This document shows, piece after piece, positions 1 to 64,000 of a stretch of DNA of 64,000 nt (the first letter of the stretch is position 1; every line of letters starts with the position of its first letter). The notes under the pieces were generated by a model. The model did no database searches and had not been told where the DNA came from. It saw nothing but the letters and a program-made list of their open reading frames with translations. The translations under genes and the position numbers were made by a program. This stretch comes from a virus: the IMG/VR virus record IMGVR_UViG_3300035687_000002, positions 82,725-146,724 of that record; one strand, written 5' to 3'.

Positions 1-1813
1 GTATTTTATCAAACTTTTCTACACCATAATTATCTCTTAGAATTTCCTTGTATGCATTTAATTGAATATCAACACCTTTCTTTTTGTAATCAGCAGCTCC
101 TTCCAAAGTTCTCATTAACATACTCTTCCAGTCAAAAATTGATACAACACCTTCTTTATTTTCATCGGAAGGCTCAATAGCTAAAAAGTCAATTGTTCCT
201 AATCTGTTATTCTCTTTATCAAAGACAATGGTTTCAGACAGAAAACGAGTACCTTCCGGGAACCCTTTAAGGAAGTTTTGCATGTAATTGAATATCTTGT
301 TTGATATTGCTTGTTCTGTTTTATTTGTAACAAGGGAAGAATTTCTGGTTCCCATTACATCTCTGATTAACCCAGTTTCTCCATCAATAAGGACGTTCAT
401 AGCATCCTCAAATAGAGAGTGAATGTAAGTACCAGAGGCAGCTTGTTTATCATAGTATTCACGCTTAGATTCATCCAAAGGTCTATTCTTGAATATCTGC
501 TTGTAGTATTTGTCCACAAGGTCAGATACTCTTTCCCCCTCCCATTTTACTCCATCCTTATAGTATTGGTCATCAATCTTGGTAATTCCAAGATTTGTTG
601 GCTTATCTCTAATACGTTCATAAGTTTCCTTTGTATTATTGTACTTGTCATCTCTTTCCTCTAGAGAGAGTTGAGGTTTATTAGCTGCTAGGAAAACTTG
701 GTCTGAATATATATCGTCATATTCACCGAATGCTAAATTATCCTGCTCTAGGCGAGCGAGTGCCTTTTGGAAAGGATTCTTGAACTTACCAAACTTGGAC
801 CTAATCCAGTCCTTAACAGCAACCCACCAAGAGTTAACTCTCTGTACTTTAGCCTGATTCTCAATATCTTGTTCAGTATTGCCCACAAGGAATTCAGCCA
901 ATAACTTGGCTATGGTTTCTTTTTTAATCTTGGGATAGTTCACTGAACCATCAGAATTCTGATATAATGGATTTTTTGAATAAGCTGGGTCTCTCAGCAC
1001 ATCTAAATATAACTGATAATCAATTACTTCCTTCTCCATTTTACGGAAAAGATTCTTATCTGAGTTCTCAATTAACTCGACAAGTATGTGCATTGCTTCT
1101 TCAGGAAGGGTAACGTCCTCTTTACCTTCTACAACCTGCATTACTTTATTAAGAAAATCTATATAAGCGTCACCTTCAATAGGTGCTCCATTGTGAACCA
1201 GTTGTTTTACGGTTTGTATATTGGTAAATCCAATGTTCTTTAGGAAAGTCAATATCTTTTCTCTTGTAAGAGTTCCAGCTTCTGTAACTTGAGTTTTTCC
1301 GGGTTGAGATGTGAAGATTGAGTCCTGATTATCAGGAATATCTCTAATCTCTGTACTTAATGGTTTTTCAGCTAAAAGATTATTTAAGTACTTATTTACA
1401 AGTTCATCTGATGGTTCGATTTCATTTGAGACCTCTTGAGGATTATCAACTAAGGCATAGATAGTATCTGCTACTTTTGCTCCAAGCGCAACACTTGTAG
1501 CTTCTTCTGAATTTTTGTCAGCCAATTGGTCAGCTAACTCTTTGAGTGCTTCCCTCTTTTCTATATCTGATGAATCGTCACTTTTAATAACATTGGTCCA
1601 TGCAAGCATAATTCCTTCATACTCACGCTCCTTGATTGCTGCAATAGCTTCGTTCTCTATAGAGCTTAATTTAGTATCTGGAGCTTTAACAAAATCTTCA
1701 CCAAATCTCTGATTTATTTCATCTGGAGACACACCTTTAACAATAAGCTCTTGAGCTTTTACTATTATACCCTTCTTTACAGTATCAAAATTTATTGGAC
1801 ATTCACTCTTCAT
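1..1813 (-). CDS. PD-(D/E)XK nuclease-domain protein, 3' end outside window
   Basis: The frame opens at ATG 1813 and stays open to the left edge, giving at least 604 residues. Near the visible end is a RecB/Cas4-type core: GTIDFLA with Asp542, then FDWKS with Asp561 and Lys563, the D...DxK pattern of PD-(D/E)XK nucleases. The first 400 residues are acidic and helical with no fold I recognise. It follows the giant RNA polymerase gene by 36 bases, so it may be part of the ejected protein set or a DNA-processing partner. A TATATTTG box lies 4 bases before the ATG, so it may have its own leaderless transcript. The nuclease call is motif-based; the role is inferred. Confidence 0.7.
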   Translation of the reverse strand, partial: MKSECPINFDTVKKGIIVKAQELIVKGVSPDEINQRFGEDFVKAPDTKLSSIENEAIAAIKEREYEGIMLAWTNVIKSDDSSDIEKREALKELADQLADKNSEEATSVALGAKVADTIYALVDNPQEVSNEIEPSDELVNKYLNNLLAEKPLSTEIRDIPDNQDSIFTSQPGKTQVTEAGTLTREKILTFLKNIGFTNIQTVKQLVHNGAPIEGDAYIDFLNKVMQVVEGKEDVTLPEEAMHILVELIENSDKNLFRKMEKEVIDYQLYLDVLRDPAYSKNPLYQNSDGSVNYPKIKKETIAKLLAEFLVGNTEQDIENQAKVQRVNSWWVAVKDWIRSKFGKFKNPFQKALARLEQDNLAFGEYDDIYSDQVFLAANKPQLSLEERDDKYNNTKETYERIRDKPTNLGITKIDDQYYKDGVKWEGERVSDLVDKYYKQIFKNRPLDESKREYYDKQAASGTYIHSLFEDAMNVLIDGETGLIRDVMGTRNSSLVTNKTEQAISNKIFNYMQNFLKGFPEGTRFLSETIVFDKENNRLGTIDFLAIEPSDENKEGVVSIFDWKSMLMRTLEGAADYKKKGVDIQLNAYKEILRDNYGVEKFDKI

Positions 1814-1817
1814 TATA

Positions 1818-1825
1818 CAAATATA
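1818..1825 (-). promoter_or_regulatory. -7 box (TATATTTG) before the PD-(D/E)XK gene
   Basis: Minus-strand TATATTTG matches the Bacteroidales TAnnTTTG box and sits 4 bases upstream of ATG 1813. No good TTTGG is seen 19 bases further upstream (there is TTTTAA), so this is weaker than the other promoters here. Confidence 0.45.
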
Positions 1826-1849
1826 GTATTAAAAATCAGTTATTTAAAA

Positions 1850-4800
1850 TTAACATGTAGGAGTAATTTGTTCTTCATCAGAAGGATTTCTCTCATTTAG
1901 TATGTCAGATAGAGCATGAGCCTGATTAATATCTGTTTTAGCAAACATATCAGTCAATACTTTACCTTTAGTTTTTTCAGCTAACTCATCTATCAGAGCT
2001 GGGTTTTGCTCAGCAAATACTTCCCAAAGTCCTTTATATCTCATCCAAGACTCTTCCTGAGTCATAGCTCTTAATGGAGCTTTACCTTTACCAGCATTAA
2101 CAGAAGAATATCCTTTTACTCCAATCTGGTAGATTTCTTCTATAGATGAATCCCTCTCAAGAACATATTCTGGTTTGTCTGGTAAATCTAGTAAAGTTCC
2201 TTTCTTAATCATAGCAAAGAATGCAGAGAATCTTTTATCTCCTTTAGAGGAAACCTCATATGAATTAGGAGACCTTTTAGCCCATGCATAGTTCTTCGGA
2301 GTAGCTTTACCAAAAGTAACATTAAGATTTTTCTTAACTCTTTCTTCTGGAGTAATTGGTGTTTCTTGTTCTGTTCTTACTTCTTCCATAGTCCTGTTCA
2401 CAAATTTAACTGCCATTCCGGGCTTTAATTTAACTGTTTCAACGATTTGTTCATCAGTTTGTTCTTGAATTGCAATGTTACTTCTCAGGATTGATGGTGT
2501 TCCTGTCACATTTCCGTTATCATCTTCTGATAGATTTGCTACCTCATTGAAACCAAAATCACCTGCAGAATTGATAGGTTTGTATAACAAAGATACGGAA
2601 ACTTGACCTTTATTCTTACCCTTTCCTTCTTTAAAACGAAGTACTGAAGGCTTAGTTCCATCCAGACCAACAAGTTTATACACCTGAATAAATGCCCAAG
2701 AGAAATCTTTTTTATCAATCATTTCGTTTACTTTCCTGCTAACAGCTCTCTTTACAGTTGGGGTTCCATCTTCACCAATTGATTCTACCATGACTACATA
2801 TTCTGGTCTTGGCATCTTCACAGCTACAAATTCTGGAGCATTTCCTAAGATTGTTTCATTATCATCAGTTTCATCCATATATTTCTGCCACATGAACACT
2901 GGACGACTTACCATCTTGGCATTTGCATCAGCTATTTCTTCTTTGAAAAGATTACGGAATTCTTCATGATTAATAGTATCAGAGGATTTTCCATATACTT
3001 GAGCATACTTTTGAACAATAGCTTCTTCACCAAAGTATTTTCTCAGTTCTCCAGTTCCCATATTTCTTACAAATACTCTTTGAGTAAGAGTTGGTCTCTT
3101 TTTCAGTTTCCTCTGTTCTGCATTTCTATTTCCCCAGATTGTAACAATATTACCACCAGCATCAAGATAGTCCATTGCCATTGGTTCAGACTGCTGAACA
3201 AAATTCTTCTTATAAGCATTCTCTCTTACAACTTCTTCATCAAAATTACTGAAATCCGCAAGTTGAATGTTATCAATTACAGGTGCTGAAACCTGAGAGT
3301 AATACTCAAGAGGAATAAGTGGAGTCATGCTATTTCTTTGGGGCTTAACACCATATTGAATGATAGTTCCATATAATAATGCTCTACCAAACTGGGAAAG
3401 CTTTTCATCAGAACTTTCTATGATATCTCTCCAGCCATTAATGATTAGGTTTCTTGATAGTGTATCTTCTCTTGCCAGAGTTCTGCTTAGGTCAATTGTG
3501 TAAACACCTAATTTATCATCAAATTCTATAGCAAGATTTGCCATGAAGAAGTTATTAAGCATAACTCTTTTATATCTATCATCAGTTCTGATAGAGTCAA
3601 AAGTTTCATATAGATTATTGGCATGTAGTGTTCCTCTAGAGGTCACCTCTGAAGGTAAGAATAACTGATTCTTCAATGCAGCGATAGGAACATTACCAAT
3701 TTTTGCATAGTTATTCAATAGCGTGTCGACAATAGCTGCGTCATATTCCTTCATTACAGCATTGAAGTCATCTTCACGTTGGTAAGGATTTCTCTTATAT
3801 ATTCTTCTTGCAACCTTATTTAACACTTCTTTAGGATTGTTTTTCTGTAGTGCAAACAGATTTGTAGTAGAGAAGACTCCACTGAATGTATTTAACAGGT
3901 CAATAGTTTTCTGGATGAAAGTTCCTTTACGAATGGCATCAGCTCCATTTTCAAATCCTCCTTCTGCAGTTGGAGCCATAATCAAGTTACCTTCATAAGT
4001 TCTGTTTCTGATTAAATCCTTTCTTGTTAGCGAGTGAGAAGAACGAATACCAGAAGTGTCGTGATTACTTGAAGTACGAACATCATTCAGATTATTAGCC
4101 ATGGCTTCCATTTTAAGGAAGTTAACAAAAGCTAACCATTGTAATTTCTTTTCACTATCTGTCCATTCAGAAACTTTTGTTCTTGGTTTACCATTTCTGG
4201 CTCTTGTATCAGATTCCTTCTGTTCTCTCTTAATCTTTTCACCTTTTCTTACCATATCTGCTAATACATTCTCAGTGAATTCTACTTTTTCATATTTCAT
4301 ATCTGGACCTGTGCTATATTTACCAAGTATATATTCATTGATTTCTTTCTTCCACAGGAATTTAGAGTAACCAAATTCAGGATTTTTCCTATATATATTT
4401 TCTCTCAGATAATCTCTAATTGATGGCTGCATTAGGAACAAGGCTATATTCTTACCTTTGATTCCAGCTCTTTCGAGAAGCATGTAAACATTTGCCATAT
4501 CGGAGTGCATACCCATTTCAATAATTACAGGGTCTTTAGCAACGTCCACAGCACCGTTAATATATCCAGAAATTTTATCCATGATATATCTTCCATCTGC
4601 TGATTTTTCATAACCCAAAGGGATGAAATCCCATCCATTGATATTCAACAGAGGAGCCTCTTCAAAAGGTAAAGAAATATCATATCCAACAGCCTGCATA
4701 ATTGCTTCATCCTCAGGACGAACCTGACCTTGAGTAATACCTAAACCAGTAATCTGAGAGTTAGCATAGTTCGTCATACTGACAGCAAAGATGGCAATGT

Positions 4801-7800
4801 CATACTTACCTCTAATGAATGAGTGTCTCTTATCAGATAAGTAGTTAATATCCAAGAAGTTAGAGTATTTCAACTCTTTCTTTTCATCAGATTTGTACTC
4901 AGGGTCCATAGCTGTTTGTACAGTATCTCTATTCTCCTTGATATTACTCATATCATTTGGAGATAGTAACTGTAGGAAACGCTCTGATTGCTTTAAGATT
5001 TGTCTGATACTATCAAAGTACTCATTTTCTACAGCACCTCTAGAGTTCTGTAGATGAACAGGTAGTTTAGAGAAACCCTCGTGATTTAAAAGGCTTAGTC
5101 CTTCAGCAATAACATTTGACATTTCAAGCTGGAAAGCTCTATTTTCCATATTTTTCACACTTCTAGCTCTTGCTATAGCTGCGGTTAGTTTTTCAAAAGC
5201 TTCATCTTTTAATTTAATAAGCTTAATCACACTTCTGTAATTATCCAACATCTGGTTAAATCTTGGTACTACTTCCTCAGCTGTTACCACTTCCTGCTCA
5301 ATATATTTTTTCTTTGTCTTTTTGTCTATTCTTTCAACATTTAATGTAACAGCTTTGTTTTCTTCAAATGTTTTGATGAATTCAGTAGTGTAGTTATAAT
5401 AACTTGCAAGTTTAGTTACAAAGTTTTCATTTGTAAGCTCGTCTTCTTTTTCCCAATATTGTTGTTTGATAGATAACGGTAATTCCTTGAATATGTAATA
5501 TCCAGCAGTATATTCATCTTTTACCTCTTTCTTAGCCTCATCAATGTCTTCAGATTCATCAGCAATCTTGGAATATACATCATCAATTCTTCCCTTCTTT
5601 TCAATGAATTCCTTGCTCTCTCTCATAGCTTTGAAGATATCTCTATCATTCCTTTCTACGTGCTGATTTACATATGTGATAAATCTGTCAGAAGTATCTT
5701 CTGAAGCATCCAACTGTTCAAATACAGGCATACCTTCACTGTTCAACTTCCAGTTGTTTAAATAAGTCTGTAACTTATCCACGTCAAAGTCAGAACCAGC
5801 CTTTGCAGTAATGTCAGAAGGTACAACCACAGCCTTACCAAAAGATTCTGGTAAGAACCCTTTGATTGTAAAGAATTCAATTGAGGATGAAGCCTGAGTT
5901 GGAATACGAAAACCAATACCCTGTAATAATTTAGAATTTTCGGGCTGGTTTAACCACTCCATTAATTTCTCATCTGAAACAATAGGTAAACCTAATACTC
6001 TTCTTTTGTCATTTACTTTTTTTCTATATATGTGAGGAAGCTTTATTTCCATACCTTGAATTTCTTTACCATCTTTTTCAAGGGTGTAGAATTCTAGGTC
6101 AGATGCAGTTAGTACCAATTTCTTACCCTCTGCTTGCAGACGATTGAAATCTTCCTGATTATCAACTCTTATCCATCTGTCACCATCTCTGTATGCAGCT
6201 CCTCTCTGGGAGTCATTAAAGAAGGCAGAAGATACCTGAATATAAGGTACACCATTCACCTTTAGAGCAGAAATAGATTTATCTGCCAAAGCCCAAATTA
6301 CATTTGATACAACATTGTAAGAAGGAAGTGATTCAGAAGGATGAAGGAACGCATCAAGGTCTTCATTTAACTCCAGTCCATCAATGATATTATCATCAAT
6401 ATCCAAACGAGTAAGTTCATTCATAATATGCTGCTGTAACTTTACTAAGTCTACGGAAGAGTACTTGAATTCACCATTTTCATATGTATAGCCAATACCA
6501 ATTGTATCAAAAGTATCCATTACACTCTTATCTTTCAGATTCTCAAGAGTTTTAATGGTATTCTGAACTAATTTGTAATCCTTGGACTTATTTTTATCCT
6601 CTTGAGGTAAAGCTAACCAAGAGTTGATTAATTGTTCTTCTGTTAAGGAATTGTTATCCTTTCTGAAATCTGAAGGAACACCATTTGGCATCAGATTTAA
6701 GTTGATATCTTTCGTTAACTGGCTACCAAGACGTGTTTTACCTCCACCTTGAGTTTCAACCTGAATACCCAGTGTTCTGAAAGACAGTTCATACTGTACA
6801 TTTCCAACTGTTTGTAAATCAGTTAGTTCAAAAGGGGACACAGAGCTACCGATTCTCTTATAATGAGAACTAACTCTTCCTTCATTATCTAAATCGGCAC
6901 CAACCTTGTGAGCACTTTTAAAGTTCCTGATATCGGTACGTTCGTTGAGCATTGTCACATACAATCTTTTCAACTCATGATGTTCTCTGGCTATCTGCCA
7001 GCTATTAGGATATACTGAGTGCTTCATCAAATCCTGAGTTCCATCTGGACGAACAGAAGGAATTAAAGTTTTCAAAGGAGAAGGTCCTTCAGTTGGAGGG
7101 TTATCTTTATATTTATCTACAATTTTTTCATCGAGAGCTCTCAGCTCTTCAGAGGAATAAGTATATGCTCCAATCTCTGCTAATTCCTGTCTTGCTAACG
7201 CTGTATCATATTGGAAAAAATCCTCAAACTTTTGAGTCCATCTCCAACCAGCCTTAATCATTACTTGTCTGAATGCCTGTAAAGTGGAAATAGACTGACC
7301 ATCAGCTTCATTTACATCTTCATAAGCATCAAATTTTGCACCCATTTCCCGAAGTGTGTTTAATAACTCAGGATTTACTGTCATTATATCATCAATAGTG
7401 CTACCAGTGATGGAATTTCTGAAGCTAGTGCTGAATATATCCGTATTAGGAATAGCGACAACTTCATCTTCGAACTCTGCATTATTCTTATTTTCATTTA
7501 ACCACGTATTAAATTCTCCAGTTCTGTCATAATAGGCTTGTTCAATAGGACCAAATAGGGATTTTGCTCTCTTTTCCCAATCCTTATATTGAGCAACGTC
7601 ACCATATATTAACTTAAACTGCTCAAAATTAGCAAGTTGTGTATTAACAACTGCATACATAACAACATCCCTAATTCCTGTAAGGGAATGAGAATTGCCA
7701 AATTTCTTTTCTAATATAGTTGTTAAATCATTAATAGAGTAAACGATACCACCTTCACTTGTTTCAGTTTCGTTAATTACCCTGTTTTCAATTAAATTGT

Positions 7801-10800
7801 TAAAAGTATCCAGTGTACTGAACTGAATATAATTCTTTATTGCATTCCTTATTGCTGTTCTGTTTTCAGAAATGATTACAGAAGGTTGCTTACCATTCTG
7901 AATATCTTCATGGATTTTATCCACTAATTCTCTAGAGGTCTGTCCTTTATCCGTGTACTGAAGAATATCTTTGAAGAAACGTAGGGATTTACCAATCTTA
8001 TAGCCAGTTTCCGGATGTATAGTATTCATCTGCTGATGAGTACTATTGAATTCCAGAGCCAATCTTATTTCAGCTTCAAGCTTTGGAATATAGAAATCAC
8101 TTACTACCTCACCCAAGTTATTCTTACCTTGTTCATTACTTTCTATATAGTTCTCAAAAGGTACAAATTCACCCATATTAAAAGCCCACTCAGTTTCAGA
8201 GTCAGCTGTAAGAGCATTATACATACCTGATAATCCTAATGTGAACTGTAGACCAATTCTCTGGTGATATTCCAGCCGAGCTGTCTTTTTAAAGGTTTCT
8301 TTTCCACCTTCCTCAGCAGATTTGATACCTTCGATATAACTTAGAGAAGATAGAATTTTGCTCTTTCTTGAACCATCCGGATTGAACATTTTATTTATCA
8401 TGATAGAGTCAGTGATGTAAATACCATCCTGTAATCTAACATGCTGATGTAAGTGAGGAAATGCCTCTAAGAGCTCACCAAGATTGTTGACATTTGACAT
8501 TTCTGCCAGTACTCTTGATGTAAATGAAGGAGAAATATAGTCCTGTGTAGCGTTATTATTACCATCTAAGTGAGTAAGTAATTTCTCTGACTGAGAAGCT
8601 GCAATTTCATCCAATATAGCTAAAATTTCATTTGTGTATCCGAATATGTCCAGATTAGCAACTGTAATTGTACCAGCGAATGCTTCTACAGTTTGTAGTC
8701 TTCCACCAATATTATGAAGAACTCTTACTAACTCTCTATATTTGTCTATATCACTTTCCTTTAGAGCAATAAGAAATTGTGGAGTCAGAACACCCTTGCC
8801 ATCTTTCTGGTTATATAACCCAAGGAATTGAAGGAACTGACCAAAGTATATTTTCTCTTTTGTCTTCTCTGGTGCAATGAAGAAATTGGCACCTAGTTCT
8901 ACTGTTTGCTTCTTAGGAACATAAGTCTTTATTCCTTTCTCTACTTTCTTTGTAAAGAATATACCTACATTCTTGGTCATGGCAGCACGTAATCTCTTAT
9001 AGAATTTCTCATTGGAAATTCTATTTGTAGACTGTATGAGAGAAACACCACTATTATCATTCATCATCAGGATGTAAGGCACAGGAAATTGCTTGGAAGT
9101 GTAGGAAAGGAACTTCGTACGCAAATTCCACATCGCCCCTTGTGAGATTACCCTGTTTGGAGAGAATAGACGTGTGTATAGAATAGTAAAAGCAGCTTCA
9201 TCAGAAGTAATTGACTGAGCAATCTCTTGTTGTTCATCTACTGCTGAAGCGTTCTCCAGACGTGATATTCCAGAAAGTTGTTTTAACTTCTGTTCAATTA
9301 GGGTCATATCATTCAGATTAGCAAACTCACTTGCTACCATAGACATCATTCTATCATAATTTTCCAGCTGTGGAAGACGTGAAGATGAGTTATCCAATAC
9401 AAGATTAGGGAATATTCTATCTAATCCAGTTGTGAATTTACCATCTCTTCCTTTCTTAACAACAGCTTTTAGGAGTGTACCAATCATAAATCTCACAGAT
9501 AATGAAGCAGAGTTCTTATTTGATACCTCAAAAGGGTTACCTGAATACTCATTTCTGTTTGACATGTTCTCATCATCAGAAGCTAACTGATATTCTTCAT
9601 CAAATTTAATACGGAACTTACGTAATTCAAATTTGTGGTTTTGTACAAAATCAGCCCACTTATTCTTAATTTTATCCCAGTTATTTACAATATCTTCCAG
9701 AGCTTTCTCTTTCTTCCTGTTGATTTCATTCAATTCCTGATTTGGAGTATTGGTTGGGAATGCTCCTGCATCAAATTCTTCCAGCATAGTAATATACATA
9801 TCATCTATCTTATCACGAATTCTATCGTATAAAGTAGAGTCAACTTCACCAACTTCATCAAGTTTTACTATAGAATCTGTAGTTTCAAAAATATCTCTGA
9901 ACATCACAGCTGTAAATCCTTGTAAAAATTCATTATATTTTCTATATGGAATAGGATATTCCTTTGTTCTGTAATTTGTATCAAAACGATTAGTTCCACG
10001 AACACCACGATTTATGAACTTGCCTTCATCAATACTATCAAATATACCTTTGATTGTATTCTGGAAACCGAAGAATTTCTTAATGAAATCCAGAATAACT
10101 TGGAAGAATGTACGTGTGTTCTTTTGTCCATCAAAGACTTTACCCGTCATCTTGAACGTACGAAATTCCTCAGCAATCTCTTCCTTAATTTGATGTGGAG
10201 TAGCTTTTGAGTAGGCAACTGTCTCCCCTGTTTCTCTGTCTGTAAAGGTTCCTTTTCTTGATTTGAATTCTTTAGCAATGGAGTTCCATTCATAATCTGT
10301 TAGTATTTTATTAACAACACCCTCAAATATTTCATGATATAATGTTCCTTCTTCAGCACCCTCCCAAAGTCTGATAGCTTGACCAGTAAACTCACCCCAA
10401 ACTTGTAAATTTTCAGATTTCTGGATGATTTTCTTTAATCTTTCCACAGGAAATTGAGGTAGTACACGTTGAGCATAGGCAATGACAGACTCTAGGTCCT
10501 CTTCAGTTTTGAAGAAACCTGCTTTTGCTACACGGAATGCAGAAGTATCATCATTCCATTTTAAATCTTCATCCTCAAGAGGTTCAGTTCTGTTAGTTGT
10601 TTCACCCGCTTTTTCCTCAGCCTCCTTCTTTTCTCTTGCTTCCAATAGTTTTCTCAGCATAGGAGATGTTACTTTACCAGATGCTTTCTCTTCTGCAGCA
10701 GCTTTCGTAGCGGCAGCTTTACTAACTCCACTTCTCTCCCTTAGCTTGCTCATAAGGTCAGAGGTTGGCTTAGGAGTAGAAACTTTTGGCTTCTTACCAG

Positions 10801-13800
10801 ATAACAAGTCACTAACACTTGTTAATTCACCAAAGTCATACTCACCATTATCATTAAGAGTTTGCTCAGTAGGTTCATCTTCCTGCTCAATGATATTCTT
10901 CTTCTTAATAGTTTCACCATAAGGGACACCAAGAATAATAGACTGAGACGTATATGTTCCCGGAGGATTATTTGCCTCTTGAGCTGCTTGCTCAGGAGTA
11001 TGAATTTGAGTTGTAATTGGAATATATGTACGCACAGAACCATTCGGGAAGTTCTTTGATAACAGGTAATGGTTATATGTCTTCCATTTCCTATCTTTTA
11101 GTTCTCCATTATCCAGATAATATTCTATATATTCCTCTGATGCTTTTTTAGCATTGGCATAATACAGAACATTGTGATATAATTTGGATAAATATTGTTT
11201 TGCCTCAGGATTAGTAGAAAATCCTCCTGTAGAGATATCAATTCTGGTATCACCAAAGTGTATAAAGCTACCTTTCAGGTAAATCTTGTTTGGATGTACC
11301 TTTTCATTCTTACTTAATAAACCAAAGTGGATAACTGAGTTAAGGTATCTCATGTAGCTCTTGTTAAAAGAACCTTTGGTACTCTTGTTGAATGCAAGAA
11401 TAACCTTCATTCTATCACTATATGAAAGGTCTGATAATTTCTTATCACCTAGCTGCTTCTTCATAACTTCCTCAACCTTCTGAACATAAATAGCAGATAA
11501 TTTATCAAAAACTGTTAATATAGTGTTAACTGTATTTTCATCAAGTATGTTATTATCAGCATAGTGCAGCTTTTCAAATAGACCACCAGTCTTAATATAA
11601 GCTCTACCAACTGGTAGTGTTATATTAGTCTCATTTAAGGTATATTTACCTGTAGTAGTTACAACTACAGTCTGAGCATTAATTTGTGCCTCTGATAATA
11701 GAACATCCGTTACAGGGTTATGAACCTTATTTTCAGTTACAGATTCTGTTCTTACTGGAATACCTCTTGTGATATCAAATGAGAATACACCTGTTGGTGT
11801 TGCAAGAGTAAAGTTTTTAGAATTATCTATGAACTTCTTTCTTTGATTTGTACCATACTCCAGAGCCTTTGCTTTATCCTGTTCCCAAGTTTTATTGTTG
11901 GCTTGTTGTTCATCATACTGTGATTCCTCTTTAGAGGAGAATCTGCTAGAGCGTAATATTGAACGAGCTATCTTTGGCTTATCTGCATCCTTTATTTCAG
12001 AGATTTCCCCAAGCTTGTTTAATTCCTTATCAACAAAGTATAATTTACCCTTATCTTGTATAACATGTAGGAAATCAATACGCTTGATAGCAGGGTCTGT
12101 TTCTTCCCAAAACTTGACTTGGTCATTCTTTTCAATTTTGGTATATAAAAGGTCCCTTAAACCTAATGAATCTATGTTGTGTTCTGTTACAGCAAGAACT
12201 TTCAATTTTCCTCTTCCAAGCTTTTGGTTGATTTCAGCTGTGTTCTTTCCGGAAGACAGATATTCCATCAAATGAAAGTGGTCCTTCTCTGGCTGAGAAA
12301 GACTTTCATAATCAGAACCTATAATTGTACCTGCAGCATCATAAACTCTTCTGTCACTGAAAGTTGAAGTAATGAACTTAGTGGCAAGTGGACGTAAATA
12401 ATCAGGACCATCCCAATCATCTGCTACGTTTGTAGACATGTTACTAACTGGAGGTGCTCCAAATTCTGGAATGAAAGAATCTGTTGTTTGTTGTTCTTCT
12501 GTTGAAGACTGAATAACCTGAGGCTTATTTGTAAGGAATTTCAACTGTTCATCAAAACCATTTAATACAGCTTGTTCAGTTGCATTAATAATATCCTGAT
12601 AATACGTGATTTTACCTTCTGTATACTTAAATATTTTTTGTAAATCTTCAAGTTCTTTTTCAAGTGCTCTCTTTTCAGACTCTTTAACAGCTATTTCCCT
12701 GAATCCTTCTACTGCTCCAAAGCTACCTTTTTCTAAATGCTCATTGAAATTCTTTCTGGAAACAAAGAAATTACCCTTGAAATCAGCAAATTGTTTATAA
12801 GCAAGGTTTGTAACTTCCTTAATTATTTTAATTAATCTGTCTAATAGAGATTTTTTGTCAGCTATTTCATTGGTAATCCAATCTTTTTCCTTCTTTAATT
12901 CAGTTGTCACATTTCTAATACCTTGAAAATCACCAGCTTGAGCTTCTTCTTCAAGAGCAGCAATCTTTCTATCCAGATTGGCAAGTTCTTTTTCATCTGC
13001 TTTTAGGGACTCATCTAAGTCATCAATTGCCTTTTGAGTTGAATATATGAGAGTTTGAATTTCCTGAACTCCTACTTTGTTATCTTTCAGTCTATTCAAT
13101 AGAGTGTCAGTCAGTGTCTGAGTAGATACTGATAAATCTCCAATTTTATATTTCTTTTCAAATATTGCAGAGAGTAGTGCGTCTCTTGTTTTAGTTACTG
13201 CATTTAACTTAGATGTGAATATATTTTTGGTCTCCTGAGTAAGAGACTTTTCGTATAAAGGGATTAATTCTTCTACCAATGGACCATAATTCTGACGTAA
13301 CTGGGTTTCCTCTGGAGAGAATTCTGTCTTACCTGAAATTATAGAACCAACAAGTCTTACAACCCTTCTGAAATCTCCGGGAGTTGTTTCTGTGTGCTTT
13401 GAGAATATAGAACTCTTAAAGTTAGATTCCTCAGCCTTTATCTGAGCCTTGATTTCCTTAATTATAGGAATTTCTTTTAACCCTTCATAAAATTTTAACC
13501 AATCTTTAGATAATAGATTAGACTCTCTCCACTGACCTTGTTCAATTATATTTGTATAATTTGCACGTCTTTGATTTGAGTTCTGTACTGCAGCATCAGA
13601 TAGAGAATCTACCAGATTACCATTTGCATCTTTGTGCTGAGCAATATAATATCCAGATGCATCAACTCTTGTTTCTTCAAGCATTGAGGCATTTTCTGTT
13701 TTGTAATCTTCTATTTTCTTAATAAGTTCTTTTTCCTTATCAAGATGATATTTTTGCTCCAGTTCAGATAGACCCTTAGTAAAAGAAGGGTCGCTAATTG

Positions 13801-15967
13801 CTTTTTGTGTGTAATATAGCTGGTACTTAAGGAAGTTAATTTGTTCGGCAGGGAATGCAGATAAAGAAGCATTAGATAAGGTTCTAATGTTATTTAATGT
13901 AGATAACATTTTACTATTCTCCTTATCAATATAGTCAGAGAATATAATATTCTGAATACGAGCTGTGTATAAATCTGACTTAGCAGCTTTAGATTTAGTA
14001 TCATAATCCTTAGCGGAAAGTCCGGAATTTGGTAATTCTTCTTTTTCTGTTCTAACTACTGTATCCTCAGCTTTCTTAGCAAAAATTCCATATTCCCCAG
14101 CTTTATCTGTAGGAACAGCTTGATTTATACCAAATATAGCTGCTTGTTCTGAAGTCAGTTGAGAGAATCTTGCACTTACATCTTCAATTCCCAGCTTGTG
14201 CATTGAAGATATATATTGACTCAATGCTGCTTTAGTAACAGCATCTACAGCTGCACTATTTTGAAATTCCTCTAGAGTGGAAAGTTGTACCTTTCCAAAT
14301 ATTTTTTCAAGTCCATCTTTTTTAGATTGCAACTTGGCAGGTGAAATCACAGGAGTTCCGTCTACAATTTTTATATTGTTATCAGCATCTCTTTCATATA
14401 CATCATTTACAGAAAATAGGTTATTTTTAAGTATCTTACTTTCATCAACTATTCGGTCATACTGAGCAAGTAGCTCCTTTCTCTCTCCAGAGAGTTTAGA
14501 GAAACCTCCACCAGCTACAATACCAATTAAACCACCAAGTCCAATATTTTTTGCAGCTTCCTTATCATCTCCAGTAAATGCTCCAACTGTTTGCTTCTTT
14601 AATTGCTTAAAGAATGCACCCATTCCGGAACCTTCTACAAGAGGATTACCTTGGTCATCCAAGGAATTCATTCTCTGAACAGCTAACTGGGCATTTTCTT
14701 CCCATAAACCTTCAGCAAGGAAACCTTCTGCAGCCTTTTTACCATAGAAAACACCTCTTGATAAACCAGTTTTTGAACCTCCAGCAACCCAATCAGTTCC
14801 AAGTTTAAGAGTAGGAGAACTGGCTTTAAATGGCTTAAAGAATAAAGTATTCTCCCAAGCATTTGATAAACCAAGTATCATAAAGTTAGACCCAACAGTA
14901 TTAGCCGCTAATTTACCAGCAACTGTTCTCATATCTTCATCTGACATATTGGCATATTCACCAACACCTCTATCACGAAGTTCTTTCATTTTTGCCAGAC
15001 CATCTTTGAAGACCTGACTTCCTTCCATAGCTGATTCCATGGCAGTATTAAATGTCCATGCTGCTAATTCAGCAGGTGAACCTAATCCTACACTGGATGC
15101 TACTTTACCTATTCTACTTGTTGTAGAGAAGGCTTTACCAAAAGCATTGAAAGCTTGTTCTCCTTCAGCTATACCTGCAGTTGCACGGGCAACTTTACTT
15201 AGCATACCAAGCTTACCTAAAGCCATTGCAGGTATAGCTGCAGAAGCCATAAACGCAACACCATCAGCCACATCTTCATTCCAGAAGGCATAATTTGTCA
15301 TCTGAGAGAAGAACCCTTTTTCATCAAAACCTGCAGCATGATATATAGGGACAATCTTATCCTTGAATGACTGCTCCTGTGTTTCTAGCCATTTTGACAT
15401 AGCATTATCAGCTACATCAGCCCAATAGTTTGTACTTCCAATAGAAGTTACCATTGCACCAACATATCCAAATCCTTCACCTAATTTCATAACTGCAGGG
15501 ACTACAGTTCTACCTAAGAAACGTAGGACGTTCAGGCCAGTTCTTTTTATAACTCCATCCTGCATGTAGTCATTTCTGTAGTAGTAATCCTCAATATCAG
15601 GAACTGTGGCATCGAAGCCGAACTTCTTATCAATATATTTCTGAGCCTTATCATAAGGAGTTCTTATTTCTTCACCTAAGCCTAACTTGTAATAGGGGTC
15701 AGAAGCTGTTTCCTGTTCCAGATGCTTAACACCTAAGTCCCTGATTTTAGGGTCATTAGATTGTAATGCGTCTTCATATGTCATACCTTGTGGTAAGTCC
15801 AGTGTAGGAGCTAATGCTCCAGAACCTTGTGGAGTTGGTGGTAAGTAAGGATTGTCAGGTTTATTAAGTACATCACTCATTGTCTTGAAGGTATCTAACT
15901 TCAATTCAAACATGCTATTACTATCAAATCCTGTTCTTATATCTCCTTGTAATGTTGGGTCTGGCAT
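1850..15967 (-). CDS. Giant crAss-like virion RNA polymerase protein (4705 aa)
   Basis: Single uninterrupted frame of 4705 residues. At 3393-3397 it has DFDVD inside KAGSDFDVDKLQ; this DxDxD triad binds the catalytic metal in the crAss-like virion RNA polymerases (phi14:2 gp66 type, related to the eukaryotic RNA-dependent polymerase QDE-1). Family knowledge: this enzyme is packaged, ejected with the DNA and transcribes early genes. Glycine/alanine-rich hydrophobic stretches occur at roughly residues 150-270 and 480-500, long charged coiled-coil segments around 950-1180, and a YHEIFEGV motif at 1877-1884 resembles a zincin site lacking its second His. It starts 4 bases after the upstream 847-residue gene. 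The phi14:2 enzyme is about 2180 residues, so this one appears to be fused to other ejected-protein domains. Proteolytic processing is possible but not shown. Confidence 0.88.
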   Translation of the reverse strand: MPDPTLQGDIRTGFDSNSMFELKLDTFKTMSDVLNKPDNPYLPPTPQGSGALAPTLDLPQGMTYEDALQSNDPKIRDLGVKHLEQETASDPYYKLGLGEEIRTPYDKAQKYIDKKFGFDATVPDIEDYYYRNDYMQDGVIKRTGLNVLRFLGRTVVPAVMKLGEGFGYVGAMVTSIGSTNYWADVADNAMSKWLETQEQSFKDKIVPIYHAAGFDEKGFFSQMTNYAFWNEDVADGVAFMASAAIPAMALGKLGMLSKVARATAGIAEGEQAFNAFGKAFSTTSRIGKVASSVGLGSPAELAAWTFNTAMESAMEGSQVFKDGLAKMKELRDRGVGEYANMSDEDMRTVAGKLAANTVGSNFMILGLSNAWENTLFFKPFKASSPTLKLGTDWVAGGSKTGLSRGVFYGKKAAEGFLAEGLWEENAQLAVQRMNSLDDQGNPLVEGSGMGAFFKQLKKQTVGAFTGDDKEAAKNIGLGGLIGIVAGGGFSKLSGERKELLAQYDRIVDESKILKNNLFSVNDVYERDADNNIKIVDGTPVISPAKLQSKKDGLEKIFGKVQLSTLEEFQNSAAVDAVTKAALSQYISSMHKLGIEDVSARFSQLTSEQAAIFGINQAVPTDKAGEYGIFAKKAEDTVVRTEKEELPNSGLSAKDYDTKSKAAKSDLYTARIQNIIFSDYIDKENSKMLSTLNNIRTLSNASLSAFPAEQINFLKYQLYYTQKAISDPSFTKGLSELEQKYHLDKEKELIKKIEDYKTENASMLEETRVDASGYYIAQHKDANGNLVDSLSDAAVQNSNQRRANYTNIIEQGQWRESNLLSKDWLKFYEGLKEIPIIKEIKAQIKAEESNFKSSIFSKHTETTPGDFRRVVRLVGSIISGKTEFSPEETQLRQNYGPLVEELIPLYEKSLTQETKNIFTSKLNAVTKTRDALLSAIFEKKYKIGDLSVSTQTLTDTLLNRLKDNKVGVQEIQTLIYSTQKAIDDLDESLKADEKELANLDRKIAALEEEAQAGDFQGIRNVTTELKKEKDWITNEIADKKSLLDRLIKIIKEVTNLAYKQFADFKGNFFVSRKNFNEHLEKGSFGAVEGFREIAVKESEKRALEKELEDLQKIFKYTEGKITYYQDIINATEQAVLNGFDEQLKFLTNKPQVIQSSTEEQQTTDSFIPEFGAPPVSNMSTNVADDWDGPDYLRPLATKFITSTFSDRRVYDAAGTIIGSDYESLSQPEKDHFHLMEYLSSGKNTAEINQKLGRGKLKVLAVTEHNIDSLGLRDLLYTKIEKNDQVKFWEETDPAIKRIDFLHVIQDKGKLYFVDKELNKLGEISEIKDADKPKIARSILRSSRFSSKEESQYDEQQANNKTWEQDKAKALEYGTNQRKKFIDNSKNFTLATPTGVFSFDITRGIPVRTESVTENKVHNPVTDVLLSEAQINAQTVVVTTTGKYTLNETNITLPVGRAYIKTGGLFEKLHYADNNILDENTVNTILTVFDKLSAIYVQKVEEVMKKQLGDKKLSDLSYSDRMKVILAFNKSTKGSFNKSYMRYLNSVIHFGLLSKNEKVHPNKIYLKGSFIHFGDTRIDISTGGFSTNPEAKQYLSKLYHNVLYYANAKKASEEYIEYYLDNGELKDRKWKTYNHYLLSKNFPNGSVRTYIPITTQIHTPEQAAQEANNPPGTYTSQSIILGVPYGETIKKKNIIEQEDEPTEQTLNDNGEYDFGELTSVSDLLSGKKPKVSTPKPTSDLMSKLRERSGVSKAAATKAAAEEKASGKVTSPMLRKLLEAREKKEAEEKAGETTNRTEPLEDEDLKWNDDTSAFRVAKAGFFKTEEDLESVIAYAQRVLPQFPVERLKKIIQKSENLQVWGEFTGQAIRLWEGAEEGTLYHEIFEGVVNKILTDYEWNSIAKEFKSRKGTFTDRETGETVAYSKATPHQIKEEIAEEFRTFKMTGKVFDGQKNTRTFFQVILDFIKKFFGFQNTIKGIFDSIDEGKFINRGVRGTNRFDTNYRTKEYPIPYRKYNEFLQGFTAVMFRDIFETTDSIVKLDEVGEVDSTLYDRIRDKIDDMYITMLEEFDAGAFPTNTPNQELNEINRKKEKALEDIVNNWDKIKNKWADFVQNHKFELRKFRIKFDEEYQLASDDENMSNRNEYSGNPFEVSNKNSASLSVRFMIGTLLKAVVKKGRDGKFTTGLDRIFPNLVLDNSSSRLPQLENYDRMMSMVASEFANLNDMTLIEQKLKQLSGISRLENASAVDEQQEIAQSITSDEAAFTILYTRLFSPNRVISQGAMWNLRTKFLSYTSKQFPVPYILMMNDNSGVSLIQSTNRISNEKFYKRLRAAMTKNVGIFFTKKVEKGIKTYVPKKQTVELGANFFIAPEKTKEKIYFGQFLQFLGLYNQKDGKGVLTPQFLIALKESDIDKYRELVRVLHNIGGRLQTVEAFAGTITVANLDIFGYTNEILAILDEIAASQSEKLLTHLDGNNNATQDYISPSFTSRVLAEMSNVNNLGELLEAFPHLHQHVRLQDGIYITDSIMINKMFNPDGSRKSKILSSLSYIEGIKSAEEGGKETFKKTARLEYHQRIGLQFTLGLSGMYNALTADSETEWAFNMGEFVPFENYIESNEQGKNNLGEVVSDFYIPKLEAEIRLALEFNSTHQQMNTIHPETGYKIGKSLRFFKDILQYTDKGQTSRELVDKIHEDIQNGKQPSVIISENRTAIRNAIKNYIQFSTLDTFNNLIENRVINETETSEGGIVYSINDLTTILEKKFGNSHSLTGIRDVVMYAVVNTQLANFEQFKLIYGDVAQYKDWEKRAKSLFGPIEQAYYDRTGEFNTWLNENKNNAEFEDEVVAIPNTDIFSTSFRNSITGSTIDDIMTVNPELLNTLREMGAKFDAYEDVNEADGQSISTLQAFRQVMIKAGWRWTQKFEDFFQYDTALARQELAEIGAYTYSSEELRALDEKIVDKYKDNPPTEGPSPLKTLIPSVRPDGTQDLMKHSVYPNSWQIAREHHELKRLYVTMLNERTDIRNFKSAHKVGADLDNEGRVSSHYKRIGSSVSPFELTDLQTVGNVQYELSFRTLGIQVETQGGGKTRLGSQLTKDINLNLMPNGVPSDFRKDNNSLTEEQLINSWLALPQEDKNKSKDYKLVQNTIKTLENLKDKSVMDTFDTIGIGYTYENGEFKYSSVDLVKLQQHIMNELTRLDIDDNIIDGLELNEDLDAFLHPSESLPSYNVVSNVIWALADKSISALKVNGVPYIQVSSAFFNDSQRGAAYRDGDRWIRVDNQEDFNRLQAEGKKLVLTASDLEFYTLEKDGKEIQGMEIKLPHIYRKKVNDKRRVLGLPIVSDEKLMEWLNQPENSKLLQGIGFRIPTQASSSIEFFTIKGFLPESFGKAVVVPSDITAKAGSDFDVDKLQTYLNNWKLNSEGMPVFEQLDASEDTSDRFITYVNQHVERNDRDIFKAMRESKEFIEKKGRIDDVYSKIADESEDIDEAKKEVKDEYTAGYYIFKELPLSIKQQYWEKEDELTNENFVTKLASYYNYTTEFIKTFEENKAVTLNVERIDKKTKKKYIEQEVVTAEEVVPRFNQMLDNYRSVIKLIKLKDEAFEKLTAAIARARSVKNMENRAFQLEMSNVIAEGLSLLNHEGFSKLPVHLQNSRGAVENEYFDSIRQILKQSERFLQLLSPNDMSNIKENRDTVQTAMDPEYKSDEKKELKYSNFLDINYLSDKRHSFIRGKYDIAIFAVSMTNYANSQITGLGITQGQVRPEDEAIMQAVGYDISLPFEEAPLLNINGWDFIPLGYEKSADGRYIMDKISGYINGAVDVAKDPVIIEMGMHSDMANVYMLLERAGIKGKNIALFLMQPSIRDYLRENIYRKNPEFGYSKFLWKKEINEYILGKYSTGPDMKYEKVEFTENVLADMVRKGEKIKREQKESDTRARNGKPRTKVSEWTDSEKKLQWLAFVNFLKMEAMANNLNDVRTSSNHDTSGIRSSHSLTRKDLIRNRTYEGNLIMAPTAEGGFENGADAIRKGTFIQKTIDLLNTFSGVFSTTNLFALQKNNPKEVLNKVARRIYKRNPYQREDDFNAVMKEYDAAIVDTLLNNYAKIGNVPIAALKNQLFLPSEVTSRGTLHANNLYETFDSIRTDDRYKRVMLNNFFMANLAIEFDDKLGVYTIDLSRTLAREDTLSRNLIINGWRDIIESSDEKLSQFGRALLYGTIIQYGVKPQRNSMTPLIPLEYYSQVSAPVIDNIQLADFSNFDEEVVRENAYKKNFVQQSEPMAMDYLDAGGNIVTIWGNRNAEQRKLKKRPTLTQRVFVRNMGTGELRKYFGEEAIVQKYAQVYGKSSDTINHEEFRNLFKEEIADANAKMVSRPVFMWQKYMDETDDNETILGNAPEFVAVKMPRPEYVVMVESIGEDGTPTVKRAVSRKVNEMIDKKDFSWAFIQVYKLVGLDGTKPSVLRFKEGKGKNKGQVSVSLLYKPINSAGDFGFNEVANLSEDDNGNVTGTPSILRSNIAIQEQTDEQIVETVKLKPGMAVKFVNRTMEEVRTEQETPITPEERVKKNLNVTFGKATPKNYAWAKRSPNSYEVSSKGDKRFSAFFAMIKKGTLLDLPDKPEYVLERDSSIEEIYQIGVKGYSSVNAGKGKAPLRAMTQEESWMRYKGLWEVFAEQNPALIDELAEKTKGKVLTDMFAKTDINQAHALSDILNERNPSDEEQITPTC

Positions 15968-15971
15968 AATA

Positions 15972-18515
15972 TTATTTTATTTTCACATCTTCTTGTCCGG
16001 TGAGTAGATTATTGATGTAATTTAAAGCAGCTGTTTCATTATCTCCTATCTTGGCAGGTATCTCGGTACCATTTACTAAAATAGTGTATCTAGGTTCTCC
16101 TGTTGCTAAACTTCTTTTTGTTTTTAATTGGATAACATTGCCTCTTGGAGTAATACCTGCTTTAATTATAAGACCTGTAGGTATATTTTCCGTAGTTACT
16201 CTTTTGGCAGCATATGTCATAAGATTTTTTATTTCTTCATTGAATTCTGGCTTAGGTACAACTCCTGATAAATAATCAACTTTAATACGTATTGAATTTG
16301 GATGTTTACCTTCTTCAATTATTGAAGCACCTGCTGTTGATGATGCTGCTGCTTTTCTCAAATCACCTGATGAAATTGATTTCCCTTTAGAGTCGACTGC
16401 TTGTATGTCGACCCAACCATCAACAGGGTCAAAACCACCGATTGTGTTGAATGTTGCATCTTCACCTAATGAAGAACCAAAAATATCTGATATAAAGCTC
16501 ATTGTAGCAGTCATTTCCTGTGATATTTTACCTTTACCTAAAAGATTCCCTGAAGCAAGTCTAATCTTTTGTACAGCAGTTGTACTTTCTAAAAAGTTAT
16601 TTACTTTTGTTTTATAACTTCCTTCTTTCTGTGATTGTAACCCTTTTATCTTTTCATACATTCTGTCTATTGGAGAACCAAATTCTGTCAATATTTCATT
16701 GGTAGCTTTAGAGCGTAAAACATATCCTATTTCGCCTCCACTTTCGCCTCCACTACTTAGCTGGTCAATGTAAAAAGAAGGATGAGTATCATTAATAATA
16801 GCAGTCATATCTGCTTTAGATAGTATTATTCCTCCCCTAGTTGTATAAGCTTGAGGTATTGATTGTATTACTTTTTCAACTCCTTGTTTATAAGTTCTGG
16901 CGATATCTGGATTCTTATCAGTAACTGTTTTCTCAGCATCATCTAAAATACTCTTCATTGAAGTTCTTTTATTTACTAAACTTGTATAAGCATTTAGTGC
17001 ATCCTTCCACTCTATCATTTGTACATCATTAGAATTAGCAGTCAATCTCTTTTTGATTACATCTTCAATTTTCCCCAATTCTTTTGTGAAAGACTCTTCA
17101 TCTTCTACTCCTTCAAGAATTTTAGCTATATCAGGATTGCTTTGTAAAGCCTGTACAATTTCTGTCATTTTTGATTTAACAGAATTATCAGCTGAATTGA
17201 TAGCTGTTTGTAATTCATTATAACTAGTACCTTCTTCTTTTTCTGCTTGCCCTAAAACTCTCTGAATTTCAGCATCAGAAACACCCATTCCTCTGAGCAT
17301 ACGAACACGAGTTGGTATATCAGCATTACTATCTCCCAATAGGAGTTTTTGCTTTAACTTGTAATCTTCTATTTTGTAATCATGAGCGAAACCAGCTACT
17401 TGTCTGTTATCTAATTTTTGTTGAGTATAATACATTATACCTACAGGGTCTGCTTTTTTGCTTTCCTCTACGTCTTTCCTAGCGAATGCTTCAGCAAAAA
17501 TACCATTTGCTCTTTTCATATATGCCATTGAAGCTAAATCTTCGTAATTATTCTTAATATAATCATCATCATGTAGTTTAACTATGGTTCCTTGAAGATT
17601 AGTAATTTGATTGTTATATTGGTCTATTCGAGACCCTATTTCTTTAACTGTCTCTTCAGAGCCTATTTGTCCGGCGAGTGCTACCTTTTGAGCTGAAAGA
17701 TTTTTAATTTCCTCATTATAACTTTTCACTTTTTCCTCTGTCGCTGGAATATAATCCATTCTAAGAGCATTATAATCATCTCCGTATCTAACTACACCTG
17801 AGATTCTCATCTGCTGCCTCGCTTTATCAGATAACCCTGCCTCGAGACAGCCCCACAACTTTTGGGCTGAAAGAGAATTTGCCTTTTCGGTCTCTAAATA
17901 CATTCCCTGAGTAGTTGTTTTACTAATAACATTTGGTTTACATTTGTCTAATATAGCAGACCTTTCTTTAGAGACATCATGATATGGTGTATACTGAGCA
18001 TCTTTTGCAGTTTTAAAGATACTCTCTAGTTGTTCTCTCGATGTGGATTTTGAAAATCCTTTGAAAGAACGCAAAGCATATGCTAAATTGTCCATGTGGA
18101 AACCCTCACCTTTAGTTTTTTCATCATTTTTCCACTGGTCGGCCTCAGATAATACATCTTTATATTTCTTAGTTAAATAATCATCATACATTATACCTTT
18201 GTCTTGTAATAAAGGTCGGAATATTCCAAATCCTTGCCTTTGGACTGATGGGTCAGATAGGTCCATACTGGAAAGCTTCATCATCTGTTTCTCAGCTTTA
18301 CTCATGTAATCTTTTCTTAATTCTTGGTTTGCATCAAGAGTTAAGTCTAAATTAAGAGCATTCTCATAAATATTTTTTACCCTCGCTGCTCCTTGGTCCC
18401 AAAAAGCATTTTGTGCGGATATACCTTTATATATATCATTGATTGGGAGAGAAAACGGGCGAAAGTTACCAACAGCTTGGTAATCATTATTTTGATATGG
18501 AGAAGTAGCACTCAT
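15972..18515 (-). CDS. Probable internal (cargo/ejected) virion protein, 847 aa
   Basis: I do not recognise a catalytic domain. The protein is hydrophilic and mostly helical, with probable coiled coils around residues 260-310 and 430-560 and a more beta-like C-terminus. It lies directly before the giant RNA polymerase gene (4-base gap), the usual place for crAss-like internal cargo proteins, so cargo or ejection protein is the best guess. Its ATG shares one base (TAATG) with the stop of the LAGLIDADG gene, suggesting translational coupling or insertion of that gene just upstream. The gene is intact. Confidence 0.6.
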   Translation of the reverse strand: MSATSPYQNNDYQAVGNFRPFSLPINDIYKGISAQNAFWDQGAARVKNIYENALNLDLTLDANQELRKDYMSKAEKQMMKLSSMDLSDPSVQRQGFGIFRPLLQDKGIMYDDYLTKKYKDVLSEADQWKNDEKTKGEGFHMDNLAYALRSFKGFSKSTSREQLESIFKTAKDAQYTPYHDVSKERSAILDKCKPNVISKTTTQGMYLETEKANSLSAQKLWGCLEAGLSDKARQQMRISGVVRYGDDYNALRMDYIPATEEKVKSYNEEIKNLSAQKVALAGQIGSEETVKEIGSRIDQYNNQITNLQGTIVKLHDDDYIKNNYEDLASMAYMKRANGIFAEAFARKDVEESKKADPVGIMYYTQQKLDNRQVAGFAHDYKIEDYKLKQKLLLGDSNADIPTRVRMLRGMGVSDAEIQRVLGQAEKEEGTSYNELQTAINSADNSVKSKMTEIVQALQSNPDIAKILEGVEDEESFTKELGKIEDVIKKRLTANSNDVQMIEWKDALNAYTSLVNKRTSMKSILDDAEKTVTDKNPDIARTYKQGVEKVIQSIPQAYTTRGGIILSKADMTAIINDTHPSFYIDQLSSGGESGGEIGYVLRSKATNEILTEFGSPIDRMYEKIKGLQSQKEGSYKTKVNNFLESTTAVQKIRLASGNLLGKGKISQEMTATMSFISDIFGSSLGEDATFNTIGGFDPVDGWVDIQAVDSKGKSISSGDLRKAAASSTAGASIIEEGKHPNSIRIKVDYLSGVVPKPEFNEEIKNLMTYAAKRVTTENIPTGLIIKAGITPRGNVIQLKTKRSLATGEPRYTILVNGTEIPAKIGDNETAALNYINNLLTGQEDVKIK

Positions 18516-19345
18516 TATTTTATACTTTTGAATTTTTCATATTTTCTTTCAAGAAATATAGATGAATCTTTATACATCCATTCAGCTATTTTCTTACATT
18601 GTTTATTTCCACTATATTCAAGATAAAAGACATTTCTATGTTTTTTAATTTTGGTCATAGTTAAATTTAATTCTTTTACCATTATTTTTTGAATTGAACT
18701 TACAAAATCAAAAGTTCCCACTACTGACCAATCAAATTCCAAAAGTTTACTGTTTCTGGAAAAATGTGGTTTTACTCCTGTTATACAACCATCACCATCA
18801 AAATATCCTCTGATAAAGTGGTTGTGAAGACTTTCAGGAACTTGGTCTTCAGAAGGAAATGTTAAAATTAAAGATTTAGCTTTTACAGCTCCTAATTTTG
18901 TTAGTTTATCACTTATTCTTTTGCTTGATATGGTTAAAATATATTGAGCTGAGCTATTTCTATACGAAGATGTAGAAGCTTTTCTGTAATATAATGGTCT
19001 ATCATAATTTAACAAAGTTTTAAAAGTTTCTAAAAGAGTTTTATCTTTTTCTTGTAATCCTATTACTACTCTTGTTCCTTCTGGAAAATTACAACCATCA
19101 GCATAAATAAATCCTAACATATAAGCTTTTTCTTCACTATCTATTTTATCAAAAAAATCTTCTTTTAAAGAATACTTTCTATTGATTTCTGAAATAGACT
19201 TTGCTTTGTATCCTCTTCTTTCAAGTAACCCTCTACAAGTTCCTAACCCTTTATTAAAATATGTATCCAAATCCTTGAAGTTATACTTTCCTGTTTCGTA
19301 CATTTCAATCATTTTTTCTATTTCTAATTTAGACATCCTCTTCAT
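18515..19345 (-). CDS. LAGLIDADG homing endonuclease (276 aa)
   Basis: Two LAGLIDADG motifs are present, YMLGFIYADG (about residues 75-84) and FIRGYFDGDG (about 177-186), each ending in the acidic residue that holds the catalytic metal. This makes it a monomeric two-repeat enzyme that cuts DNA to promote its own spread. A GTG at 19351 is in frame but lies inside the -7 box of the promoter, so ATG 19345 is preferred; the mRNA would then be leaderless. It is free-standing between two large structural genes rather than inside an intron: both neighbours are complete. Confidence 0.88.
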   Translation of the reverse strand: MKRMSKLEIEKMIEMYETGKYNFKDLDTYFNKGLGTCRGLLERRGYKAKSISEINRKYSLKEDFFDKIDSEEKAYMLGFIYADGCNFPEGTRVVIGLQEKDKTLLETFKTLLNYDRPLYYRKASTSSYRNSSAQYILTISSKRISDKLTKLGAVKAKSLILTFPSEDQVPESLHNHFIRGYFDGDGCITGVKPHFSRNSKLLEFDWSVVGTFDFVSSIQKIMVKELNLTMTKIKKHRNVFYLEYSGNKQCKKIAEWMYKDSSIFLERKYEKFKSIK

Positions 19346-19350
19346 AATCA

Positions 19351-19382
19351 CAAAGATACGATATCATTCTCAGGAAACCAAA
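19351..19382 (-). promoter_or_regulatory. Promoter of the LAGLIDADG endonuclease gene
   Basis: Minus-strand TTTGG at 19378-19382, 19-base spacer, TATCTTTG at 19351-19358. The -7 box ends 5 bases before ATG 19345, so transcription should begin at or next to the start codon. Confidence 0.65.
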
Positions 19383-19401
19383 TAATATTTTAAGTTATTT
19401 T

Positions 19402-21378
19402 TCAATTGTATGGATTCTTACTTTTTATCTTCCCACCTTTCTTATAAGGGGTTGATGGTTGCTGAAGATATGGAAGAATATTCTTTTGTCTTAGTAATTT
19501 TTCGTATATTTCCCATTTCTTAGGGTCACTATCAGGTAATTTCTGTATACCTTTGAAGATATCATCATATACATCCTTTGTTTGACCACTCTGCACGTCC
19601 ATAACGCTCTTGTTTGTACGGGTAAAGTTTCCACTATCCCAGTCAAATCCATAGGCAGGATTGTTCTGCTGCAATAAAGAATATGCTAATTTCTGATTTG
19701 TAGAAGCGTCAGCCATTGTATTACTCATAGCTGTGTTTCTTAAAAAAGTCTTCATATTGTCATAATTCACCTCAGCGGTAGTTGAATCTCTACTGTAATC
19801 CTTATCATTCTGCATATTTACCAGACTCTCATTATTTTTAATCTGGTTGTTATATTGTCTGAACTGGTTTACAATACCCACATTTTGATTGTCATACTGA
19901 CTACGGATGCTGGGAATAGTATTCAAAGCCTGTCCATAAGCTTGTGCTCCCTGAGCGTTACGAAGGATAGGGTTTAGTACATTTGCAGCACTAAGTTGCT
20001 GATTAAACACGCCTTTAGCATCACCAACAGCTTGTTCCGGATTAACCAGTGCAGGATTTGTGTATGTTGCATTGTAGTGAGCACGGTCTGGAGTATATTT
20101 AGTAACATTCAGAGCATTTAACCAATCATAGGCATGAGAAGCCCTTTGCCATGGAGTAAACTTCCAATTGGCTTGTTTTACACCTTGTGGTTCACCTGTA
20201 ACTTCTCCGGGAATTAATGGAGGTTCAGGAGGTGAAGGCCACTGTTCTTGAGGAGGAGCAGTAATTCTAGCTGTATCCCTTTGTGGTGGGGTAACTGGTG
20301 CTGGTGTAGTGGCTGGAGGCTGCTTTGTTGTAATCTCTTTTAGAGCATTAGCCCATCTAATACCAATTTTACCATCGAACATACCATCATTCGGCCCTAC
20401 ATTATATTTATTATGCCATTTGTCTATAACAGCTTTATTCTCTGGAGAGCTATTATATAACCATTGCTGGAAGGATTTATTATCCTTTGGACCAGCGTAA
20501 CCTAATTGTGCAGCTACAGCAGCTACGTCTGTTATTTTGTCAGCAGCATTTGATACACCATATCTGTTAGGAAAAATAGGTAATTTGTCTCCTTGCCATG
20601 CTCCCCAGTTATTACCTACACTTGGGACTGCTGGTGCAGTTGCAGGAGCATCTTTTGCTGCTTCTTCCTTTTGTTTCATGTACTGGATAGCACGGGCAAA
20701 ACCCCCCAATTGAGCATATGGATTATTTATAGTTCCACCAGCTTTGGCATATTGTTTGTTTTCCATGAGTTTATCTTTTAGTTCAGTATCGTATACTGGT
20801 GCTGTATCCATAGCAAAATCAGGAATTCCCTGTGGAAATTCTTTCTTTTCTTCTTGAATATAAGCTATATTGCCAAGAGTTTTAATATATTTATCAAGCA
20901 TACGAGCAGCTGACTTTTTAGCTAGGTCATCTTTATCAGGGTCTCCGAGTATTGTAACCAGACCATTATAATGTTTAAGGTCTATGTTCCTTTTGAGAAC
21001 ATCTGCAGGTGTATCTGTTGACTTTTTGCCTCCTTCCTTCAGTTCAAATAATTCAAAATCTTTCTTGGTAAGTTTTAACTTATCATAGTCTGAGAAAATG
21101 AAAGAGTCAGGTTTAAGAAGTACGTCCATACCTCCCTTAGAGTGTCTCTTACCAACTGCGTTGAATAAGGCACTTAAATCTGGCTGCAGAACAACCTCTT
21201 TTCCTTCAATCTCAACATTCGAACGATAAGGATTCTCCTTAATAGTTGAATTGACCTTTGGGTCCACGTTAATAGAAGGGTTGTCTTTAGCTGTACTTTC
21301 AGGGTCTCTAAAGATACTGTTGTTCTTGTCATTAAATAAATACTCGTTTTTGTAACTTCTGTTATCTGCTACTCCCAT
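19402..21378 (-). CDS. Probable internal or tail-associated protein with peptidoglycan-binding-like segment (658 aa)
   Basis: Function not recognised. Visible parts: an N-terminal region with GKRHSKGGMDV (about residue 76), a motif style common in Bacteroidetes phage proteins; a segment around 270-350 with AAQLGYAGP and NDGMFDGKIG that resembles peptidoglycan-binding or lysozyme-accessory repeats; a Pro/Thr-rich linker around 355-400; and an Asn/Gln-rich C-terminal half. It carries three NPY tripeptides (ENPY, NNPY and C-terminal KNPYN), shared with its neighbours. It sits between the M15 peptidase and the LAGLIDADG gene. A role in cell-wall passage during ejection is inference. Confidence 0.5.
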   Translation of the reverse strand: MGVADNRSYKNEYLFNDKNNSIFRDPESTAKDNPSINVDPKVNSTIKENPYRSNVEIEGKEVVLQPDLSALFNAVGKRHSKGGMDVLLKPDSFIFSDYDKLKLTKKDFELFELKEGGKKSTDTPADVLKRNIDLKHYNGLVTILGDPDKDDLAKKSAARMLDKYIKTLGNIAYIQEEKKEFPQGIPDFAMDTAPVYDTELKDKLMENKQYAKAGGTINNPYAQLGGFARAIQYMKQKEEAAKDAPATAPAVPSVGNNWGAWQGDKLPIFPNRYGVSNAADKITDVAAVAAQLGYAGPKDNKSFQQWLYNSSPENKAVIDKWHNKYNVGPNDGMFDGKIGIRWANALKEITTKQPPATTPAPVTPPQRDTARITAPPQEQWPSPPEPPLIPGEVTGEPQGVKQANWKFTPWQRASHAYDWLNALNVTKYTPDRAHYNATYTNPALVNPEQAVGDAKGVFNQQLSAANVLNPILRNAQGAQAYGQALNTIPSIRSQYDNQNVGIVNQFRQYNNQIKNNESLVNMQNDKDYSRDSTTAEVNYDNMKTFLRNTAMSNTMADASTNQKLAYSLLQQNNPAYGFDWDSGNFTRTNKSVMDVQSGQTKDVYDDIFKGIQKLPDSDPKKWEIYEKLLRQKNILPYLQQPSTPYKKGGKIKSKNPYN

Positions 21379-21387
21379 AGTTGTATA

Positions 21388-22131
21388 TTAATAATATCCT
21401 AAATGTATATGTTTGCCTGTTCCGTGATTAGGGTCTAGGGCTTTGTTAAATCCGTATTTTGGTACCAGAACATTCTGGTAATAATTATAAGCTTCAGGGT
21501 CATAAGATAAATCGACAGCTCTTCCCTGTGGATGAGCATCCTTATCTCCCCAACTTCTTCTACCTGAAGTTAAACGTAAGTTAGGGAATTTAGCTAATAA
21601 TTCCTCTGTAGCTGAAGCCACGTTCTTGTCTATGTCCTTATAAGCTGTTCCGTATGTTGATAAATCATTAACATATTCGGACTTGTAGGGATTTCCAGAT
21701 GTTTGCATGTGAGCAGGAACTTCGTAGGGATTTCCTTGCTGATTAGCAATGGAAAGAGCTAATTCATAGTCATCATCAGGTGACTCAACTACTTTTTCCT
21801 CCTGAGGTGCCTCAGCCATTTCTTCTTGTACAGGTGCTGTGGTAGGTTCTTCCCTATCTTCTTCAGGGTCATAAAGAAAATTTAAAAGTTTTTCCCTTGA
21901 TATTCCACCTCGTTGCATTGGTATTTCTCTTACCACAGTTCCTTCGAACTTGTAAGGATTCGTGGTTCCGGCTTTCATTTTCTTCCTGTTACCAAGATTG
22001 TCAATACCTATTAGATCCATTTCAGTATTGCTCATGTCAATAAGTCCCTCTGGAGTAATAATATCCAGATAAGGATTCCCTGCATAAGGAGAACCTTTAG
22101 AATAACCTAGTATTGATTTCAAATCATTCAT
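21388..22131 (-). CDS. M15-family D-Ala-D-Ala peptidase-like protein (247 aa)
   Basis: The C-terminal domain (about 150-247) has the M15 zinc site: SGRRSWGDKDAHPQGRAVDL gives His200 and Asp207, and the terminal KHIHLGYY gives His243 (His241 next to it). These enzymes cut peptidoglycan cross-links or stem peptides. The N-terminal 140 residues are disordered and acidic and carry NPY motifs (GNPY three times, TNPY once). In the middle of tail and internal-protein genes it is more likely a virion-associated wall hydrolase than the lysis endolysin, although the latter cannot be excluded. Its start overlaps the end of the HNH gene by 8 bases. Confidence 0.8.
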   Translation of the reverse strand: MNDLKSILGYSKGSPYAGNPYLDIITPEGLIDMSNTEMDLIGIDNLGNRKKMKAGTTNPYKFEGTVVREIPMQRGGISREKLLNFLYDPEEDREEPTTAPVQEEMAEAPQEEKVVESPDDDYELALSIANQQGNPYEVPAHMQTSGNPYKSEYVNDLSTYGTAYKDIDKNVASATEELLAKFPNLRLTSGRRSWGDKDAHPQGRAVDLSYDPEAYNYYQNVLVPKYGFNKALDPNHGTGKHIHLGYY

Positions 22132-22504
22132 AAACTAATTTCATGTTTTTAGTTAAGGACCTTGGATGATGAACAAGGTCTCCCTTTGAGTTAATTTTTA
22201 AATGTCTTCTTATGTGACAGTTGGCACAAACAATTTCTAGATTCTCTGGAATGTTATTATTATGATTTCCATCTTTATGGTGAATTTGTAATAAATATTT
22301 CTCAGTAATTCCACATTCACAAGTTGAACTTTCTAATAACTCATCATAAAACTTAGTCTGCCTTTTTAATCTCTTTAAGTTCTCTTTTCTTCTGTTATTA
22401 TAACATTCTCTACTACAGTAGCTATTCTTGTTTCTTTCAATATCTCTTCTGTATTTATTCATATCCTTATCACAAACAACACATTTCATATTTATTGCAT
22501 TCAT
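22124..22504 (-). CDS. HNH homing endonuclease (126 aa)
   Basis: Cys-rich HNH protein: CVVCDKDM, CSRECYNNRR and CECG motifs for zinc binding, then LQIHHKDGNHNNN with the catalytic HH pair and ENLEIVCANCHIRRH as the last part of the finger. An upstream in-frame ATG at 22528 would lie inside the preceding gene; ATG 22504 follows that gene's stop by one base and is preferred. It sits between two large tail-region genes with overlapping ends and has no promoter I can see, so it is probably co-transcribed. Confidence 0.85.
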   Translation of the reverse strand: MNAINMKCVVCDKDMNKYRRDIERNKNSYCSRECYNNRRKENLKRLKRQTKFYDELLESSTCECGITEKYLLQIHHKDGNHNNNIPENLEIVCANCHIRRHLKINSKGDLVHHPRSLTKNMKLVYE

Positions 22505-22505
22505 A

Positions 22506-24782
22506 TTATTTCTTTTTATGGAATCCATGATGCTCCTTTAGAGTTAATGCAAGACGTTTACGTGCCCCAGTACAATGTGGATTACTAAGAGGTGTACACC
22601 ATCCCTTATGTGCAGGATTTATACCCATGAATCCACCCTTTTTAAACTGTAAACCCTTTCCTCTTAAGAATTTTTTCAATTCTTCTGGATTTTTCATTAA
22701 TTCAGTATCTGGACTATTCACATATCCTCTCTGACTACCATCTTTTCCTACTCCAACTTCACCTTGATATGGAGTAAATTGTCCGTTGTTATAGTATCCA
22801 ATAACAGAATTAGCTGGTCCATACACAGGGTCACCTTGTTGTTCTGGCATCTGTGATTGAGTTGGAACAGTGATTTTAGCTGGTCTACTTTGTCCTGCTA
22901 CTGGAGCTGGAAATATTTTTTCAGGAACTTCTACTGATTTATTACTTGGATAAACAAATATTTGTTCTCCGCTTCCTGTTTTGTGTAAACCAATAGGTAC
23001 AAGACCATTATCATTTTTATATTTTGATTGTGAAAAATTTCTTGGCAATGGTGCATAGTGTGAAACTTTTGAGCCATAAGCATCTACATACATACTTGCA
23101 GTAACAGCAGGTTTGTCAATCACTTCTTCTTTTAAATTTAAAGTTTCTAAATCTTTATCAAAATATTTTTTAATCTCAGCTTTCTGTATAGTAGATTTAT
23201 TTGGTTGTGGTTTCTGATATACTACTGGTGTGCCATCCTTATTATATACAATTGGTTGTACAGGTTTTTTGTATACAGGACTTGTAGCTATACCATCAAA
23301 ATATTCTCCAACTGGTCTTATATTTTTGTGGACGATATCTGGAGATGAATATTTACCAATAGCTACTGGTTCATTAAATGACAAAGATCTATAATAATCA
23401 TAAATCTTATTATCCCCCAACTTTGTTTTCATTGGATCAAAATTTTGAGATGGATTTTTCTTAAAAGAGTTATAATCGTAAGCTCTTACCAATTTTTGAG
23501 TAGCTCCTACTTTACCCATATTTTTCTCACGTATTTTTCCAAGTTGCTCCGGAGTCATTGGTGCTCTTGTAGTGGCTAAAGATTTAGAATATTCCTCTAA
23601 TAATGGTTTATAATTTGCATTTTTCTTTTGAAATTCATAAGCTTTAAATAAATTCAAACTATCATTATAAGCTTTTAAACGAGGGTCATTAGGATTGGTT
23701 ACAGTAATTGGCTGACGACCACCTTTCTGAGCTCTTTTTAAACCTTTGTAAGGGTGAGGACCTGAACCAAACTGCATTAGTTTACGAATGAAGTCGTTAA
23801 CTATCATTTCATCAAGAGCAAATCCACCTTTCTTCATCTTACCTTTATCATCAATAGCTCCTTCTCCCATATCCATTGGAGGAGCATCATTTGTCCATTT
23901 TTCATAATCTTTGATAATACGCTTAAGGTTCCCTCCATATTTTGCATGCTGGGAATAAGGATTTATCATTCCTCCCTCTTGAGCGTATAACCTATTTGGC
24001 GTTGTGTAATCAATGTTGCTATACTGAAATTGAGAAACTGGTATTGGATTCATTTGACCAAGAGCAGTATCTTGCTTGTAAGCATAATCATTCAATCTGT
24101 TGTTTCTCTTCTTCTGTACAAGATAGCTCGCTGCCATCTGAGCTCCTCTTAATCCTAAGAATATATCAGTATTCCAATTGTGAGCTGGTTGATTTGAAGT
24201 AGTAGTTTCATCTGTTGAATGTGCTCTTTCATCATATGTCCCAACTGATTGTCCAGTTGTGTCTTTATATGGATGGTCATCAGGTAAACGCTGGTCAAAA
24301 GTCTGTCCATCAATCACATCTTCTGGAGTATTATGCCACATTGGTGGCTTATAATCAGGACTCATAGGAATTTGAGTTCCTGTTGGGTTCGTTGGGACAA
24401 GTGGATTTGCTTGACCTCTAGCTAACCAAGGAGATGTTCCAAAAGGATTGTAGGGCTGTGATGGTGTAACTGAGGGTGTAATTGAGGGAGTATTTTCCCA
24501 AGCAGGATTTGGATTCGTTACAGGAATCTGTCCCATATCTCCAGCTTTCTTTGGAGGTACTATATCCCCAGTTGAAACCCAAACACCTGTTTTCTTATCT
24601 AAATACCCCGGACTCCAGCTTCCATCAAGTAGAAATTGGCCACCAGTTTGTTTTTTACCTCTGTAATTCATCTTTAAATTTTTATAGTTTGTGGCATTTG
24701 CCCACTCCTTACAATTGACTTTGTTCCCAAAACCATGGGTTGCGAAACACGCTTTACTCTGCTTTTTAGATTTGAATGGCAT
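22506..24782 (-). CDS. Large tail-region or internal protein with basic Cys-rich ends (758 aa)
   Basis: Function not recognised. The N-terminus (FKSKKQSKACFATHGFG, then CKEWANAT) resembles the small basic FKSKAQ...MFAKHPEIAKEWA module known as short stand-alone phage proteins. The C-terminus (CTPLSNPHCTGARKRLAL, ending HGFHKKK) is a second basic Cys module. Between them are Pro-rich low-complexity regions and one INPY motif. The start overlaps the stop of the muzzle gene by one base. Position suggests a virion protein ejected or bound to the tail; DNA binding through the basic ends is a guess. Confidence 0.5.
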   Translation of the reverse strand: MPFKSKKQSKACFATHGFGNKVNCKEWANATNYKNLKMNYRGKKQTGGQFLLDGSWSPGYLDKKTGVWVSTGDIVPPKKAGDMGQIPVTNPNPAWENTPSITPSVTPSQPYNPFGTSPWLARGQANPLVPTNPTGTQIPMSPDYKPPMWHNTPEDVIDGQTFDQRLPDDHPYKDTTGQSVGTYDERAHSTDETTTSNQPAHNWNTDIFLGLRGAQMAASYLVQKKRNNRLNDYAYKQDTALGQMNPIPVSQFQYSNIDYTTPNRLYAQEGGMINPYSQHAKYGGNLKRIIKDYEKWTNDAPPMDMGEGAIDDKGKMKKGGFALDEMIVNDFIRKLMQFGSGPHPYKGLKRAQKGGRQPITVTNPNDPRLKAYNDSLNLFKAYEFQKKNANYKPLLEEYSKSLATTRAPMTPEQLGKIREKNMGKVGATQKLVRAYDYNSFKKNPSQNFDPMKTKLGDNKIYDYYRSLSFNEPVAIGKYSSPDIVHKNIRPVGEYFDGIATSPVYKKPVQPIVYNKDGTPVVYQKPQPNKSTIQKAEIKKYFDKDLETLNLKEEVIDKPAVTASMYVDAYGSKVSHYAPLPRNFSQSKYKNDNGLVPIGLHKTGSGEQIFVYPSNKSVEVPEKIFPAPVAGQSRPAKITVPTQSQMPEQQGDPVYGPANSVIGYYNNGQFTPYQGEVGVGKDGSQRGYVNSPDTELMKNPEELKKFLRGKGLQFKKGGFMGINPAHKGWCTPLSNPHCTGARKRLALTLKEHHGFHKKK

Positions 24783-27700
24783 TATCTTACACTTAAAAGT
24801 TTCTTAATATTGTAAAGTTTTGTTATAAACTTGTTCTTTCCTGAAATATTCTTAATCAGACGGAACTTGTTCCAATAGTGACGGAATTTCTTTCTTTGTT
24901 CCTCAGGCTTGTTTATATCAATTGCCTGTGGATTTACTACTTGCTTGTAACCACTTTCATCCGTAGGGAATAAATGGTTTTCAGCAAGACTGAACTCACC
25001 TCTGTCTTTAACAGAGTCCCAGAATTGATTAACCCTGTATTTATTCTCCTCTTTTGAGAAAAGAATATCATAAGTCACTGGATTATCCAGATTCCTCTTT
25101 GGATAAGCTAAGTCTACCTCTGGATTGTTAGAACGATAACTCAAAGCTAACAATGGTGATATCTGTTCAGTATTGTGAACTACAAGATGAGAGAAGTTTT
25201 CGTGGTGTACATGGAAACGGTCTCTTCCAAAGTTCTTGTAATGATAAACTTCAAGCATGTATTCCAATGAACGTGGGATGTCAATCTGCTGTCCGGAGTT
25301 ACTTATAAATTCTATCTCAAAAGGAAAATCATTTCCATAGAATTTACAGAAGCTATCAAAACTTTCATTGTGTTTCCAAACTCCGTTGTCCTTTACAGTC
25401 ATAAAGTGGTCATCTCTCTGAATAACCCAATCAGGATGCCAGTCATGCCAGCTTATAAATCCTTTCTCAAGAGGGCTGTAAGATAACGTCCATGATATAT
25501 CATTAAAATATCTATTGTCTCTGAGTGTGACTACATTTCCTCTGTATTTGAACGTCGAGGACATTTTGTCCCAGATAATGTCCTCGAACTTAGGAGAGAA
25601 ATCTCTCTTAGTAATATAGACAGTCTCATTAAAGCTATCAAATACAGTTAAGTATCCTACACCAGCAACAGGATTTTCAACCTGAGGATATTCTGGAAAA
25701 TACTTATATAGAGCTATTGGCATGTAGTTCTTACACCAGTAAGAAACTCCTTGTCTGCTGATATCTTCCGGCACATTAGTAAAGTCAAATATTCTACCTT
25801 GTCTCTCAGATGGATAATATTTTCCAAGATGAGTGTTACTGAAGGCATATTTGCTGTTACATGCACCATAATTATTATCTGTTGGCATACTCTCACGAGG
25901 GTCCTGAGCAAATAATCCACCATCTCCAATAGTTACTTTCCTACCTGACTGCTCTAATTCAAGGAAATCTCTTCCCATAGAAACAAATGGAGATGCCTTT
26001 GAGAACAGGAATATAACTCTATCTTGGTCCATTTTATGGATACCTGTAAGGTTTCCAAAATCACTTTCCCTAAAAGCAAAATAATTAGCTGGTAGAAAGT
26101 GCTGCCAGTTATCTGTAGTTTGCAGGTTAAATGCTGGCATACTATAAATTACACTATTGCTTTGGTCAGTAGGAATTGGGTCTGCAGGGTCAAAATCACT
26201 TCTCTGAACAGGAGCATAAATCTCTGTCGTATATAAATCTGAAAATGCACGAGAAATCACGAATTCTTCAGGAGTGTCAAGTCTGTCAGAACGAAATATG
26301 TCCTGAACATTCCTGTTATTCTTAGAGAAATATGGAAATTCATTAGTTTGCTTCTCTCTGTAGTCTACATTGTAATCAGCCTCTACAAAGAAATCGAGTC
26401 CTGCATTACTAGATAAATACATATATGCATCATCAACACGGGCTATATTCTTCTTGTCATTACCTATACAATCCAAGTTGTATTTTGATGAAGTAGTTCT
26501 GTTAAATTTAGCATAATTAATTGTTTTTGATGATAACAATTCACCAAAGTCAAACTTAGTTGTATCCATCCAAAAGCGAGGATATGCCAAATTACGATAT
26601 TTTCTGTAATCATATTCAGTTCCTGCTTGAAAATTTGTATTAGCCAGATTCTGAGTAAAGAACTGCATCCTCTTCTGGAACTGGAAACGTGTGATAACAC
26701 AATCTCCACCATATAAAATAGGAGTTTCAGTAATATCTTCATCGAATTCCAGAGCACAACCATGCATAGATACAGATGAAGCTGAACCTAATTGTCCATA
26801 TTGATTAGGATTTATTTCCTTGTTCGTTACATAGAAAGCAGAACCAACTGATTTTGTCTTCTTTGTAATGTCATTACACACCTTAAATCCTGTGGCTGTG
26901 TTTCTTGAAGTATCCTTTGTTGTAGGGTCAGATATTTCCTTATTCAACTGGAAATATACAGAAGGTTCCCTTAATAGGTTATTGTAAACATCACCTTCAA
27001 TACTTACTATAGTAGGAGGAATTTGGAGAGGAGCTCTTAATAGTCTTCTTCTCTTGTTTCCCTCTGGAGTGCAAATAGATTTGTTGAATACTGCAGCAGC
27101 GTTATACTGATATACGTAGTCAGTAAATCCCATGAAGTTGTAAATTGTGTTCAATACTTCATCTGCATATCTAATTACTGAAACTGCAGTTAAAGCAGCT
27201 GTTACACCAATATTAACTATCAGGGCTATAACACTCTTAATTACTTTCAAATATGCAGCTAATCCCTGTGAATTACCACTTCCAATAGCTGAAATGATGG
27301 ACTGAATACTGTCAACAATACCTTGTCCAGTTACAGACAATGCAGAACCTCCACCTGTTGAAGTGGATGAGGAAGTATTTCTTACACCCAGTGGGTCAGC
27401 TAAATTAGACCCGAATGTAATAGCAGATTGTGGTCCCGGAGTAGTTGTAATAGCTCCACCTGCAACACCTGCCAGTGAACCAGTAAAGCTAAAACCAGCA
27501 CTTCCTTTAGTAGAACCCTGTGTATTCGTTGTTATTTGGTTCTTTAAACCTGCAGCTTCAAAGTAAGTTTCAACTATACCAATGGCTAACGCAACCCAAA
27601 AAGCAAATTGGTTTAATAACTTTGCCTGTGGGTGATTATATACAATATCAAATTTACCACTTACATCAGCTACTTCTTCAGATTCAATCTTGATTTCAGG

Positions 27701-29491
27701 ACCAAGTGAATACTTTGGCTCGAATAATGTATGTGGAGAATGAAACGTGAATTTATCCTTGTGATACTCTGTTAGTGGAGTAAAATTGGTTTCCTTATGG
27801 TTCTTGAATACAGTTTGAGTTGATGATAAAAACTGGTCTGGTGACAGGTCATTTACTGGATAGTTTGAATAGTAAACTGTTTCATCAAATGACTTGTCGT
27901 AATATGAACGGACATTTGTCATAAGACCTCTGGCAACTACTGTCCCATTTCCACCTTTTCTATCAGAACGTGTAATTTTGTATCCTACAATATCTGGATT
28001 ATCGAACTTAGCAATGTTCTTAAAACGAACACCAAGGATATTAACATATGTTTTACCTTCAATGATGCTGTAACGAGGTACTTTACACTCATCTGGCATT
28101 TTGTGGAAACGTATTGGCTTGTTAGCATCCCTTCCAAATATTGGATTATCTGGATATAATTCTGTACTTTCGACATAACCAAAGCTTCCTGTTCCAAGAA
28201 CTCTCCTTCCACAACTGAATTCGTTGTTCTCAGGGATAAGCTTTCCAGCAGTATTTTCTACTCTCCAACGAGGAATAGCATCTTTGGTTTCACAGTCTGA
28301 AAATTGTGTATCCAGCTCAAATACATCAGCAGAAGACACAGGAGCTTTATCAATTCCTGTTGCAATTCTCCCCGGCATGTGAAACTTATCAGTTAATTCA
28401 CCAGTATTATAAATACCTTGAATATAAAAATCATAATTTTCATCTCTGTAATAACCAACATCTGAACCATCAGTTTCATAGTAATCAGCTAAGACTTGTT
28501 CTACAACGTACTCAGCCTCGATATTCATTGCCTTTAGTTGATAGTTTTCCTCTGGACGAGATACTAAATCAGCAAGGAATAGATAGTTCGCATTTGAGGA
28601 AATAATACCAGCCTTTACCCAAGTAGGTTTCTGAATAACCAAATTTGAAAGGAGGACCTCTTGATAAGATGAATTTATGAAGTCAGTTATAGAAACACTT
28701 TTCACTTTCGTAGAATAGGTTCCTACTACTTTTGCAAGCTTTGTGACACCTTTTGTTGTAGGGTCTATGTAATTACCAACAACAATTAAGCTAAAATGGT
28801 CAAACTCACTATCAAGATTCTCCAGTTTCACCTCAAGAGAGTTACTGTTTGTCAGGGAAAATAAAGGAACCCTATTTGATATTCCATACCAATCAGTAAA
28901 AACTTGTCCATTAACTGTGTAAGCCAGAGCTACAGAATACATACCATTTGGAATGTTTCCACTTTGACCCTTTTTAACCTTGATACAAGGGTATTTTACC
29001 TTTCTGAATGTACGAATATCATCACAATCATTTACTTTATCAATATTCTTAAGTTCAATCCTTCTTGGAGGATTATTGTTATCTGTGAAGTAGATAATTG
29101 TACCCTTCTGAAAGTCCTTTTTGCTTTCACCTGTTACAGGAAATGCATCATTAAAATTAAGACAATCACCATTGAAAACTTTGGTATATGTACAAGTTAC
29201 ACTGTTTCCTATACCAATTTCAGACTTTATATTGTTTGTAGAGAAAATTACAATATCATTATCTGCCAAATTTATAGTTCCAATAATCTTATATGGAGCT
29301 TCAAAGCAAAGAGTATTTGAAGGTTCATTACCAATAGAGCCTAAATCTCCATCCTTAGAGTTACGGACAGCATTTCTGGCATGAGTATACTGTTCGTTAC
29401 TCACGAGAGAATCAGTCAAGTCCGTTACTAATCCAGCTTTACCTGTAACATTAGTTGATGTCGAAGATGTATTCTGTAATTTATCAGCCAT
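24782..29491 (-). CDS. Tail muzzle / tail-stabilization-type protein (1569 aa)
   Basis: A long, beta-rich protein of 1569 residues, with an N-terminus (MADKLQNTSS...GLVTDLTDSLVSNEQYTHARNA) and propeller-like repeats in the style of P22 gp10-type tail needle-hub proteins and crAss-like muzzle proteins. A glycine/alanine-rich hydrophobic section lies around residues 640-790 and may be a membrane-active or flexible insert. In crAss-like virions the muzzle closes the tail tip and contacts the host. Length, order after the ring-type genes, and the following internal-protein genes support the name; I could not confirm it by alignment. Confidence 0.65.
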   Translation of the reverse strand: MADKLQNTSSTSTNVTGKAGLVTDLTDSLVSNEQYTHARNAVRNSKDGDLGSIGNEPSNTLCFEAPYKIIGTINLADNDIVIFSTNNIKSEIGIGNSVTCTYTKVFNGDCLNFNDAFPVTGESKKDFQKGTIIYFTDNNNPPRRIELKNIDKVNDCDDIRTFRKVKYPCIKVKKGQSGNIPNGMYSVALAYTVNGQVFTDWYGISNRVPLFSLTNSNSLEVKLENLDSEFDHFSLIVVGNYIDPTTKGVTKLAKVVGTYSTKVKSVSITDFINSSYQEVLLSNLVIQKPTWVKAGIISSNANYLFLADLVSRPEENYQLKAMNIEAEYVVEQVLADYYETDGSDVGYYRDENYDFYIQGIYNTGELTDKFHMPGRIATGIDKAPVSSADVFELDTQFSDCETKDAIPRWRVENTAGKLIPENNEFSCGRRVLGTGSFGYVESTELYPDNPIFGRDANKPIRFHKMPDECKVPRYSIIEGKTYVNILGVRFKNIAKFDNPDIVGYKITRSDRKGGNGTVVARGLMTNVRSYYDKSFDETVYYSNYPVNDLSPDQFLSSTQTVFKNHKETNFTPLTEYHKDKFTFHSPHTLFEPKYSLGPEIKIESEEVADVSGKFDIVYNHPQAKLLNQFAFWVALAIGIVETYFEAAGLKNQITTNTQGSTKGSAGFSFTGSLAGVAGGAITTTPGPQSAITFGSNLADPLGVRNTSSSTSTGGGSALSVTGQGIVDSIQSIISAIGSGNSQGLAAYLKVIKSVIALIVNIGVTAALTAVSVIRYADEVLNTIYNFMGFTDYVYQYNAAAVFNKSICTPEGNKRRRLLRAPLQIPPTIVSIEGDVYNNLLREPSVYFQLNKEISDPTTKDTSRNTATGFKVCNDITKKTKSVGSAFYVTNKEINPNQYGQLGSASSVSMHGCALEFDEDITETPILYGGDCVITRFQFQKRMQFFTQNLANTNFQAGTEYDYRKYRNLAYPRFWMDTTKFDFGELLSSKTINYAKFNRTTSSKYNLDCIGNDKKNIARVDDAYMYLSSNAGLDFFVEADYNVDYREKQTNEFPYFSKNNRNVQDIFRSDRLDTPEEFVISRAFSDLYTTEIYAPVQRSDFDPADPIPTDQSNSVIYSMPAFNLQTTDNWQHFLPANYFAFRESDFGNLTGIHKMDQDRVIFLFSKASPFVSMGRDFLELEQSGRKVTIGDGGLFAQDPRESMPTDNNYGACNSKYAFSNTHLGKYYPSERQGRIFDFTNVPEDISRQGVSYWCKNYMPIALYKYFPEYPQVENPVAGVGYLTVFDSFNETVYITKRDFSPKFEDIIWDKMSSTFKYRGNVVTLRDNRYFNDISWTLSYSPLEKGFISWHDWHPDWVIQRDDHFMTVKDNGVWKHNESFDSFCKFYGNDFPFEIEFISNSGQQIDIPRSLEYMLEVYHYKNFGRDRFHVHHENFSHLVVHNTEQISPLLALSYRSNNPEVDLAYPKRNLDNPVTYDILFSKEENKYRVNQFWDSVKDRGEFSLAENHLFPTDESGYKQVVNPQAIDINKPEEQRKKFRHYWNKFRLIKNISGKNKFITKLYNIKKLLSVR

Positions 29492-30177
29492 TATATTTTA
29501 GTTAGAGAGCTCCAATCGTAGTTAAATATCTGGTCAGAGAATCCATATTCAATAGATTCTTCTGCAGTGAAGAACACATCTTCTTTTTTATCCATTTGAC
29601 TACGTAGCCACTTTTTTATTTTGAGGGTATCTTGTCCTTTGAATTTCCCTTTCTCTGCCATTTTTTCAGCGTAGATATCAAACATTACCTTCTCTGTACG
29701 CTTATCGAACTCCATATTTGACATAACTCCTTTGTATGTTCCTTCAATTCCATATGTGCCATCATGTATCATAAAATATGAATTTGGCATCATCACTCTC
29801 TTATCTGCTGCCTGAAAGATGATTGAAGACATACTTCTGGCGTGTGTATAATTCAGAATAATAACAGGAGATGGGCATGATTTTATAGCATCATAAATTG
29901 CCATTCCTTCATTCCAATCTCCTCCACAGGTCTTCATGTGTACCAGAATTGGTTTATCTGGATTAACCCTCATACACATGTTAATATTTTTGATGAACCT
30001 TTTTGCAATCACATAATCAATTCCGGGTTCACTTGCATCCGAAGTAACTTCATACCCTCTGTCAACTCCCATTAGATATATATGATTACTAATCAAATCA
30101 ATATCAAATTCATGCAAATGGAAGAGTAAATCCTCAGATTTGATTTTGAGCTTGTGGTCAAGTTTATATTCAAGCAT
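29491..30177 (-). CDS. ClpP-like serine protease (228 aa)
   Basis: ClpP/crotonase-fold protease: CGGDWNEGMAIYDAI (84-98) is the oxyanion-loop region, HARSMSS (112-118) has the nucleophile Ser115 before Met as in ClpP, and YFMIHDG (134-140) has the general base His138. Phage ClpP-like enzymes often mature capsid or tail proteins. Here the gene lies about 21 kb downstream of the capsid gene, beside tail genes, so its substrate may be a tail or internal protein such as the giant polymerase protein. It overlaps both neighbours by one base, indicating coupled translation. Confidence 0.85.
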   Translation of the reverse strand: MLEYKLDHKLKIKSEDLLFHLHEFDIDLISNHIYLMGVDRGYEVTSDASEPGIDYVIAKRFIKNINMCMRVNPDKPILVHMKTCGGDWNEGMAIYDAIKSCPSPVIILNYTHARSMSSIIFQAADKRVMMPNSYFMIHDGTYGIEGTYKGVMSNMEFDKRTEKVMFDIYAEKMAEKGKFKGQDTLKIKKWLRSQMDKKEDVFFTAEESIEYGFSDQIFNYDWSSLTKI

Positions 30178-31052
30178 TATTGAAAATATTTAAAGTATTG
30201 ATTATACCAACCCATTTCTTTTCTTCTTTGCATATCAACATATTCCCCATATTCTTTTGTAGAAGCTACATTGTAAGCATCCAACCAAGCTTTTACTCTT
30301 TCCTGCTGAGCGAGCTTAAATTGCTCACCATAGTTCCCATCTGAATTGAAGATAGTGTCCTGCCAAATCTTCTCTTTAACTGACCACTCATAATAAGGAG
30401 TGATTAGAGGATGGAAGGGGAAGAGTAAGTGACCATCTTCATCCTGCATTGTGGCGAGATACATAATATAAATCTCACCAGAACGAAAAGGAGTACTAAT
30501 ATGGTCATCTTCTATAGTTACCATATATTTACCTTTTCTTCTTGTATTAGGGCAGGATGTGTGACAATGTGACTGACTGGCTGGAGAAACACCCAACTCT
30601 ATGAAAGTAGTGGAAGCATGAACAGTGATATTCTCCGTTCTTTTGATGGTAACTCCATAGCAATCCGGACAACCTAATGAGTCTCTGTCGACATGAGCTT
30701 CGTATATTGCATCCCTATCAAAGTTGTTTGAGAAAGGATTACGCATTGTAACTGTTATCCCATTAGTTGCGGATAGTGCTGTAACGAAAAATAGCTTCTC
30801 AAAATTCAGAGGAAGCTTTGCTTGGTACTCATGAACTGGAATACATATTTGCTTGATGTCACGGATTGAGATTCCCAATCTTTCATTACAAGCCATTACA
30901 GTCTTAATACAGACTCCATCATCAATCAAGCCCTCTGCATCCAGTTTCCTTAGGTCACGCTTTACAATTGCCATTAATTCATCCATAGGACGAAGTTCCA
31001 ATAGCTTCTTAGGAACAGGAATGTGTATTTTATGTTTATCGTGGTGTTCCAT
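30177..31052 (-). CDS. Conserved tail/ring-region protein (291 aa)
   Basis: I recognise no enzymatic motif. The protein is mixed alpha/beta, has CPDCYG (about 145) and SHCHTSCPN (about 177), which could bind a metal, and ends in an aromatic-rich stretch (MGWYNQYFKYFQ). It is tightly coupled to the ClpP-like gene (one-base overlap) and to the 227-residue gene before it. Position between exonuclease and muzzle suggests a tail ring or hub component of crAss-like phages; this is inference from gene order. Confidence 0.5.
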   Translation of the reverse strand: MEHHDKHKIHIPVPKKLLELRPMDELMAIVKRDLRKLDAEGLIDDGVCIKTVMACNERLGISIRDIKQICIPVHEYQAKLPLNFEKLFFVTALSATNGITVTMRNPFSNNFDRDAIYEAHVDRDSLGCPDCYGVTIKRTENITVHASTTFIELGVSPASQSHCHTSCPNTRRKGKYMVTIEDDHISTPFRSGEIYIMYLATMQDEDGHLLFPFHPLITPYYEWSVKEKIWQDTIFNSDGNYGEQFKLAQQERVKAWLDAYNVASTKEYGEYVDMQRRKEMGWYNQYFKYFQ

Positions 31053-31735
31053 TAAGCTTTAGTATTTGGATTTTTATTTATTTGTTCATCATCTGGTAAT
31101 CTTTTTGTAACTCCTGCAAGAAGTTCTACTGCTTTAGCCATCATTTCTGCTTCAACCCATCCGGGTATCCAGAATGGAGTGTCAAGGAAACGGATACAAT
31201 CCTTCTTCTCACAATCCAAACAATCCTGCTCATGCATTGAGATATCATCTGTATAGAATCCGAATACAGTAGCAAAGTTCGGATTGTGTTCAGGGAACCA
31301 AAGATATCCATCTTCAAAGAATACATATTTTGTTGTTCCTTTACTTCTATAAGGGTCTTTTCTTATTTGCATCCAAACTGTTGATGTAGTATAGAAGAAG
31401 TCTGTTGAACCATCTACGGAAGATACACTTTTGAGTAAAGGACCATTAGCATCCTCCCACAAATCTGGTAATCGCTCTGCACTTCTGAATATCCTACAAC
31501 CAGTTTTTATGGGTAAGCAGGAGTCAATCAGTGGAACCTCGATAACTCGGATTGTAAGAGGTTGAAATAATGAACTACTTGCCCAAACTCTTCCAGCAGA
31601 AGCTTCTCTCCTGATTAACCATTTACCCTGTTCCAAAAGAGTCTGATAAAGAAACTGATTGCTGTAAGTGCTATCAGCATTCAGCTCATTTAGTTTCTTA
31701 CGTAAGGATTCTATACTTTTTCTCTTTGTACTCAT
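31052..31735 (-). CDS. Conserved tail-region protein with Cys cluster (227 aa)
   Basis: No recognised domain. A basic helical N-terminus is followed by a mostly beta-strand body; a DCLDCEKKDC cluster (about 180) could hold zinc. The gene starts one base after the stop of the 174-residue gene and overlaps the next gene by one base, so the four genes from 32261 to 29491 form one operon. Probable virion ring or hub protein by position. Confidence 0.5.
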   Translation of the reverse strand: MSTKRKSIESLRKKLNELNADSTYSNQFLYQTLLEQGKWLIRREASAGRVWASSSLFQPLTIRVIEVPLIDSCLPIKTGCRIFRSAERLPDLWEDANGPLLKSVSSVDGSTDFFYTTSTVWMQIRKDPYRSKGTTKYVFFEDGYLWFPEHNPNFATVFGFYTDDISMHEQDCLDCEKKDCIRFLDTPFWIPGWVEAEMMAKAVELLAGVTKRLPDDEQINKNPNTKA

Positions 31736-31736
31736 T

Positions 31737-32261
31737 TTATCTTTTTTTGGTCCAGATATTGGGTTTTCCTCCCACTGTTACTCTGGCTACTCTAATTGAA
31801 TTAGGATTTTTGACAATGTATTCTCCGGCAGCTTCTGTTAACTCACGGGTTTCATCAAATGCATAGAATTGGAGAACTTTATTGAATCTTGCTGCCCATC
31901 TTCTTTCCCACTTAACACGGGCTGGTTTCCCTTTAGAGTCGAAGTTGAAGTGATGTACTTCTTCACCATGTTCTTCTGAGGCTGCATGGTCAATGATATC
32001 CATCTTGTAAGGTATATATTGAACCTTAAGTTCTCCTGTGTAACTTCCTAATTTCACTCCCAAGGGATTATTGACAGCTTCATATCTTATCTTCTCAGCA
32101 ATCTCAAGCCAGCTTTTATAGAATATATCCCAAGTCATATCCTTATGCTCAGGGAACTCCTCAAGGAACTTTTTGAACAGCTCCTTCGTCACGACAATCT
32201 TTGAGAATTCAGCTTTCCTCATTCTCGGAGCAGTCCTATTATTACTATAAATTCGACCCAT
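31737..32261 (-). CDS. Conserved tail-region protein, first gene of the tail operon (174 aa)
   Basis: No domain recognised. The protein is basic at both ends and has a central DIFYKSWLEIAEKIRYEAV helix followed by a beta segment (GVKLGSYTGELKVQYIP) and RRWAARFNKV. It leads the operon that runs on into the muzzle gene and has a good promoter about 30 bases upstream. Gene order suggests a ring or neck component; a nucleoid-type DNA-binding function cannot be excluded. Confidence 0.5.
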   Translation of the reverse strand: MGRIYSNNRTAPRMRKAEFSKIVVTKELFKKFLEEFPEHKDMTWDIFYKSWLEIAEKIRYEAVNNPLGVKLGSYTGELKVQYIPYKMDIIDHAASEEHGEEVHHFNFDSKGKPARVKWERRWAARFNKVLQFYAFDETRELTEAAGEYIVKNPNSIRVARVTVGGKPNIWTKKR

Positions 32262-32288
32262 TAACGCAATAAATTATTTAATATAAGC

Positions 32289-32320
32289 TAAAGATAACCT
32301 TTTTTAATCATTTTTCAAAA
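32289..32320 (-). promoter_or_regulatory. Promoter of the tail operon
   Basis: Minus-strand TTTTG at 32316-32320, 19-base spacer, TATCTTTA at 32289-32296. It lies between the exonuclease terminator and the 174-residue gene and should drive the genes down to the muzzle region. Confidence 0.6.
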
Positions 32321-32336
32321 TTAACCTTAGGCATTA

Positions 32337-32362
32337 AAAAACCCCCCGTAGAGACGGAGGGT
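32337..32362 (-). terminator. Terminator after the exonuclease gene
   Basis: Minus-strand stem CCCTCCGT / ACGGGGGG with a four-base loop, followed by TTTTTT. Confidence 0.9.
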
Positions 32363-32371
32363 TAATGAAAA

Positions 32372-33211
32372 CTAGAGTTTATATCGAAACTTCTTTATTG
32401 GGCAATATTGCTGTAGTTTGTTATAGACTTTTTCAAGGAGAACAACGTCTTCCTTACAGTAATCCACCATTAATTTCATTGCTTTATTGTCATTTCTAAG
32501 GAGAATATCCTTCCACATATCATAATTAGTTTCTATTTTACCTCCAAATCCAAGGAATTTTCCCATGTAATCAAGCCTATTAGCATTGAAACGGAACCCT
32601 TGCCTTGCCATCTTGAGGGTATCAATAGAGTTGAATTTAGGGCTTATAGGGATATTGTGATAGATACACCTAGTCCTAACCCATTTAATGTCAAAATTGT
32701 CTCCATTTTGAGCTATAAGCTCATCTGCTGAATCTACTATCTTAGCGAATTTCTGTAATATCTCTTTATCGCACCCATTGTTCCACTTTAGAGAGTAAAC
32801 TTTATCATCTCCGGCCCACTTCCAGCATATACAAATAATTGCTCTTTCCTGAATAATTGAATCATGACTTAATGATACTTTCCTTCCAATACCCCATGAT
32901 AATACTATATCCGGAGATACTTCAATATCAAAGAAAAGCTTGGTTTTAGGACGATTCTTCTGTTCCATAATCCTATCATACATGTCTATCATGTCTGTTT
33001 CCTCCTTAGAGGCAATATAGGATGATGCTGAACGTAATGTAGTCTGGACATCTCTTATTAAGGTTAACTCTTTCGTTATCTCAGATGTCGTCTTCTTTGC
33101 TCCTGTGTGAGGTTGTGTTAACCAGATAGCTCCAGCTACATTGGCTGGAGATTTCTTAATGTATCCCCGTTTAGTTAATAGGAATGTTTTGACTTGTGCT
33201 CTAGTTATCAT
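32372..33211 (-). CDS. DEDDy-type 3'-5' exonuclease (279 aa)
   Basis: RNase H-fold exonuclease of the DnaQ/PolB-exonuclease type. All three motifs are present: FFDIEVSP with Asp95 and Glu97 (Exo I), AQNGDNFDIKW with Asp174 (Exo II), and YCKED with Tyr251 and Asp255 (Exo III, y subtype). It removes nucleotides from DNA 3' ends, either in replication repair or nucleic-acid processing. An upstream in-frame ATG at 33298 precedes a TAGATTTG -7 box, so it would lie outside the mRNA; ATG 33211 is preferred. It ends at a strong terminator, is a single-gene unit and lies back to back with the plus-strand HNH gene. Confidence 0.85.
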   Translation of the reverse strand: MITRAQVKTFLLTKRGYIKKSPANVAGAIWLTQPHTGAKKTTSEITKELTLIRDVQTTLRSASSYIASKEETDMIDMYDRIMEQKNRPKTKLFFDIEVSPDIVLSWGIGRKVSLSHDSIIQERAIICICWKWAGDDKVYSLKWNNGCDKEILQKFAKIVDSADELIAQNGDNFDIKWVRTRCIYHNIPISPKFNSIDTLKMARQGFRFNANRLDYMGKFLGFGGKIETNYDMWKDILLRNDNKAMKLMVDYCKEDVVLLEKVYNKLQQYCPIKKFRYKL

Positions 33212-33235
33212 GTTATCGTTTTTAATTAAGATACA

Positions 33236-33243
33236 CAAATCTA
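33236..33243 (-). promoter_or_regulatory. -7 box (TAGATTTG) of the exonuclease gene
   Basis: Minus-strand TAGATTTG matches TAnnTTTG, 24 bases before ATG 33211. No clear TTTGG at the usual distance. It decides the choice of start codon. Confidence 0.5.
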
Positions 33244-33323
33244 CCGCTAATTGCAAGCAAAACCTATTATTTATTGTTAAGATAGTGTTAACAAACAAAA
33301 CATCTAACGTCCAGTGAACGTTA

Positions 33324-33355
33324 TTTGGATTTGTTAATTATTCTTCGTATATTAG
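33324..33355 (+). promoter_or_regulatory. Plus-strand promoter of the HNH gene
   Basis: TTTGG at 33324-33328, 19-base spacer, TATATTAG at 33348-33355, ending 4 bases before ATG 33360. It is the only plus-strand copy of the promoter found and predicts a leaderless mRNA. Confidence 0.65.
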
Positions 33356-33359
33356 TAGT

Positions 33360-33719
33360 ATGAAAAAACTAAAAAGATATGGATATGAGGAATATATCCA
33401 AAAGTGGAAAGATGGAGAAGTAACAGGTGGGAAAGGAGATTTACAAGGTCATGGAAAGGTTTCTGACCATGTAAGAAAATACCTATTTGAAAAGTATGAG
33501 AGTAAATGTACTCTATGTGAATGGTCTAAACTAAATCCTACTACCAATAGTATTCCTCTAGAGGTAGAACATATAGACGGAAATTCAATGAATCATTCTG
33601 AAAATAATTTAACTCTTCTTTGTCCAAACTGTCATTCATTGACGAAAGGACATAGTACCTCTAAAGGTAATGGTAGAAGATACTACAGACAGAAGTATCA
33701 CAGAGAAAAAGTGGGTTAG
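33360..33719 (+). CDS. HNH homing endonuclease on the plus strand (119 aa)
   Basis: HNH fold: CTLCEW (51-56), EVEHIDGNSMNHSENNL with the catalytic His, and LCPNCHSL. It is the only clear plus-strand gene in the window and carries its own promoter. Its last bases overlap the 3' end of the degenerate tRNA-Tyr on the opposite strand, suggesting it inserted at the end of the tRNA array. These enzymes nick or cut DNA to copy themselves into related genomes. Confidence 0.85.
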   Translation: MKKLKRYGYEEYIQKWKDGEVTGGKGDLQGHGKVSDHVRKYLFEKYESKCTLCEWSKLNPTTNSIPLEVEHIDGNSMNHSENNLTLLCPNCHSLTKGHSTSKGNGRRYYRQKYHREKVG

Positions 33720-33788
33720 GAGAGAATCGAACTCTCGTGCCTATGATTTACAGTCATTGCTGGTTGCCCTGACCTCTGACTCAGGTAG
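33712..33788 (-). tRNA. Degenerate tRNA-Tyr (GTA)
   Basis: The 3' half is good: anticodon loop CTGTAAA (anticodon GTA), T arm GAGAG-TTCGATT-CTCTC and acceptor strand CTAACCC. No matching GGGTTAG is found at the 5' side and the D arm is poor, so it may be a remnant or very atypical. 5' limit uncertain. Confidence 0.45.
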
Positions 33789-33873
33789 CGGAGAGTATGA
33801 GATTCGAACTCATGGGCCGAATAAACGACCACAGTTTAGCAAACTGCTCCAATAGCCACTCTGGCAACTCTCC
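33789..33873 (-). tRNA. tRNA-Ser (GCT)
   Basis: 85 nt with perfect acceptor stem GGAGAGT/ACTCTCC, long variable arm, anticodon loop TTGCTAA, T arm with TTCGAAT. CCA not encoded. Confidence 0.92.
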
Positions 33874-33878
33874 TTGTG

Positions 33879-33964
33879 CGGAAGGTAAGAGACTCGAACT
33901 CTTACGTGGCTCATCACCGACCTAGCTGTTTTCAAGACAGTGTACCTCTCCTTTGGGACCTTCC
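33879..33964 (-). tRNA. tRNA-Ser (TGA)
   Basis: 86 nt, acceptor ACCTTCC rc pair perfect, long variable arm, anticodon loop CTTGAAA, T loop TTCGAGT. Confidence 0.92.
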
Positions 33965-33973
33965 TTATAATTG

Positions 33974-34058
33974 TGACCAAGGTGGGATTCGAACCCACAC
34001 GCCCATTTCTGAGCAAGGGATTTTAAGTCCCTCGTGTCTACCATTCCACCAAAGGGCC
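33974..34058 (-). tRNA. tRNA-Leu (TAA)
   Basis: 85 nt class II tRNA with anticodon loop CTTAAAA in a perfect AGGGA/TCCCT stem and T arm GTGGG-TTCGAAT-CCCAC. The acceptor stem pairs at only about four positions (GGCC/GGTC), so its activity is less certain. Confidence 0.8.
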
Positions 34059-34062
34059 AAAT

Positions 34063-34094
34063 AAAAAAACCCTCCGAACATTGCTGCTGGAGGG
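34063..34094 (-). terminator. Terminator after the 118-residue gene
   Basis: Minus-strand stem CCCTCC / GGAGGG with a 13-base loop, followed by TTTTTTTAT. It separates the 118-residue gene from the downstream Leu-Ser-Ser-Tyr tRNA block. Confidence 0.8.
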
Positions 34095-34185
34095 TGAAAA
34101 AAGAAATTTCTTCTTTACATAGTTCTTCCAGCTCGACTTTTAATCAAGAGTGATAAACTGGAATAATATGATGTTATTGTTTTCA

Positions 34186-34542
34186 TTATAATTTGTAACC
34201 TGTTGAATTTGTTATTGGATTACAGTTATTAGGACCTGTAGAACCTATTCTGCCTGATATCCTGCTATCTATTCTTTCTGCAGTTTCAGCTAATTCGTGT
34301 GATTGAATCGGAAAAACTCTAATATAGGTTGTCTTGTCACTTTCACCATTTATTATGTGGTGGTCAAAGGAAACTGATAACCAAGAACTCTCTCCTCCCA
34401 AAGATTGAAAAAATGTCTTTAAAAGACCATCTCTTACATCATCACTGTCTATTAACTTAATAGCAATAACTGGCTCTAAACCTTTTCCTTCACCTCTATC
34501 GGTGAAATCTACTTTAATTTGACTTTTCATATGTTTATCCAT
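34186..34542 (-). CDS. Hypothetical protein (118 aa)
   Basis: No family recognised. Small mixed alpha/beta protein with DSDDVRDGLLKTFFQSLGG and a central SVSFDHHII strand, and a Gly/Asn-rich C-terminus. It has its own TTTGG-N19-TATATTTG promoter and its own terminator, so it is a single-gene unit between tRNA blocks. It could be an early accessory protein; nothing shows the function. Confidence 0.6.
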   Translation of the reverse strand: MDKHMKSQIKVDFTDRGEGKGLEPVIAIKLIDSDDVRDGLLKTFFQSLGGESSWLSVSFDHHIINGESDKTTYIRVFPIQSHELAETAERIDSRISGRIGSTGPNNCNPITNSTGYKL

Positions 34543-34584
34543 CAGTTTTTAGGTTGCCTACTTGGTCAAACCCTGATTGGAATA

Positions 34585-34616
34585 CAAATATACGAAAGTA
34601 TTTTGAAATAACCAAA
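34585..34616 (-). promoter_or_regulatory. Promoter of the 118-residue gene
   Basis: Minus-strand TTTGG at 34612-34616, 19-base spacer, TATATTTG at 34585-34592. The leader is about 38 bases, so this one is not leaderless. Confidence 0.7.
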
Positions 34617-34622
34617 TTTATT

Positions 34623-35417
34623 TTAGAACTTGTTTCCACAGGTTGGACAGAACTTGTATTTACCACTTTTGTTCTTAGTCCCACATTCTGTACAATACTG
34701 AGATATCTCATTTACCTCTAGAGGTTTTTCAGAGAAAGGAAGTAACTTAATTTTCACTGTATTTGTACTCCAGCTATTGAAGCTTCCTGAATAGTTAGTG
34801 AATGTCTGGTTAGAGACATCTCCTTGTTCAATTCTACCTGTTTCCTTTTGTGTAGGGATTGACTTCTTTACACGGTCAAATGCTGCATTATCTCCTACTC
34901 TTGAGGAGAACATAGACATGGTTGCAGCACCATCATGCATAAAATCCATGGAACGTATGTTTGAGTCCCTCTGATTCAGATAATTTACATTCTGAGCAGA
35001 AGAACCTACCATAGAATTCCAGTCAAAATAAACGGGTGCTGGTGGAACATGTTCATCATAGAAAGATACCTTTATCAGACCATTTTGCTGAATTGCAGCT
35101 GTGACTGATGGATTGTTGTCTACTACATAGGTTTCAAACTGGAACTTTCGAGGAGTATCAATATATCTCTCGATATAAGCCCTCTGTCCCGGCTTTAAAA
35201 CTATACCTGATGATGAAATTTGCTTACCATTAATGGAGATTTTGGCAAGTTTTGTGGATGTGGAAGGGTTGTTAAGCTCAATCTCAAACTCTTGTTTGTC
35301 AGAGAGATAAACACTGTTGTTAATGTTGGCTAGGTTTGTTGGATATGACCTTACCCTGTTTTTCTTTACGGCAATAAATGCCTCTCCCGTGGTGGGAGCT
35401 ACTGTTGATGTGAACAT
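34623..35417 (-). CDS. Beta-rich protein with C-terminal zinc ribbon (264 aa)
   Basis: The first 110 residues look like an all-beta domain (SVYLSDKQEFEIELNN, VLKPGQRAYIERY), of a kind seen in accessory phage and viral surface proteins. The last 24 residues form a zinc ribbon: Cys242-x2-Cys245 and Cys257-x2-Cys260 (YCTECG...FCPTCG). The combination suggests a virion decoration protein or a regulator; I cannot choose. It has its own promoter with a leader of about 85 bases, and its stop lies just before the promoter of the 118-residue gene. Confidence 0.6.
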   Translation of the reverse strand: MFTSTVAPTTGEAFIAVKKNRVRSYPTNLANINNSVYLSDKQEFEIELNNPSTSTKLAKISINGKQISSSGIVLKPGQRAYIERYIDTPRKFQFETYVVDNNPSVTAAIQQNGLIKVSFYDEHVPPAPVYFDWNSMVGSSAQNVNYLNQRDSNIRSMDFMHDGAATMSMFSSRVGDNAAFDRVKKSIPTQKETGRIEQGDVSNQTFTNYSGSFNSWSTNTVKIKLLPFSEKPLEVNEISQYCTECGTKNKSGKYKFCPTCGNKF

Positions 35418-35507
35418 ATATTTGCGTTACTTCTTTTAAGTACCAACATCTTCCCAGCATTATACTGGTCTCGGACATAATCCGGATGCAAATACAAAAT
35501 AACAACT

Positions 35508-35539
35508 CAAAGGTACGGACTTTTTTGCTGAAAACCAAA
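35508..35539 (-). promoter_or_regulatory. Promoter of the zinc-ribbon protein gene
   Basis: Minus-strand TTTGG at 35535-35539, 19-base spacer, TACCTTTG at 35508-35515. It lies directly downstream of the preceding gene's terminator. Confidence 0.7.
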
Positions 35540-35554
35540 TTAATTTTTAAAATG

Positions 35555-35580
35555 AAAAAACCCCAGTGAAAACTGGGGTT
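35555..35580 (-). terminator. Terminator after the coiled-coil gene
   Basis: Minus-strand stem CCCCAGT / ACTGGGG with a 4-base loop, then TTTTTTCATTTT. Confidence 0.92.
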
Positions 35581-35585
35581 AAAAT

Positions 35586-35906
35586 TTAAGCTTCAGGAGC
35601 TTCAGTTGTCTCAGGGGTGTCTGGATTTAGGTCATCCAGTACCTGAACTTTTGCTTTAAGAGCATCAAAGGCTGCTTGAACTTCTGGTGTTACGTCATCG
35701 GCTGCATCAAAGGCTGCTTCAAGAGCATCTACTTTAGCCATGATTTCACCTGCAACCTTGTCAAGCTGAGTGCTTAATGCTTCCAGCTGAGCTGCTAATT
35801 CTGTCTGTTCTGCCATGATTTTATCAAGTTTAGAGTTAATAATATCCAGTACCTTCATATCAGGAGATACATAGATGTTTACAATTGTCTTGTTTATGAA
35901 TGCCAT
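35586..35906 (-). CDS. Small acidic coiled-coil protein (106 aa)
   Basis: After a short beta-like N-terminus the protein is one long helix with heptad spacing (residues 18-90, MAEQTELAAQLEAL...LDKVAGEIMAKVDALE), ending in an acidic Pro/Thr tail. No known domain. Similar small coiled-coil proteins occur beside small membrane proteins in phages of Bacteroidales. It is co-transcribed with the membrane protein gene 11 bases upstream and ends at a strong terminator. A spanin-like or chaperone role would be speculation. Confidence 0.65.
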   Translation of the reverse strand: MAFINKTIVNIYVSPDMKVLDIINSKLDKIMAEQTELAAQLEALSTQLDKVAGEIMAKVDALEAAFDAADDVTPEVQAAFDALKAKVQVLDDLNPDTPETTEAPEA

Positions 35907-35917
35907 TGTACTATATT

Positions 35918-36103
35918 TTACACATGTACATTACTTAGAAATGATAAGATACCTAACCCTTTAAGTAACCAAAGGACTAAAGCACCTATAACAACCCAAT
36001 TAAGAATTGTCTTCACTTTACCATCCATAGGTATGAACCTGTTGATTAAGTATAAAGCAACTCCTGCTACTACCAGTACGACTAAAATTGTAAGTATTGA
36101 CAT
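35918..36103 (-). CDS. Small membrane protein with two TM segments (61 aa)
   Basis: Two hydrophobic helices, residues 2-21 (LTILVVLVVAGVALYLI) and about 33-52 (ILNWVVIGALVLWLLKGLG), joined by a short charged loop. This resembles small inner-membrane proteins of lysis cassettes (holin-like) or superinfection immunity, but there is no sequence proof. First gene of a two-gene operon with a promoter about 20 bases upstream. Confidence 0.65.
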   Translation of the reverse strand: MSILTILVVLVVAGVALYLINRFIPMDGKVKTILNWVVIGALVLWLLKGLGILSFLSNVHV

Positions 36104-36122
36104 AATTAAATGTTTTATAAGT

Positions 36123-36154
36123 ACAATATAAAAAATATTTTAGAAAAAACCAAA
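36123..36154 (-). promoter_or_regulatory. Promoter of the membrane/coiled-coil operon
   Basis: Minus-strand TTTGG at 36150-36154, 19-base spacer, TATATTGT at 36123-36130. Confidence 0.6.
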
Positions 36155-36205
36155 TTTTTAATGTTGTATTTCTTCTACAATAATGTGGTATTTTTTCTAC
36201 AATTG

Positions 36206-36278
36206 TGGAGATGAAGGGCTTCGAACCCTCAACCTTCAGCTTGCAAAGCTGTTGCACGTCCACTTGTGCTTCACCCCC
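36206..36278 (-). tRNA. tRNA-Ala (TGC)
   Basis: Acceptor GGGGGTG/CATCTCC (two G-U pairs), D arm GCAC/GTGC, anticodon loop TTTGCAA, T loop TTCGAAG. Confidence 0.9.
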
Positions 36279-36340
36279 ATGGACGAAATAACTTAACCAA
36301 TCACGCAATGGTGTGCTTCTATACCAGAGGTTATTTCTTG

Positions 36341-36413
36341 TGCAGATACAAGGATTCGAGCCTTGGACCTACGTCGTATCAGGACGTTGCTCTACCAACT
36401 GAGCTATACCTGC
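36341..36413 (-). tRNA. tRNA-Ile (GAT)
   Basis: Acceptor GCAGGTA/TATCTGC, anticodon stem ACGTC/GACGT with loop CTGATAC, T loop CTCGAAT. It begins one base after the stop of the HNH gene. Confidence 0.93.
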
Positions 36414-36414
36414 A

Positions 36415-36717
36415 TTAATATTCAAAATAATCAATTCCTTCTTTAGGTCTTTCCTGCAATCTTCTCTGATGTGTAACAATTCTGTGACAATTGGCACATC
36501 TAACTTCACATTTCTCTATTTCCCTCAAGAGAGAAACTAAAGAAGTTCCATTAGAGACCATCTTGGAGATATTTGCTTTCTTTTCTCCTTTCACATGATC
36601 GAAGTCCAATACAACAATGTTATTGTTCCCACAATCAGTGCAAGGATGCTTAGATAAATAGTCCCTAACAAAGTTTCTATTTCTTGTTCTTGTTCTTGCA
36701 AAATCTTTGCTTTTCAT
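36415..36717 (-). CDS. HNH endonuclease between two tRNA-Ile genes (100 aa)
   Basis: HNH finger: CTDCGNNNI, VLDFDHVKGEKKAN and CEVRCANCHRIVTH, with a very basic N-terminus (FARTRTRNRNF) for DNA binding. ATG 36717 lies just after the 3' end of tRNA-Ile(TAT); an ATG at 36723 would overlap that tRNA by 5 bases. The stop is one base before tRNA-Ile(GAT). It has no promoter of its own, so it must be read from the tRNA transcript, and tRNA processing would cut the mRNA at both ends. Probably a selfish element inserted between the two Ile genes. Confidence 0.85.
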   Translation of the reverse strand: MKSKDFARTRTRNRNFVRDYLSKHPCTDCGNNNIVVLDFDHVKGEKKANISKMVSNGTSLVSLLREIEKCEVRCANCHRIVTHQRRLQERPKEGIDYFEY

Positions 36718-36718
36718 G

Positions 36719-36792
36719 TACATCTATTCAGATTCGAACTGAAAACCTTGACGATATAAGCGTCCTGCTCCGACCAGTTGAGCTATAGATGC
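36719..36792 (-). tRNA. tRNA-Ile (TAT)
   Basis: Acceptor GCATCTA/TAGATGT, anticodon loop CTTATAT, T arm TTCAG-TTCGAAT-CTGAA. It reads AUA directly with a UAU anticodon, unlike the usual bacterial CAU-lysidine tRNA. Confidence 0.88.
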
Positions 36793-36797
36793 ATTTG

Positions 36798-36870
36798 CCG
36801 AGATAACGGGATTCGAACCCGTACCGCACGGATTGACAATCCGGCATTGTAACCATTCAACCATACCTCG
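36798..36870 (-). tRNA. tRNA-Asp (GTC)
   Basis: Acceptor CGAGGTA/TATCTCG, anticodon loop TTGTCAA, T arm ACGGG-TTCGAAT-CCCGT, discriminator G. Confidence 0.92.
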
Positions 36871-36987
36871 TGGTAATGTAGTAGTCATTGTCGAAGTGCC
36901 CATCACATCTCTGGCTAGTGTCAGATTGGAAATGCTGGAAAATCCTCTGACCTTCGAATAACTATATCAGCATTAGCTACTACATTG
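36871..36987 (-). ncRNA. Candidate structured RNA with pseudoknot, between tRNA-Asp and tRNA-Glu
   Basis: No gene is found here, yet the 117 bases hold nested pairings: an outer perfect 10-bp stem (36875-36884 with 36977-36986, AATGTAGTAG/CTACTACATT), an inner 6-bp stem (36891-36896 with 36952-36957), a hairpin (36920-36925 with 36946-36951), and a 7-bp pairing between that hairpin's loop (36931-36937) and 36968-36974, which makes a pseudoknot. On the minus strand the outer stem is followed by ACCA, directly before tRNA-Asp. It is not a normal tRNA: no T arm is seen. Function unknown. Confidence 0.5.
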
Positions 36988-37061
36988 TCATGCGTACGGG
37001 ATTTGAACCCGTGAATATCACCTTGAAAGGATGACGACTTAGACCACTTGTCGAACGCATG
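36988..37061 (-). tRNA. tRNA-Glu (TTC)
   Basis: Perfect acceptor CATGCGT/ACGCATG, anticodon loop CTTTCAA, T arm ACGGG-TTTGAAT-CCCGT. Confidence 0.92.
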
Positions 37062-37066
37062 TTAAG

Positions 37067-37138
37067 AGCAGATAAAGAGAATCGAACTCTTATCCTCGAC
37101 TTGGCAAGCCGATGCACTAACCGTTGTGCTACACCTGC
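37067..37138 (-). tRNA. tRNA-Gly (GCC)
   Basis: Acceptor GCAGGTG/TATCTGC, anticodon loop TTGCCAA, T arm AAGAG-TTCGATT-CTCTT. Confidence 0.92.
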
Positions 37139-37143
37139 AATTG

Positions 37144-37216
37144 TGCAGTAGACAGGACTCGAACCTGCCGCCCCTAACTTGGAAGGATAGTGCTCTACCA
37201 GATGAGCTACTACTGC
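37144..37216 (-). tRNA. tRNA-Gly (TCC)
   Basis: Perfect acceptor GCAGTAG/CTACTGC, anticodon loop CTTCCAA, T loop TTCGAGT. Confidence 0.92.
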
Positions 37217-37269
37217 GTGGAGGCGAGGGGCAGTGTCCCCACTGTGGATTCCCTTTCAACTCGCCATGT

Positions 37270-37746
37270 TTATTTATACATTTCTTTGTGTCTACATACG
37301 TGGTCAGCAGACTTTGTTGCTATTTTCTCTCCACCTTTGAAAGAAGCATTCAAACCCATTCCTTTTACCCACCCTCTCAAAGCTGACACTACACGAGTGG
37401 AAAGAGTCTTCTTAACATCAGCGTAATCGAACTCAAGTGCTTCAAAATTTATAGAAAGAATTTCTGCTCTTATCAATTCTGCAACTTCAATGGTACGTGT
37501 ACCTTCTGTGTACAGACGAGTGAACATATCCCAAATCCTTGGAACTGACTCTCTTGAGTAGATGAAGTGTGCTCCGTTTCTGCCATATCTGTATACTATA
37601 CAAGTTGCATATTCACTGCATGGACCTTCGTCTTGACTGTCCGTTCCAATGTATATCTTGACATTCGGATTCTGCTGAATCTGCTCTAAAGTGTGTTCAA
37701 CTATGTTGACTAACTCACCATCCTTTTTTCTGAAATATTTTGTCAT
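37270..37746 (-). CDS. RNase H-like protein of the YkuK/DUF458 type (158 aa)
   Basis: The IYIGTDSQ motif (31-38, Asp36) followed by CSEYATCIVYRYG is the first strand and metal-binding Asp of the DUF458 family (Bacillus YkuK), a predicted RNase H-fold nuclease. Further acidic residues fit the fold (Glu87/Glu91 in the VAELIRAEI helix, Asp113 in LEFDYADV). Biochemical function of the family is unknown; processing of structured RNA such as tRNA is tempting because it sits inside the tRNA array. It overlaps the upstream HNH gene by 4 bases and shares its promoter. Confidence 0.75.
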   Translation of the reverse strand: MTKYFRKKDGELVNIVEHTLEQIQQNPNVKIYIGTDSQDEGPCSEYATCIVYRYGRNGAHFIYSRESVPRIWDMFTRLYTEGTRTIEVAELIRAEILSINFEALEFDYADVKKTLSTRVVSALRGWVKGMGLNASFKGGEKIATKSADHVCRHKEMYK

Positions 37747-38333
37747 TCTCTATCTCTAAATTTTTTACCTTCTTCTAAGGCTTCTGTACAGGTTTTACAA
37801 TTATGTCTCTTAATGTGACAATTAGCACACAAAAGTACACATTTATCTGCTTCCTTTTTTAGTTTTTCAATAGATACTGACTTTCCACAAACATTAAACT
37901 CTTTTTCTTTAGGATTAAGATGATGAAAATGTAGAGCTTCTATACATTCATCATATCCACAATCTTCACACTTTCCACCTTTATAATCAACAAGAATTGC
38001 TTTCTTACGAAGTCTCCATTTAAGAAAATAAATTGTTCTTCTTTTCTTTTGTTTTAATCTTTTTGGAACTATAAGATATTTTCTAATTGTTTGAAGTGAA
38101 AAGCCTGTTATTTCTCTTATCTCATTAAAAGCTTTTCCTTCAATATAAAGTTCATTAATTTTTCCCTTTTGTTTTATAGTTAAAGGTATATTGTTTCCTT
38201 TTCTTTTAGGTGAATTTCTTTGAGATTTATAGTAAGATATAACAGATCTTACACAACCTAAGATTCTTGCAACTTCTACTGGTTTCTTCCCTTCATCTAA
38301 AAGTTTATATACTTCATCCCTATCTAATTTCAT
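37743..38333 (-). CDS. HNH endonuclease with N-terminal helix-turn-helix (196 aa)
   Basis: Residues 1-75 contain two helix-turn-helix-like segments (VYKLLDEGKKPVEVARILGC and IEGKAFNEIREITGFSLQTI) of the kind that read DNA in homing enzymes. The C-terminal part is an HNH finger: CEDCGYDE, ALHFHHLNPKEKEFN with the HH pair, and CVLLCANCHIKRH. It has its own promoter, with a short leader of about 10 bases, and is followed by the RNase H-like gene with a 4-base overlap. Downstream tRNAs (Gly to Ile) may use the same transcript. Confidence 0.85.
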   Translation of the reverse strand: MKLDRDEVYKLLDEGKKPVEVARILGCVRSVISYYKSQRNSPKRKGNNIPLTIKQKGKINELYIEGKAFNEIREITGFSLQTIRKYLIVPKRLKQKKRRTIYFLKWRLRKKAILVDYKGGKCEDCGYDECIEALHFHHLNPKEKEFNVCGKSVSIEKLKKEADKCVLLCANCHIKRHNCKTCTEALEEGKKFRDRE

Positions 38334-38350
38334 TGTTCGAATATTTAATA

Positions 38351-38382
38351 CAAATATACCAAATATTTCTCACAATTCCAAA
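38351..38382 (-). promoter_or_regulatory. Promoter of the HNH / RNase H-like operon
   Basis: Minus-strand TTTGG at 38378-38382, 19-base spacer, TATATTTG at 38351-38358, 17 bases from ATG 38333. Confidence 0.7.
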
Positions 38383-38400
38383 TATATTTTAGAACAATTG

Positions 38401-38474
38401 TTGGGTATACCAGATTCGAACTGGTGAATGCTACCTTATGAGAGTAGTGAATTAGACCACTATTCTAATACCCA
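38401..38474 (-). tRNA. tRNA-Met-type (CAT)
   Basis: Perfect acceptor TGGGTAT/ATACCCA, anticodon stem CTACT/GGTAG with loop CTCATAA, T arm ACCAG-TTCGAAT-CTGGT. Could be elongator Met or Ile (lysidine); since a UAU tRNA-Ile is also present, Met is likelier. Confidence 0.88.
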
Positions 38475-38480
38475 ATTTAG

Positions 38481-38556
38481 ATGCAGGGGCTGGATTCGAA
38501 CCAGCGTTCTCGAAGGTTATGAGCCTTGAAGGATATGACCACTTCCCTACCCTGCG
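38481..38556 (-). tRNA. tRNA-Met (CAT), initiator-like
   Basis: Acceptor CGCAGGG/CCCTGCA leaves C1 opposite A72, the unpaired end that marks bacterial initiator tRNA. Anticodon loop CTCATAA, T arm GCTGG-TTCGAAT-CCAGC. The anticodon stem has two G-C pairs next to the loop rather than three, so initiator identity is possible, not certain. Confidence 0.85.
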
Positions 38557-38564
38557 TATAATTG

Positions 38565-38638
38565 CGTCCAAGAGAGGGCTCGAACCTCCTATCTTCTGCT
38601 TAACAGGCAGTAGCTTATACCACTTAAGCTTCTCAGAC
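38565..38638 (-). tRNA. tRNA-Asn (GTT)
   Basis: Acceptor GTCTGAG/CTTGGAC with two G-U pairs, D arm GCTT/AAGC, anticodon loop CTGTTAA, T loop TTCGAGC. Confidence 0.9.
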
Positions 38639-38681
38639 GAATATGTTTTTTAACTCCACGCAGAAACATTAACTGACCTTG

Positions 38682-38754
38682 TACACCTGAGCAGATTCGA
38701 ACTGCTATAAACTGCTTAGAAGGCAGTTGTCCTAATCCATTGAACGACGGGTGC
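38682..38754 (-). tRNA. tRNA-Arg (TCT)
   Basis: Acceptor GCACCCG/CAGGTGT with one mismatch, anticodon stem ACTGC/GCAGT with loop CTTCTAA, T arm AGCAG-TTCGAAT-CTGCT. Confidence 0.9.
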
Positions 38755-38761
38755 ATATTTG

Positions 38762-38835
38762 TAGAGCCAGTCAGACTCGAACTGACACATCTTTGTTTAG
38801 GAAACAAAGGTCCTAATCCATTAAACGATGGCTCC
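38762..38835 (-). tRNA. tRNA-Arg (CCT)
   Basis: Acceptor GGAGCCA/TGGCTCT, anticodon stem TTTGT/ACAAA with loop TTCCTAA, T arm GTCAG-TTCGAGT-CTGAC. Confidence 0.92.
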
Positions 38836-38840
38836 ATCTG

Positions 38841-38915
38841 TACCTCTTATCCGATTCGAACGGATGGTCTTCTGCTTGTAAGGCAGACGCTTTAAACCAA
38901 CTAAGCTAAAGAGGC
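38841..38915 (-). tRNA. tRNA-Val (TAC)
   Basis: Acceptor GCCTCTT/AAGAGGT, anticodon stem TCTGC/GCAGA with loop CTTACAA. Its first 15 bases are also the last codons of the upstream HNH gene. Confidence 0.93.
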
Positions 38916-39248
38916 ATCTTTATTTCTCTCATCATAATGATGTATGGCATGACAATTATGACATAATACATCACATTTTGCAATCTCATTCTCTAATTTC
39001 TTTCTTGCTCCATCCCATGCCATCACAGAGACCTCTCCTAATTTTTTCTCACCTTTCCTATGATGGAACGATAAGGCTGTAGGATGAGCAAAACCACAGA
39101 TTTTACAACTGAGAGTTTTCTTGTATTCTCTGAACCATTCAGCTATTTCTTTTCTGGTTCTGTTATACTGTGCTCTCCTTTTCTCTTTGTTTTTAAGATA
39201 GTATGTTCTATTCCACTCCTTTGTTTGTTCTTTTGTTGGATTCTTCAT
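38901..39248 (-). CDS. HNH homing endonuclease (115 aa), overlapping tRNA-Val
   Basis: HNH finger: CKICGFAHPT, ALSFHHRKGEKK with the catalytic HH pair and CDVLCHNCHAIHH. The N-terminus is a basic helix. A consensus promoter ends 4 bases before ATG 39248, so the mRNA should be leaderless. The last five codons overlap the 5' end of tRNA-Val, and RNase P cleavage there would cut the mRNA at its stop codon. The gene presumably lets the promoter also drive the downstream tRNA block (Val to Met). Confidence 0.87.
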   Translation of the reverse strand: MKNPTKEQTKEWNRTYYLKNKEKRRAQYNRTRKEIAEWFREYKKTLSCKICGFAHPTALSFHHRKGEKKLGEVSVMAWDGARKKLENEIAKCDVLCHNCHAIHHYDERNKDASLA

Positions 39249-39252
39249 AGAA

Positions 39253-39284
39253 CAAATATACGAAAAAACTCTTAATCTACCAAA
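39253..39284 (-). promoter_or_regulatory. Leaderless promoter of the HNH gene
   Basis: Minus-strand TTTGG at 39280-39284, 19-base spacer, TATATTTG at 39253-39260, with only 4 bases to ATG 39248. Confidence 0.75.
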
Positions 39285-39300
39285 TTTTTAAGAACTTTTG

Positions 39301-39373
39301 TGCTTCCATTCGGACTCGAACCGAAAACCCATGAGTTAAGAGCTCATTACTCTACCTATTGAGCTATAGAAGC
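39301..39373 (-). tRNA. tRNA-Lys (CTT)
   Basis: Acceptor GCTTCTA/TGGAAGC, anticodon stem ATGAG/CTCAT with loop CTCTTAA, T arm TTCGG-TTCGAGT-CCGAA. Confidence 0.92.
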
Positions 39374-39376
39374 TTG

Positions 39377-39449
39377 TACCGCCCAAGGGATTCGAACCCT
39401 TTGTCCTCACTTTAAAAGAGTGCAGCTTGTCCACATAAGCTCCGACGGT
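39377..39449 (-). tRNA. tRNA-Lys (TTT)
   Basis: Acceptor ACCGTCG/GGGCGGT with one mismatch, anticodon loop CTTTTAA, T arm AAGGG-TTCGAAT-CCCTT. It follows a terminator/attenuator by 8 bases. Confidence 0.9.
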
Positions 39450-39456
39450 ATTTAAT

Positions 39457-39487
39457 AAAAAATCCCGAAGCTTTGTGGGCTCCGGGA
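39457..39487 (-). terminator. Terminator before the tRNA-Lys pair
   Basis: Minus-strand hairpin TCCCGGAGC / GCTTCGGGA (one mismatch) followed by TTTTTTATT. Its 5' arm can instead pair with an upstream segment (see the antiterminator entry). Confidence 0.85.
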
Positions 39488-39543
39488 CTCTTTTTGGTGG
39501 TAATATCTTTTATTACATGACAGCCAATAGGAATCCCGGAGCC
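39478..39543 (-). promoter_or_regulatory. Possible antiterminator pairing (attenuator)
   Basis: GGCTCCGGGA (minus 39543-39534) can pair perfectly over 10 bp with TCCCGGAGCC (minus 39487-39478), which is also the 5' arm of the terminator. The two structures exclude each other, as in attenuators. The element lies between the 40-residue membrane protein gene and tRNA-Lys. The remaining bases up to 39595 show no gene. Confidence 0.5.
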
Positions 39544-39595
39544 GATTTCTCGTTCGCCCCAATCATTCTATCCACTATCATATTTAAGTTGTACA

Positions 39596-39718
39596 TTATT
39601 TGCTTTCTGTCTTTTTAAGTTTATCTATAATTTTTTCTCCCTGTTTAGCATTGTTACGGAAAACAAGTGCTCCAATTACGAATCCCACAATTCCACCGAT
39701 TATTAATCCTGTTATCAT
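39596..39718 (-). CDS. Small membrane protein (40 aa)
   Basis: Short frame with ATG 39718 and TAA 39596. Residues 2-20 form one hydrophobic helix rich in Gly and Ile (MITGLIIGGIVGFVIGALVF), followed by a basic tail (RNNAKQGEKIIDKLKK). The Gly-zipper-like helix resembles many tiny phage membrane proteins of unknown function. A consensus promoter about 18 bases upstream supports it as a real gene. The downstream attenuator lies on the same transcript. Confidence 0.65.
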   Translation of the reverse strand: MITGLIIGGIVGFVIGALVFRNNAKQGEKIIDKLKKTESK

Positions 39719-39736
39719 GTTCTATGCTTTAGAATA

Positions 39737-39768
39737 CAAATATACGAAATTAATTCCTATCTACCAAA
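39737..39768 (-). promoter_or_regulatory. Promoter of the 40-residue membrane protein
   Basis: Minus-strand TTTGG at 39764-39768, 19-base spacer, TATATTTG at 39737-39744. Confidence 0.75.
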
Positions 39769-39778
39769 TTTATTTTTG

Positions 39779-39852
39779 AGCAGAATGTGAGATTCGAACT
39801 CTACATATCTCTTCGTTCGTAGCGAAGTGTTTTTCCATTAAACTAATTCTGC
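39779..39852 (-). tRNA. tRNA-Arg (ACG)
   Basis: Perfect acceptor GCAGAAT/ATTCTGC, anticodon stem CTTCG/CGAAG with loop CTACGAA. The T stem is imperfect (three pairs plus a bulge). A34 needs the host deaminase to become inosine. Confidence 0.85.
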
Positions 39853-39856
39853 ATGG

Positions 39857-39929
39857 GGTGATATACGGAATTCGAATCCGTGTCCTCTGAATCACAATCA
39901 GATACTTTAACCAGCTAAGCTAATACCAC
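39857..39929 (-). tRNA. tRNA-His (GTG)
   Basis: Acceptor GTGGTAT/ATATCAC, anticodon stem TCTGA/TCAGA with loop TTGTGAT, discriminator C as expected for tRNA-His. Confidence 0.93.
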
Positions 39930-39931
39930 AG

Positions 39932-40002
39932 TTGCGATACAGAGATTCGAACTCCAACTAAGGGCTTCAGAGACCCGTGTGCTACCGTTACACAATATCG
40001 CA
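39932..40002 (-). tRNA. tRNA-Gln (CTG)
   Basis: Perfect acceptor TGCGATA/TATCGCA, anticodon loop CTCTGAA, T loop TTCGAAT. Confidence 0.9.
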
Positions 40003-40009
40003 ATATATG

Positions 40010-40080
40010 TTACTCCAATAGGACTCGAACCTATAACTTGACTGTCAAAGAGTCTGATGTTACCATTACACCATGGAGCA
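40010..40080 (-). tRNA. tRNA-Gln (TTG)
   Basis: Acceptor TGCTCCA/TGGAGTA, anticodon loop CTTTGAC, T arm ATAGG-TTCGAGT-CCTAT. Confidence 0.92.
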
Positions 40081-40085
40081 ATATG

Positions 40086-40158
40086 CACGGATGAGAGGAC
40101 TCGAACCCCTGACTCTTGGTTTTGGAGACCAAAGCTCTACCAGCTGAGCTACACCCGT
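40086..40158 (-). tRNA. tRNA-Trp (CCA)
   Basis: Acceptor ACGGGTG/CATCCGT, anticodon stem TTGGT/ACCAA with loop CTCCAAA, discriminator G typical of Trp. The anticodon reads UGG only, so UGA is not recoded. Confidence 0.93.
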
Positions 40159-40276
40159 GTGTTGCCTCGATTTATGGCTGAGGCTATCCAGTGAATGTAC
40201 GTCTTTGAGTGCTGTACTACTACTTTGGAGGTCCGTTATCACGTTTTTCAACACCCACGGACCAAGAGCTGTTATG
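40159..40276 (-). other. Non-coding gap between tRNA-Trp and tRNA-Phe with possible pseudoknot
   Basis: 118 bases without a gene. A 7-bp hairpin (40230-40236 with 40257-40263, GGTCCGT/ACGGACC) has a loop whose CAACAC (40249-40254) can pair with GTGTTG at 40159-40164, and a GCCTC/GAGGC hairpin lies at 40164-40184. The layout resembles the candidate RNA at 36871-36987 but the sequences are not obviously related. Confidence 0.35.
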
Positions 40277-40348
40277 TGGTGAAAGGGAGAATCGAACTCC
40301 CCACGCAAGCCTCTTCAGGGCTTCGCTCTACCGATGAGCTACATCACC
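40277..40348 (-). tRNA. tRNA-Phe (GAA)
   Basis: Acceptor GGTGATG/TTTCACC with one mismatch, anticodon stem AAGCC/GGCTT with loop CTGAAGA, T arm GGGAG-TTCGATT-CTCCC. Confidence 0.92.
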
Positions 40349-40422
40349 ATAAACCCGGATTTTTCACTGATGGACTGACCATCACTTCTCAACAAGTGGC
40401 ATTCTTCATTCCGGAAACCTTG

Positions 40423-40497
40423 AGGTCGTAGTCAGATTCAAACTGACGATTGTAACGTTTTGCAGACGTGTGCCTTTGTTCACTCAGCCATACGACC
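40423..40497 (-). tRNA. tRNA-Cys (GCA)
   Basis: Perfect acceptor GGTCGTA/TACGACC, anticodon loop CTGCAAA, T arm GTCAG-TTTGAAT-CTGAC. Its first 18 bases overlap the end of the upstream HNH gene. Confidence 0.92.
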
Positions 40498-40893
40498 ATT
40501 ATTAAATCTTTTACTATTATGTATTCTCTTGTCTTCCTTACAAATATCACATCTGCATCCTCTTCTTTCATAAGTAGACCTACCATGTTTAACTCTAAAA
40601 TCATCCTTATCCACTATTTTCTCAGGTATCCTTCTTGCATCTATATTACACTTTAAATGAGAAAATGCAATATTATCCAAATCAAAGAACAATTTTTTAG
40701 GGTCATGCGAGTCTAAGTAAGGAATTTTGTGCTCAATAGATAAAGTCTCAATCTTATCAATTTCTGCAGAGCATTGAAAACAAAAGTTTAACTTTGCATC
40801 TTTTAGAAGTTTGAAAATAATAGCTTTACGCAATCTTGCATTTGCTGTACCATGTGGCATACCTAGCTGCCCAGATTTTTTATCTGTATTCAT
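40480..40893 (-). CDS. HNH-type endonuclease (137 aa), overlapping tRNA-Cys
   Basis: Two Cys pairs (FCFQCSAE and CRCDICKEDKR) and a central ETLSIEHKIPYLD segment with the HNH-type His, followed by IAFSHLKCNIDARR. The arrangement fits HNH enzymes seen next to phage tRNAs and introns. The last six codons overlap the 5' end of tRNA-Cys. No consensus promoter is visible upstream; instead there is a 108-base leader with hairpins. Confidence 0.78.
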   Translation of the reverse strand: MNTDKKSGQLGMPHGTANARLRKAIIFKLLKDAKLNFCFQCSAEIDKIETLSIEHKIPYLDSHDPKKLFFDLDNIAFSHLKCNIDARRIPEKIVDKDDFRVKHGRSTYERRGCRCDICKEDKRIHNSKRFNNGRMAE

Positions 40894-41001
40894 ATATTTA
40901 CCCTTCGGCTTTTATGTTTAGAGCTTCTTGAGTTACTCGAAAACTCTCTAATCCTCATTACAAGTGAGGTGCAGCACCATATCTGCATAAGAAGCATTAT
41001 G
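40894..41001 (-). other. Non-coding leader between tRNA-Pro and the HNH gene with nested hairpins
   Basis: 108 bases without a gene. A 7-bp outer pairing (40923-40929 with 40989-40995, GCTTCTT/AAGAAGC) encloses GAGTT/AACTC (40930-40934 with 40942-40946) and CCTCA/TGAGG (40953-40957 with 40965-40969) hairpins. It may be a regulatory leader or a processing element. Confidence 0.35.
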
Positions 41002-41074
41002 TCGAGATGACAAGGGTCGAACCTGCATCTTCTTGCTCCCAAAGCAAGTGGCTTACCAATTAGCCAACATCTCG
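41002..41074 (-). tRNA. tRNA-Pro (TGG)
   Basis: Perfect acceptor CGAGATG/CATCTCG, anticodon stem CTTGC/GCAAG with loop TTTGGGA, T loop TTCGACC. First tRNA of the array in the direction of transcription. Confidence 0.92.
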
Positions 41075-41077
41075 AAA

Positions 41078-41105
41078 TTAAAAACCCCCTAGTTTCCTAG
41101 AGGGT
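41078..41105 (-). terminator. Terminator after the Cys-rich small gene
   Basis: Minus-strand stem ACCCTCTAG / CTAGGGGGT with GAAA loop and TTTTTAATT tail, directly before tRNA-Pro. Confidence 0.9.
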
Positions 41106-41129
41106 CTTTTGTATAGAACTGTACGAATT

Positions 41130-41270
41130 TTAACTAGTACGTATACAGAGACCCCCACTACATCCAAACGGACATTGTGTACAGGTTGGCGTATGCCACT
41201 GGCGTAAACCTTTCTTAGGCTTTGGTTTCCCACAGCCACATCCTCCATATATGTTTGTATCAAGTATCAT
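41130..41270 (-). CDS. Cys-rich small protein (46 aa)
   Basis: Short frame with ATG 41270 and TAA 41130. Six cysteines in two groups: GGCGCGKPKPKK (Cys11, Cys13) and CTQCPFGCSGGLC (Cys30, 33, 37, 42). It could bind one or two zinc ions or form disulfides. A consensus promoter ends 4 bases before the ATG and a strong terminator follows, so it looks like a complete, leaderless single-gene unit. Family not recognised. Such tiny Cys-rich proteins may be early host-takeover factors, but nothing here proves it. Confidence 0.6.
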   Translation of the reverse strand: MILDTNIYGGCGCGKPKPKKGLRQWHTPTCTQCPFGCSGGLCIRTS

Positions 41271-41274
41271 AAAG

Positions 41275-41306
41275 CAAATATACAACAATTATTTGTATTT
41301 ACCAAA
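41275..41306 (-). promoter_or_regulatory. Leaderless promoter of the Cys-rich small gene
   Basis: Minus-strand TTTGG at 41302-41306, 19-base spacer, TATATTTG at 41275-41282, 4 bases before ATG 41270. Confidence 0.75.
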
Positions 41307-41307
41307 T

Positions 41308-41409
41308 TTATTTTTTCTTTTGGAGTAAAATATATTCGGTTAGTCTTTTGTTTTCTTTGATTAACTCTTTTATGAGTTTATTCAATATGTCTGTTTTTGA
41401 TTGTTTCAT
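41308..41409 (-). CDS. Possible small basic helical protein (33 aa)
   Basis: Short frame from ATG 41409 to TAA 41308: Lys-rich and helical (MKQSKTDILNKLIKELIKEN...). It begins 5 bases after the stop of the NUMOD4-HNH gene and would be co-transcribed with it. Low complexity and small size make it uncertain. Confidence 0.35.
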   Translation of the reverse strand: MKQSKTDILNKLIKELIKENKRLTEYILLQKKK

Positions 41410-41414
41410 ATATT

Positions 41415-41855
41415 TTAGTTAAAATGAGGAATTATTTTTCTGATAAAATCTGAAAGTTCTAAGTCAATATTCTCTTCATACAATACTGTTAATTTTTGTA
41501 ATGATATTACTGACCCATTTTTTGTTATATTTCTTGAATGATGAATATTTTCTTTTTGAGTACACCATTCAAGATTTTCAACGACATTATTTGCTCTATT
41601 TCCATCTTTGTGATTTATATTGGGTTTATTATAAGGATTATCTAGGAATGCAAATGCAACTACTCTATGTACACGAGCTGTTGTAGCTTTACTATCTTTC
41701 CATAGCAAAGTTTTAGGATATCCATTCTTTAAAGATAATTTTAATATTTTCTCTTTTCGTTTAGAGGGAAAATTTCCCTGCAGACTTTTTAGTCTTCCTA
41801 GATTACTCACTTGATAACGACCTTCAAAATCTATTATATCTTTCCATATTTCCAT
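41415..41855 (-). CDS. NUMOD4 / HNH homing endonuclease (146 aa)
   Basis: N-terminal NUMOD4 motif (EIWKDIIDFEGRYQVSNLGR, 2-21) and HNH_3-type finger (VHRVVAFAFLDNP, NINHKDGNRANNVVENLEW), the usual layout of phage HNH homing enzymes. It stands at the boundary between fibre genes and the tRNA array. Its promoter overlaps the tail of the upstream terminator, and the -7 box ends 3 bases before ATG 41855, so the mRNA should be leaderless. Confidence 0.9.
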   Translation of the reverse strand: MEIWKDIIDFEGRYQVSNLGRLKSLQGNFPSKRKEKILKLSLKNGYPKTLLWKDSKATTARVHRVVAFAFLDNPYNKPNINHKDGNRANNVVENLEWCTQKENIHHSRNITKNGSVISLQKLTVLYEENIDLELSDFIRKIIPHFN

Positions 41856-41858
41856 AGT

Positions 41859-41890
41859 ATAATATACGAAAAAGTTTTGAAACTGCCAAA
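41859..41890 (-). promoter_or_regulatory. Leaderless promoter of the NUMOD4-HNH gene
   Basis: Minus-strand TTTGG at 41886-41890, 19-base spacer, TATATTAT at 41859-41866. The TTTGG touches the T-run of the terminator. Confidence 0.65.
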
Positions 41891-41916
41891 TAAAAAGGTC
41901 CTCGAGAACGAGGACC
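41891..41916 (-). terminator. Terminator of the fibre-gene operon
   Basis: Minus-strand stem GGTCCTCG / CGAGGACC with a TTCT loop, then TTTTTATTT. A smaller CTCGG/CCGAG hairpin lies just upstream around 41925-41945. Confidence 0.92.
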
Positions 41917-41948
41917 AGAAATAACTCGGAGAACCAACAACCGAGGTT

Positions 41949-43013
41949 TTAAATATTTGGATGAGAGATTGCTCCATCGAGGTTCACTACGATAACCTTT
42001 GAGGTTGCAGAAGTGAAAGATGACTGGAACTCTAAAAGTAGGTTTTGGGTTGATTTCCGGATGATGTAATTATACATCTGACCTACACTCTCAATATAAG
42101 TTATTGACTTTAAATCTGCTGTACCTGCTTGTTCTACAAGAGACAAACAAGTTGTTGGGATATTTCCCATGGTAATTGTAAACTTCCTGTTGGCTGAAGT
42201 ATTAGCTGCAAAATTTACAGTGAAAGAGATAGAACCTCTGAACTCGAGAGTGCCATCAAAACGGTAACGGTACTCTGGAGCACCAGCTAAGAATATCACA
42301 TTTGCATTTCCTGTTGGGACTAAATTGATTGTTCTCCATACAGCATCGAAACAAGGACGAGCTACTTGGATGGAAGGATTAGTGGAAACTATGTAAGGGT
42401 CAATTATAGTACCCTGACCTGTTACTGTTACTCCTGTTCCCTGTATAACCTTAGTTTCGGAACCATCTGGAGCTATACAAGTTGACATAAGACCACCATC
42501 TGTACCAATATATAAAGGATTATCAGGGTCAGTTGATAGTAAGTTCACTGGAACTACATCTAACTCAAGATTTTCATTACCAGCAGCGTTATTAATAGTT
42601 TTACTTATATAAGCACCTGTTGTTAACTTATTGTTAAGATATCCTGATGTAGTATCAGCTCCGGAAACTCTTACATTTATGTCAATAGGAACTCCACCTT
42701 CTACAGCATCAATTCTTAGTGTTCTGTCACATCCAGTACCTACCTCTGTCAGAGTAATATTTGTACCAGCTTCCAGTTTATCTATGAGATATTCTGGACA
42801 TGTGTCATCACCACTAATAAGAACTTTACCAATATCGCATACTTTGGCATCTATCTTGGCTAAGATAGAATCTCCATCCTCTGCATTATCTACATCAAGG
42901 CACTCTAGATGAGTACCTGAATAAGTTGTACATCCGAACGTGTTTGGATTTGTGCATCCACAATCCTGATGTTCGGTGCAAGGATTACATGGGTTGTTAT
43001 CTGGACAAGACAT
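41949..43013 (-). CDS. Probable head or tail fibre protein with Cys-rich N-terminus (354 aa)
   Basis: The N-terminus is a cysteine knot-like stretch (CPDNNPCNPC, CGC, C at 28, 37). The middle is repetitive and Gly/Thr-rich, typical of a fibre shaft (GTNITLTEVG, GTGVTVTGQGTI), and the last 130 residues look like a compact beta domain. This layout fits crAss-like head fibre or tail fibre proteins. It is the last gene of the fibre operon and ends at a strong terminator. No chaperone or enzymatic motif. Confidence 0.6.
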   Translation of the reverse strand: MSCPDNNPCNPCTEHQDCGCTNPNTFGCTTYSGTHLECLDVDNAEDGDSILAKIDAKVCDIGKVLISGDDTCPEYLIDKLEAGTNITLTEVGTGCDRTLRIDAVEGGVPIDINVRVSGADTTSGYLNNKLTTGAYISKTINNAAGNENLELDVVPVNLLSTDPDNPLYIGTDGGLMSTCIAPDGSETKVIQGTGVTVTGQGTIIDPYIVSTNPSIQVARPCFDAVWRTINLVPTGNANVIFLAGAPEYRYRFDGTLEFRGSISFTVNFAANTSANRKFTITMGNIPTTCLSLVEQAGTADLKSITYIESVGQMYNYIIRKSTQNLLLEFQSSFTSATSKVIVVNLDGAISHPNI

Positions 43014-43032
43014 ATTTGTTAAATTTTAATTA

Positions 43033-43803
43033 TTAAGGTATAGTTGTTGTTGTCGTGGTTGCAAAAGGACTTAAGTCAAATGTTGTGGTAGTTGTAGTTG
43101 ATACATCGGGACCTCTACTTGTTCCTCCACTTCCACTTGTTGGTATCTCTGATGTTACTGGATAATCTGCACAATCCATCAACTGAGCGTAATATCTAGT
43201 AGGAGTTCCAGTATTACCTGAATTTCCCTGTATCTCTACATATACAGTATTTCCAATTTCCTCTATGGCTTTAAACCAAAAACCATAAAGAATATAACCA
43301 GCATCACCATAATTTCCCATGAAACTTATATCTGCAGATGATTCTATATCATCATAACGAGTTTCACTATTAAATCTTCTATTGGTTACCAATCCATTAA
43401 TTGAGCTGGATGCCAGTGCTGATTCTATACTAGGGAAATCCTGACATGACATACCTGCTGGTATTACCTGTCCTGCAGCACCAATATTTGTTACAATAAT
43501 AGCTCCATCAGTTTCATCATCATCCGGGTCCCAAGCATTATTTATCTCAGGAAGAGTGATAACTATTGGTAGATTGCCCGGAGGTGGAAGAAATGGATTC
43601 CATACAGTCTTAATTCCTTCAACATCTACATTTATTGCCCATTGCATGTAGTAACAAAGTAAAGGCTTCTCTTCAAATTCAGTATTACAGCTGGACTCAA
43701 CAGCCCCACTATCTGATACGTATAATACTTCAGCTCCCGGAGGTAAGACGAACTTCTCTCCTGCCACTAAATCTATCGTTTTATATATGCAATTTTCTGG
43801 CAT
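43033..43803 (-). CDS. Probable fibre-associated protein with poly-Thr tail (256 aa)
   Basis: All-beta protein. Its start (TIDLVAGEKFVLPPGAEVLYV) resembles that of the 164-residue protein encoded 1.2 kb upstream (SLVLLPGECVVFPADVVIQAI), so the two are probably paralogues. The C-terminus has two runs of six Thr (236-241 and 249-254), encoded by mixed ACN codons. Overlaps the 402-residue gene by one base. Probably part of a head or tail fibre complex. Confidence 0.5.
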   Translation of the reverse strand: MPENCIYKTIDLVAGEKFVLPPGAEVLYVSDSGAVESSCNTEFEEKPLLCYYMQWAINVDVEGIKTVWNPFLPPPGNLPIVITLPEINNAWDPDDDETDGAIIVTNIGAAGQVIPAGMSCQDFPSIESALASSSINGLVTNRRFNSETRYDDIESSADISFMGNYGDAGYILYGFWFKAIEEIGNTVYVEIQGNSGNTGTPTRYYAQLMDCADYPVTSEIPTSGSGGTSRGPDVSTTTTTTFDLSPFATTTTTTIP

Positions 43804-45011
43804 TAGTTTAATATTGATATTCCACTACACATCCTGTAGGTTATAGTTACATTTCCGCTTGCTGTCAGTACACAGAAGTCACATTCTGTTTGAGTTACTG
43901 TCTGGCTTACACATTTGTGACATTCAATACCTTTATCTGTATTACAGATTTTGGCAGATATATTCACGTTTAATTCTCCAGTTGGTTGTAATCCCTCAAG
44001 AGGAATTTCAGCTGTTCCACCTACTGAAATAGCAACATCGAAATCTTGCGTATTTCCTGAGGAATCAGTGATAGTACCAGTTGACCCACAATCTTCGAAT
44101 CCACTTGGCATTACCATTCCTGCACCTTTGGTAAATCTTAGGATAACTCCTGTTCCATCCTCATTCATAAGAGCTGTAAAGCCTATGAATACATCATCAC
44201 AAGTAACAGCACAACAAACATCTTCTATTTGTCCAAGACGTTCACGTAAATTCTGAACTTCTAATAACGTATTACTATAAAACTCTGACCAATATGTTGG
44301 AGAACTGTTCCATCCTGAAATTGCTCCAAATTCAGCGTTTAAATCTGTTGGAGTATTTGCCAGTGCAGCAACTATATCTGCAGGAGTTCCGATAGATAAC
44401 AGGTAGTCACATAGCTCTTTAGAGGTATTCTGAATCTGCACTGATAAAGGTAAAGATTCCAGATTAATACATGTTGCTACCTGTACTTCTTCTATTCTAA
44501 GACTTCTCCTTGCTTCATTAATTGCTTCCTGTAACCTAAGGAAAGTTGAGTCGATGCTATCTAAATCAGCTTTGTGATTACATAAAACATCCACAATAAG
44601 TTGGTCCAATTGACTTCTTGTTATACTAAGACCTATTCCATTGAATCCCTTGTAACACTGTAAGTTAACCTGAACATTCTTATTTTCAAACAACTTTTGA
44701 AGCTGAGCTTCAAGTTCATCTGCAAATTCCTTAAGACATAATTGATTATCTCTCAAGAGTGTAAGAATGGAAGTTATTGTAATTTCCTCAGGTGCCTTCT
44801 TCTTACAGATGGCAAGAAGGGAGTTAATGTCAAATGTAGACAAATCTTTCCCTGCAATCTTCTTTAACTCTTCAACAAGCTCAATCATAAGGGCATTTAA
44901 GCAATCCCCTTCACATATGCCTAAAAAGGGTATATCTCCACCATTCCATTTAACACATCCGGAAGGTGTAGGTATGCAATCTTCATTTATACATTTCTCT
45001 ACTCTTTTCAT
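43803..45011 (-). CDS. Cys-rich structural protein, paralogue 2 (402 aa)
   Basis: The N-terminal 150 residues closely match the 406-residue protein encoded at 45518-46738 (CIPTPSGCVKWNGG versus CIPTPSSCVEWNGG; both then have LGIC, IAG-DLS-FDI, and a downstream LCxHxxxL helix). The central region is helical, the C-terminal half is beta-rich with CHKCVSQTVTQTECDFC. A duplicated pair with its own small partner suggests heteromeric fibre or ring subunits. Confidence 0.55.
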   Translation of the reverse strand: MKRVEKCINEDCIPTPSGCVKWNGGDIPFLGICEGDCLNALMIELVEELKKIAGKDLSTFDINSLLAICKKKAPEEITITSILTLLRDNQLCLKEFADELEAQLQKLFENKNVQVNLQCYKGFNGIGLSITRSQLDQLIVDVLCNHKADLDSIDSTFLRLQEAINEARRSLRIEEVQVATCINLESLPLSVQIQNTSKELCDYLLSIGTPADIVAALANTPTDLNAEFGAISGWNSSPTYWSEFYSNTLLEVQNLRERLGQIEDVCCAVTCDDVFIGFTALMNEDGTGVILRFTKGAGMVMPSGFEDCGSTGTITDSSGNTQDFDVAISVGGTAEIPLEGLQPTGELNVNISAKICNTDKGIECHKCVSQTVTQTECDFCVLTASGNVTITYRMCSGISILN

Positions 45012-45020
45012 TTAATTAGT

Positions 45021-45515
45021 TTAACAACCACACTCATCTTCGTATGGTATTAAGTATCCCATGTCAAATCCGGGATTACTGTAACGAACTAAAGGCATAC
45101 CCAAATATTCAGGAACTTCCACTGCAACCTTCTTTGGGTTTACAGCTGTTCCACCTGCATTACATACAATATTACATAGTCCTGTAGGTACTGATATAGG
45201 GATAGAACTTTCAAGAAAGTTACCATCATTATCCCATGTATTTGCTACACCACTATCTAATAGAGGATAAACAACTCCTCCGATTGTAATAGATTCCATG
45301 AAGGCATCACTAAAATTACCTTCACTTCCATACTCCCATCTGAACTGCCAGCATTTATACCCACTTGGAGCAGGTAAAATGTCATCACAGGTTGATGATA
45401 CAGTAATACTACCAGTTGGTATGATTGCCTGTATCACTACATCAGCAGGAAAAACTACACATTCTCCCGGAAGTAATACTAAACTCTTTGTCGTTACTGG
45501 TTCTGTTAATGCCAT
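45021..45515 (-). CDS. Probable fibre-associated protein, short paralogue (164 aa)
   Basis: All-beta protein whose first 75 residues resemble the first part of the 256-residue protein (LLPGECVVFPAD and CWQFRWE versus VAGEKFVLPPGA and CYYMQWA). It lacks the poly-Thr tail. It follows the 406-residue gene by 2 bases, which repeats the order of the downstream pair. Confidence 0.5.
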   Translation of the reverse strand: MALTEPVTTKSLVLLPGECVVFPADVVIQAIIPTGSITVSSTCDDILPAPSGYKCWQFRWEYGSEGNFSDAFMESITIGGVVYPLLDSGVANTWDNDGNFLESSIPISVPTGLCNIVCNAGGTAVNPKKVAVEVPEYLGMPLVRYSNPGFDMGYLIPYEDECGC

Positions 45516-45517
45516 AA

Positions 45518-46738
45518 TTAAAGTGTTGATTCATATATAATGACAACTGAAGAATCTCCTGTTCCTGTAGCACATATCTTACATGTATCACATGTTGCAC
45601 CAGTTGGACTGTAAACCAACTTACTAAGACACTTGCTACATGTTAATCCACCAGAAGTGAAATTAGCCTCTACATTAACAGATAAATCTTGTGTTATGTT
45701 AAGAGATGGAATAGGCACATTAAATGTTGCATTATTTGTTATTAAATCAGGATTTACTGTAATGTATGTTTCCTCATTTCCATCAATATCTTTGATGGTA
45801 ATTGTAGAACCACTATCTATAAATCCTACTGGTATGCTTGTTCCTGCACTTGATGTAAATCTTATTATGATTTCTGTTCTGTCATCATTGTAAGCTGCTG
45901 TGAAGCCTAATTCTATATCATCACAACCAAGAGAACAACAAGTTGTTTCTATTGTTTTTATGCGTTGACGCATGTTTTCTATTTCCAATACCAAATTACC
46001 GTAGTTCTGTGCCCAGTTTGCAGGTACCAATACCCATCCTAAAATCAAACCAAATTCAGCATTTAGGTCTCCCGGTGTTACTGCAAGAGCAGTAGAAATA
46101 TCTGCTGGAAATCCGGTTGCTGCTTCCAGATTACAGATTTCAGTAGATGTGTTTTGTATTTGAACTGATGAAGGAAGAGAAACTCCATTAATACAGGTAC
46201 CAATTTCAAGCTCATCAACAGTAGAAACTACATTTAGAGCATCAATTTCAGCTTGCATTAGGATTAAACGACCTTCTATAGTTGTCAGTCTTCCCTCGTG
46301 AGAGCATAAAGTATCAATTACTAATTGGTCAAACTGTTCTCTTGTAAGAGAGAATGGATTACCAAGATTATCAAACTGAGCATAACATTTTAAATCTACA
46401 TTAACCTCAGTATCCTTGAATAAGGCATCTAAGCCTTCCTTAATAGTATCAATAAAATCCTTTAAACATACTTGATTATTTTTTATAATATTCAGTATGG
46501 AAAGTACTGTAATTTCCTGTGGAGCTCTTTGCTGGCAAATATCAAGTAAAGAGTCGATATCAAATTCTGATAGGTCTTCTCCTGCAATCTCCTGTAATTT
46601 GGTAATTATTTCAATTACCAGATTATTTAGAGAGTCCCCATTACATATTCCTAAATAGGTAAGTTCCCCACCATTCCACTCAACACATGATGAGGGCGTA
46701 GGTATACAATTATCAACCTCACATTTTACTTTTTTCAT
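45518..46738 (-). CDS. Cys-rich structural protein, paralogue 1 (406 aa)
   Basis: Paralogue of the 402-residue protein: CIPTPSSCVEWNGGELTYLGIC at the N-terminus, a helical middle with REQFDQLVIDTLCSHEGRL, a TCCSLGCDD motif around 270, and a C-terminal beta region with CSKCLSKLVYSPTGATCDTC. No known enzymatic domain. Probably part of the virion fibres or collar, in the same operon as its paralogue. Confidence 0.55.
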   Translation of the reverse strand: MKKVKCEVDNCIPTPSSCVEWNGGELTYLGICNGDSLNNLVIEIITKLQEIAGEDLSEFDIDSLLDICQQRAPQEITVLSILNIIKNNQVCLKDFIDTIKEGLDALFKDTEVNVDLKCYAQFDNLGNPFSLTREQFDQLVIDTLCSHEGRLTTIEGRLILMQAEIDALNVVSTVDELEIGTCINGVSLPSSVQIQNTSTEICNLEAATGFPADISTALAVTPGDLNAEFGLILGWVLVPANWAQNYGNLVLEIENMRQRIKTIETTCCSLGCDDIELGFTAAYNDDRTEIIIRFTSSAGTSIPVGFIDSGSTITIKDIDGNEETYITVNPDLITNNATFNVPIPSLNITQDLSVNVEANFTSGGLTCSKCLSKLVYSPTGATCDTCKICATGTGDSSVVIIYESTL

Positions 46739-46742
46739 TTAC

Positions 46743-46985
46743 TTAATTTACTGTGGTTGTTGTAGTTGTTGATGTAGGACATACAGTGGTAGTCGTTGTT
46801 GTTGATATTGCACAAGCAAGAACCTTTGGAAAATGCATCTTAATACTCATATACATATCCTTCAACTTCTCTCTTGAGGTGTATGACTCATACTTCTTAG
46901 AAAAACAAGTTTCTATGAAGTATTTATCTGAAAGTAATTGTTCATACTTCAGAGACGCAAACTTATACTTAACATTGACACTCAT
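46743..46985 (-). CDS. Small protein with C-terminal poly-Thr runs (80 aa)
   Basis: Residues 1-58 form a helical, Lys/Tyr-rich domain. The tail is STTTTTTVCPTSTTTTTTVN (61-80), with two runs of six Thr around a Cys-Pro. The same TTTTTT tail occurs at the end of the 256-residue protein in the operon. It overlaps the upstream gene by 17 bases. Function unknown; the tail could be an attachment or oligomerisation strand. Confidence 0.55.
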   Translation of the reverse strand: MSVNVKYKFASLKYEQLLSDKYFIETCFSKKYESYTSREKLKDMYMSIKMHFPKVLACAISTTTTTTVCPTSTTTTTTVN

Positions 46986-47514
46986 TGCTATATTTTTCTA
47001 GTAATTTAACAGCCCATTCATATAATTCCTTTCCCTCTCTTTTCTCATTACACTCCTCTACCTTATATTTGGCAGCCATGATGTACTCTTCTATCTCTCT
47101 TAATTTCTCCCTCTGATTACGAAACTCTTCTCTTGAAATCTTGCAACTATCACCCATCAAGTTATCCCATTGAATAGACATTTTATGTCTCAGTTCTGTA
47201 GTCCTTAAATGAAGATAATGCTGTAAAGTAGCAGTATTAGGTTTGTATGATTGCATAAACTCATATATACCATCTGGTAAATCACGAAGTTTACTTATAT
47301 CAGCTACCTTTTTGTATCCTAAGCTAGATGAATTTAGGGATAAAGAGAATCCCTTCTTAACATGAAAGGTCAACCATTTGTCCTTATTTACTGGCAGGAC
47401 CTCTATTAGGTAATTAGTGATATCATCATCACAATAATGGGACGTATCAAAAACTCTCAGAACTTTTAGGTTCGGAGCATCTGAAACTTCCATATATAAT
47501 TCGTTACTTGCCAC
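46969..47514 (-). CDS. Conserved structural-region protein (181 aa)
   Basis: No recognised domain. The first half is beta-rich (KVLRVFDTSHYCDDD, LIEVLPVNKDKWLTFHV), the second is a long amphipathic helical region (residues 105-175). The frame starts with GTG 47514, 3 bases after a TATATTAT box. The next ATG is 47493. First gene of the fibre operon. Confidence 0.5.
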   Translation of the reverse strand: MASNELYMEVSDAPNLKVLRVFDTSHYCDDDITNYLIEVLPVNKDKWLTFHVKKGFSLSLNSSSLGYKKVADISKLRDLPDGIYEFMQSYKPNTATLQHYLHLRTTELRHKMSIQWDNLMGDSCKISREEFRNQREKLREIEEYIMAAKYKVEECNEKREGKELYEWAVKLLEKYSNECQC

Positions 47515-47517
47515 AGT

Positions 47518-47525
47518 ATAATATA
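47518..47525 (-). promoter_or_regulatory. -7 box (TATATTAT) of the fibre operon
   Basis: TATATTAT followed by ACTGTGG, nearly identical to the TATATTATACTATGG around the NUMOD4-HNH start. The -33 box is weak (TTTTA). Confidence 0.5.
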
Positions 47526-47560
47526 GTTAAAAAATGTGAGAAATTAAAATAATTCTGAGC

Positions 47561-47607
47561 GTTAAAAAAGAAAAAGGGTGGCAGAGTCACTGCCCTACCA
47601 CCCTTTT
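47561..47607 (-). terminator. Terminator of the capsid operon
   Basis: Minus-strand stem AAAAGGGTGG / CCACCCTTTT with an inner GGCAG/CTGCC extension, followed by TCTTTTTTAA. It ends transcription after the 754-residue gene. Confidence 0.92.
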
Positions 47608-47626
47608 CTACTATTTTTGGGTTTTA

Positions 47627-49891
47627 TTACCCTATTCCCTGCATACCACTGCTTCCACCTACGTTGGCTTCATTGATATGAAGTACAACTCCTGATTTGG
47701 CTGTGATAACATTCAGAACCTGAGTTTCAAATGCTGCAGCTGAAGCATCACCTTCCTTGAAGGCAAATACTGCTGTGAATGTTTCCTGAACTGATTTCTT
47801 TCTGAAGCCATTAACTCCGTAAGAAGCTCTGAACCTTACATAGTACAGGTTGTAATAAGCGTTCTTATCTACACTTGACAGCAACTGCATATCAAATGCT
47901 TCTCTCATTCTTGGCTCTAGAGAGAACTGGTCTACATGTTTCAGGTAAGCATCAGTTTTCATGATTAACTCCCTTACTACATATTCACCACTCTGACGAG
48001 AGATTCTACCAATTCTGCTCTGTGCTACTGTAGGCCAGTTTGCCACGTCACATACATCTCCATCTTCCTGTAGCATTGAGATTTCCATCTTAATTGGCTC
48101 AGTTTCGTAGTAATCCATTGGATTGAACGAACAATCACCAAATTTAGGGTCAATATATCCTGCTGTTACACGGATACCACATTTTCTTGTTTCATCTGCT
48201 ACTACAGTTGGAGGTACTACTACCCATGACTGGTTTTCAAATGCTGGTAATGTGTCATATGTAAATGTTACATTACTTGTTAAACATCCTTCATCAAGGC
48301 AATCCTGTGAATTCTGAGTAACTGTATAGTCATCCATACAATCTGTTCCTGCAACCACTGCAAGTGTTGTTAAGTCAATACCTACAACTCCAGCTAATGC
48401 TGCAGTAAGGTCTGCTAACCTGTTTCCACCTGTACAATCCAGACGGTTAATGTTTGAGATACGTAGGTTTCTTGAAGAAGAAATACCTGCACCACATTCA
48501 TCCCACTCAACTGGTGTAGCATCTGCGAATATACAAGTAGCACCTACTGAGTTAGCAAAGATTACACTATCTGCTAATACTGGGCTTAACACTACACCCT
48601 CTCCAACACTCAGCTTAACTGAGGCAGTAGCACCGTTGTTTCCAACGAATACAGCTGTGATTACTGGAGCTAAAGTGTGAGCAGCACCAACACCATCAGA
48701 GATGGCAATAGCTGTACCTGCATAAGCATTAGCAGCTGTTGTAGCTAATTTGATAATATTATCATCTACCTTGATTACATAGTAATCGTTGGTATCTGTT
48801 AAACCTACAATCTGTGTACCACCACCATCGGTGTAGTTCACCTTAGTACCTGTTGATAATCCATGAGCAGTCAGTGTGATTGCATCTGAGGCAGCTACTA
48901 CTTCAACGGCTGTTGCACCATTAAATGTAATTGTACCTGCAGTTTCATAAGAAGTACCAACAAGGTCAGCATAAGTCTGACGAGCAGTTGGGTCATTCAA
49001 ATCTTCTGTACCTGCTAAAGGACGATTAACAATATAAGTATCATGTGCTGCTGTTAATGTTGAACCAGCTGGACATTCTCCACAAATTGCTAAGTCAATA
49101 GCACCTGCCTGAGTAAAATCTTCTGGAGCATCGTCATCATCACTGATGCAAATCTGGTAAGTTGACATTGAACCATTTCTCACTGTTCTAACTACCTTAC
49201 TTCCAACTGGAGCCTGTGCAATAACACTGTTAAGTGCTTGTGCATCTCCATTGTCACAAAGTGTTAAACAATACTTTGTCATATTTGTTGCTGTTGCTGA
49301 GTAATCAGCAGTTACTAATTTAGCTGTTACACCAAATTTACGCAATTCTGTATGACCATTAATTAGGTCAATGAGTGCCTGAGTATGAGTCAGACAGTCT
49401 GTGATTCCTTCTGGACAATCTGAGCCAGAACATGGTTCTTCACAATCCGCTTTTGGAGTGTAAGAAACTACATATTCCTTTGGACCGTTAAAGAAACGAT
49501 ATATAGGCTGTCCATGGAAGTAAAACTTAATACGAAGAGGAACTCCTGTTTCGTAAGATAAGCTCTTAGAGCTTGGGCCACCATTGAATCCGATTACCCA
49601 CTCTTCATTCTCAAGAGTTTGAGGACGAGAAAGATACATATCTTCCACATCATTGCCAAAGAAGAAGGCAGATTTGTGACTGTTTCTTACGGGTTGTCCG
49701 TACCAGTCCAAGCCACCAGTGGCTCCCTGAGCAAAGAAAAATTCTTTTCCGTTTCCAATGCCTGTAGCAACTGAAAAGGTTGCACGGTCAAATAAACCGA
49801 CTTTACCTGCGGTAAGGTCTGCTGAATGACCACTTGTTGCAATACCTCCTGTAACTACATAAAAAGGTACGTGATAACTGTTGTTTTCCAT
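47627..49891 (-). CDS. Large beta-rich virion protein (754 aa)
   Basis: Probably an abundant virion protein: beta-rich, in the capsid operon, last gene before a strong terminator. The N-terminal 150 residues and the C-terminal 150 residues look like one structural domain. In between sits an Ig-like insertion around residues 325-400 (LTAHGLSTGTKVNYTDGGG, then DYYVIKVDDN), a module found in many bacterial and phage surface proteins. A Cys-rich linker lies at about 150-165. It may be a capsid auxiliary or decoration protein; I cannot tell from sequence alone. Confidence 0.55.
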   Translation of the reverse strand: MENNSYHVPFYVVTGGIATSGHSADLTAGKVGLFDRATFSVATGIGNGKEFFFAQGATGGLDWYGQPVRNSHKSAFFFGNDVEDMYLSRPQTLENEEWVIGFNGGPSSKSLSYETGVPLRIKFYFHGQPIYRFFNGPKEYVVSYTPKADCEEPCSGSDCPEGITDCLTHTQALIDLINGHTELRKFGVTAKLVTADYSATATNMTKYCLTLCDNGDAQALNSVIAQAPVGSKVVRTVRNGSMSTYQICISDDDDAPEDFTQAGAIDLAICGECPAGSTLTAAHDTYIVNRPLAGTEDLNDPTARQTYADLVGTSYETAGTITFNGATAVEVVAASDAITLTAHGLSTGTKVNYTDGGGTQIVGLTDTNDYYVIKVDDNIIKLATTAANAYAGTAIAISDGVGAAHTLAPVITAVFVGNNGATASVKLSVGEGVVLSPVLADSVIFANSVGATCIFADATPVEWDECGAGISSSRNLRISNINRLDCTGGNRLADLTAALAGVVGIDLTTLAVVAGTDCMDDYTVTQNSQDCLDEGCLTSNVTFTYDTLPAFENQSWVVVPPTVVADETRKCGIRVTAGYIDPKFGDCSFNPMDYYETEPIKMEISMLQEDGDVCDVANWPTVAQSRIGRISRQSGEYVVRELIMKTDAYLKHVDQFSLEPRMREAFDMQLLSSVDKNAYYNLYYVRFRASYGVNGFRKKSVQETFTAVFAFKEGDASAAAFETQVLNVITAKSGVVLHINEANVGGSSGMQGIG

Positions 49892-49913
49892 AAAACTGTG
49901 TTGTTAATTGTTA

Positions 49914-50585
49914 TTAATTATTATTCTCTGCTCTCTCTTGTGCCAGAGCTTTTGCATTTAATGATTCAATATCTGAAGCTATAATCTTACAAGCCTCATC
50001 TATAATAATATCACACTCATCATCTTTGAATTCCATCACTGTTGATAACTTTTTAAAATCATAAGTGATTGGTTTCCTGTAGTAAGTAAGCTCTACCTTT
50101 TCAATATCAAATTTCTTATTGTGGTAAACATGAGCTTTATTTCCTATTAGTGTGTGAAATGTTTCTTCAAACTGGAAAGAAGGCAGTAAAGGTAATAAAT
50201 CATCTACATTAGCTTCTTCTCTTAAGTGAGACTTGATTGCAATACTTTTGCAATTGCCATTACTTACATAAGGAGTGAGTCTTTTGAAATAAAGGTAATC
50301 TGATGGTAACTTATTAGTCTCAACATATACCCCTTTATCTCTTATTGTCATTCCGTCTCTCTTGAGAAGAATCTGTAAATCATCGACTCTCGTTGTAGAT
50401 TCCTCATCTCCCTCTCGGCTTTGATTATTGCCTCTATATTGTCTCCTCACCCACTCAGTAACTGCCTTATTAAGGGCTTCTGACTTCACATAATTCCAAA
50501 GATTGTCATAATCAGAGGAATCACTCTTATTCATTCTCAGGTTAATCTTCGTGGATGCTTGGGTTAAAGTCATTATTCTTTCCAT
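49914..50585 (-). CDS. Probable head-tail connector / ring protein (223 aa)
   Basis: Helical N-terminus (LWNYVKSEALNKAVTEWVRR) and C-terminus (CDIIIDEACKIIASDIESL) with a central beta part (HVYHNKKFDIEKVELTYYRK). The size, the helix-beta-helix layout and the place two genes after the major capsid protein fit the adaptor that joins portal to tail in short-tailed phages. M5 (50573) is an alternative start. It overlaps the end of the previous gene by 13 bases. Confidence 0.55.
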   Translation of the reverse strand: MERIMTLTQASTKINLRMNKSDSSDYDNLWNYVKSEALNKAVTEWVRRQYRGNNQSREGDEESTTRVDDLQILLKRDGMTIRDKGVYVETNKLPSDYLYFKRLTPYVSNGNCKSIAIKSHLREEANVDDLLPLLPSFQFEETFHTLIGNKAHVYHNKKFDIEKVELTYYRKPITYDFKKLSTVMEFKDDECDIIIDEACKIIASDIESLNAKALAQERAENNN

Positions 50586-51568
50586 TTCGCCTCAACGGCA
50601 TTCTTCAAATTATCAAAGTCCACTCTGAACTTTGGCTTCTGTAAACTTTCCACAGCTTCTTTTACAGTGTTTCCAAGAATTGTACCTTCTGAGGTAACAA
50701 ATTTCTTCTCTCTCTGGTTTATGTAGTTGAAGTATTCTCCAGCCTTAACATAAGCTTCTGTGTAAAGTAATTGCCTTGTTTGTGGAGTTCTCCACTTCTC
50801 AGCATATTCAATGAACGTCTTAGGACAGTTCTTCTTTTTCTTTGTCTGCAACTTACCATCAATAAATTTGATGTGATAGTTGATTAAATCCTTTTCTGCA
50901 GTAGAGTAACTGTAAGCTCCAAATGCATTTGTGTCATATTGAATACACCAAGCAAGGATATATAAAGCATCTTTACCAAACTCTTTTCTCAGAAGAGCTA
51001 ACTCTCCATGAGCATCTGAACGTGTGATGTCTTCTTCTTCTCCAAAATCTCCAGTCTCAATCTCAAGAGCTAAGTAATGAGGAATCTGATATCTTTCTGC
51101 CCAATCTTTATTTGGAGCAACCACACCTGCAAAAGCACCACCTAAAATAGATAAATACAATAATGCATGTTCTGGCTTATCTGTATCATAGAACACATCA
51201 ATTGTGTCATGAGTAACTTTCAAATTGTTTATATCCTTTCTGGCTTTCCAGAAGGCATAATTTTCAGCATTCAGATTCTTCTCTCCTCCGTAATATCTTG
51301 TTATCAGAGGTTTTAAAGACTTGATTGTCTCTCTTACAACCGGTTTTTCATCTTCTGAAAGCCAATCATAGAATTCAACTTTGGCTTCATCAAGACCAGT
51401 AGCAAATCTCCATTTGATTGGAGTTCCTCTAGAGTCAGTTTCTACAGCTATGTTAGCTCTTTCGTCAGCTCTATCAAAAGGTTCACCAGTTCCAGAGTAC
51501 CTTAATACGAGGTCACCCTCTTTCTTGGCTTTGTCAGCCGTGTTTCTAATTGCGAATTTTAATGACAT
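50573..51568 (-). CDS. Conserved head-region protein (331 aa)
   Basis: No known motif. Alpha/beta protein, aromatic-rich, with Lys-rich KFIDGKLQTKKKKNC around 240. It is the first gene after the capsid protein and carries the AAAACCAAC pre-start motif. The following connector gene overlaps its 3' end. Probable minor head or completion protein by position. Confidence 0.5.
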   Translation of the reverse strand: MSLKFAIRNTADKAKKEGDLVLRYSGTGEPFDRADERANIAVETDSRGTPIKWRFATGLDEAKVEFYDWLSEDEKPVVRETIKSLKPLITRYYGGEKNLNAENYAFWKARKDINNLKVTHDTIDVFYDTDKPEHALLYLSILGGAFAGVVAPNKDWAERYQIPHYLALEIETGDFGEEEDITRSDAHGELALLRKEFGKDALYILAWCIQYDTNAFGAYSYSTAEKDLINYHIKFIDGKLQTKKKKNCPKTFIEYAEKWRTPQTRQLLYTEAYVKAGEYFNYINQREKKFVTSEGTILGNTVKEAVESLQKPKFRVDFDNLKNAVEAKWKE

Positions 51569-51601
51569 ATAGTTGGTTTTTTAGATTTGAGACTTAGTTG
51601 G

Positions 51602-51664
51602 ATATCCAGCACTGCCACGGGGAGGCGTCTTCTTAGTGCCAAGAGAGCTTACGGGCTCTCCTAT
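51602..51664 (-). other. Structured 3' region of the capsid gene
   Basis: Between the capsid protein stop and the next gene lie two hairpins: GAGAGC/GCTCTC (51643-51648 with 51655-51660) and GCACT/AGTGC (51609-51613 with 51635-51639), the latter with a GC-rich inner part. There is no T-run, so it is not a terminator; it may protect the capsid mRNA 3' end or guide processing. Confidence 0.45.
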
Positions 51665-51675
51665 ATTTTTAAGCC

Positions 51676-53385
51676 TTATAGGGCTGCTATTCCTGTTCTT
51701 GGGTTCTTCGGAACCAGTTTCAGTAGCTTAGTTGGGTCTTTCACAATCGCTGTGTCAGCCTTACTAATAAACTTAACCTGATAACCTGTCAACTCATCTG
51801 AAGCCTGAGACACGGTAATGTTCTGACCATTGATGTTTGTAGAAGACCTTAATAATGGGTGAGTGTTATCACCAGCCTCAACAATCATTCTCATCTTAGT
51901 ACCATTCTTACGGATGATAGCTATGTTGTCTCTTGATGTGTTGTAATCTTCAATCAACATTGTGTATGAAGATAGACGGTAACCACCTGCAAGAATTGGG
52001 TTAACAAACTCATCAGCCTTCACTGGGTCAAAGCCGGGTTCCCAATCCACCTTGATGTAACCAATGTTTGGTATCTGGAAGGATGTGAAACGTGATGCAT
52101 TGTACTGCAGGTTTGCAGCATTTGGACCACTAATGAAGTTGAACTGTTCGTTGTTTAACTGTGCAGGAATCTGGAATCCACTCTTCATAAATGCCTTGTA
52201 GATTAATTCCTGACCACCACGACCTGTCTTGATGATGTACACATTGTCAGAGATAGACTCTCTTAAAGGTACTTTACCAAATTCAAAGTCCTTGATAGCA
52301 TCGGTTAATGTGTCAAGAGAGAAGGTGTCAAGCGAATAAGTATGCTTGAAACCTGCCATATCAAGCTGGAACCATACACCGGGAACAAGTCTCTGAGTAT
52401 CATATCCATCTCTTAAGATATCAATCTGGTCAGACCAAATCATGATATCGTTATTCTGCTTCTGCATCATATTGATAGCAACACTATCTAATAAGTTTAC
52501 CATTGCAGCTTCACCATTACCCTTAATTTTTTCTTCCTGTAATCTCTGGAAGTATAACTTGTAATGTTCTGGATTACGTAGGTCAATTACCTTGTTGTCA
52601 GCAATACCACGAACTTGATAGAACTGTAATACAGTCTGCTCCATCATGGAAATCTGCTTAGCATCAAATCTTGTGCTGGTATTAAGATACTCACAAGCAC
52701 CTGATGTTACACGATAAGACTGCTGTAGCATCATGTTTGATAAGTAGTTCTTGTACTTAGCAAGAGAAGGCACACCACTGATAGACCATACAGATTTGTG
52801 AGACGAGAAATCAAGACCTCTCATATCAGCTAATTTGATAATCTGACGTTGTGGCTGGAACTCAGCTTTAGTTACAAACTTAACATGTGCGTTTGTATTC
52901 AGTACTGCCCACACCTTATAGTGCTCACCCATCTGCTCGATAGGACGGTCAACTACAGTGAAAGAGATACGTGAAGTCAAGTCAAACTTGAAGATAGAGC
53001 CCGGACCAAGGTCACGTCTGCTAACTACAAATGGAATTTCTTCACCATCCATACCCTGCTTGTCCTTGTCAAGACCACCCGAAACTAAACGAGTAGTAGA
53101 ATCAGCAGCAGACGGAAGCTCAAATGTGTAATAGTCTGCATCAGTATAGATAACTTGAGCGTTGTCTATAGCTAATGTTAATAATGGGGAGTCAGTCCTT
53201 TGTCTTAAAGCCCACAAATCTAATACGCCAAAATCGAGTGGCTGTTGTGGTGCAAGAGCTGTTACATAAGGAATGTCTACATGGTTTTTTAAACCAAGTG
53301 AACGTGCTTGACCGATAAAAATACCGGGGTGACCTATTGTACCTAAGCCCGTTCTTGTGTCTGTTCCGGGAATGAATTCTGGCAT
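51676..53385 (-). CDS. Major capsid protein (569 aa)
   Basis: Position after portal and scaffold-like genes, size and style fit the HK97-fold major capsid proteins of crAss-like phages (about 500 residues). Visible features: N-terminal PEFIPGTDTRTGLGTIGHPG, a long central helix region (QISMMEQTVLQFYQVRG), and LAGGYRLSSYTMLI near the C-terminus. No protease cleavage site can be named with certainty. It starts with a TATAT-rich leader and no Shine-Dalgarno, as usual for Bacteroidales phages. Confidence 0.8.
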   Translation of the reverse strand: MPEFIPGTDTRTGLGTIGHPGIFIGQARSLGLKNHVDIPYVTALAPQQPLDFGVLDLWALRQRTDSPLLTLAIDNAQVIYTDADYYTFELPSAADSTTRLVSGGLDKDKQGMDGEEIPFVVSRRDLGPGSIFKFDLTSRISFTVVDRPIEQMGEHYKVWAVLNTNAHVKFVTKAEFQPQRQIIKLADMRGLDFSSHKSVWSISGVPSLAKYKNYLSNMMLQQSYRVTSGACEYLNTSTRFDAKQISMMEQTVLQFYQVRGIADNKVIDLRNPEHYKLYFQRLQEEKIKGNGEAAMVNLLDSVAINMMQKQNNDIMIWSDQIDILRDGYDTQRLVPGVWFQLDMAGFKHTYSLDTFSLDTLTDAIKDFEFGKVPLRESISDNVYIIKTGRGGQELIYKAFMKSGFQIPAQLNNEQFNFISGPNAANLQYNASRFTSFQIPNIGYIKVDWEPGFDPVKADEFVNPILAGGYRLSSYTMLIEDYNTSRDNIAIIRKNGTKMRMIVEAGDNTHPLLRSSTNINGQNITVSQASDELTGYQVKFISKADTAIVKDPTKLLKLVPKNPRTGIAAL

Positions 53386-53410
53386 ATATATTTGTTTTTA
53401 CTCTGGTAAA

Positions 53411-54652
53411 TTAACCTCTACCAAATGAGGGCTTTTTATTAAATTGATTACGTGTTACTGTTGGACGGTCCGTATCTTCATCAAAGTCATTTCCTGAACC
53501 CTTATGGGTCTCTCCAGCCAGTATCAGTTTCTTTGTTAATTGAGCAACAGTATCATTTCGTACTGTTGTCCCAAGGTAATTATAGAAAGCTTCCTTCTTT
53601 GCAATCAGGAATGCTAACTCTTTCAACGTCTCAAAGTCTTTCTTGTCAAACAGACTATCTATTGCTGAGTAGATTCCGTAGCCTTTGTCCTCTTCTGAGG
53701 GTTCAGCAATCAACTCATAGATTGCAAACTTCTCGTCTTTCTTCAAAACCTGCTTTCCAAAAATTGGCTTCTCTATAGCTGCTATTGCGTTATTCCTAAC
53801 TTCACTAACAGTTTTTACGTATTGTTCCTGTAACTGCTGCTGCTGTCTCATCTGCTGCTGTAGAGCTTGCTGCTCCTGCTGAATAATGATTGGCTTATAC
53901 TGCTTAGCAGTTGCAAGTAATTTATCTGTTGTTTTAAGAGCTTCAATCTGAGAAGCAATTACTTCTTCAGGGTCACCTCTCTGTTCCATCCTTGTGCGGA
54001 CAATGGCCTCAGCTCCTTCTATTTCTCCTTCATTCAAATCAGCTACAGATTGTAGCATCTTTACTCCTGAAAGGAAAGGAATCAGTTGAGTTGGGTCATC
54101 TACCATCTCTGCATATTGACTAATCGCCTTCCATGCTGGAGATTTTGAATCGAACCATTTCTTCTCAAGGTCCTTCTTGGCTTCATTAACACGATAATCA
54201 ATCTGTAATTCCAGAACCTCATCGTATTCTTCAGCCGTCTTAGGGATGAAATTTACTTTATTTCCCTTGTCATCCACCTCTTGTATTGCTACGAACTTAC
54301 CATTTTTGATACGTTCTTCGTAATATGCAGGTAAATCTGACAGGGCAGTTGTCTTTGTTTTAACTTCAGGTGGTCCTTTTCCTGCTCCTAGAATGTCAGC
54401 ATCTGGTGGAATTGTTGTTTCTCCTGTTGCTGATTCTGTAGTTTCTTCTGTTGTTGATGGTGCCAATGTGGTATCATCTGTCGTAGAAGGAGCTAATGTT
54501 GTATCATCCGTCGTGCTACTTGCGAAGATATCTACAGGTTGGTCCTGTGAACCTCCGAAATTTACTTTCCCTCCTAAGGGATTATTGTTACCGATTCCGG
54601 GGAAAAGGTCAATCAACGCATCATGGTTGACGTTCTGTACTTCTGTGTCCAT
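53411..54652 (-). CDS. Scaffold-like / capsid assembly protein (413 aa)
   Basis: Lies between portal and capsid genes, the usual place of the scaffold. N-terminal 90 residues are low complexity and include two perfect DDTTLAPSTT repeats (49-58, 59-68). Residues 150-330 are charged and Gln-rich helices with a coiled coil (QQEQQALQQQMRQQQQLQEQ). The C-terminus is basic (KKPSFGRG). All fit a scaffold that is lost from the mature head. It starts after the AAAACCAACAAG motif. Confidence 0.65.
   Translation of the reverse strand: MDTEVQNVNHDALIDLFPGIGNNNPLGGKVNFGGSQDQPVDIFASSTTDDTTLAPSTTDDTTLAPSTTEETTESATGETTIPPDADILGAGKGPPEVKTKTTALSDLPAYYEERIKNGKFVAIQEVDDKGNKVNFIPKTAEEYDEVLELQIDYRVNEAKKDLEKKWFDSKSPAWKAISQYAEMVDDPTQLIPFLSGVKMLQSVADLNEGEIEGAEAIVRTRMEQRGDPEEVIASQIEALKTTDKLLATAKQYKPIIIQQEQQALQQQMRQQQQLQEQYVKTVSEVRNNAIAAIEKPIFGKQVLKKDEKFAIYELIAEPSEEDKGYGIYSAIDSLFDKKDFETLKELAFLIAKKEAFYNYLGTTVRNDTVAQLTKKLILAGETHKGSGNDFDEDTDRPTVTRNQFNKKPSFGRG
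54449..54508 (-). repeat. Two 30-bp tandem repeats encoding DDTTLAPSTT
   Basis: Two adjacent 30-base units with several silent differences, in frame within the scaffold-like gene; a third, diverged Thr-rich unit follows. Confidence 0.8.
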
Positions 54653-54679
54653 CTTGTTGGTTTTTAGTGTTCTATAAAT

Positions 54680-54711
54680 TGATAATAAATCTTTTAAGTT
54701 AATTTTCCAAA
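54680..54711 (-). promoter_or_regulatory. Possible promoter before the scaffold and capsid genes
   Basis: Minus-strand TTTGG at 54707-54711, 19-base spacer, TATTATCA at 54680-54687; the -7 box is weak. It lies in the 104-base gap after the portal gene and would add transcription of the scaffold and capsid genes. Confidence 0.4.
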
Positions 54712-54756
54712 TAAATGTGAATATAGCTAATTAGAATTTGACAATATTACTAATTT

Positions 54757-57537
54757 TTATTTCTTCTTAGCCGCCTTCTTCTTTAATTCAGCTGCTGTCT
54801 TATTTTCTCTTGCTACAGTGATTGAAGCATCTGCCTGAATCTTTGCCTTTTTGAGGTCAATTTGATTCTTCTCTCTCTGTACTAAGTTCTTATCCATGTC
54901 AGCTTGACGCTTCTGTTGAAGTGCATCATGATTATGCTGAGTGGCATTATGTAATTCCTGCTGACGGAAGTAGTTATCCAGCTGACCTTGAACTTCTGGA
55001 AAGTCTTCTGCAACTGTATTTTCTTTTCCTCCTAAGGCTCTTAATGCTGCCTGTGCTTCTTCAGACTCTCTATCAAGAGCATTTTCTTTAGATTTGAATG
55101 CATGTTCAGCATCAATCTTAGCCTGTTCAGCATCCTGCTGCTGTTTAGCCAATGCCATCTCATGTTCTCTTGTAGTTTCTTCTCTCTCTGCAGCTTCAAC
55201 TTCACCCTGACGGATTAAATCCATTAGCTTAGGAACTGACTGTTCAACTAAAGCCTGAACTTGAGCTGAAGGCTTGATTTCCAATGTGTTATTATTCTTA
55301 AGGAAGTCTGCAATAGTTTGAAGTGCTGCTCTCACATTAGCTCTACTTGTTAAGAAGATGTTATAGTGAGGCAATAGATTATCCATACCTTCGATTGTAA
55401 CGAAAGCTGTTTCATCTTTACTGTTCATGTATGTCGCTCTAGAGGCATCTTGAAATGTGGTGTAGAACTGGGCAGCATCCAACATACGTTGTCTAACCCT
55501 CTGCATCAGGTTTGAGTGCTGTTCAAAGTATTTCTCAGTCTGAGCTTCTGAGTAAGCAATAGCTTGATTTATACCAGTTGCCGTCTCAGATGCTTTATTC
55601 TGTCCAAGACGATTACGAGTAATACCTATCAATTCACCAGCTTCCCACTTAATCTGCATGCCGAGATTGAAATATAACGAGGCTTCGTTAATAGTAGATA
55701 AATTCATAACCTCTGGCATGTGTGGCTGTCCGGCTCCCTCCATTGCATCTCTCGATACGGAATACTTAAATAGGTCAGATTCACGAAGTGATTCTTCAAA
55801 AGCTTCATCTTGGTCAATCTGACCACTTGTAGAAAGATTACCATTGTTTATGATTCTTCTATCAACTGCAATCTTATTACCATAATCCTTCAGGAATTTC
55901 TTTGGAACCTGATTCATACAAATATTATATAATATCTGTAGAGGTTTAATTCTGTCCATAAATGCATGAGTATCTGTATTAACCCACGAATATTCACATC
56001 CTTCAACAGGAGGTAAACTATCAAATGGATTAGTTCTACCCTTGAATTGGAACTTAACAGGACCACCATCTATGTATATAGATTCTAATGTATTGGCATT
56101 ATTTAACCAGAATGTATGTTTTTGGTTTGGAGATATCTTCATAACATGTCTCCATTCCGGAACCCATGTCCAATCAATATGCTCTCCATAAAGAAGATTG
56201 TCTTTGGTTTCTTCCTTAACCACAGACTTGTCATACTGAGGCTCAATTGTAACTTTGTAGTTCTCATCAACCCAGTCTGGCTGTTCAACGGAACCATCCC
56301 TGTTAATCTTAGTTAACCATCCAATCCTTTTGAGAGAACGCCAATAAAGTCTCATTACACGGAACATCTGTGGATGACCAGTTACCCTTCTTCCCCAAAC
56401 GGGGTTAAGGATATCAACCTCTTGATTATGGTCAAAGTTTGGAGAACGCATATAACTATAAGCCAATTCCTTACCAAGCATAGCATCATTCATCTTAGGG
56501 TCAAGAGAAGTTGCTTCCAGCCAAGGCTTAGATAAATCATAATATGAACCTTGATGAGATTTTAGATAATCCGGAACTATAATATTAGAAGTTTTTACGT
56601 AGATATCTTTTAACTTAAGAATATCCTCTTCTTTCATCTTCCTTCCATACTTATTTACAATATCCCCAGCAGACATGAAGTCGAACCACAGGAAGTAATC
56701 ACCATCGGAAACGTACTTAATATTAGGACCCTTGTGGTAATCACACCACTTAGGATTCAATAGTTCAAGTTTGAAATCATCATCCATCAGGTCAATGTGC
56801 CAGAATTCTCTGTCACAAATTAATCCACTCTCGAAACCATCAGGTTCTATCTCAGCCAGATTATATCTCTTATCCTGTATCTCAAGGACCTTTTGAGCCC
56901 ACTTAACACCAGTTGTACGGAAGTTACGGGAAATCATTTCCACATTCTTCATCTGCTGCATGAACTGTTCCATTTGTTGCTGGTACTGTTCAGGGTCAAC
57001 TTCTTCGGTCAATCCCATTTCAGCAAGTGCTTGTTGCTTTTCAATAGCTGCTTGCTGTAATACAATCTCTTCAAAGTTGGAGCGTTTGTCTTCAAATGAC
57101 TCGGCCACTGAAGTAGGGTCAATTGCATCAATACTCCATTTGTTGTCTCTCTTGATGAATTCACCACGGAGTACGTCTATGAAGTTTGGAGCAAGTGGAT
57201 AAAACTGTTGTAATGGAGAACGTGATTCTGGTGGAACAATCCAGCCTACAGCCTGATAATAATCATTCTCAGTAGGATTGTCAATGTAATCAGATGGGTT
57301 TAATTTACCATATCTCATCCAATAGTTCCTTTGTATCTTCGGAGCTTTTAACTCTACATTTCTCCAGCCAGCTACTTCATAGTAGTCAGCTACTGCCTGA
57401 ATCCAGTCAATTGTTTTTTCCTCCAGAGTGAGCATCTGGAACGGGAGAATATCGTCGATTGCACCACCTAACAGTTTGTTTCTATCAAGTTTGAATCCTT
57501 TGTAGAGGTCTGAGCCCCATATTAATGTCTTTGCCAT
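54757..57537 (-). CDS. Portal protein (926 aa)
   Basis: Directly follows the terminase gene (2-base gap) and precedes scaffold and capsid genes, as in crAss-like phages. The core (about 100-700) is mixed alpha/beta with many Trp and Tyr and a helix-rich wing. The long C-terminal part (about 790-926) is an Ala/Gln/Glu/Lys-rich coiled coil, a possible barrel or DNA-contact extension. Portals form the 12-subunit DNA channel at one capsid vertex. The call rests on order, size and style. Confidence 0.8.
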   Translation of the reverse strand: MAKTLIWGSDLYKGFKLDRNKLLGGAIDDILPFQMLTLEEKTIDWIQAVADYYEVAGWRNVELKAPKIQRNYWMRYGKLNPSDYIDNPTENDYYQAVGWIVPPESRSPLQQFYPLAPNFIDVLRGEFIKRDNKWSIDAIDPTSVAESFEDKRSNFEEIVLQQAAIEKQQALAEMGLTEEVDPEQYQQQMEQFMQQMKNVEMISRNFRTTGVKWAQKVLEIQDKRYNLAEIEPDGFESGLICDREFWHIDLMDDDFKLELLNPKWCDYHKGPNIKYVSDGDYFLWFDFMSAGDIVNKYGRKMKEEDILKLKDIYVKTSNIIVPDYLKSHQGSYYDLSKPWLEATSLDPKMNDAMLGKELAYSYMRSPNFDHNQEVDILNPVWGRRVTGHPQMFRVMRLYWRSLKRIGWLTKINRDGSVEQPDWVDENYKVTIEPQYDKSVVKEETKDNLLYGEHIDWTWVPEWRHVMKISPNQKHTFWLNNANTLESIYIDGGPVKFQFKGRTNPFDSLPPVEGCEYSWVNTDTHAFMDRIKPLQILYNICMNQVPKKFLKDYGNKIAVDRRIINNGNLSTSGQIDQDEAFEESLRESDLFKYSVSRDAMEGAGQPHMPEVMNLSTINEASLYFNLGMQIKWEAGELIGITRNRLGQNKASETATGINQAIAYSEAQTEKYFEQHSNLMQRVRQRMLDAAQFYTTFQDASRATYMNSKDETAFVTIEGMDNLLPHYNIFLTSRANVRAALQTIADFLKNNNTLEIKPSAQVQALVEQSVPKLMDLIRQGEVEAAEREETTREHEMALAKQQQDAEQAKIDAEHAFKSKENALDRESEEAQAALRALGGKENTVAEDFPEVQGQLDNYFRQQELHNATQHNHDALQQKRQADMDKNLVQREKNQIDLKKAKIQADASITVARENKTAAELKKKAAKKK

Positions 57538-57539
57538 AG

Positions 57540-59816
57540 TTATATCATTGAGTGGGGTTTACGGGGTTTACCCATTGTTTTGTATAATGTTCCCCCCAGC
57601 ATGTCGGTTCTCCTTGGTGGCCTATATTCTGGCCTTTTTTCTTCAACTATCTCTGATTTTCTTTTTATGTAACGATTCTGTTGATATATCTTACAGATAA
57701 ACAAAGCTCCCATAAAGGATACCAGTCTATCATAGTTACCTACAATCTTTCCTTTCACCTCCACATACCTTATAAATTCCTCAAGTAGCCAATAATCATC
57801 AATCCTATCAATACCTGTGAATAACTTTATTATCTTTTCGTTACCATCCTTACCCTCAAAAGAGGTTCTGTTATATTCTGTGTGGAAATACTCTTTGGTA
57901 TAAGCCTTGAAATATTTCCATATCTCTGTGTTGTCACCCTTGTGAAAACCGAACTTAGAGTTATTTGCTCCATTTCCACTCTTCACATTCAAATCCTTGA
58001 ATAATGGAACGTCTTGTTCCTTAGCCAAATACTTTTCAGCCTTACCTATTTCTCTCATGTAATTGATAAAGTTTGGCTTATTACGCTCAGCATAGGTAAA
58101 AGCATTGTATAACTTTAAACCAAGCCATATCTGCTCGTTTGTCTTTCTGGCTGTGTCAAACCTTCCCCTATAGGTTGCAACGAGTTTATCGCCTTCTATA
58201 CGCTTTGATATCTTTCCATTTGTATCTCTATAAGTAACCTCTACTGAAGTTTTGAATATATCCACTGAAGCAATAGATGCAGATGTGTCTGTCTGGTCCA
58301 CCTCAATGGCATCGACACAGGCAAAATATGTAAAGAATTCAGCATCCTCATCAGGTGGTTCATATATAGTCCAAACTCCTCTTTTGTCTTCCCACTCAGG
58401 ATTGATTGGATATCTGTGCTCTTCCGGAAGTCTGAAATCAGAAAGTATAATCTTTCCATCCACCCCTTCAGCAAAGAGACCTTTCTTTGGTTTGAACTCC
58501 CAAGCATTGGTTTCTTCTTTGAGCTTGATACGTTCCTGTTGCTTTTTCAATAGTTCCACGGGGAACTCTGACATTTTTCTCTGAGCAAATGCTTGTTCAG
58601 GAGAAATACACTTCTGAGATAACTGTAATTGCTTAAGGTCAGCTCTTTTGGAAGAATTTTTAATCTTCTCTTCGACTCTGGCTATCCACTCTAACGACAA
58701 TTTGACATTGGAGTTACCATTCTTATCCATGAAAGGTTGACCTGTTAAATCATCCACACCATCCATATTGTATGCTTCAGAGATAAATATGCAACATCTT
58801 TCTCTTTCAGGATTCTTATCCCATATATTCTTGACACTCAGGAAGTTATAATCCTCCGGAGTATAGAAAATTGCTTTAATACCAGCAGCATCATCCAGTT
58901 CACCCACTGAACCACAGGCAATAATAATACCTGTTGTCAGAGAACCCCTTTCGAGTGCAGGTCGAGTAGCTTCGATTGTATCAAGTAATGTTGGAGATAC
59001 CCCCGGCTCTTCATAATTGAAGAAAGTCTGAGCACCACCCACATCATTAAATGGTGTTTGTTTAAAGGTTACACCTTTTAATTTTGCATGATTTCCATAA
59101 GTATTGTTATCCTGACCCATAGTAACCTCATGCCACTCAAGAGTTTTAGGGATAACAGGTCCTCTTTTCCAATCTGTCTTTGTATTTATGTGCTTACGAT
59201 ACCCTTCAAGGAATCTCCAACTCTTCTTAACTAAGTTTTCATCAAAGGCACCAATAGTATTTACGGACCTTTCGAACCAACAGTATGACCAATAAAGAAT
59301 TGCCATGTGCTTGTAGGAATAACCCTTCTGCCTTCCTTTTACACCACCTATATGCCTTCCTTTTAATATGGCAAGCATACAATAATGCATGTACCACAAG
59401 TCACCATCCCACACGTCCGGGAGTCTTGTTACCTTTTTAACAGCATCATAGATAGGACAGAAGTTAAGATACCAGTAATAGAATGGAGGAATGTAGAATT
59501 CATCTACAATAACTCCGTTTAATACCTTGTCTTTCTCATTCTGAAAGTATCTTTTTCTGTGATGTGTACCTTTAAGAGCTTTTGTATAAACTCCACCCTC
59601 AAAGTTTGGTCTACCAGATTTCTCATCTTCTACAGTGTACTTTAAACCTTCTATCTGAAAGCTCTGTACATCATGCAAATTATAATGCTCTGGAGATTCC
59701 TTAAACTGACTCTCTACATAATTAGTAAATTCATCAGGTGTTTCAAAGATTCTAGTTCCCCATTGTTGGTTCTCCGAGGTATACGTCTGTATTTTAAGTG
59801 GAAATTTCCAAAACAT
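57540..59816 (-). CDS. Terminase large subunit (758 aa)
   Basis: DNA-packaging motor with ATPase and nuclease parts. GVKGRQKGYSYK (158-169) is the Walker A-like motif, TFFNYEEPG (264-272) fits Walker B with the catalytic Glu, and ITGI-like strand TTGIIIACGS follows as the coupling motif. The C-terminal nuclease domain starts with the strand FACVDAIEVDQ (Asp502), the first metal-binding Asp of the RNase H fold. It uses ATP to push DNA into the head through the portal. It is followed by the portal gene after 2 bases. Confidence 0.88.
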   Translation of the reverse strand: MFWKFPLKIQTYTSENQQWGTRIFETPDEFTNYVESQFKESPEHYNLHDVQSFQIEGLKYTVEDEKSGRPNFEGGVYTKALKGTHHRKRYFQNEKDKVLNGVIVDEFYIPPFYYWYLNFCPIYDAVKKVTRLPDVWDGDLWYMHYCMLAILKGRHIGGVKGRQKGYSYKHMAILYWSYCWFERSVNTIGAFDENLVKKSWRFLEGYRKHINTKTDWKRGPVIPKTLEWHEVTMGQDNNTYGNHAKLKGVTFKQTPFNDVGGAQTFFNYEEPGVSPTLLDTIEATRPALERGSLTTGIIIACGSVGELDDAAGIKAIFYTPEDYNFLSVKNIWDKNPERERCCIFISEAYNMDGVDDLTGQPFMDKNGNSNVKLSLEWIARVEEKIKNSSKRADLKQLQLSQKCISPEQAFAQRKMSEFPVELLKKQQERIKLKEETNAWEFKPKKGLFAEGVDGKIILSDFRLPEEHRYPINPEWEDKRGVWTIYEPPDEDAEFFTYFACVDAIEVDQTDTSASIASVDIFKTSVEVTYRDTNGKISKRIEGDKLVATYRGRFDTARKTNEQIWLGLKLYNAFTYAERNKPNFINYMREIGKAEKYLAKEQDVPLFKDLNVKSGNGANNSKFGFHKGDNTEIWKYFKAYTKEYFHTEYNRTSFEGKDGNEKIIKLFTGIDRIDDYWLLEEFIRYVEVKGKIVGNYDRLVSFMGALFICKIYQQNRYIKRKSEIVEEKRPEYRPPRRTDMLGGTLYKTMGKPRKPHSMI

Positions 59817-59818
59817 AA

Positions 59819-60322
59819 TTAATATGCACCGAGTTCATTATTACCTTTCATAGCTCCTCCAATCTCATCATCGGCTATTTTTCTTAGATTGGCTGCGGAA
59901 GCTGCTACTTTTTCGAATTTATCTACTATAGAGATACGGTCTTTCATTTCTCCTCCCATTGGAGTGTCTCTGAGGTATATTCTCCATCTGTGTAATTCCT
60001 GTTCCATTTCATCTGCTGCAAGTACAGCTGCAGATTTATATAAACCCTGTAGCTTTTCAACTGCCGGAGGTATTAAAGCATCATTTTCATCGAATTCTCC
60101 AAAGGTCTCCTTCACATCAAATAAAGCAGACTCTGTTCTTTCATTCTCCGGAAGATTAATATAAGGAGAATCAGGATATGATAAATAAGCAACATAGGTC
60201 AAATACGCTTCACAATTCTCATAATCATACTTCTGGATAATTTTGTTTATCTCTGGTATGGCATAAGCCTCTGCTGTTACTTTAATCCTGCCTTCTTCAT
60301 ATTCTAATATTCTTGGTATCAT
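59819..60322 (-). CDS. Conserved protein next to terminase; small-subunit candidate (167 aa)
   Basis: Helical protein with TAEAYAIPEINKII at the N-terminus and a helical C-terminal half (KLQGLYKSAAVLAADEMEQE, VAASAANLRKIADD). The position 2 bases before the terminase large gene makes it a small terminase candidate, but no helix-turn-helix is clear. It overlaps the previous gene by 4 bases. Confidence 0.45.
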   Translation of the reverse strand: MIPRILEYEEGRIKVTAEAYAIPEINKIIQKYDYENCEAYLTYVAYLSYPDSPYINLPENERTESALFDVKETFGEFDENDALIPPAVEKLQGLYKSAAVLAADEMEQELHRWRIYLRDTPMGGEMKDRISIVDKFEKVAASAANLRKIADDEIGGAMKGNNELGAY

Positions 60323-60549
60323 AGCTTTGTTGCTGTTATCTTTACCTCAACTGTTATTTTATAGTCATCCAGATTCAGCCCTTTGTTTACAAGGTCCATT
60401 CTGATAGGTTCTTCAAGACATCTGGGAATATCTAGCATCTTAAAGATTTTCTGTTCCGGCTGATACTCAGCTTTCTTCTGTCCTACGAATATTAGTGGTG
60501 AGTTTGCTTCAAATATCATGTCATCAGGGTTTCGTTCGTAATGTTCCAT
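60319..60549 (-). CDS. Hypothetical protein (76 aa)
   Basis: Small beta-rich protein ending VEVKITATKL; no family recognised. It shares one base with the end of the PD-(D/E)XK gene and 4 bases with the next gene, so it is translated as part of the packaging operon. Confidence 0.55.
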   Translation of the reverse strand: MEHYERNPDDMIFEANSPLIFVGQKKAEYQPEQKIFKMLDIPRCLEEPIRMDLVNKGLNLDDYKITVEVKITATKL

Positions 60550-61349
60550 TACTTGGTTTTTAATGTTTCAAGCATATCCATCACTTCTTTCTTTCTGTAT
60601 GGAAGCTTTATCTTTTCAATTTTTAATACGATAGGTCTGTTGTTCTGGTCCAGCACGGGCAAATTATCATTATCAGGGTCTCTCTGGAGATGAATGTGCT
60701 CCAAGATAATATCTCCGGGTTTGAGCATTCCCCTATTGGATTTCCAAAGAAGATACATATACATCGACATCTTAATTGAGTATATGTTAGCATTACATTC
60801 CTCTAGATGAGATAGTGGATGTAACATCATAGCTGGTTCCACCCATTTAGAAGAGAAAGCTTTGAAATCAATCTTGGCATCTGTCTTGTAATCCCAGATA
60901 TTAATCTTTTTGTTCACCACAATAACCTTGTCAGCCTGACCACAAATCATATAATCCATGTCATATATCATCAATTCCCTATACTCAGTATTATTCTTCA
61001 ACTGATTAATGGGAATAGACCATTTGTTGTTTTCAATAATAGGGCAAAATTCAACATCACATTTGATGTCATAGAAGTTGGGAGTGTCGTGAGCATCCAT
61101 TTCTCTGAAGCTGTGGTAGTTCGTACCAATAGCTGCAGCTAAATCCCTCTTTCTCTCCCACTTAGCTAGGACCTCCTCAGTGGTTGTTGGTTCTCCTTGT
61201 CTTGTTTTCTTGGCTGCCACCTTCGTAGCAACGGCTTTCCAGTCCACTTTATTCTTAAAGCGTTCCGTAAAGGCTGACACAGAGATTAATTCCCTATTAT
61301 CATCCGAAATGTATTGATGGCTCTCCTCTATGAATTTTACCTTATGCAT
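60549..61349 (-). CDS. PD-(D/E)XK exonuclease-like protein (266 aa)
   Basis: RecB/Cas4-type nuclease. Visible motifs: AAIGTNYHSFRE (His79), GQADKVIV (Asp140) and IWDYKTD (Asp153, Lys155), followed by the helix YSIKMSMYMYLL that replaces the usual Q-Y motif. Such enzymes degrade or process DNA ends in recombination and repair. In this operon it may process DNA before packaging. It overlaps the DUF1573 gene by 8 bases. Confidence 0.8.
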   Translation of the reverse strand: MHKVKFIEESHQYISDDNRELISVSAFTERFKNKVDWKAVATKVAAKKTRQGEPTTTEEVLAKWERKRDLAAAIGTNYHSFREMDAHDTPNFYDIKCDVEFCPIIENNKWSIPINQLKNNTEYRELMIYDMDYMICGQADKVIVVNKKINIWDYKTDAKIDFKAFSSKWVEPAMMLHPLSHLEECNANIYSIKMSMYMYLLWKSNRGMLKPGDIILEHIHLQRDPDNDNLPVLDQNNRPIVLKIEKIKLPYRKKEVMDMLETLKTK

Positions 61350-61644
61350 ATGATTCTGCTGTAAATGACAGCTTTATTACTTTATCTTCATTCCATTGAA
61401 CTTGAACATTCTTATTTTGTATCCCAATACTTCCGGGAGTAAATGTCACATCTACTGTAGTACATTCTCCATCTGCGAGCATTGCTTTCTTAACTTCAGC
61501 TTTAGTGCAGGATGAGCACCCAACCCATAATTTTGTTATTTGTATAGGTTCACATCCTTCATTTTTAACTGTAAACTGAAACTTGTGTGGTTTTCCGAAT
61601 GGAATACTACCAAGGTTTATTGATGTAGGACTAGCTGTTAACAT
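61342..61644 (-). CDS. DUF1573-type Ig-like domain protein (100 aa)
   Basis: The whole protein is one Ig-like domain of the DUF1573/ASPM-SPD-2-Hydin style: NLGSIPFGKPHKFQFTVKN, then ITKLWVGCSSCTKAEV and VTFTPGSIG. In Bacteroidetes such domains are common in surface proteins; in phages they may decorate capsids. No signal peptide is present. It sits in the packaging operon with a 7-base overlap at its start. A capsid decoration role is a guess. Confidence 0.75.
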   Translation of the reverse strand: MLTASPTSINLGSIPFGKPHKFQFTVKNEGCEPIQITKLWVGCSSCTKAEVKKAMLADGECTTVDVTFTPGSIGIQNKNVQVQWNEDKVIKLSFTAESYA

Positions 61645-61910
61645 ATCGAAGTTAAATCTGTTGATAAATCTGGAATTCTTTGATTAAAAAATGCCTCATA
61701 CTCTATAAACTCTTCTACTGTTACATACTCATCTAGTAAATCGTAATACATCTTAGGTTGTAGAGTCTTCCTTTCCTCTCTGGCTATCTTATCTACAGTC
61801 TCTTCAATGTCTGATTCTAATCTATTACGAGAAGTATCCAAATCTTTGAGCTTTTTGTACAGAAGGTCTCGTTTACCTTCTAATTCTGTTTTTATTTTCC
61901 TTCCTAACAT
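61638..61910 (-). CDS. Small coiled-coil protein (90 aa)
   Basis: Residues 5-50 form a charged coiled coil (KTELEGKRDLLYKKLKDLDT...IEETVDKIAREE) with an acidic, aromatic C-terminus. No family recognised. Starts after the AAAACCAACAAT motif. A packaging accessory or assembly factor is possible. Confidence 0.55.
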   Translation of the reverse strand: MLGRKIKTELEGKRDLLYKKLKDLDTSRNRLESDIEETVDKIAREERKTLQPKMYYDLLDEYVTVEEFIEYEAFFNQRIPDLSTDLTSIC

Positions 61911-61920
61911 ATTGTTGGTT

Positions 61921-62256
61921 TTATAATAATGGATGGGTTAACTTAAAATCTTTCCAATCTTTCTTGTTCATCATCTCAGGAAAGCAATAAGGAGGATTTT
62001 CACATCCCATATCAGCTTTAGTCTTCCCCATAATCTCACATCCACACTGAATACAATGACCCTGTTTCATACACTCTGGAGAGAGTAACTCAACCTGCTT
62101 CCTTCTCCAAGCTATTTGCTCTTTGATATGCTTCTTAGTGTAGATTGAACGTACCCAGCTTTGAATTACTGCATATATATTCTCCCAATTAAGCTTAGCT
62201 GGATTTAAAGCGTTCGTCTTCCCCTGAATTAGGTTCCAATAATACTTGAGTCGCAT
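61921..62256 (-). CDS. Zinc-binding-like small protein (111 aa)
   Basis: Basic helical N-terminal half and a Cys/His cluster in the second half (CMKQGHCIQCGCEIMG, MGCENPPYC) that could bind zinc. Overlaps the end of the upstream gene by 62 bases in another frame; no later ATG would keep the domain whole. Conserved packaging-operon protein of unknown role. Confidence 0.6.
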   Translation of the reverse strand: MRLKYYWNLIQGKTNALNPAKLNWENIYAVIQSWVRSIYTKKHIKEQIAWRRKQVELLSPECMKQGHCIQCGCEIMGKTKADMGCENPPYCFPEMMNKKDWKDFKLTHPLL

Positions 62257-62617
62257 TTCTTTTTTCTTTTATTTGTTTCTTAATTGTCATGTACTTGTCA
62301 TATTCCTTCAATCTCTCCTTAAAGTTATTGTATTGAATATGTTTTTCAAGGTAAATGTTGTAAGATTCATCAGAAGGAAACTCATCCCGTGGACGAACTA
62401 ACCCTCTATCAGCACATTCATTTATAATGATATCCATTCTCTTCTTTCTTAGACGCCAAGAACCTACACCTTTCAACTTTAATATCAAAGATGTAGGGTC
62501 TTTGAGCATCCTTGCAGTTTCACGGAAAATGAATGAACCAATATCTTTATACACTTGCTCACTTTTATCCTTCTCTTTTGCCAAGGCCGAGTATATATCC
62601 TGATGATTAGTTTGCAT
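62195..62617 (-). CDS. Hypothetical basic helical protein (140 aa)
   Basis: Helical protein with LKGVGSWRLRKKRMD (48-62), a basic motif that may contact nucleic acid, and a highly charged C-terminal helix. No family recognised. Overlaps both neighbours. Confidence 0.55.
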   Translation of the reverse strand: MQTNHQDIYSALAKEKDKSEQVYKDIGSFIFRETARMLKDPTSLILKLKGVGSWRLRKKRMDIIINECADRGLVRPRDEFPSDESYNIYLEKHIQYNNFKERLKEYDKYMTIKKQIKEKRNATQVLLEPNSGEDERFKSS

Positions 62618-62975
62618 GTGTTATCGTGTGCTGTAGTAGTAACCTATCAAATTCAATTGCAGGGATATACTTAGAGGAAACAGATAACGAAGTGTTCCTT
62701 GGTTTCTCAAATACACCTAGATTAGTATACTTCGAGAGGGTATTCCTAATGGATTGCCTACTCTTTTTGTACTTCTTCTCCAAACATAAGTCAAAGAACT
62801 CCTCCTGCTTCTGAGAATTTGTGTATCCTCCAAATGTATATAGTTCTATTACTATATTAAGGTCATTCTCATACGGATGAACCCCATATTGCAAAAACTT
62901 CAGATACAAATGTATCCTCAGAACATCCCTCTTATCGGGCAATAACACCTTGTCTAAAAATGATTTGATTACCAT
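62607..62975 (-). CDS. Winged-helix-like DNA-binding candidate (122 aa)
   Basis: Three short helices (about 18-60) followed by KKSRQSIRNTLSKYTNLGVFEK, which looks like a recognition helix and wing of winged-helix proteins. First gene of the packaging operon. It lies under a TTTGG-N19-TATATTAT promoter embedded in an inverted repeat, so it could be a transcription regulator; a small terminase role is an alternative. Confidence 0.55.
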   Translation of the reverse strand: MVIKSFLDKVLLPDKRDVLRIHLYLKFLQYGVHPYENDLNIVIELYTFGGYTNSQKQEEFFDLCLEKKYKKSRQSIRNTLSKYTNLGVFEKPRNTSLSVSSKYIPAIEFDRLLLQHTITHAN

Positions 62976-62991
62976 TGTTGGTTTTATAAAG

Positions 62992-63023
62992 ATAATATAC
63001 TAAAAATAAATTAACTTTCCAAA
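62992..63023 (-). promoter_or_regulatory. Promoter of the packaging/capsid operon
   Basis: Minus-strand TTTGG at 63019-63023, 19-base spacer, TATATTAT at 62992-62999, 16 bases before ATG 62975. Confidence 0.65.
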
Positions 63024-63053
63024 TTTATTTCAATTATAAACTTGGAAAGTTAA
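63011..63053. repeat. 12-bp inverted repeat overlapping the -33 box
   Basis: TTAACTTTCCAA at 63011-63022 and TTGGAAAGTTAA at 63042-63053, a perfect 12-bp inverted repeat with an inner TTTAT/ATAAA. The right-reading arm contains most of the TTTGG box. It may be an operator or a weak terminator of the upstream gene. Confidence 0.6.
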
Positions 63054-63059
63054 AATAAC

Positions 63060-63509
63060 TTATGGGAGTAAATTCTTCCACTCTCCCTTTTTGAAAAAGT
63101 CCTTTTCACTATTCATCCACGCAGGATGAAACCAATGAATTTCTGGTACTGTTCTCCTCCATATCATAGTTGGTAAGAAACTGTTGGGACTGTCTGTCAA
63201 GTGCTTTCTGACCTCTTCTTCTATCCATACTACTTCTGTACCCTCCATTTTAACAAGGTGATTATATATACCACTTGATGCATCCACTATATTAATAGCT
63301 GGCATGAGTAGAACAAATTCAATGCTATCTTGGGTATACTCATCTAACTTCTTCTTTAACTCCTCCAAAGACTCTTTTGAGGACATGTGGGCAGATATTC
63401 TGGATTTCTTGTCATGGTCAACATAGGTAAACTGTTTGGTTTGACCATCATTGTCAGTGTACACACCACCATGATTACCAACATGTTGTGATTTCTTATC
63501 TATTGGCAT
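63060..63509 (-). CDS. Hypothetical protein (149 aa)
   Basis: No family recognised. N-terminal beta part (KQFTYVDHDKKSRISAHM), a helical middle and a Trp-rich end (PEIHWFHPAWMNSEKDFFKKGEWKN). It follows the coiled-coil gene by 2 bases and is the last gene before the promoter region at 63000. Confidence 0.5.
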   Translation of the reverse strand: MPIDKKSQHVGNHGGVYTDNDGQTKQFTYVDHDKKSRISAHMSSKESLEELKKKLDEYTQDSIEFVLLMPAINIVDASSGIYNHLVKMEGTEVVWIEEEVRKHLTDSPNSFLPTMIWRRTVPEIHWFHPAWMNSEKDFFKKGEWKNLLP

Positions 63510-63511
63510 AA

Positions 63512-63838
63512 TTAGTTCATTTGAATTACTGGAGTAGTTTCTTTTTCCTCAATTGCTACTTCACCCAGTGGATTGTCAACATTTACATCCTTAAGAGTTT
63601 CCTGCATCTTCTTAATGAATGCTTCGTATTCTTCCTTCTCTTTCTTAATACGTTCATTCATTCTCTCCTGAAGCTCCTTATAAGGCTTCTCCAGCTTTTC
63701 TGCTTCCAGAGAATAATACATCTTCTCGTAGTAAGCTTTCCATGAACGAGCAGATAACTCCTGTTCTACTACTTTCGTTCTCATTTGTTCCATGTCTTTG
63801 GTATCTACATTGTTAATACCCTGATTTTGCTTTGCCAT
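63512..63838 (-). CDS. Charged coiled-coil protein (108 aa)
   Basis: Residues 15-85 are a continuous charged helix (QMRTKVVEQELSARSWKAYYE, RMNERIKKEKEEYEAFIKKM). An upstream in-frame ATG at 63892 lies inside the preceding gene; ATG 63838 follows an ACAAACAACAACA leader and is preferred. Function unknown. Confidence 0.55.
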   Translation of the reverse strand: MAKQNQGINNVDTKDMEQMRTKVVEQELSARSWKAYYEKMYYSLEAEKLEKPYKELQERMNERIKKEKEEYEAFIKKMQETLKDVNVDNPLGEVAIEEKETTPVIQMN

Positions 63839-63855
63839 TGTTGTTGTTTGTTTTA

Positions 63856-64000
63856 TTAATAATCCCAATTCGGGTTGTTTACGTTTTCCCATTCAAATAA
63901 TAATCCTCCCTGTTTCTCCTTGTCAAACTTCTGAACGAAGAAATCAGGTGTGAATATGCTGTCACTCTCGAGGTAAAGTGATGCAAACTTGATTTTATCC
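63856..64000 (-). CDS. C-terminal fragment of an unknown protein, 5' part outside window
   Basis: Open frame from the right edge to TAA 63856, 47 residues visible, ending LLFEWENVNNPNWDY. The frame is read in phase with no stop. No domain recognised. Confidence 0.5.
   Translation of the reverse strand, partial: DKIKFASLYLESDSIFTPDFFVQKFDKEKQGGLLFEWENVNNPNWDY

Follow-up and report, generated by a model that had tools for sequence, protein, structure and literature searches.

The Cargo Gene Block and Its Single Long Frame

The stretch of DNA analyzed here (the window, 64,000 nucleotides, positions 82,725 to 146,724 of IMG/VR record IMGVR_UViG_3300035687_000002) carries a giant gene on its minus strand, together with a set of phage structural genes. 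The features referred to below are as follows.

2-1813, minus strand: gp65-like RNA polymerase-associated protein, first 604 of 1742 aa (whole gene G000:79309-84537 in the virus record, the rest lying outside the window)
626-1306, minus strand: zincin-like domain ZN2 of the 1742-aa protein, residues 170-396, with the motif EEAMH at 238-242 (PEEAMH)
1850-15967, minus strand: giant fused virion RNA polymerase gene, 4705 aa, 534 kDa
1889-2284, minus strand: C-terminal domain, residues 4562-4693, PHROG 9995 (unknown function; E=3.7e-30)
4391-7681, minus strand: two-barrel RNA polymerase core, residues 2763-3859 (blastp, AF2 model, Foldseek)
5777-5791, minus strand: DFDVD catalytic motif, residues 3393-3397 (D1361/D1363/D1365 of phi14:2 gp66)
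6905-6907, minus strand: invariant K3021 (gp66 K1065), candidate catalytic-barrel lysine
7022-7024, minus strand: invariant K2982 (gp66 K1027), candidate catalytic-barrel lysine
9956-10549, minus strand: zincin-like (MPTase) domain ZN1, residues 1807-2004 (blastp, profile family, AF2), the C-terminal domain of the upstream protein in unfused relatives
10181-10186, minus strand: K1928-E1929, with Lys replacing the Glu that immediately precedes the presumed third metal ligand, also Glu
10322-10336, minus strand: HExxE motif HEIFE, residues 1878-1882, where HExxH is expected
14300-15646, minus strand: N67 domain (residues 108-556), which corresponds by homology to the N-terminal region of phi14:2 g067, crAss001 gp47, and phi17:2 gp39
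15972-18515, minus strand: 847-aa protein in the position of cargo protein C1, a role suggested by gene order
24782-29491, minus strand: muzzle protein (crAss_MUZ; Pfam E=1.6e-27), a marker of Crassvirales context

The giant frame starts with ATG and comprises 4705 codons with zero internal stops under table 11. DFDVD is the sole DxDxD in the protein; with the composition of this protein, chance alone would give about one bare DxDxD (1.2) but only 0.003 DFDVD. The original prediction, which placed the DxDxD motif of a crAss-like virion RNA polymerase at residues 3393-3397 of this single frame, is confirmed, homology making it certain, and its statement that the protein exceeds the phi14:2 enzyme more than twofold in length is correct as arithmetic (4705 vs. 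2180 aa). It should be noted that phi14:2 gp66 is one of three proteins of its block; fairer yardsticks are p-crAssphage gp44 (4070 aa), cr107_1 gp41 (4213 aa), and cr53_1 gp57 (4645 aa).

TerL, portal, MCP, ring 1, ring 2, and muzzle proteins of crAss type are present according to PHROG and Pfam, and judged by these families the phage belongs to the order Crassvirales. Its TerL is about 25-27% identical to those of all named phages among the matches listed, and its muzzle is closest to the muzzles of the group of phi17:2, csAssE-Sib, and Lbo-JY46. These epsilon-like phages keep both N67 and gp65-like proteins (L012/L015 in phi17:2, L013/L016 in csAssE-Sib, L011/L014 in Leptolyngbya phage Lbo-JY46); a DPBB polymerase was not found within the block retrieved from the three of them. 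The 847-aa protein, which is encoded 4 bp upstream of the giant gene, matches an 845-aa protein of a Leptolyngbya phage (phmmer E=3.9e-8). A LAGLIDADG homing endonuclease gene with a GTG start (18515-19351) is inserted between the 658-aa and the 847-aa genes of the cargo block, a gene for a ClpP-like protease (29491-30177) lies between those of the ring proteins and the muzzle, and two short frames (22124-22528, 134 aa; 21388-22131, 247 aa, the latter with no match in Pfam) are found between the 758-aa and 658-aa structural genes. The phage genome uses the standard code and has 26 tRNA genes clustered at 33788-41074.

Polymerase Core, N-Terminal Module, and Distribution of the Fusion

With the whole giant protein as query, a sequence search of the PDB returned only noise and Pfam nothing useful, and a search for close relatives through back-translated peptides of the polymerase region found none; relatives were found instead through a DFDxDK DNA pattern and through a zincin profile. 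Residues ~2774-3408 match phi14:2 g066, the crystallized virion RNA polymerase (tblastn E=7e-14), and a second block, residues 3550-3852, matches the same protein (gp66) in BLASTP. An AF2 model of residues 2751-3910, calculated from an alignment of 54 homologues gathered in this analysis (pLDDT 77, pTM 0.79), has the phi14:2 virion RNA polymerase as its best PDB match in Foldseek (6VR4; E=2.2e-24, TMq 0.51, prob 1.00), the matches after it being far weaker and mostly cellular beta' subunits. The motif sits in a conserved GSDFDxDK context, and D3393, D3395, D3397, K2982, and K3021, which are invariant in 58/58 sequences, align with gp66 D1361, D1363, D1365, K1027, and K1065; by comparison with two-barrel RNA polymerases generally, the two lysines would be those of the partner barrel. 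Judged by homology, by the model, and by the alignment of these catalytic-type residues, the region around DFDVD is a genuine virion RNA polymerase of the crAss type. The outcome that would have refuted the original prediction, a predicted structure other than a double-psi beta-barrel polymerase core, did not materialize.

At the other end of the chain, residues 113-546 match phi14:2 g067 (tblastn E=2e-3; blastp 2e-7). A profile of the N67 domain recovers g067 (iE 6.9e-80) and crAss001 gp47 (2.8e-52), the latter detected in virions by mass spectrometry (PMC10172136), and it also finds cr107_1 gp40, phi17:2 gp39, and proteins of csAssE-Sib and the Leptolyngbya phage. The ZN1 domain in turn matches residues 2264-2433 of a 2474-aa protein of Dulem virus 41 (blastp E=5e-11), the gene for which lies just upstream of that of a 2247-aa polymerase, the two proteins together comprising 4721 aa. 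By these matches the N-terminal ~2,040 residues are a homologue of g067 (annotated as a virion protein) and crAss001 gp47, zincin-like C-terminal domain included. As N67 resembles g067, and ZN1 the C-terminal end of the Dulem virus 41 protein encoded ahead of the polymerase, the 4705-aa chain is a fusion, following gene order, of two neighboring virion proteins; judging by where the Dulem protein ends, the junction would lie near residue ~2040.

The long stretch preceding the motif, which had been proposed to hold ejection and pore-like domains, is thus in part what was expected, namely a fusion to another virion-protein module, the g067/gp47 homologue; what had been overlooked is that a zincin-like domain with a changed metal site separates the two modules. 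Pore-like domains find no support: a single stretch of marginal hydrophobicity was seen in the protein (residues 233-251; Kyte-Doolittle 1.54 for this sequence alone and 1.03 averaged over 81 relatives), for which a membrane role is possible. The crAss001 cargo protein thought to form a channel is gp45 (PMC10172136), and its counterpart here is, by gene order, likely the 847-aa protein.

That the halves of the protein have their counterparts in two adjacent genes of Dulem virus 41 could also be expected if a missed stop or a misassembly had united two genes, a reading that we consider extremely improbable given how often the fusion recurs. N67, zincin-like domain, and polymerase are found in one frame in 70 of the 72 IMG/VR sequences with the variant (HExxE) zincin in which both the 5' end and the polymerase are visible (some of the contigs being near-copies). 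With HExxH members included there are at least 56 distinct complete fusions of 3655-5052 aa (median 4328), seven of the 56 being at least as long as the 4705-aa chain, itself counted; the nearest relatives are frames of 4741 aa (L137) and 4550 aa (L138) on contigs of ~165 kb. Recurrence in the 70 HExxE contig sequences and in cr53_1 gp57 shows the fused layout to be real rather than an assembly error, and its presence in a Chitinophaga chromosome and in the Suoliviridae likewise refutes the artefact. The same census of contigs, and cr53_1, rule out a fusion peculiar to this phage, and the suggestion that it represents an extreme form of the system does not hold: cr53_1 (4645 aa) and dozens of IMG/VR contigs have it, and crAss RNA polymerases as long as ~6000 aa have been described (PMC10136315).

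The bacterial copy, a fused N67, HExxE, and DPBB polymerase (L217), is encoded in the chromosome of Chitinophaga sp. YR573 (NZ_FOJF01000001.1), where it and homologues of TerL and portal lie together in a stretch of ~46 kb (G001:C7:3694818-3740386) of a 4.8-Mb contig. This suggests that the locus is a crAss-like provirus, and a host range in the Bacteroidota for the clade. Crassvirales are often regarded as nonlysogenic, and a provirus is unusual.

The Zincin-Like Domains and Their Altered Sites

The core of the AF2 model of ZN1 has a pLDDT of ~90, with HEIFE on one helix and the K1928-E1929 pair on the next long helix. Among the top matches in a Foldseek search against the PDB are zincins (2EJQ, Spartan-type, PPEP-1/3, PprI), all with E>=0.35 and thus nonsignificant, and the alignment of the domain has no match in Pfam; taken with the motif and the profile family, these weak fold matches make a zincin fold probable. 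E1929 aligns with an invariant Glu in the helix that follows the motif and would be the third metal ligand. We had considered K1928 as a replacement of the ligand itself and dropped this, as the invariant Glu after it fits better; the ExxA motifs of ImmA/IrrE are an analogy that points to the same Glu. The MPTase domains of injected phage and plasmid proteins have HEXXH and a Glu on the next helix, and self-processing has been suggested for them (Iyer et al., PMC5512222). ZN1 lacks the HEXXH of these polyvalent-protein MPTases, and HExxE is found throughout its clade.

Two samples bear on how the two altered positions are distributed. In an unbiased set of 43 domains, reached by way of the polymerase motif or of the window and regardless of the zincin site, all 13 HExxE domains have K/R before the Glu and all 30 HExxH domains have E, with zero exceptions (some of the sequences being near-copies). 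Six of six Crassvirales records (crAss001, cr53_1, jaberico, p-crAssphage, cr107_1, and Dulem virus 41) have H and E at the two sites. A search with a profile of the variant gave 219 relatives, 80 of which were taken in; its patterns fix one or the other residue, each match requiring one pattern only, so that conservation in this sample is partly by design. Among 103 distinct sequences the residue pairs are E/K (63), E/R (11), H/E (28), and H/K (1).

A tree calculated with the two site columns removed places the variant in one clade of 77 rows (74 with E), consistent with one origin. Inside this clade there are two reversals to HExxH, one in L066/L119, where Glu is regained at the second position, and one in L204, where Lys is kept. 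L066/L119 nest in the variant clade in trees of the zincin domain only and of the DPBB only, which rules out domain exchange as the source of their HExxH. As the tree has only three changes at the one position and two at the other, the coupling of H/E with E/K is not statistically provable, and we make no such claim for coevolution.

The best reading of these alignments is that ZN1 is no longer an ordinary zinc protease. H1878, E1879, E1882, and E1929 are invariant in 74/74 variant sequences (in part through the design of the search), and the invariance of H1878 and E1879 speaks against simple decay of the site. It would also suit a domain that has remained a metalloprotease in which Glu serves as second ligand and the preference for metal or substrate is altered, and the return to HExxH with Glu in L066/L119 is easier to picture from a site that still functions; a basic residue beside the third-ligand Glu in all 74 would, however, disfavor a dication, and we hold a retained protease to be unlikely. 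What looks new here is the conserved, unusual residue set of this zincin-like domain, common to a large group of mostly environmental phages.

The neighboring gp65-like protein, searched as the full 1742-aa sequence, matches the C65 profile with E=9.7e-73. Most of its relatives have EExxH as the motif of ZN2, HExxH being kept in other members of the family, and K/R precedes the helix Glu in 16/22 aligned cases of ZN2 (a hand count of the alignment). Each of the two giant proteins here therefore has a zincin-like domain with one zinc His changed to Glu. The ZN1 site (H, E, E, K/R, E) and the mirror change in ZN2 might form a nonproteolytic switch or docking pair, under selection of its own, that keeps the injected chain intact, a speculative idea to which we give little weight.

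Proposed Mechanism and Comparison with Known Systems

We think it very likely that the product of the giant gene is a DNA-dependent RNA polymerase of the two-barrel type that is packaged in virions, and that it is synthesized as a single 534-kDa chain together with a virion protein for which the gene usually lies directly upstream; this chain would be delivered and would work uncut. From N- to C-terminus it would consist of the N67 module, the zincin-like domain, the polymerase core, and a C-terminal tail, with the gp65-like partner (1742 aa) as a separate protein. Its location in the virion and its ejection are proposed by analogy: mass spectrometry identified crAss001 gp47, gp49, and gp50 as virion cargo (PMC10172136), and the annotation of phi14:2 g065-g067 describes them as structural on MS/MS evidence. 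As inferred from these two phages, the chain would sit inside the capsid close to the portal, pass through the tail with its N-terminus leading, and refold in the host, where it would transcribe early genes; the fusion would fix a 1:1 ratio and tow the polymerase in behind the delivery module. Where relatives retain HExxH, the zincin lies at the junction and might cleave the chain at that point. For this clade, with Glu in place of one zinc His and Lys/Arg adjoining the third-ligand Glu, the prediction is that ordinary zinc proteolysis has been lost and that the chain works uncut.

It seems doubtful that the chain is instead a precursor, cut near residue ~2040 by its own zincin, the ClpP-like protease, or a host protease, so that the working polymerase is separate as in phi14:2 and crAss001. 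Unfused relatives do make both parts as separate virion proteins and the ClpP-like gene is located within the structural block, but ClpP-type enzymes are not the usual makers of single site-specific cuts. Zincins of injected phage proteins have been proposed to self-process (PMC5512222), yet the zincin of this clade is without one zinc His, and an alternative cutter would be needed. The differing junctions at which crAss cargo proteins are joined, described below, make a question testable, namely whether an injected polymerase is threaded in one chain with its delivery module and whether the zincin at the junction cuts; the clade with the altered zincin, expected not to cut, is a natural control.

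The closest named counterpart is cr53_1 gp57 (NC_055889.1, Blohavirus americanus, Suoliviridae; 4645 aa, annotated "hypothetical protein"), which likewise has N67, zincin, and DPBB (DFDID) in one chain, with a separate gp65-like protein of 1709 aa next to it (4,645 + 1,709 vs. 4,705 + 1,742 here). It differs in that TAG is read as an amino acid, that the zincin is intact (HEAWH with EE), and that its match to N67 is partial. Cellulophaga phage phi14:2 (gp66, 6VR4; g067; g065) has a homologous core, catalytic residues, and neighboring proteins, but as three separate proteins, and its g067 is without a ZN1-type motif. Bacteroides phage crAss001 has the same modules (gp47, N67 and zincin with HEAFH; gp50, DPBB; gp49, ZN2 with PEEFAH and C65), split over three genes and with the ZN1 zincin intact. 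The Intestiviridae, as seen in p-crAssphage gp45/gp44 and cr107_1 gp40/gp41, also have a giant fused virion RNA polymerase (4070 and 4213 aa) and an upstream zincin protein, but the other junction is fused (DPBB and C65) and the zincin protein is separate. The three giant crAss cargo proteins, a delivery module with zincin, a polymerase, and a partner, are thus joined at junctions that differ among families: none in the Steigviridae, polymerase and partner in the Intestiviridae, and delivery module and polymerase in the Suoliviridae and the large clade found here.

Two more distant systems share part of this arrangement. P23-45 gp96 (5002 aa; PMC10770324) is a virion two-barrel RNA polymerase fused to a protein of the delivery apparatus, but the polymerase is of another family and N-terminal, the partner is a tape measure protein, and the phage is long-tailed. 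The N4-like virion RNA polymerases with an MPTase domain (Iyer et al. 2017, PMC5512222) resemble the chain described here as injected giant polymerases fused to a zincin-like domain, and differ from it in their unrelated core, which is a T7-type single-subunit polymerase.
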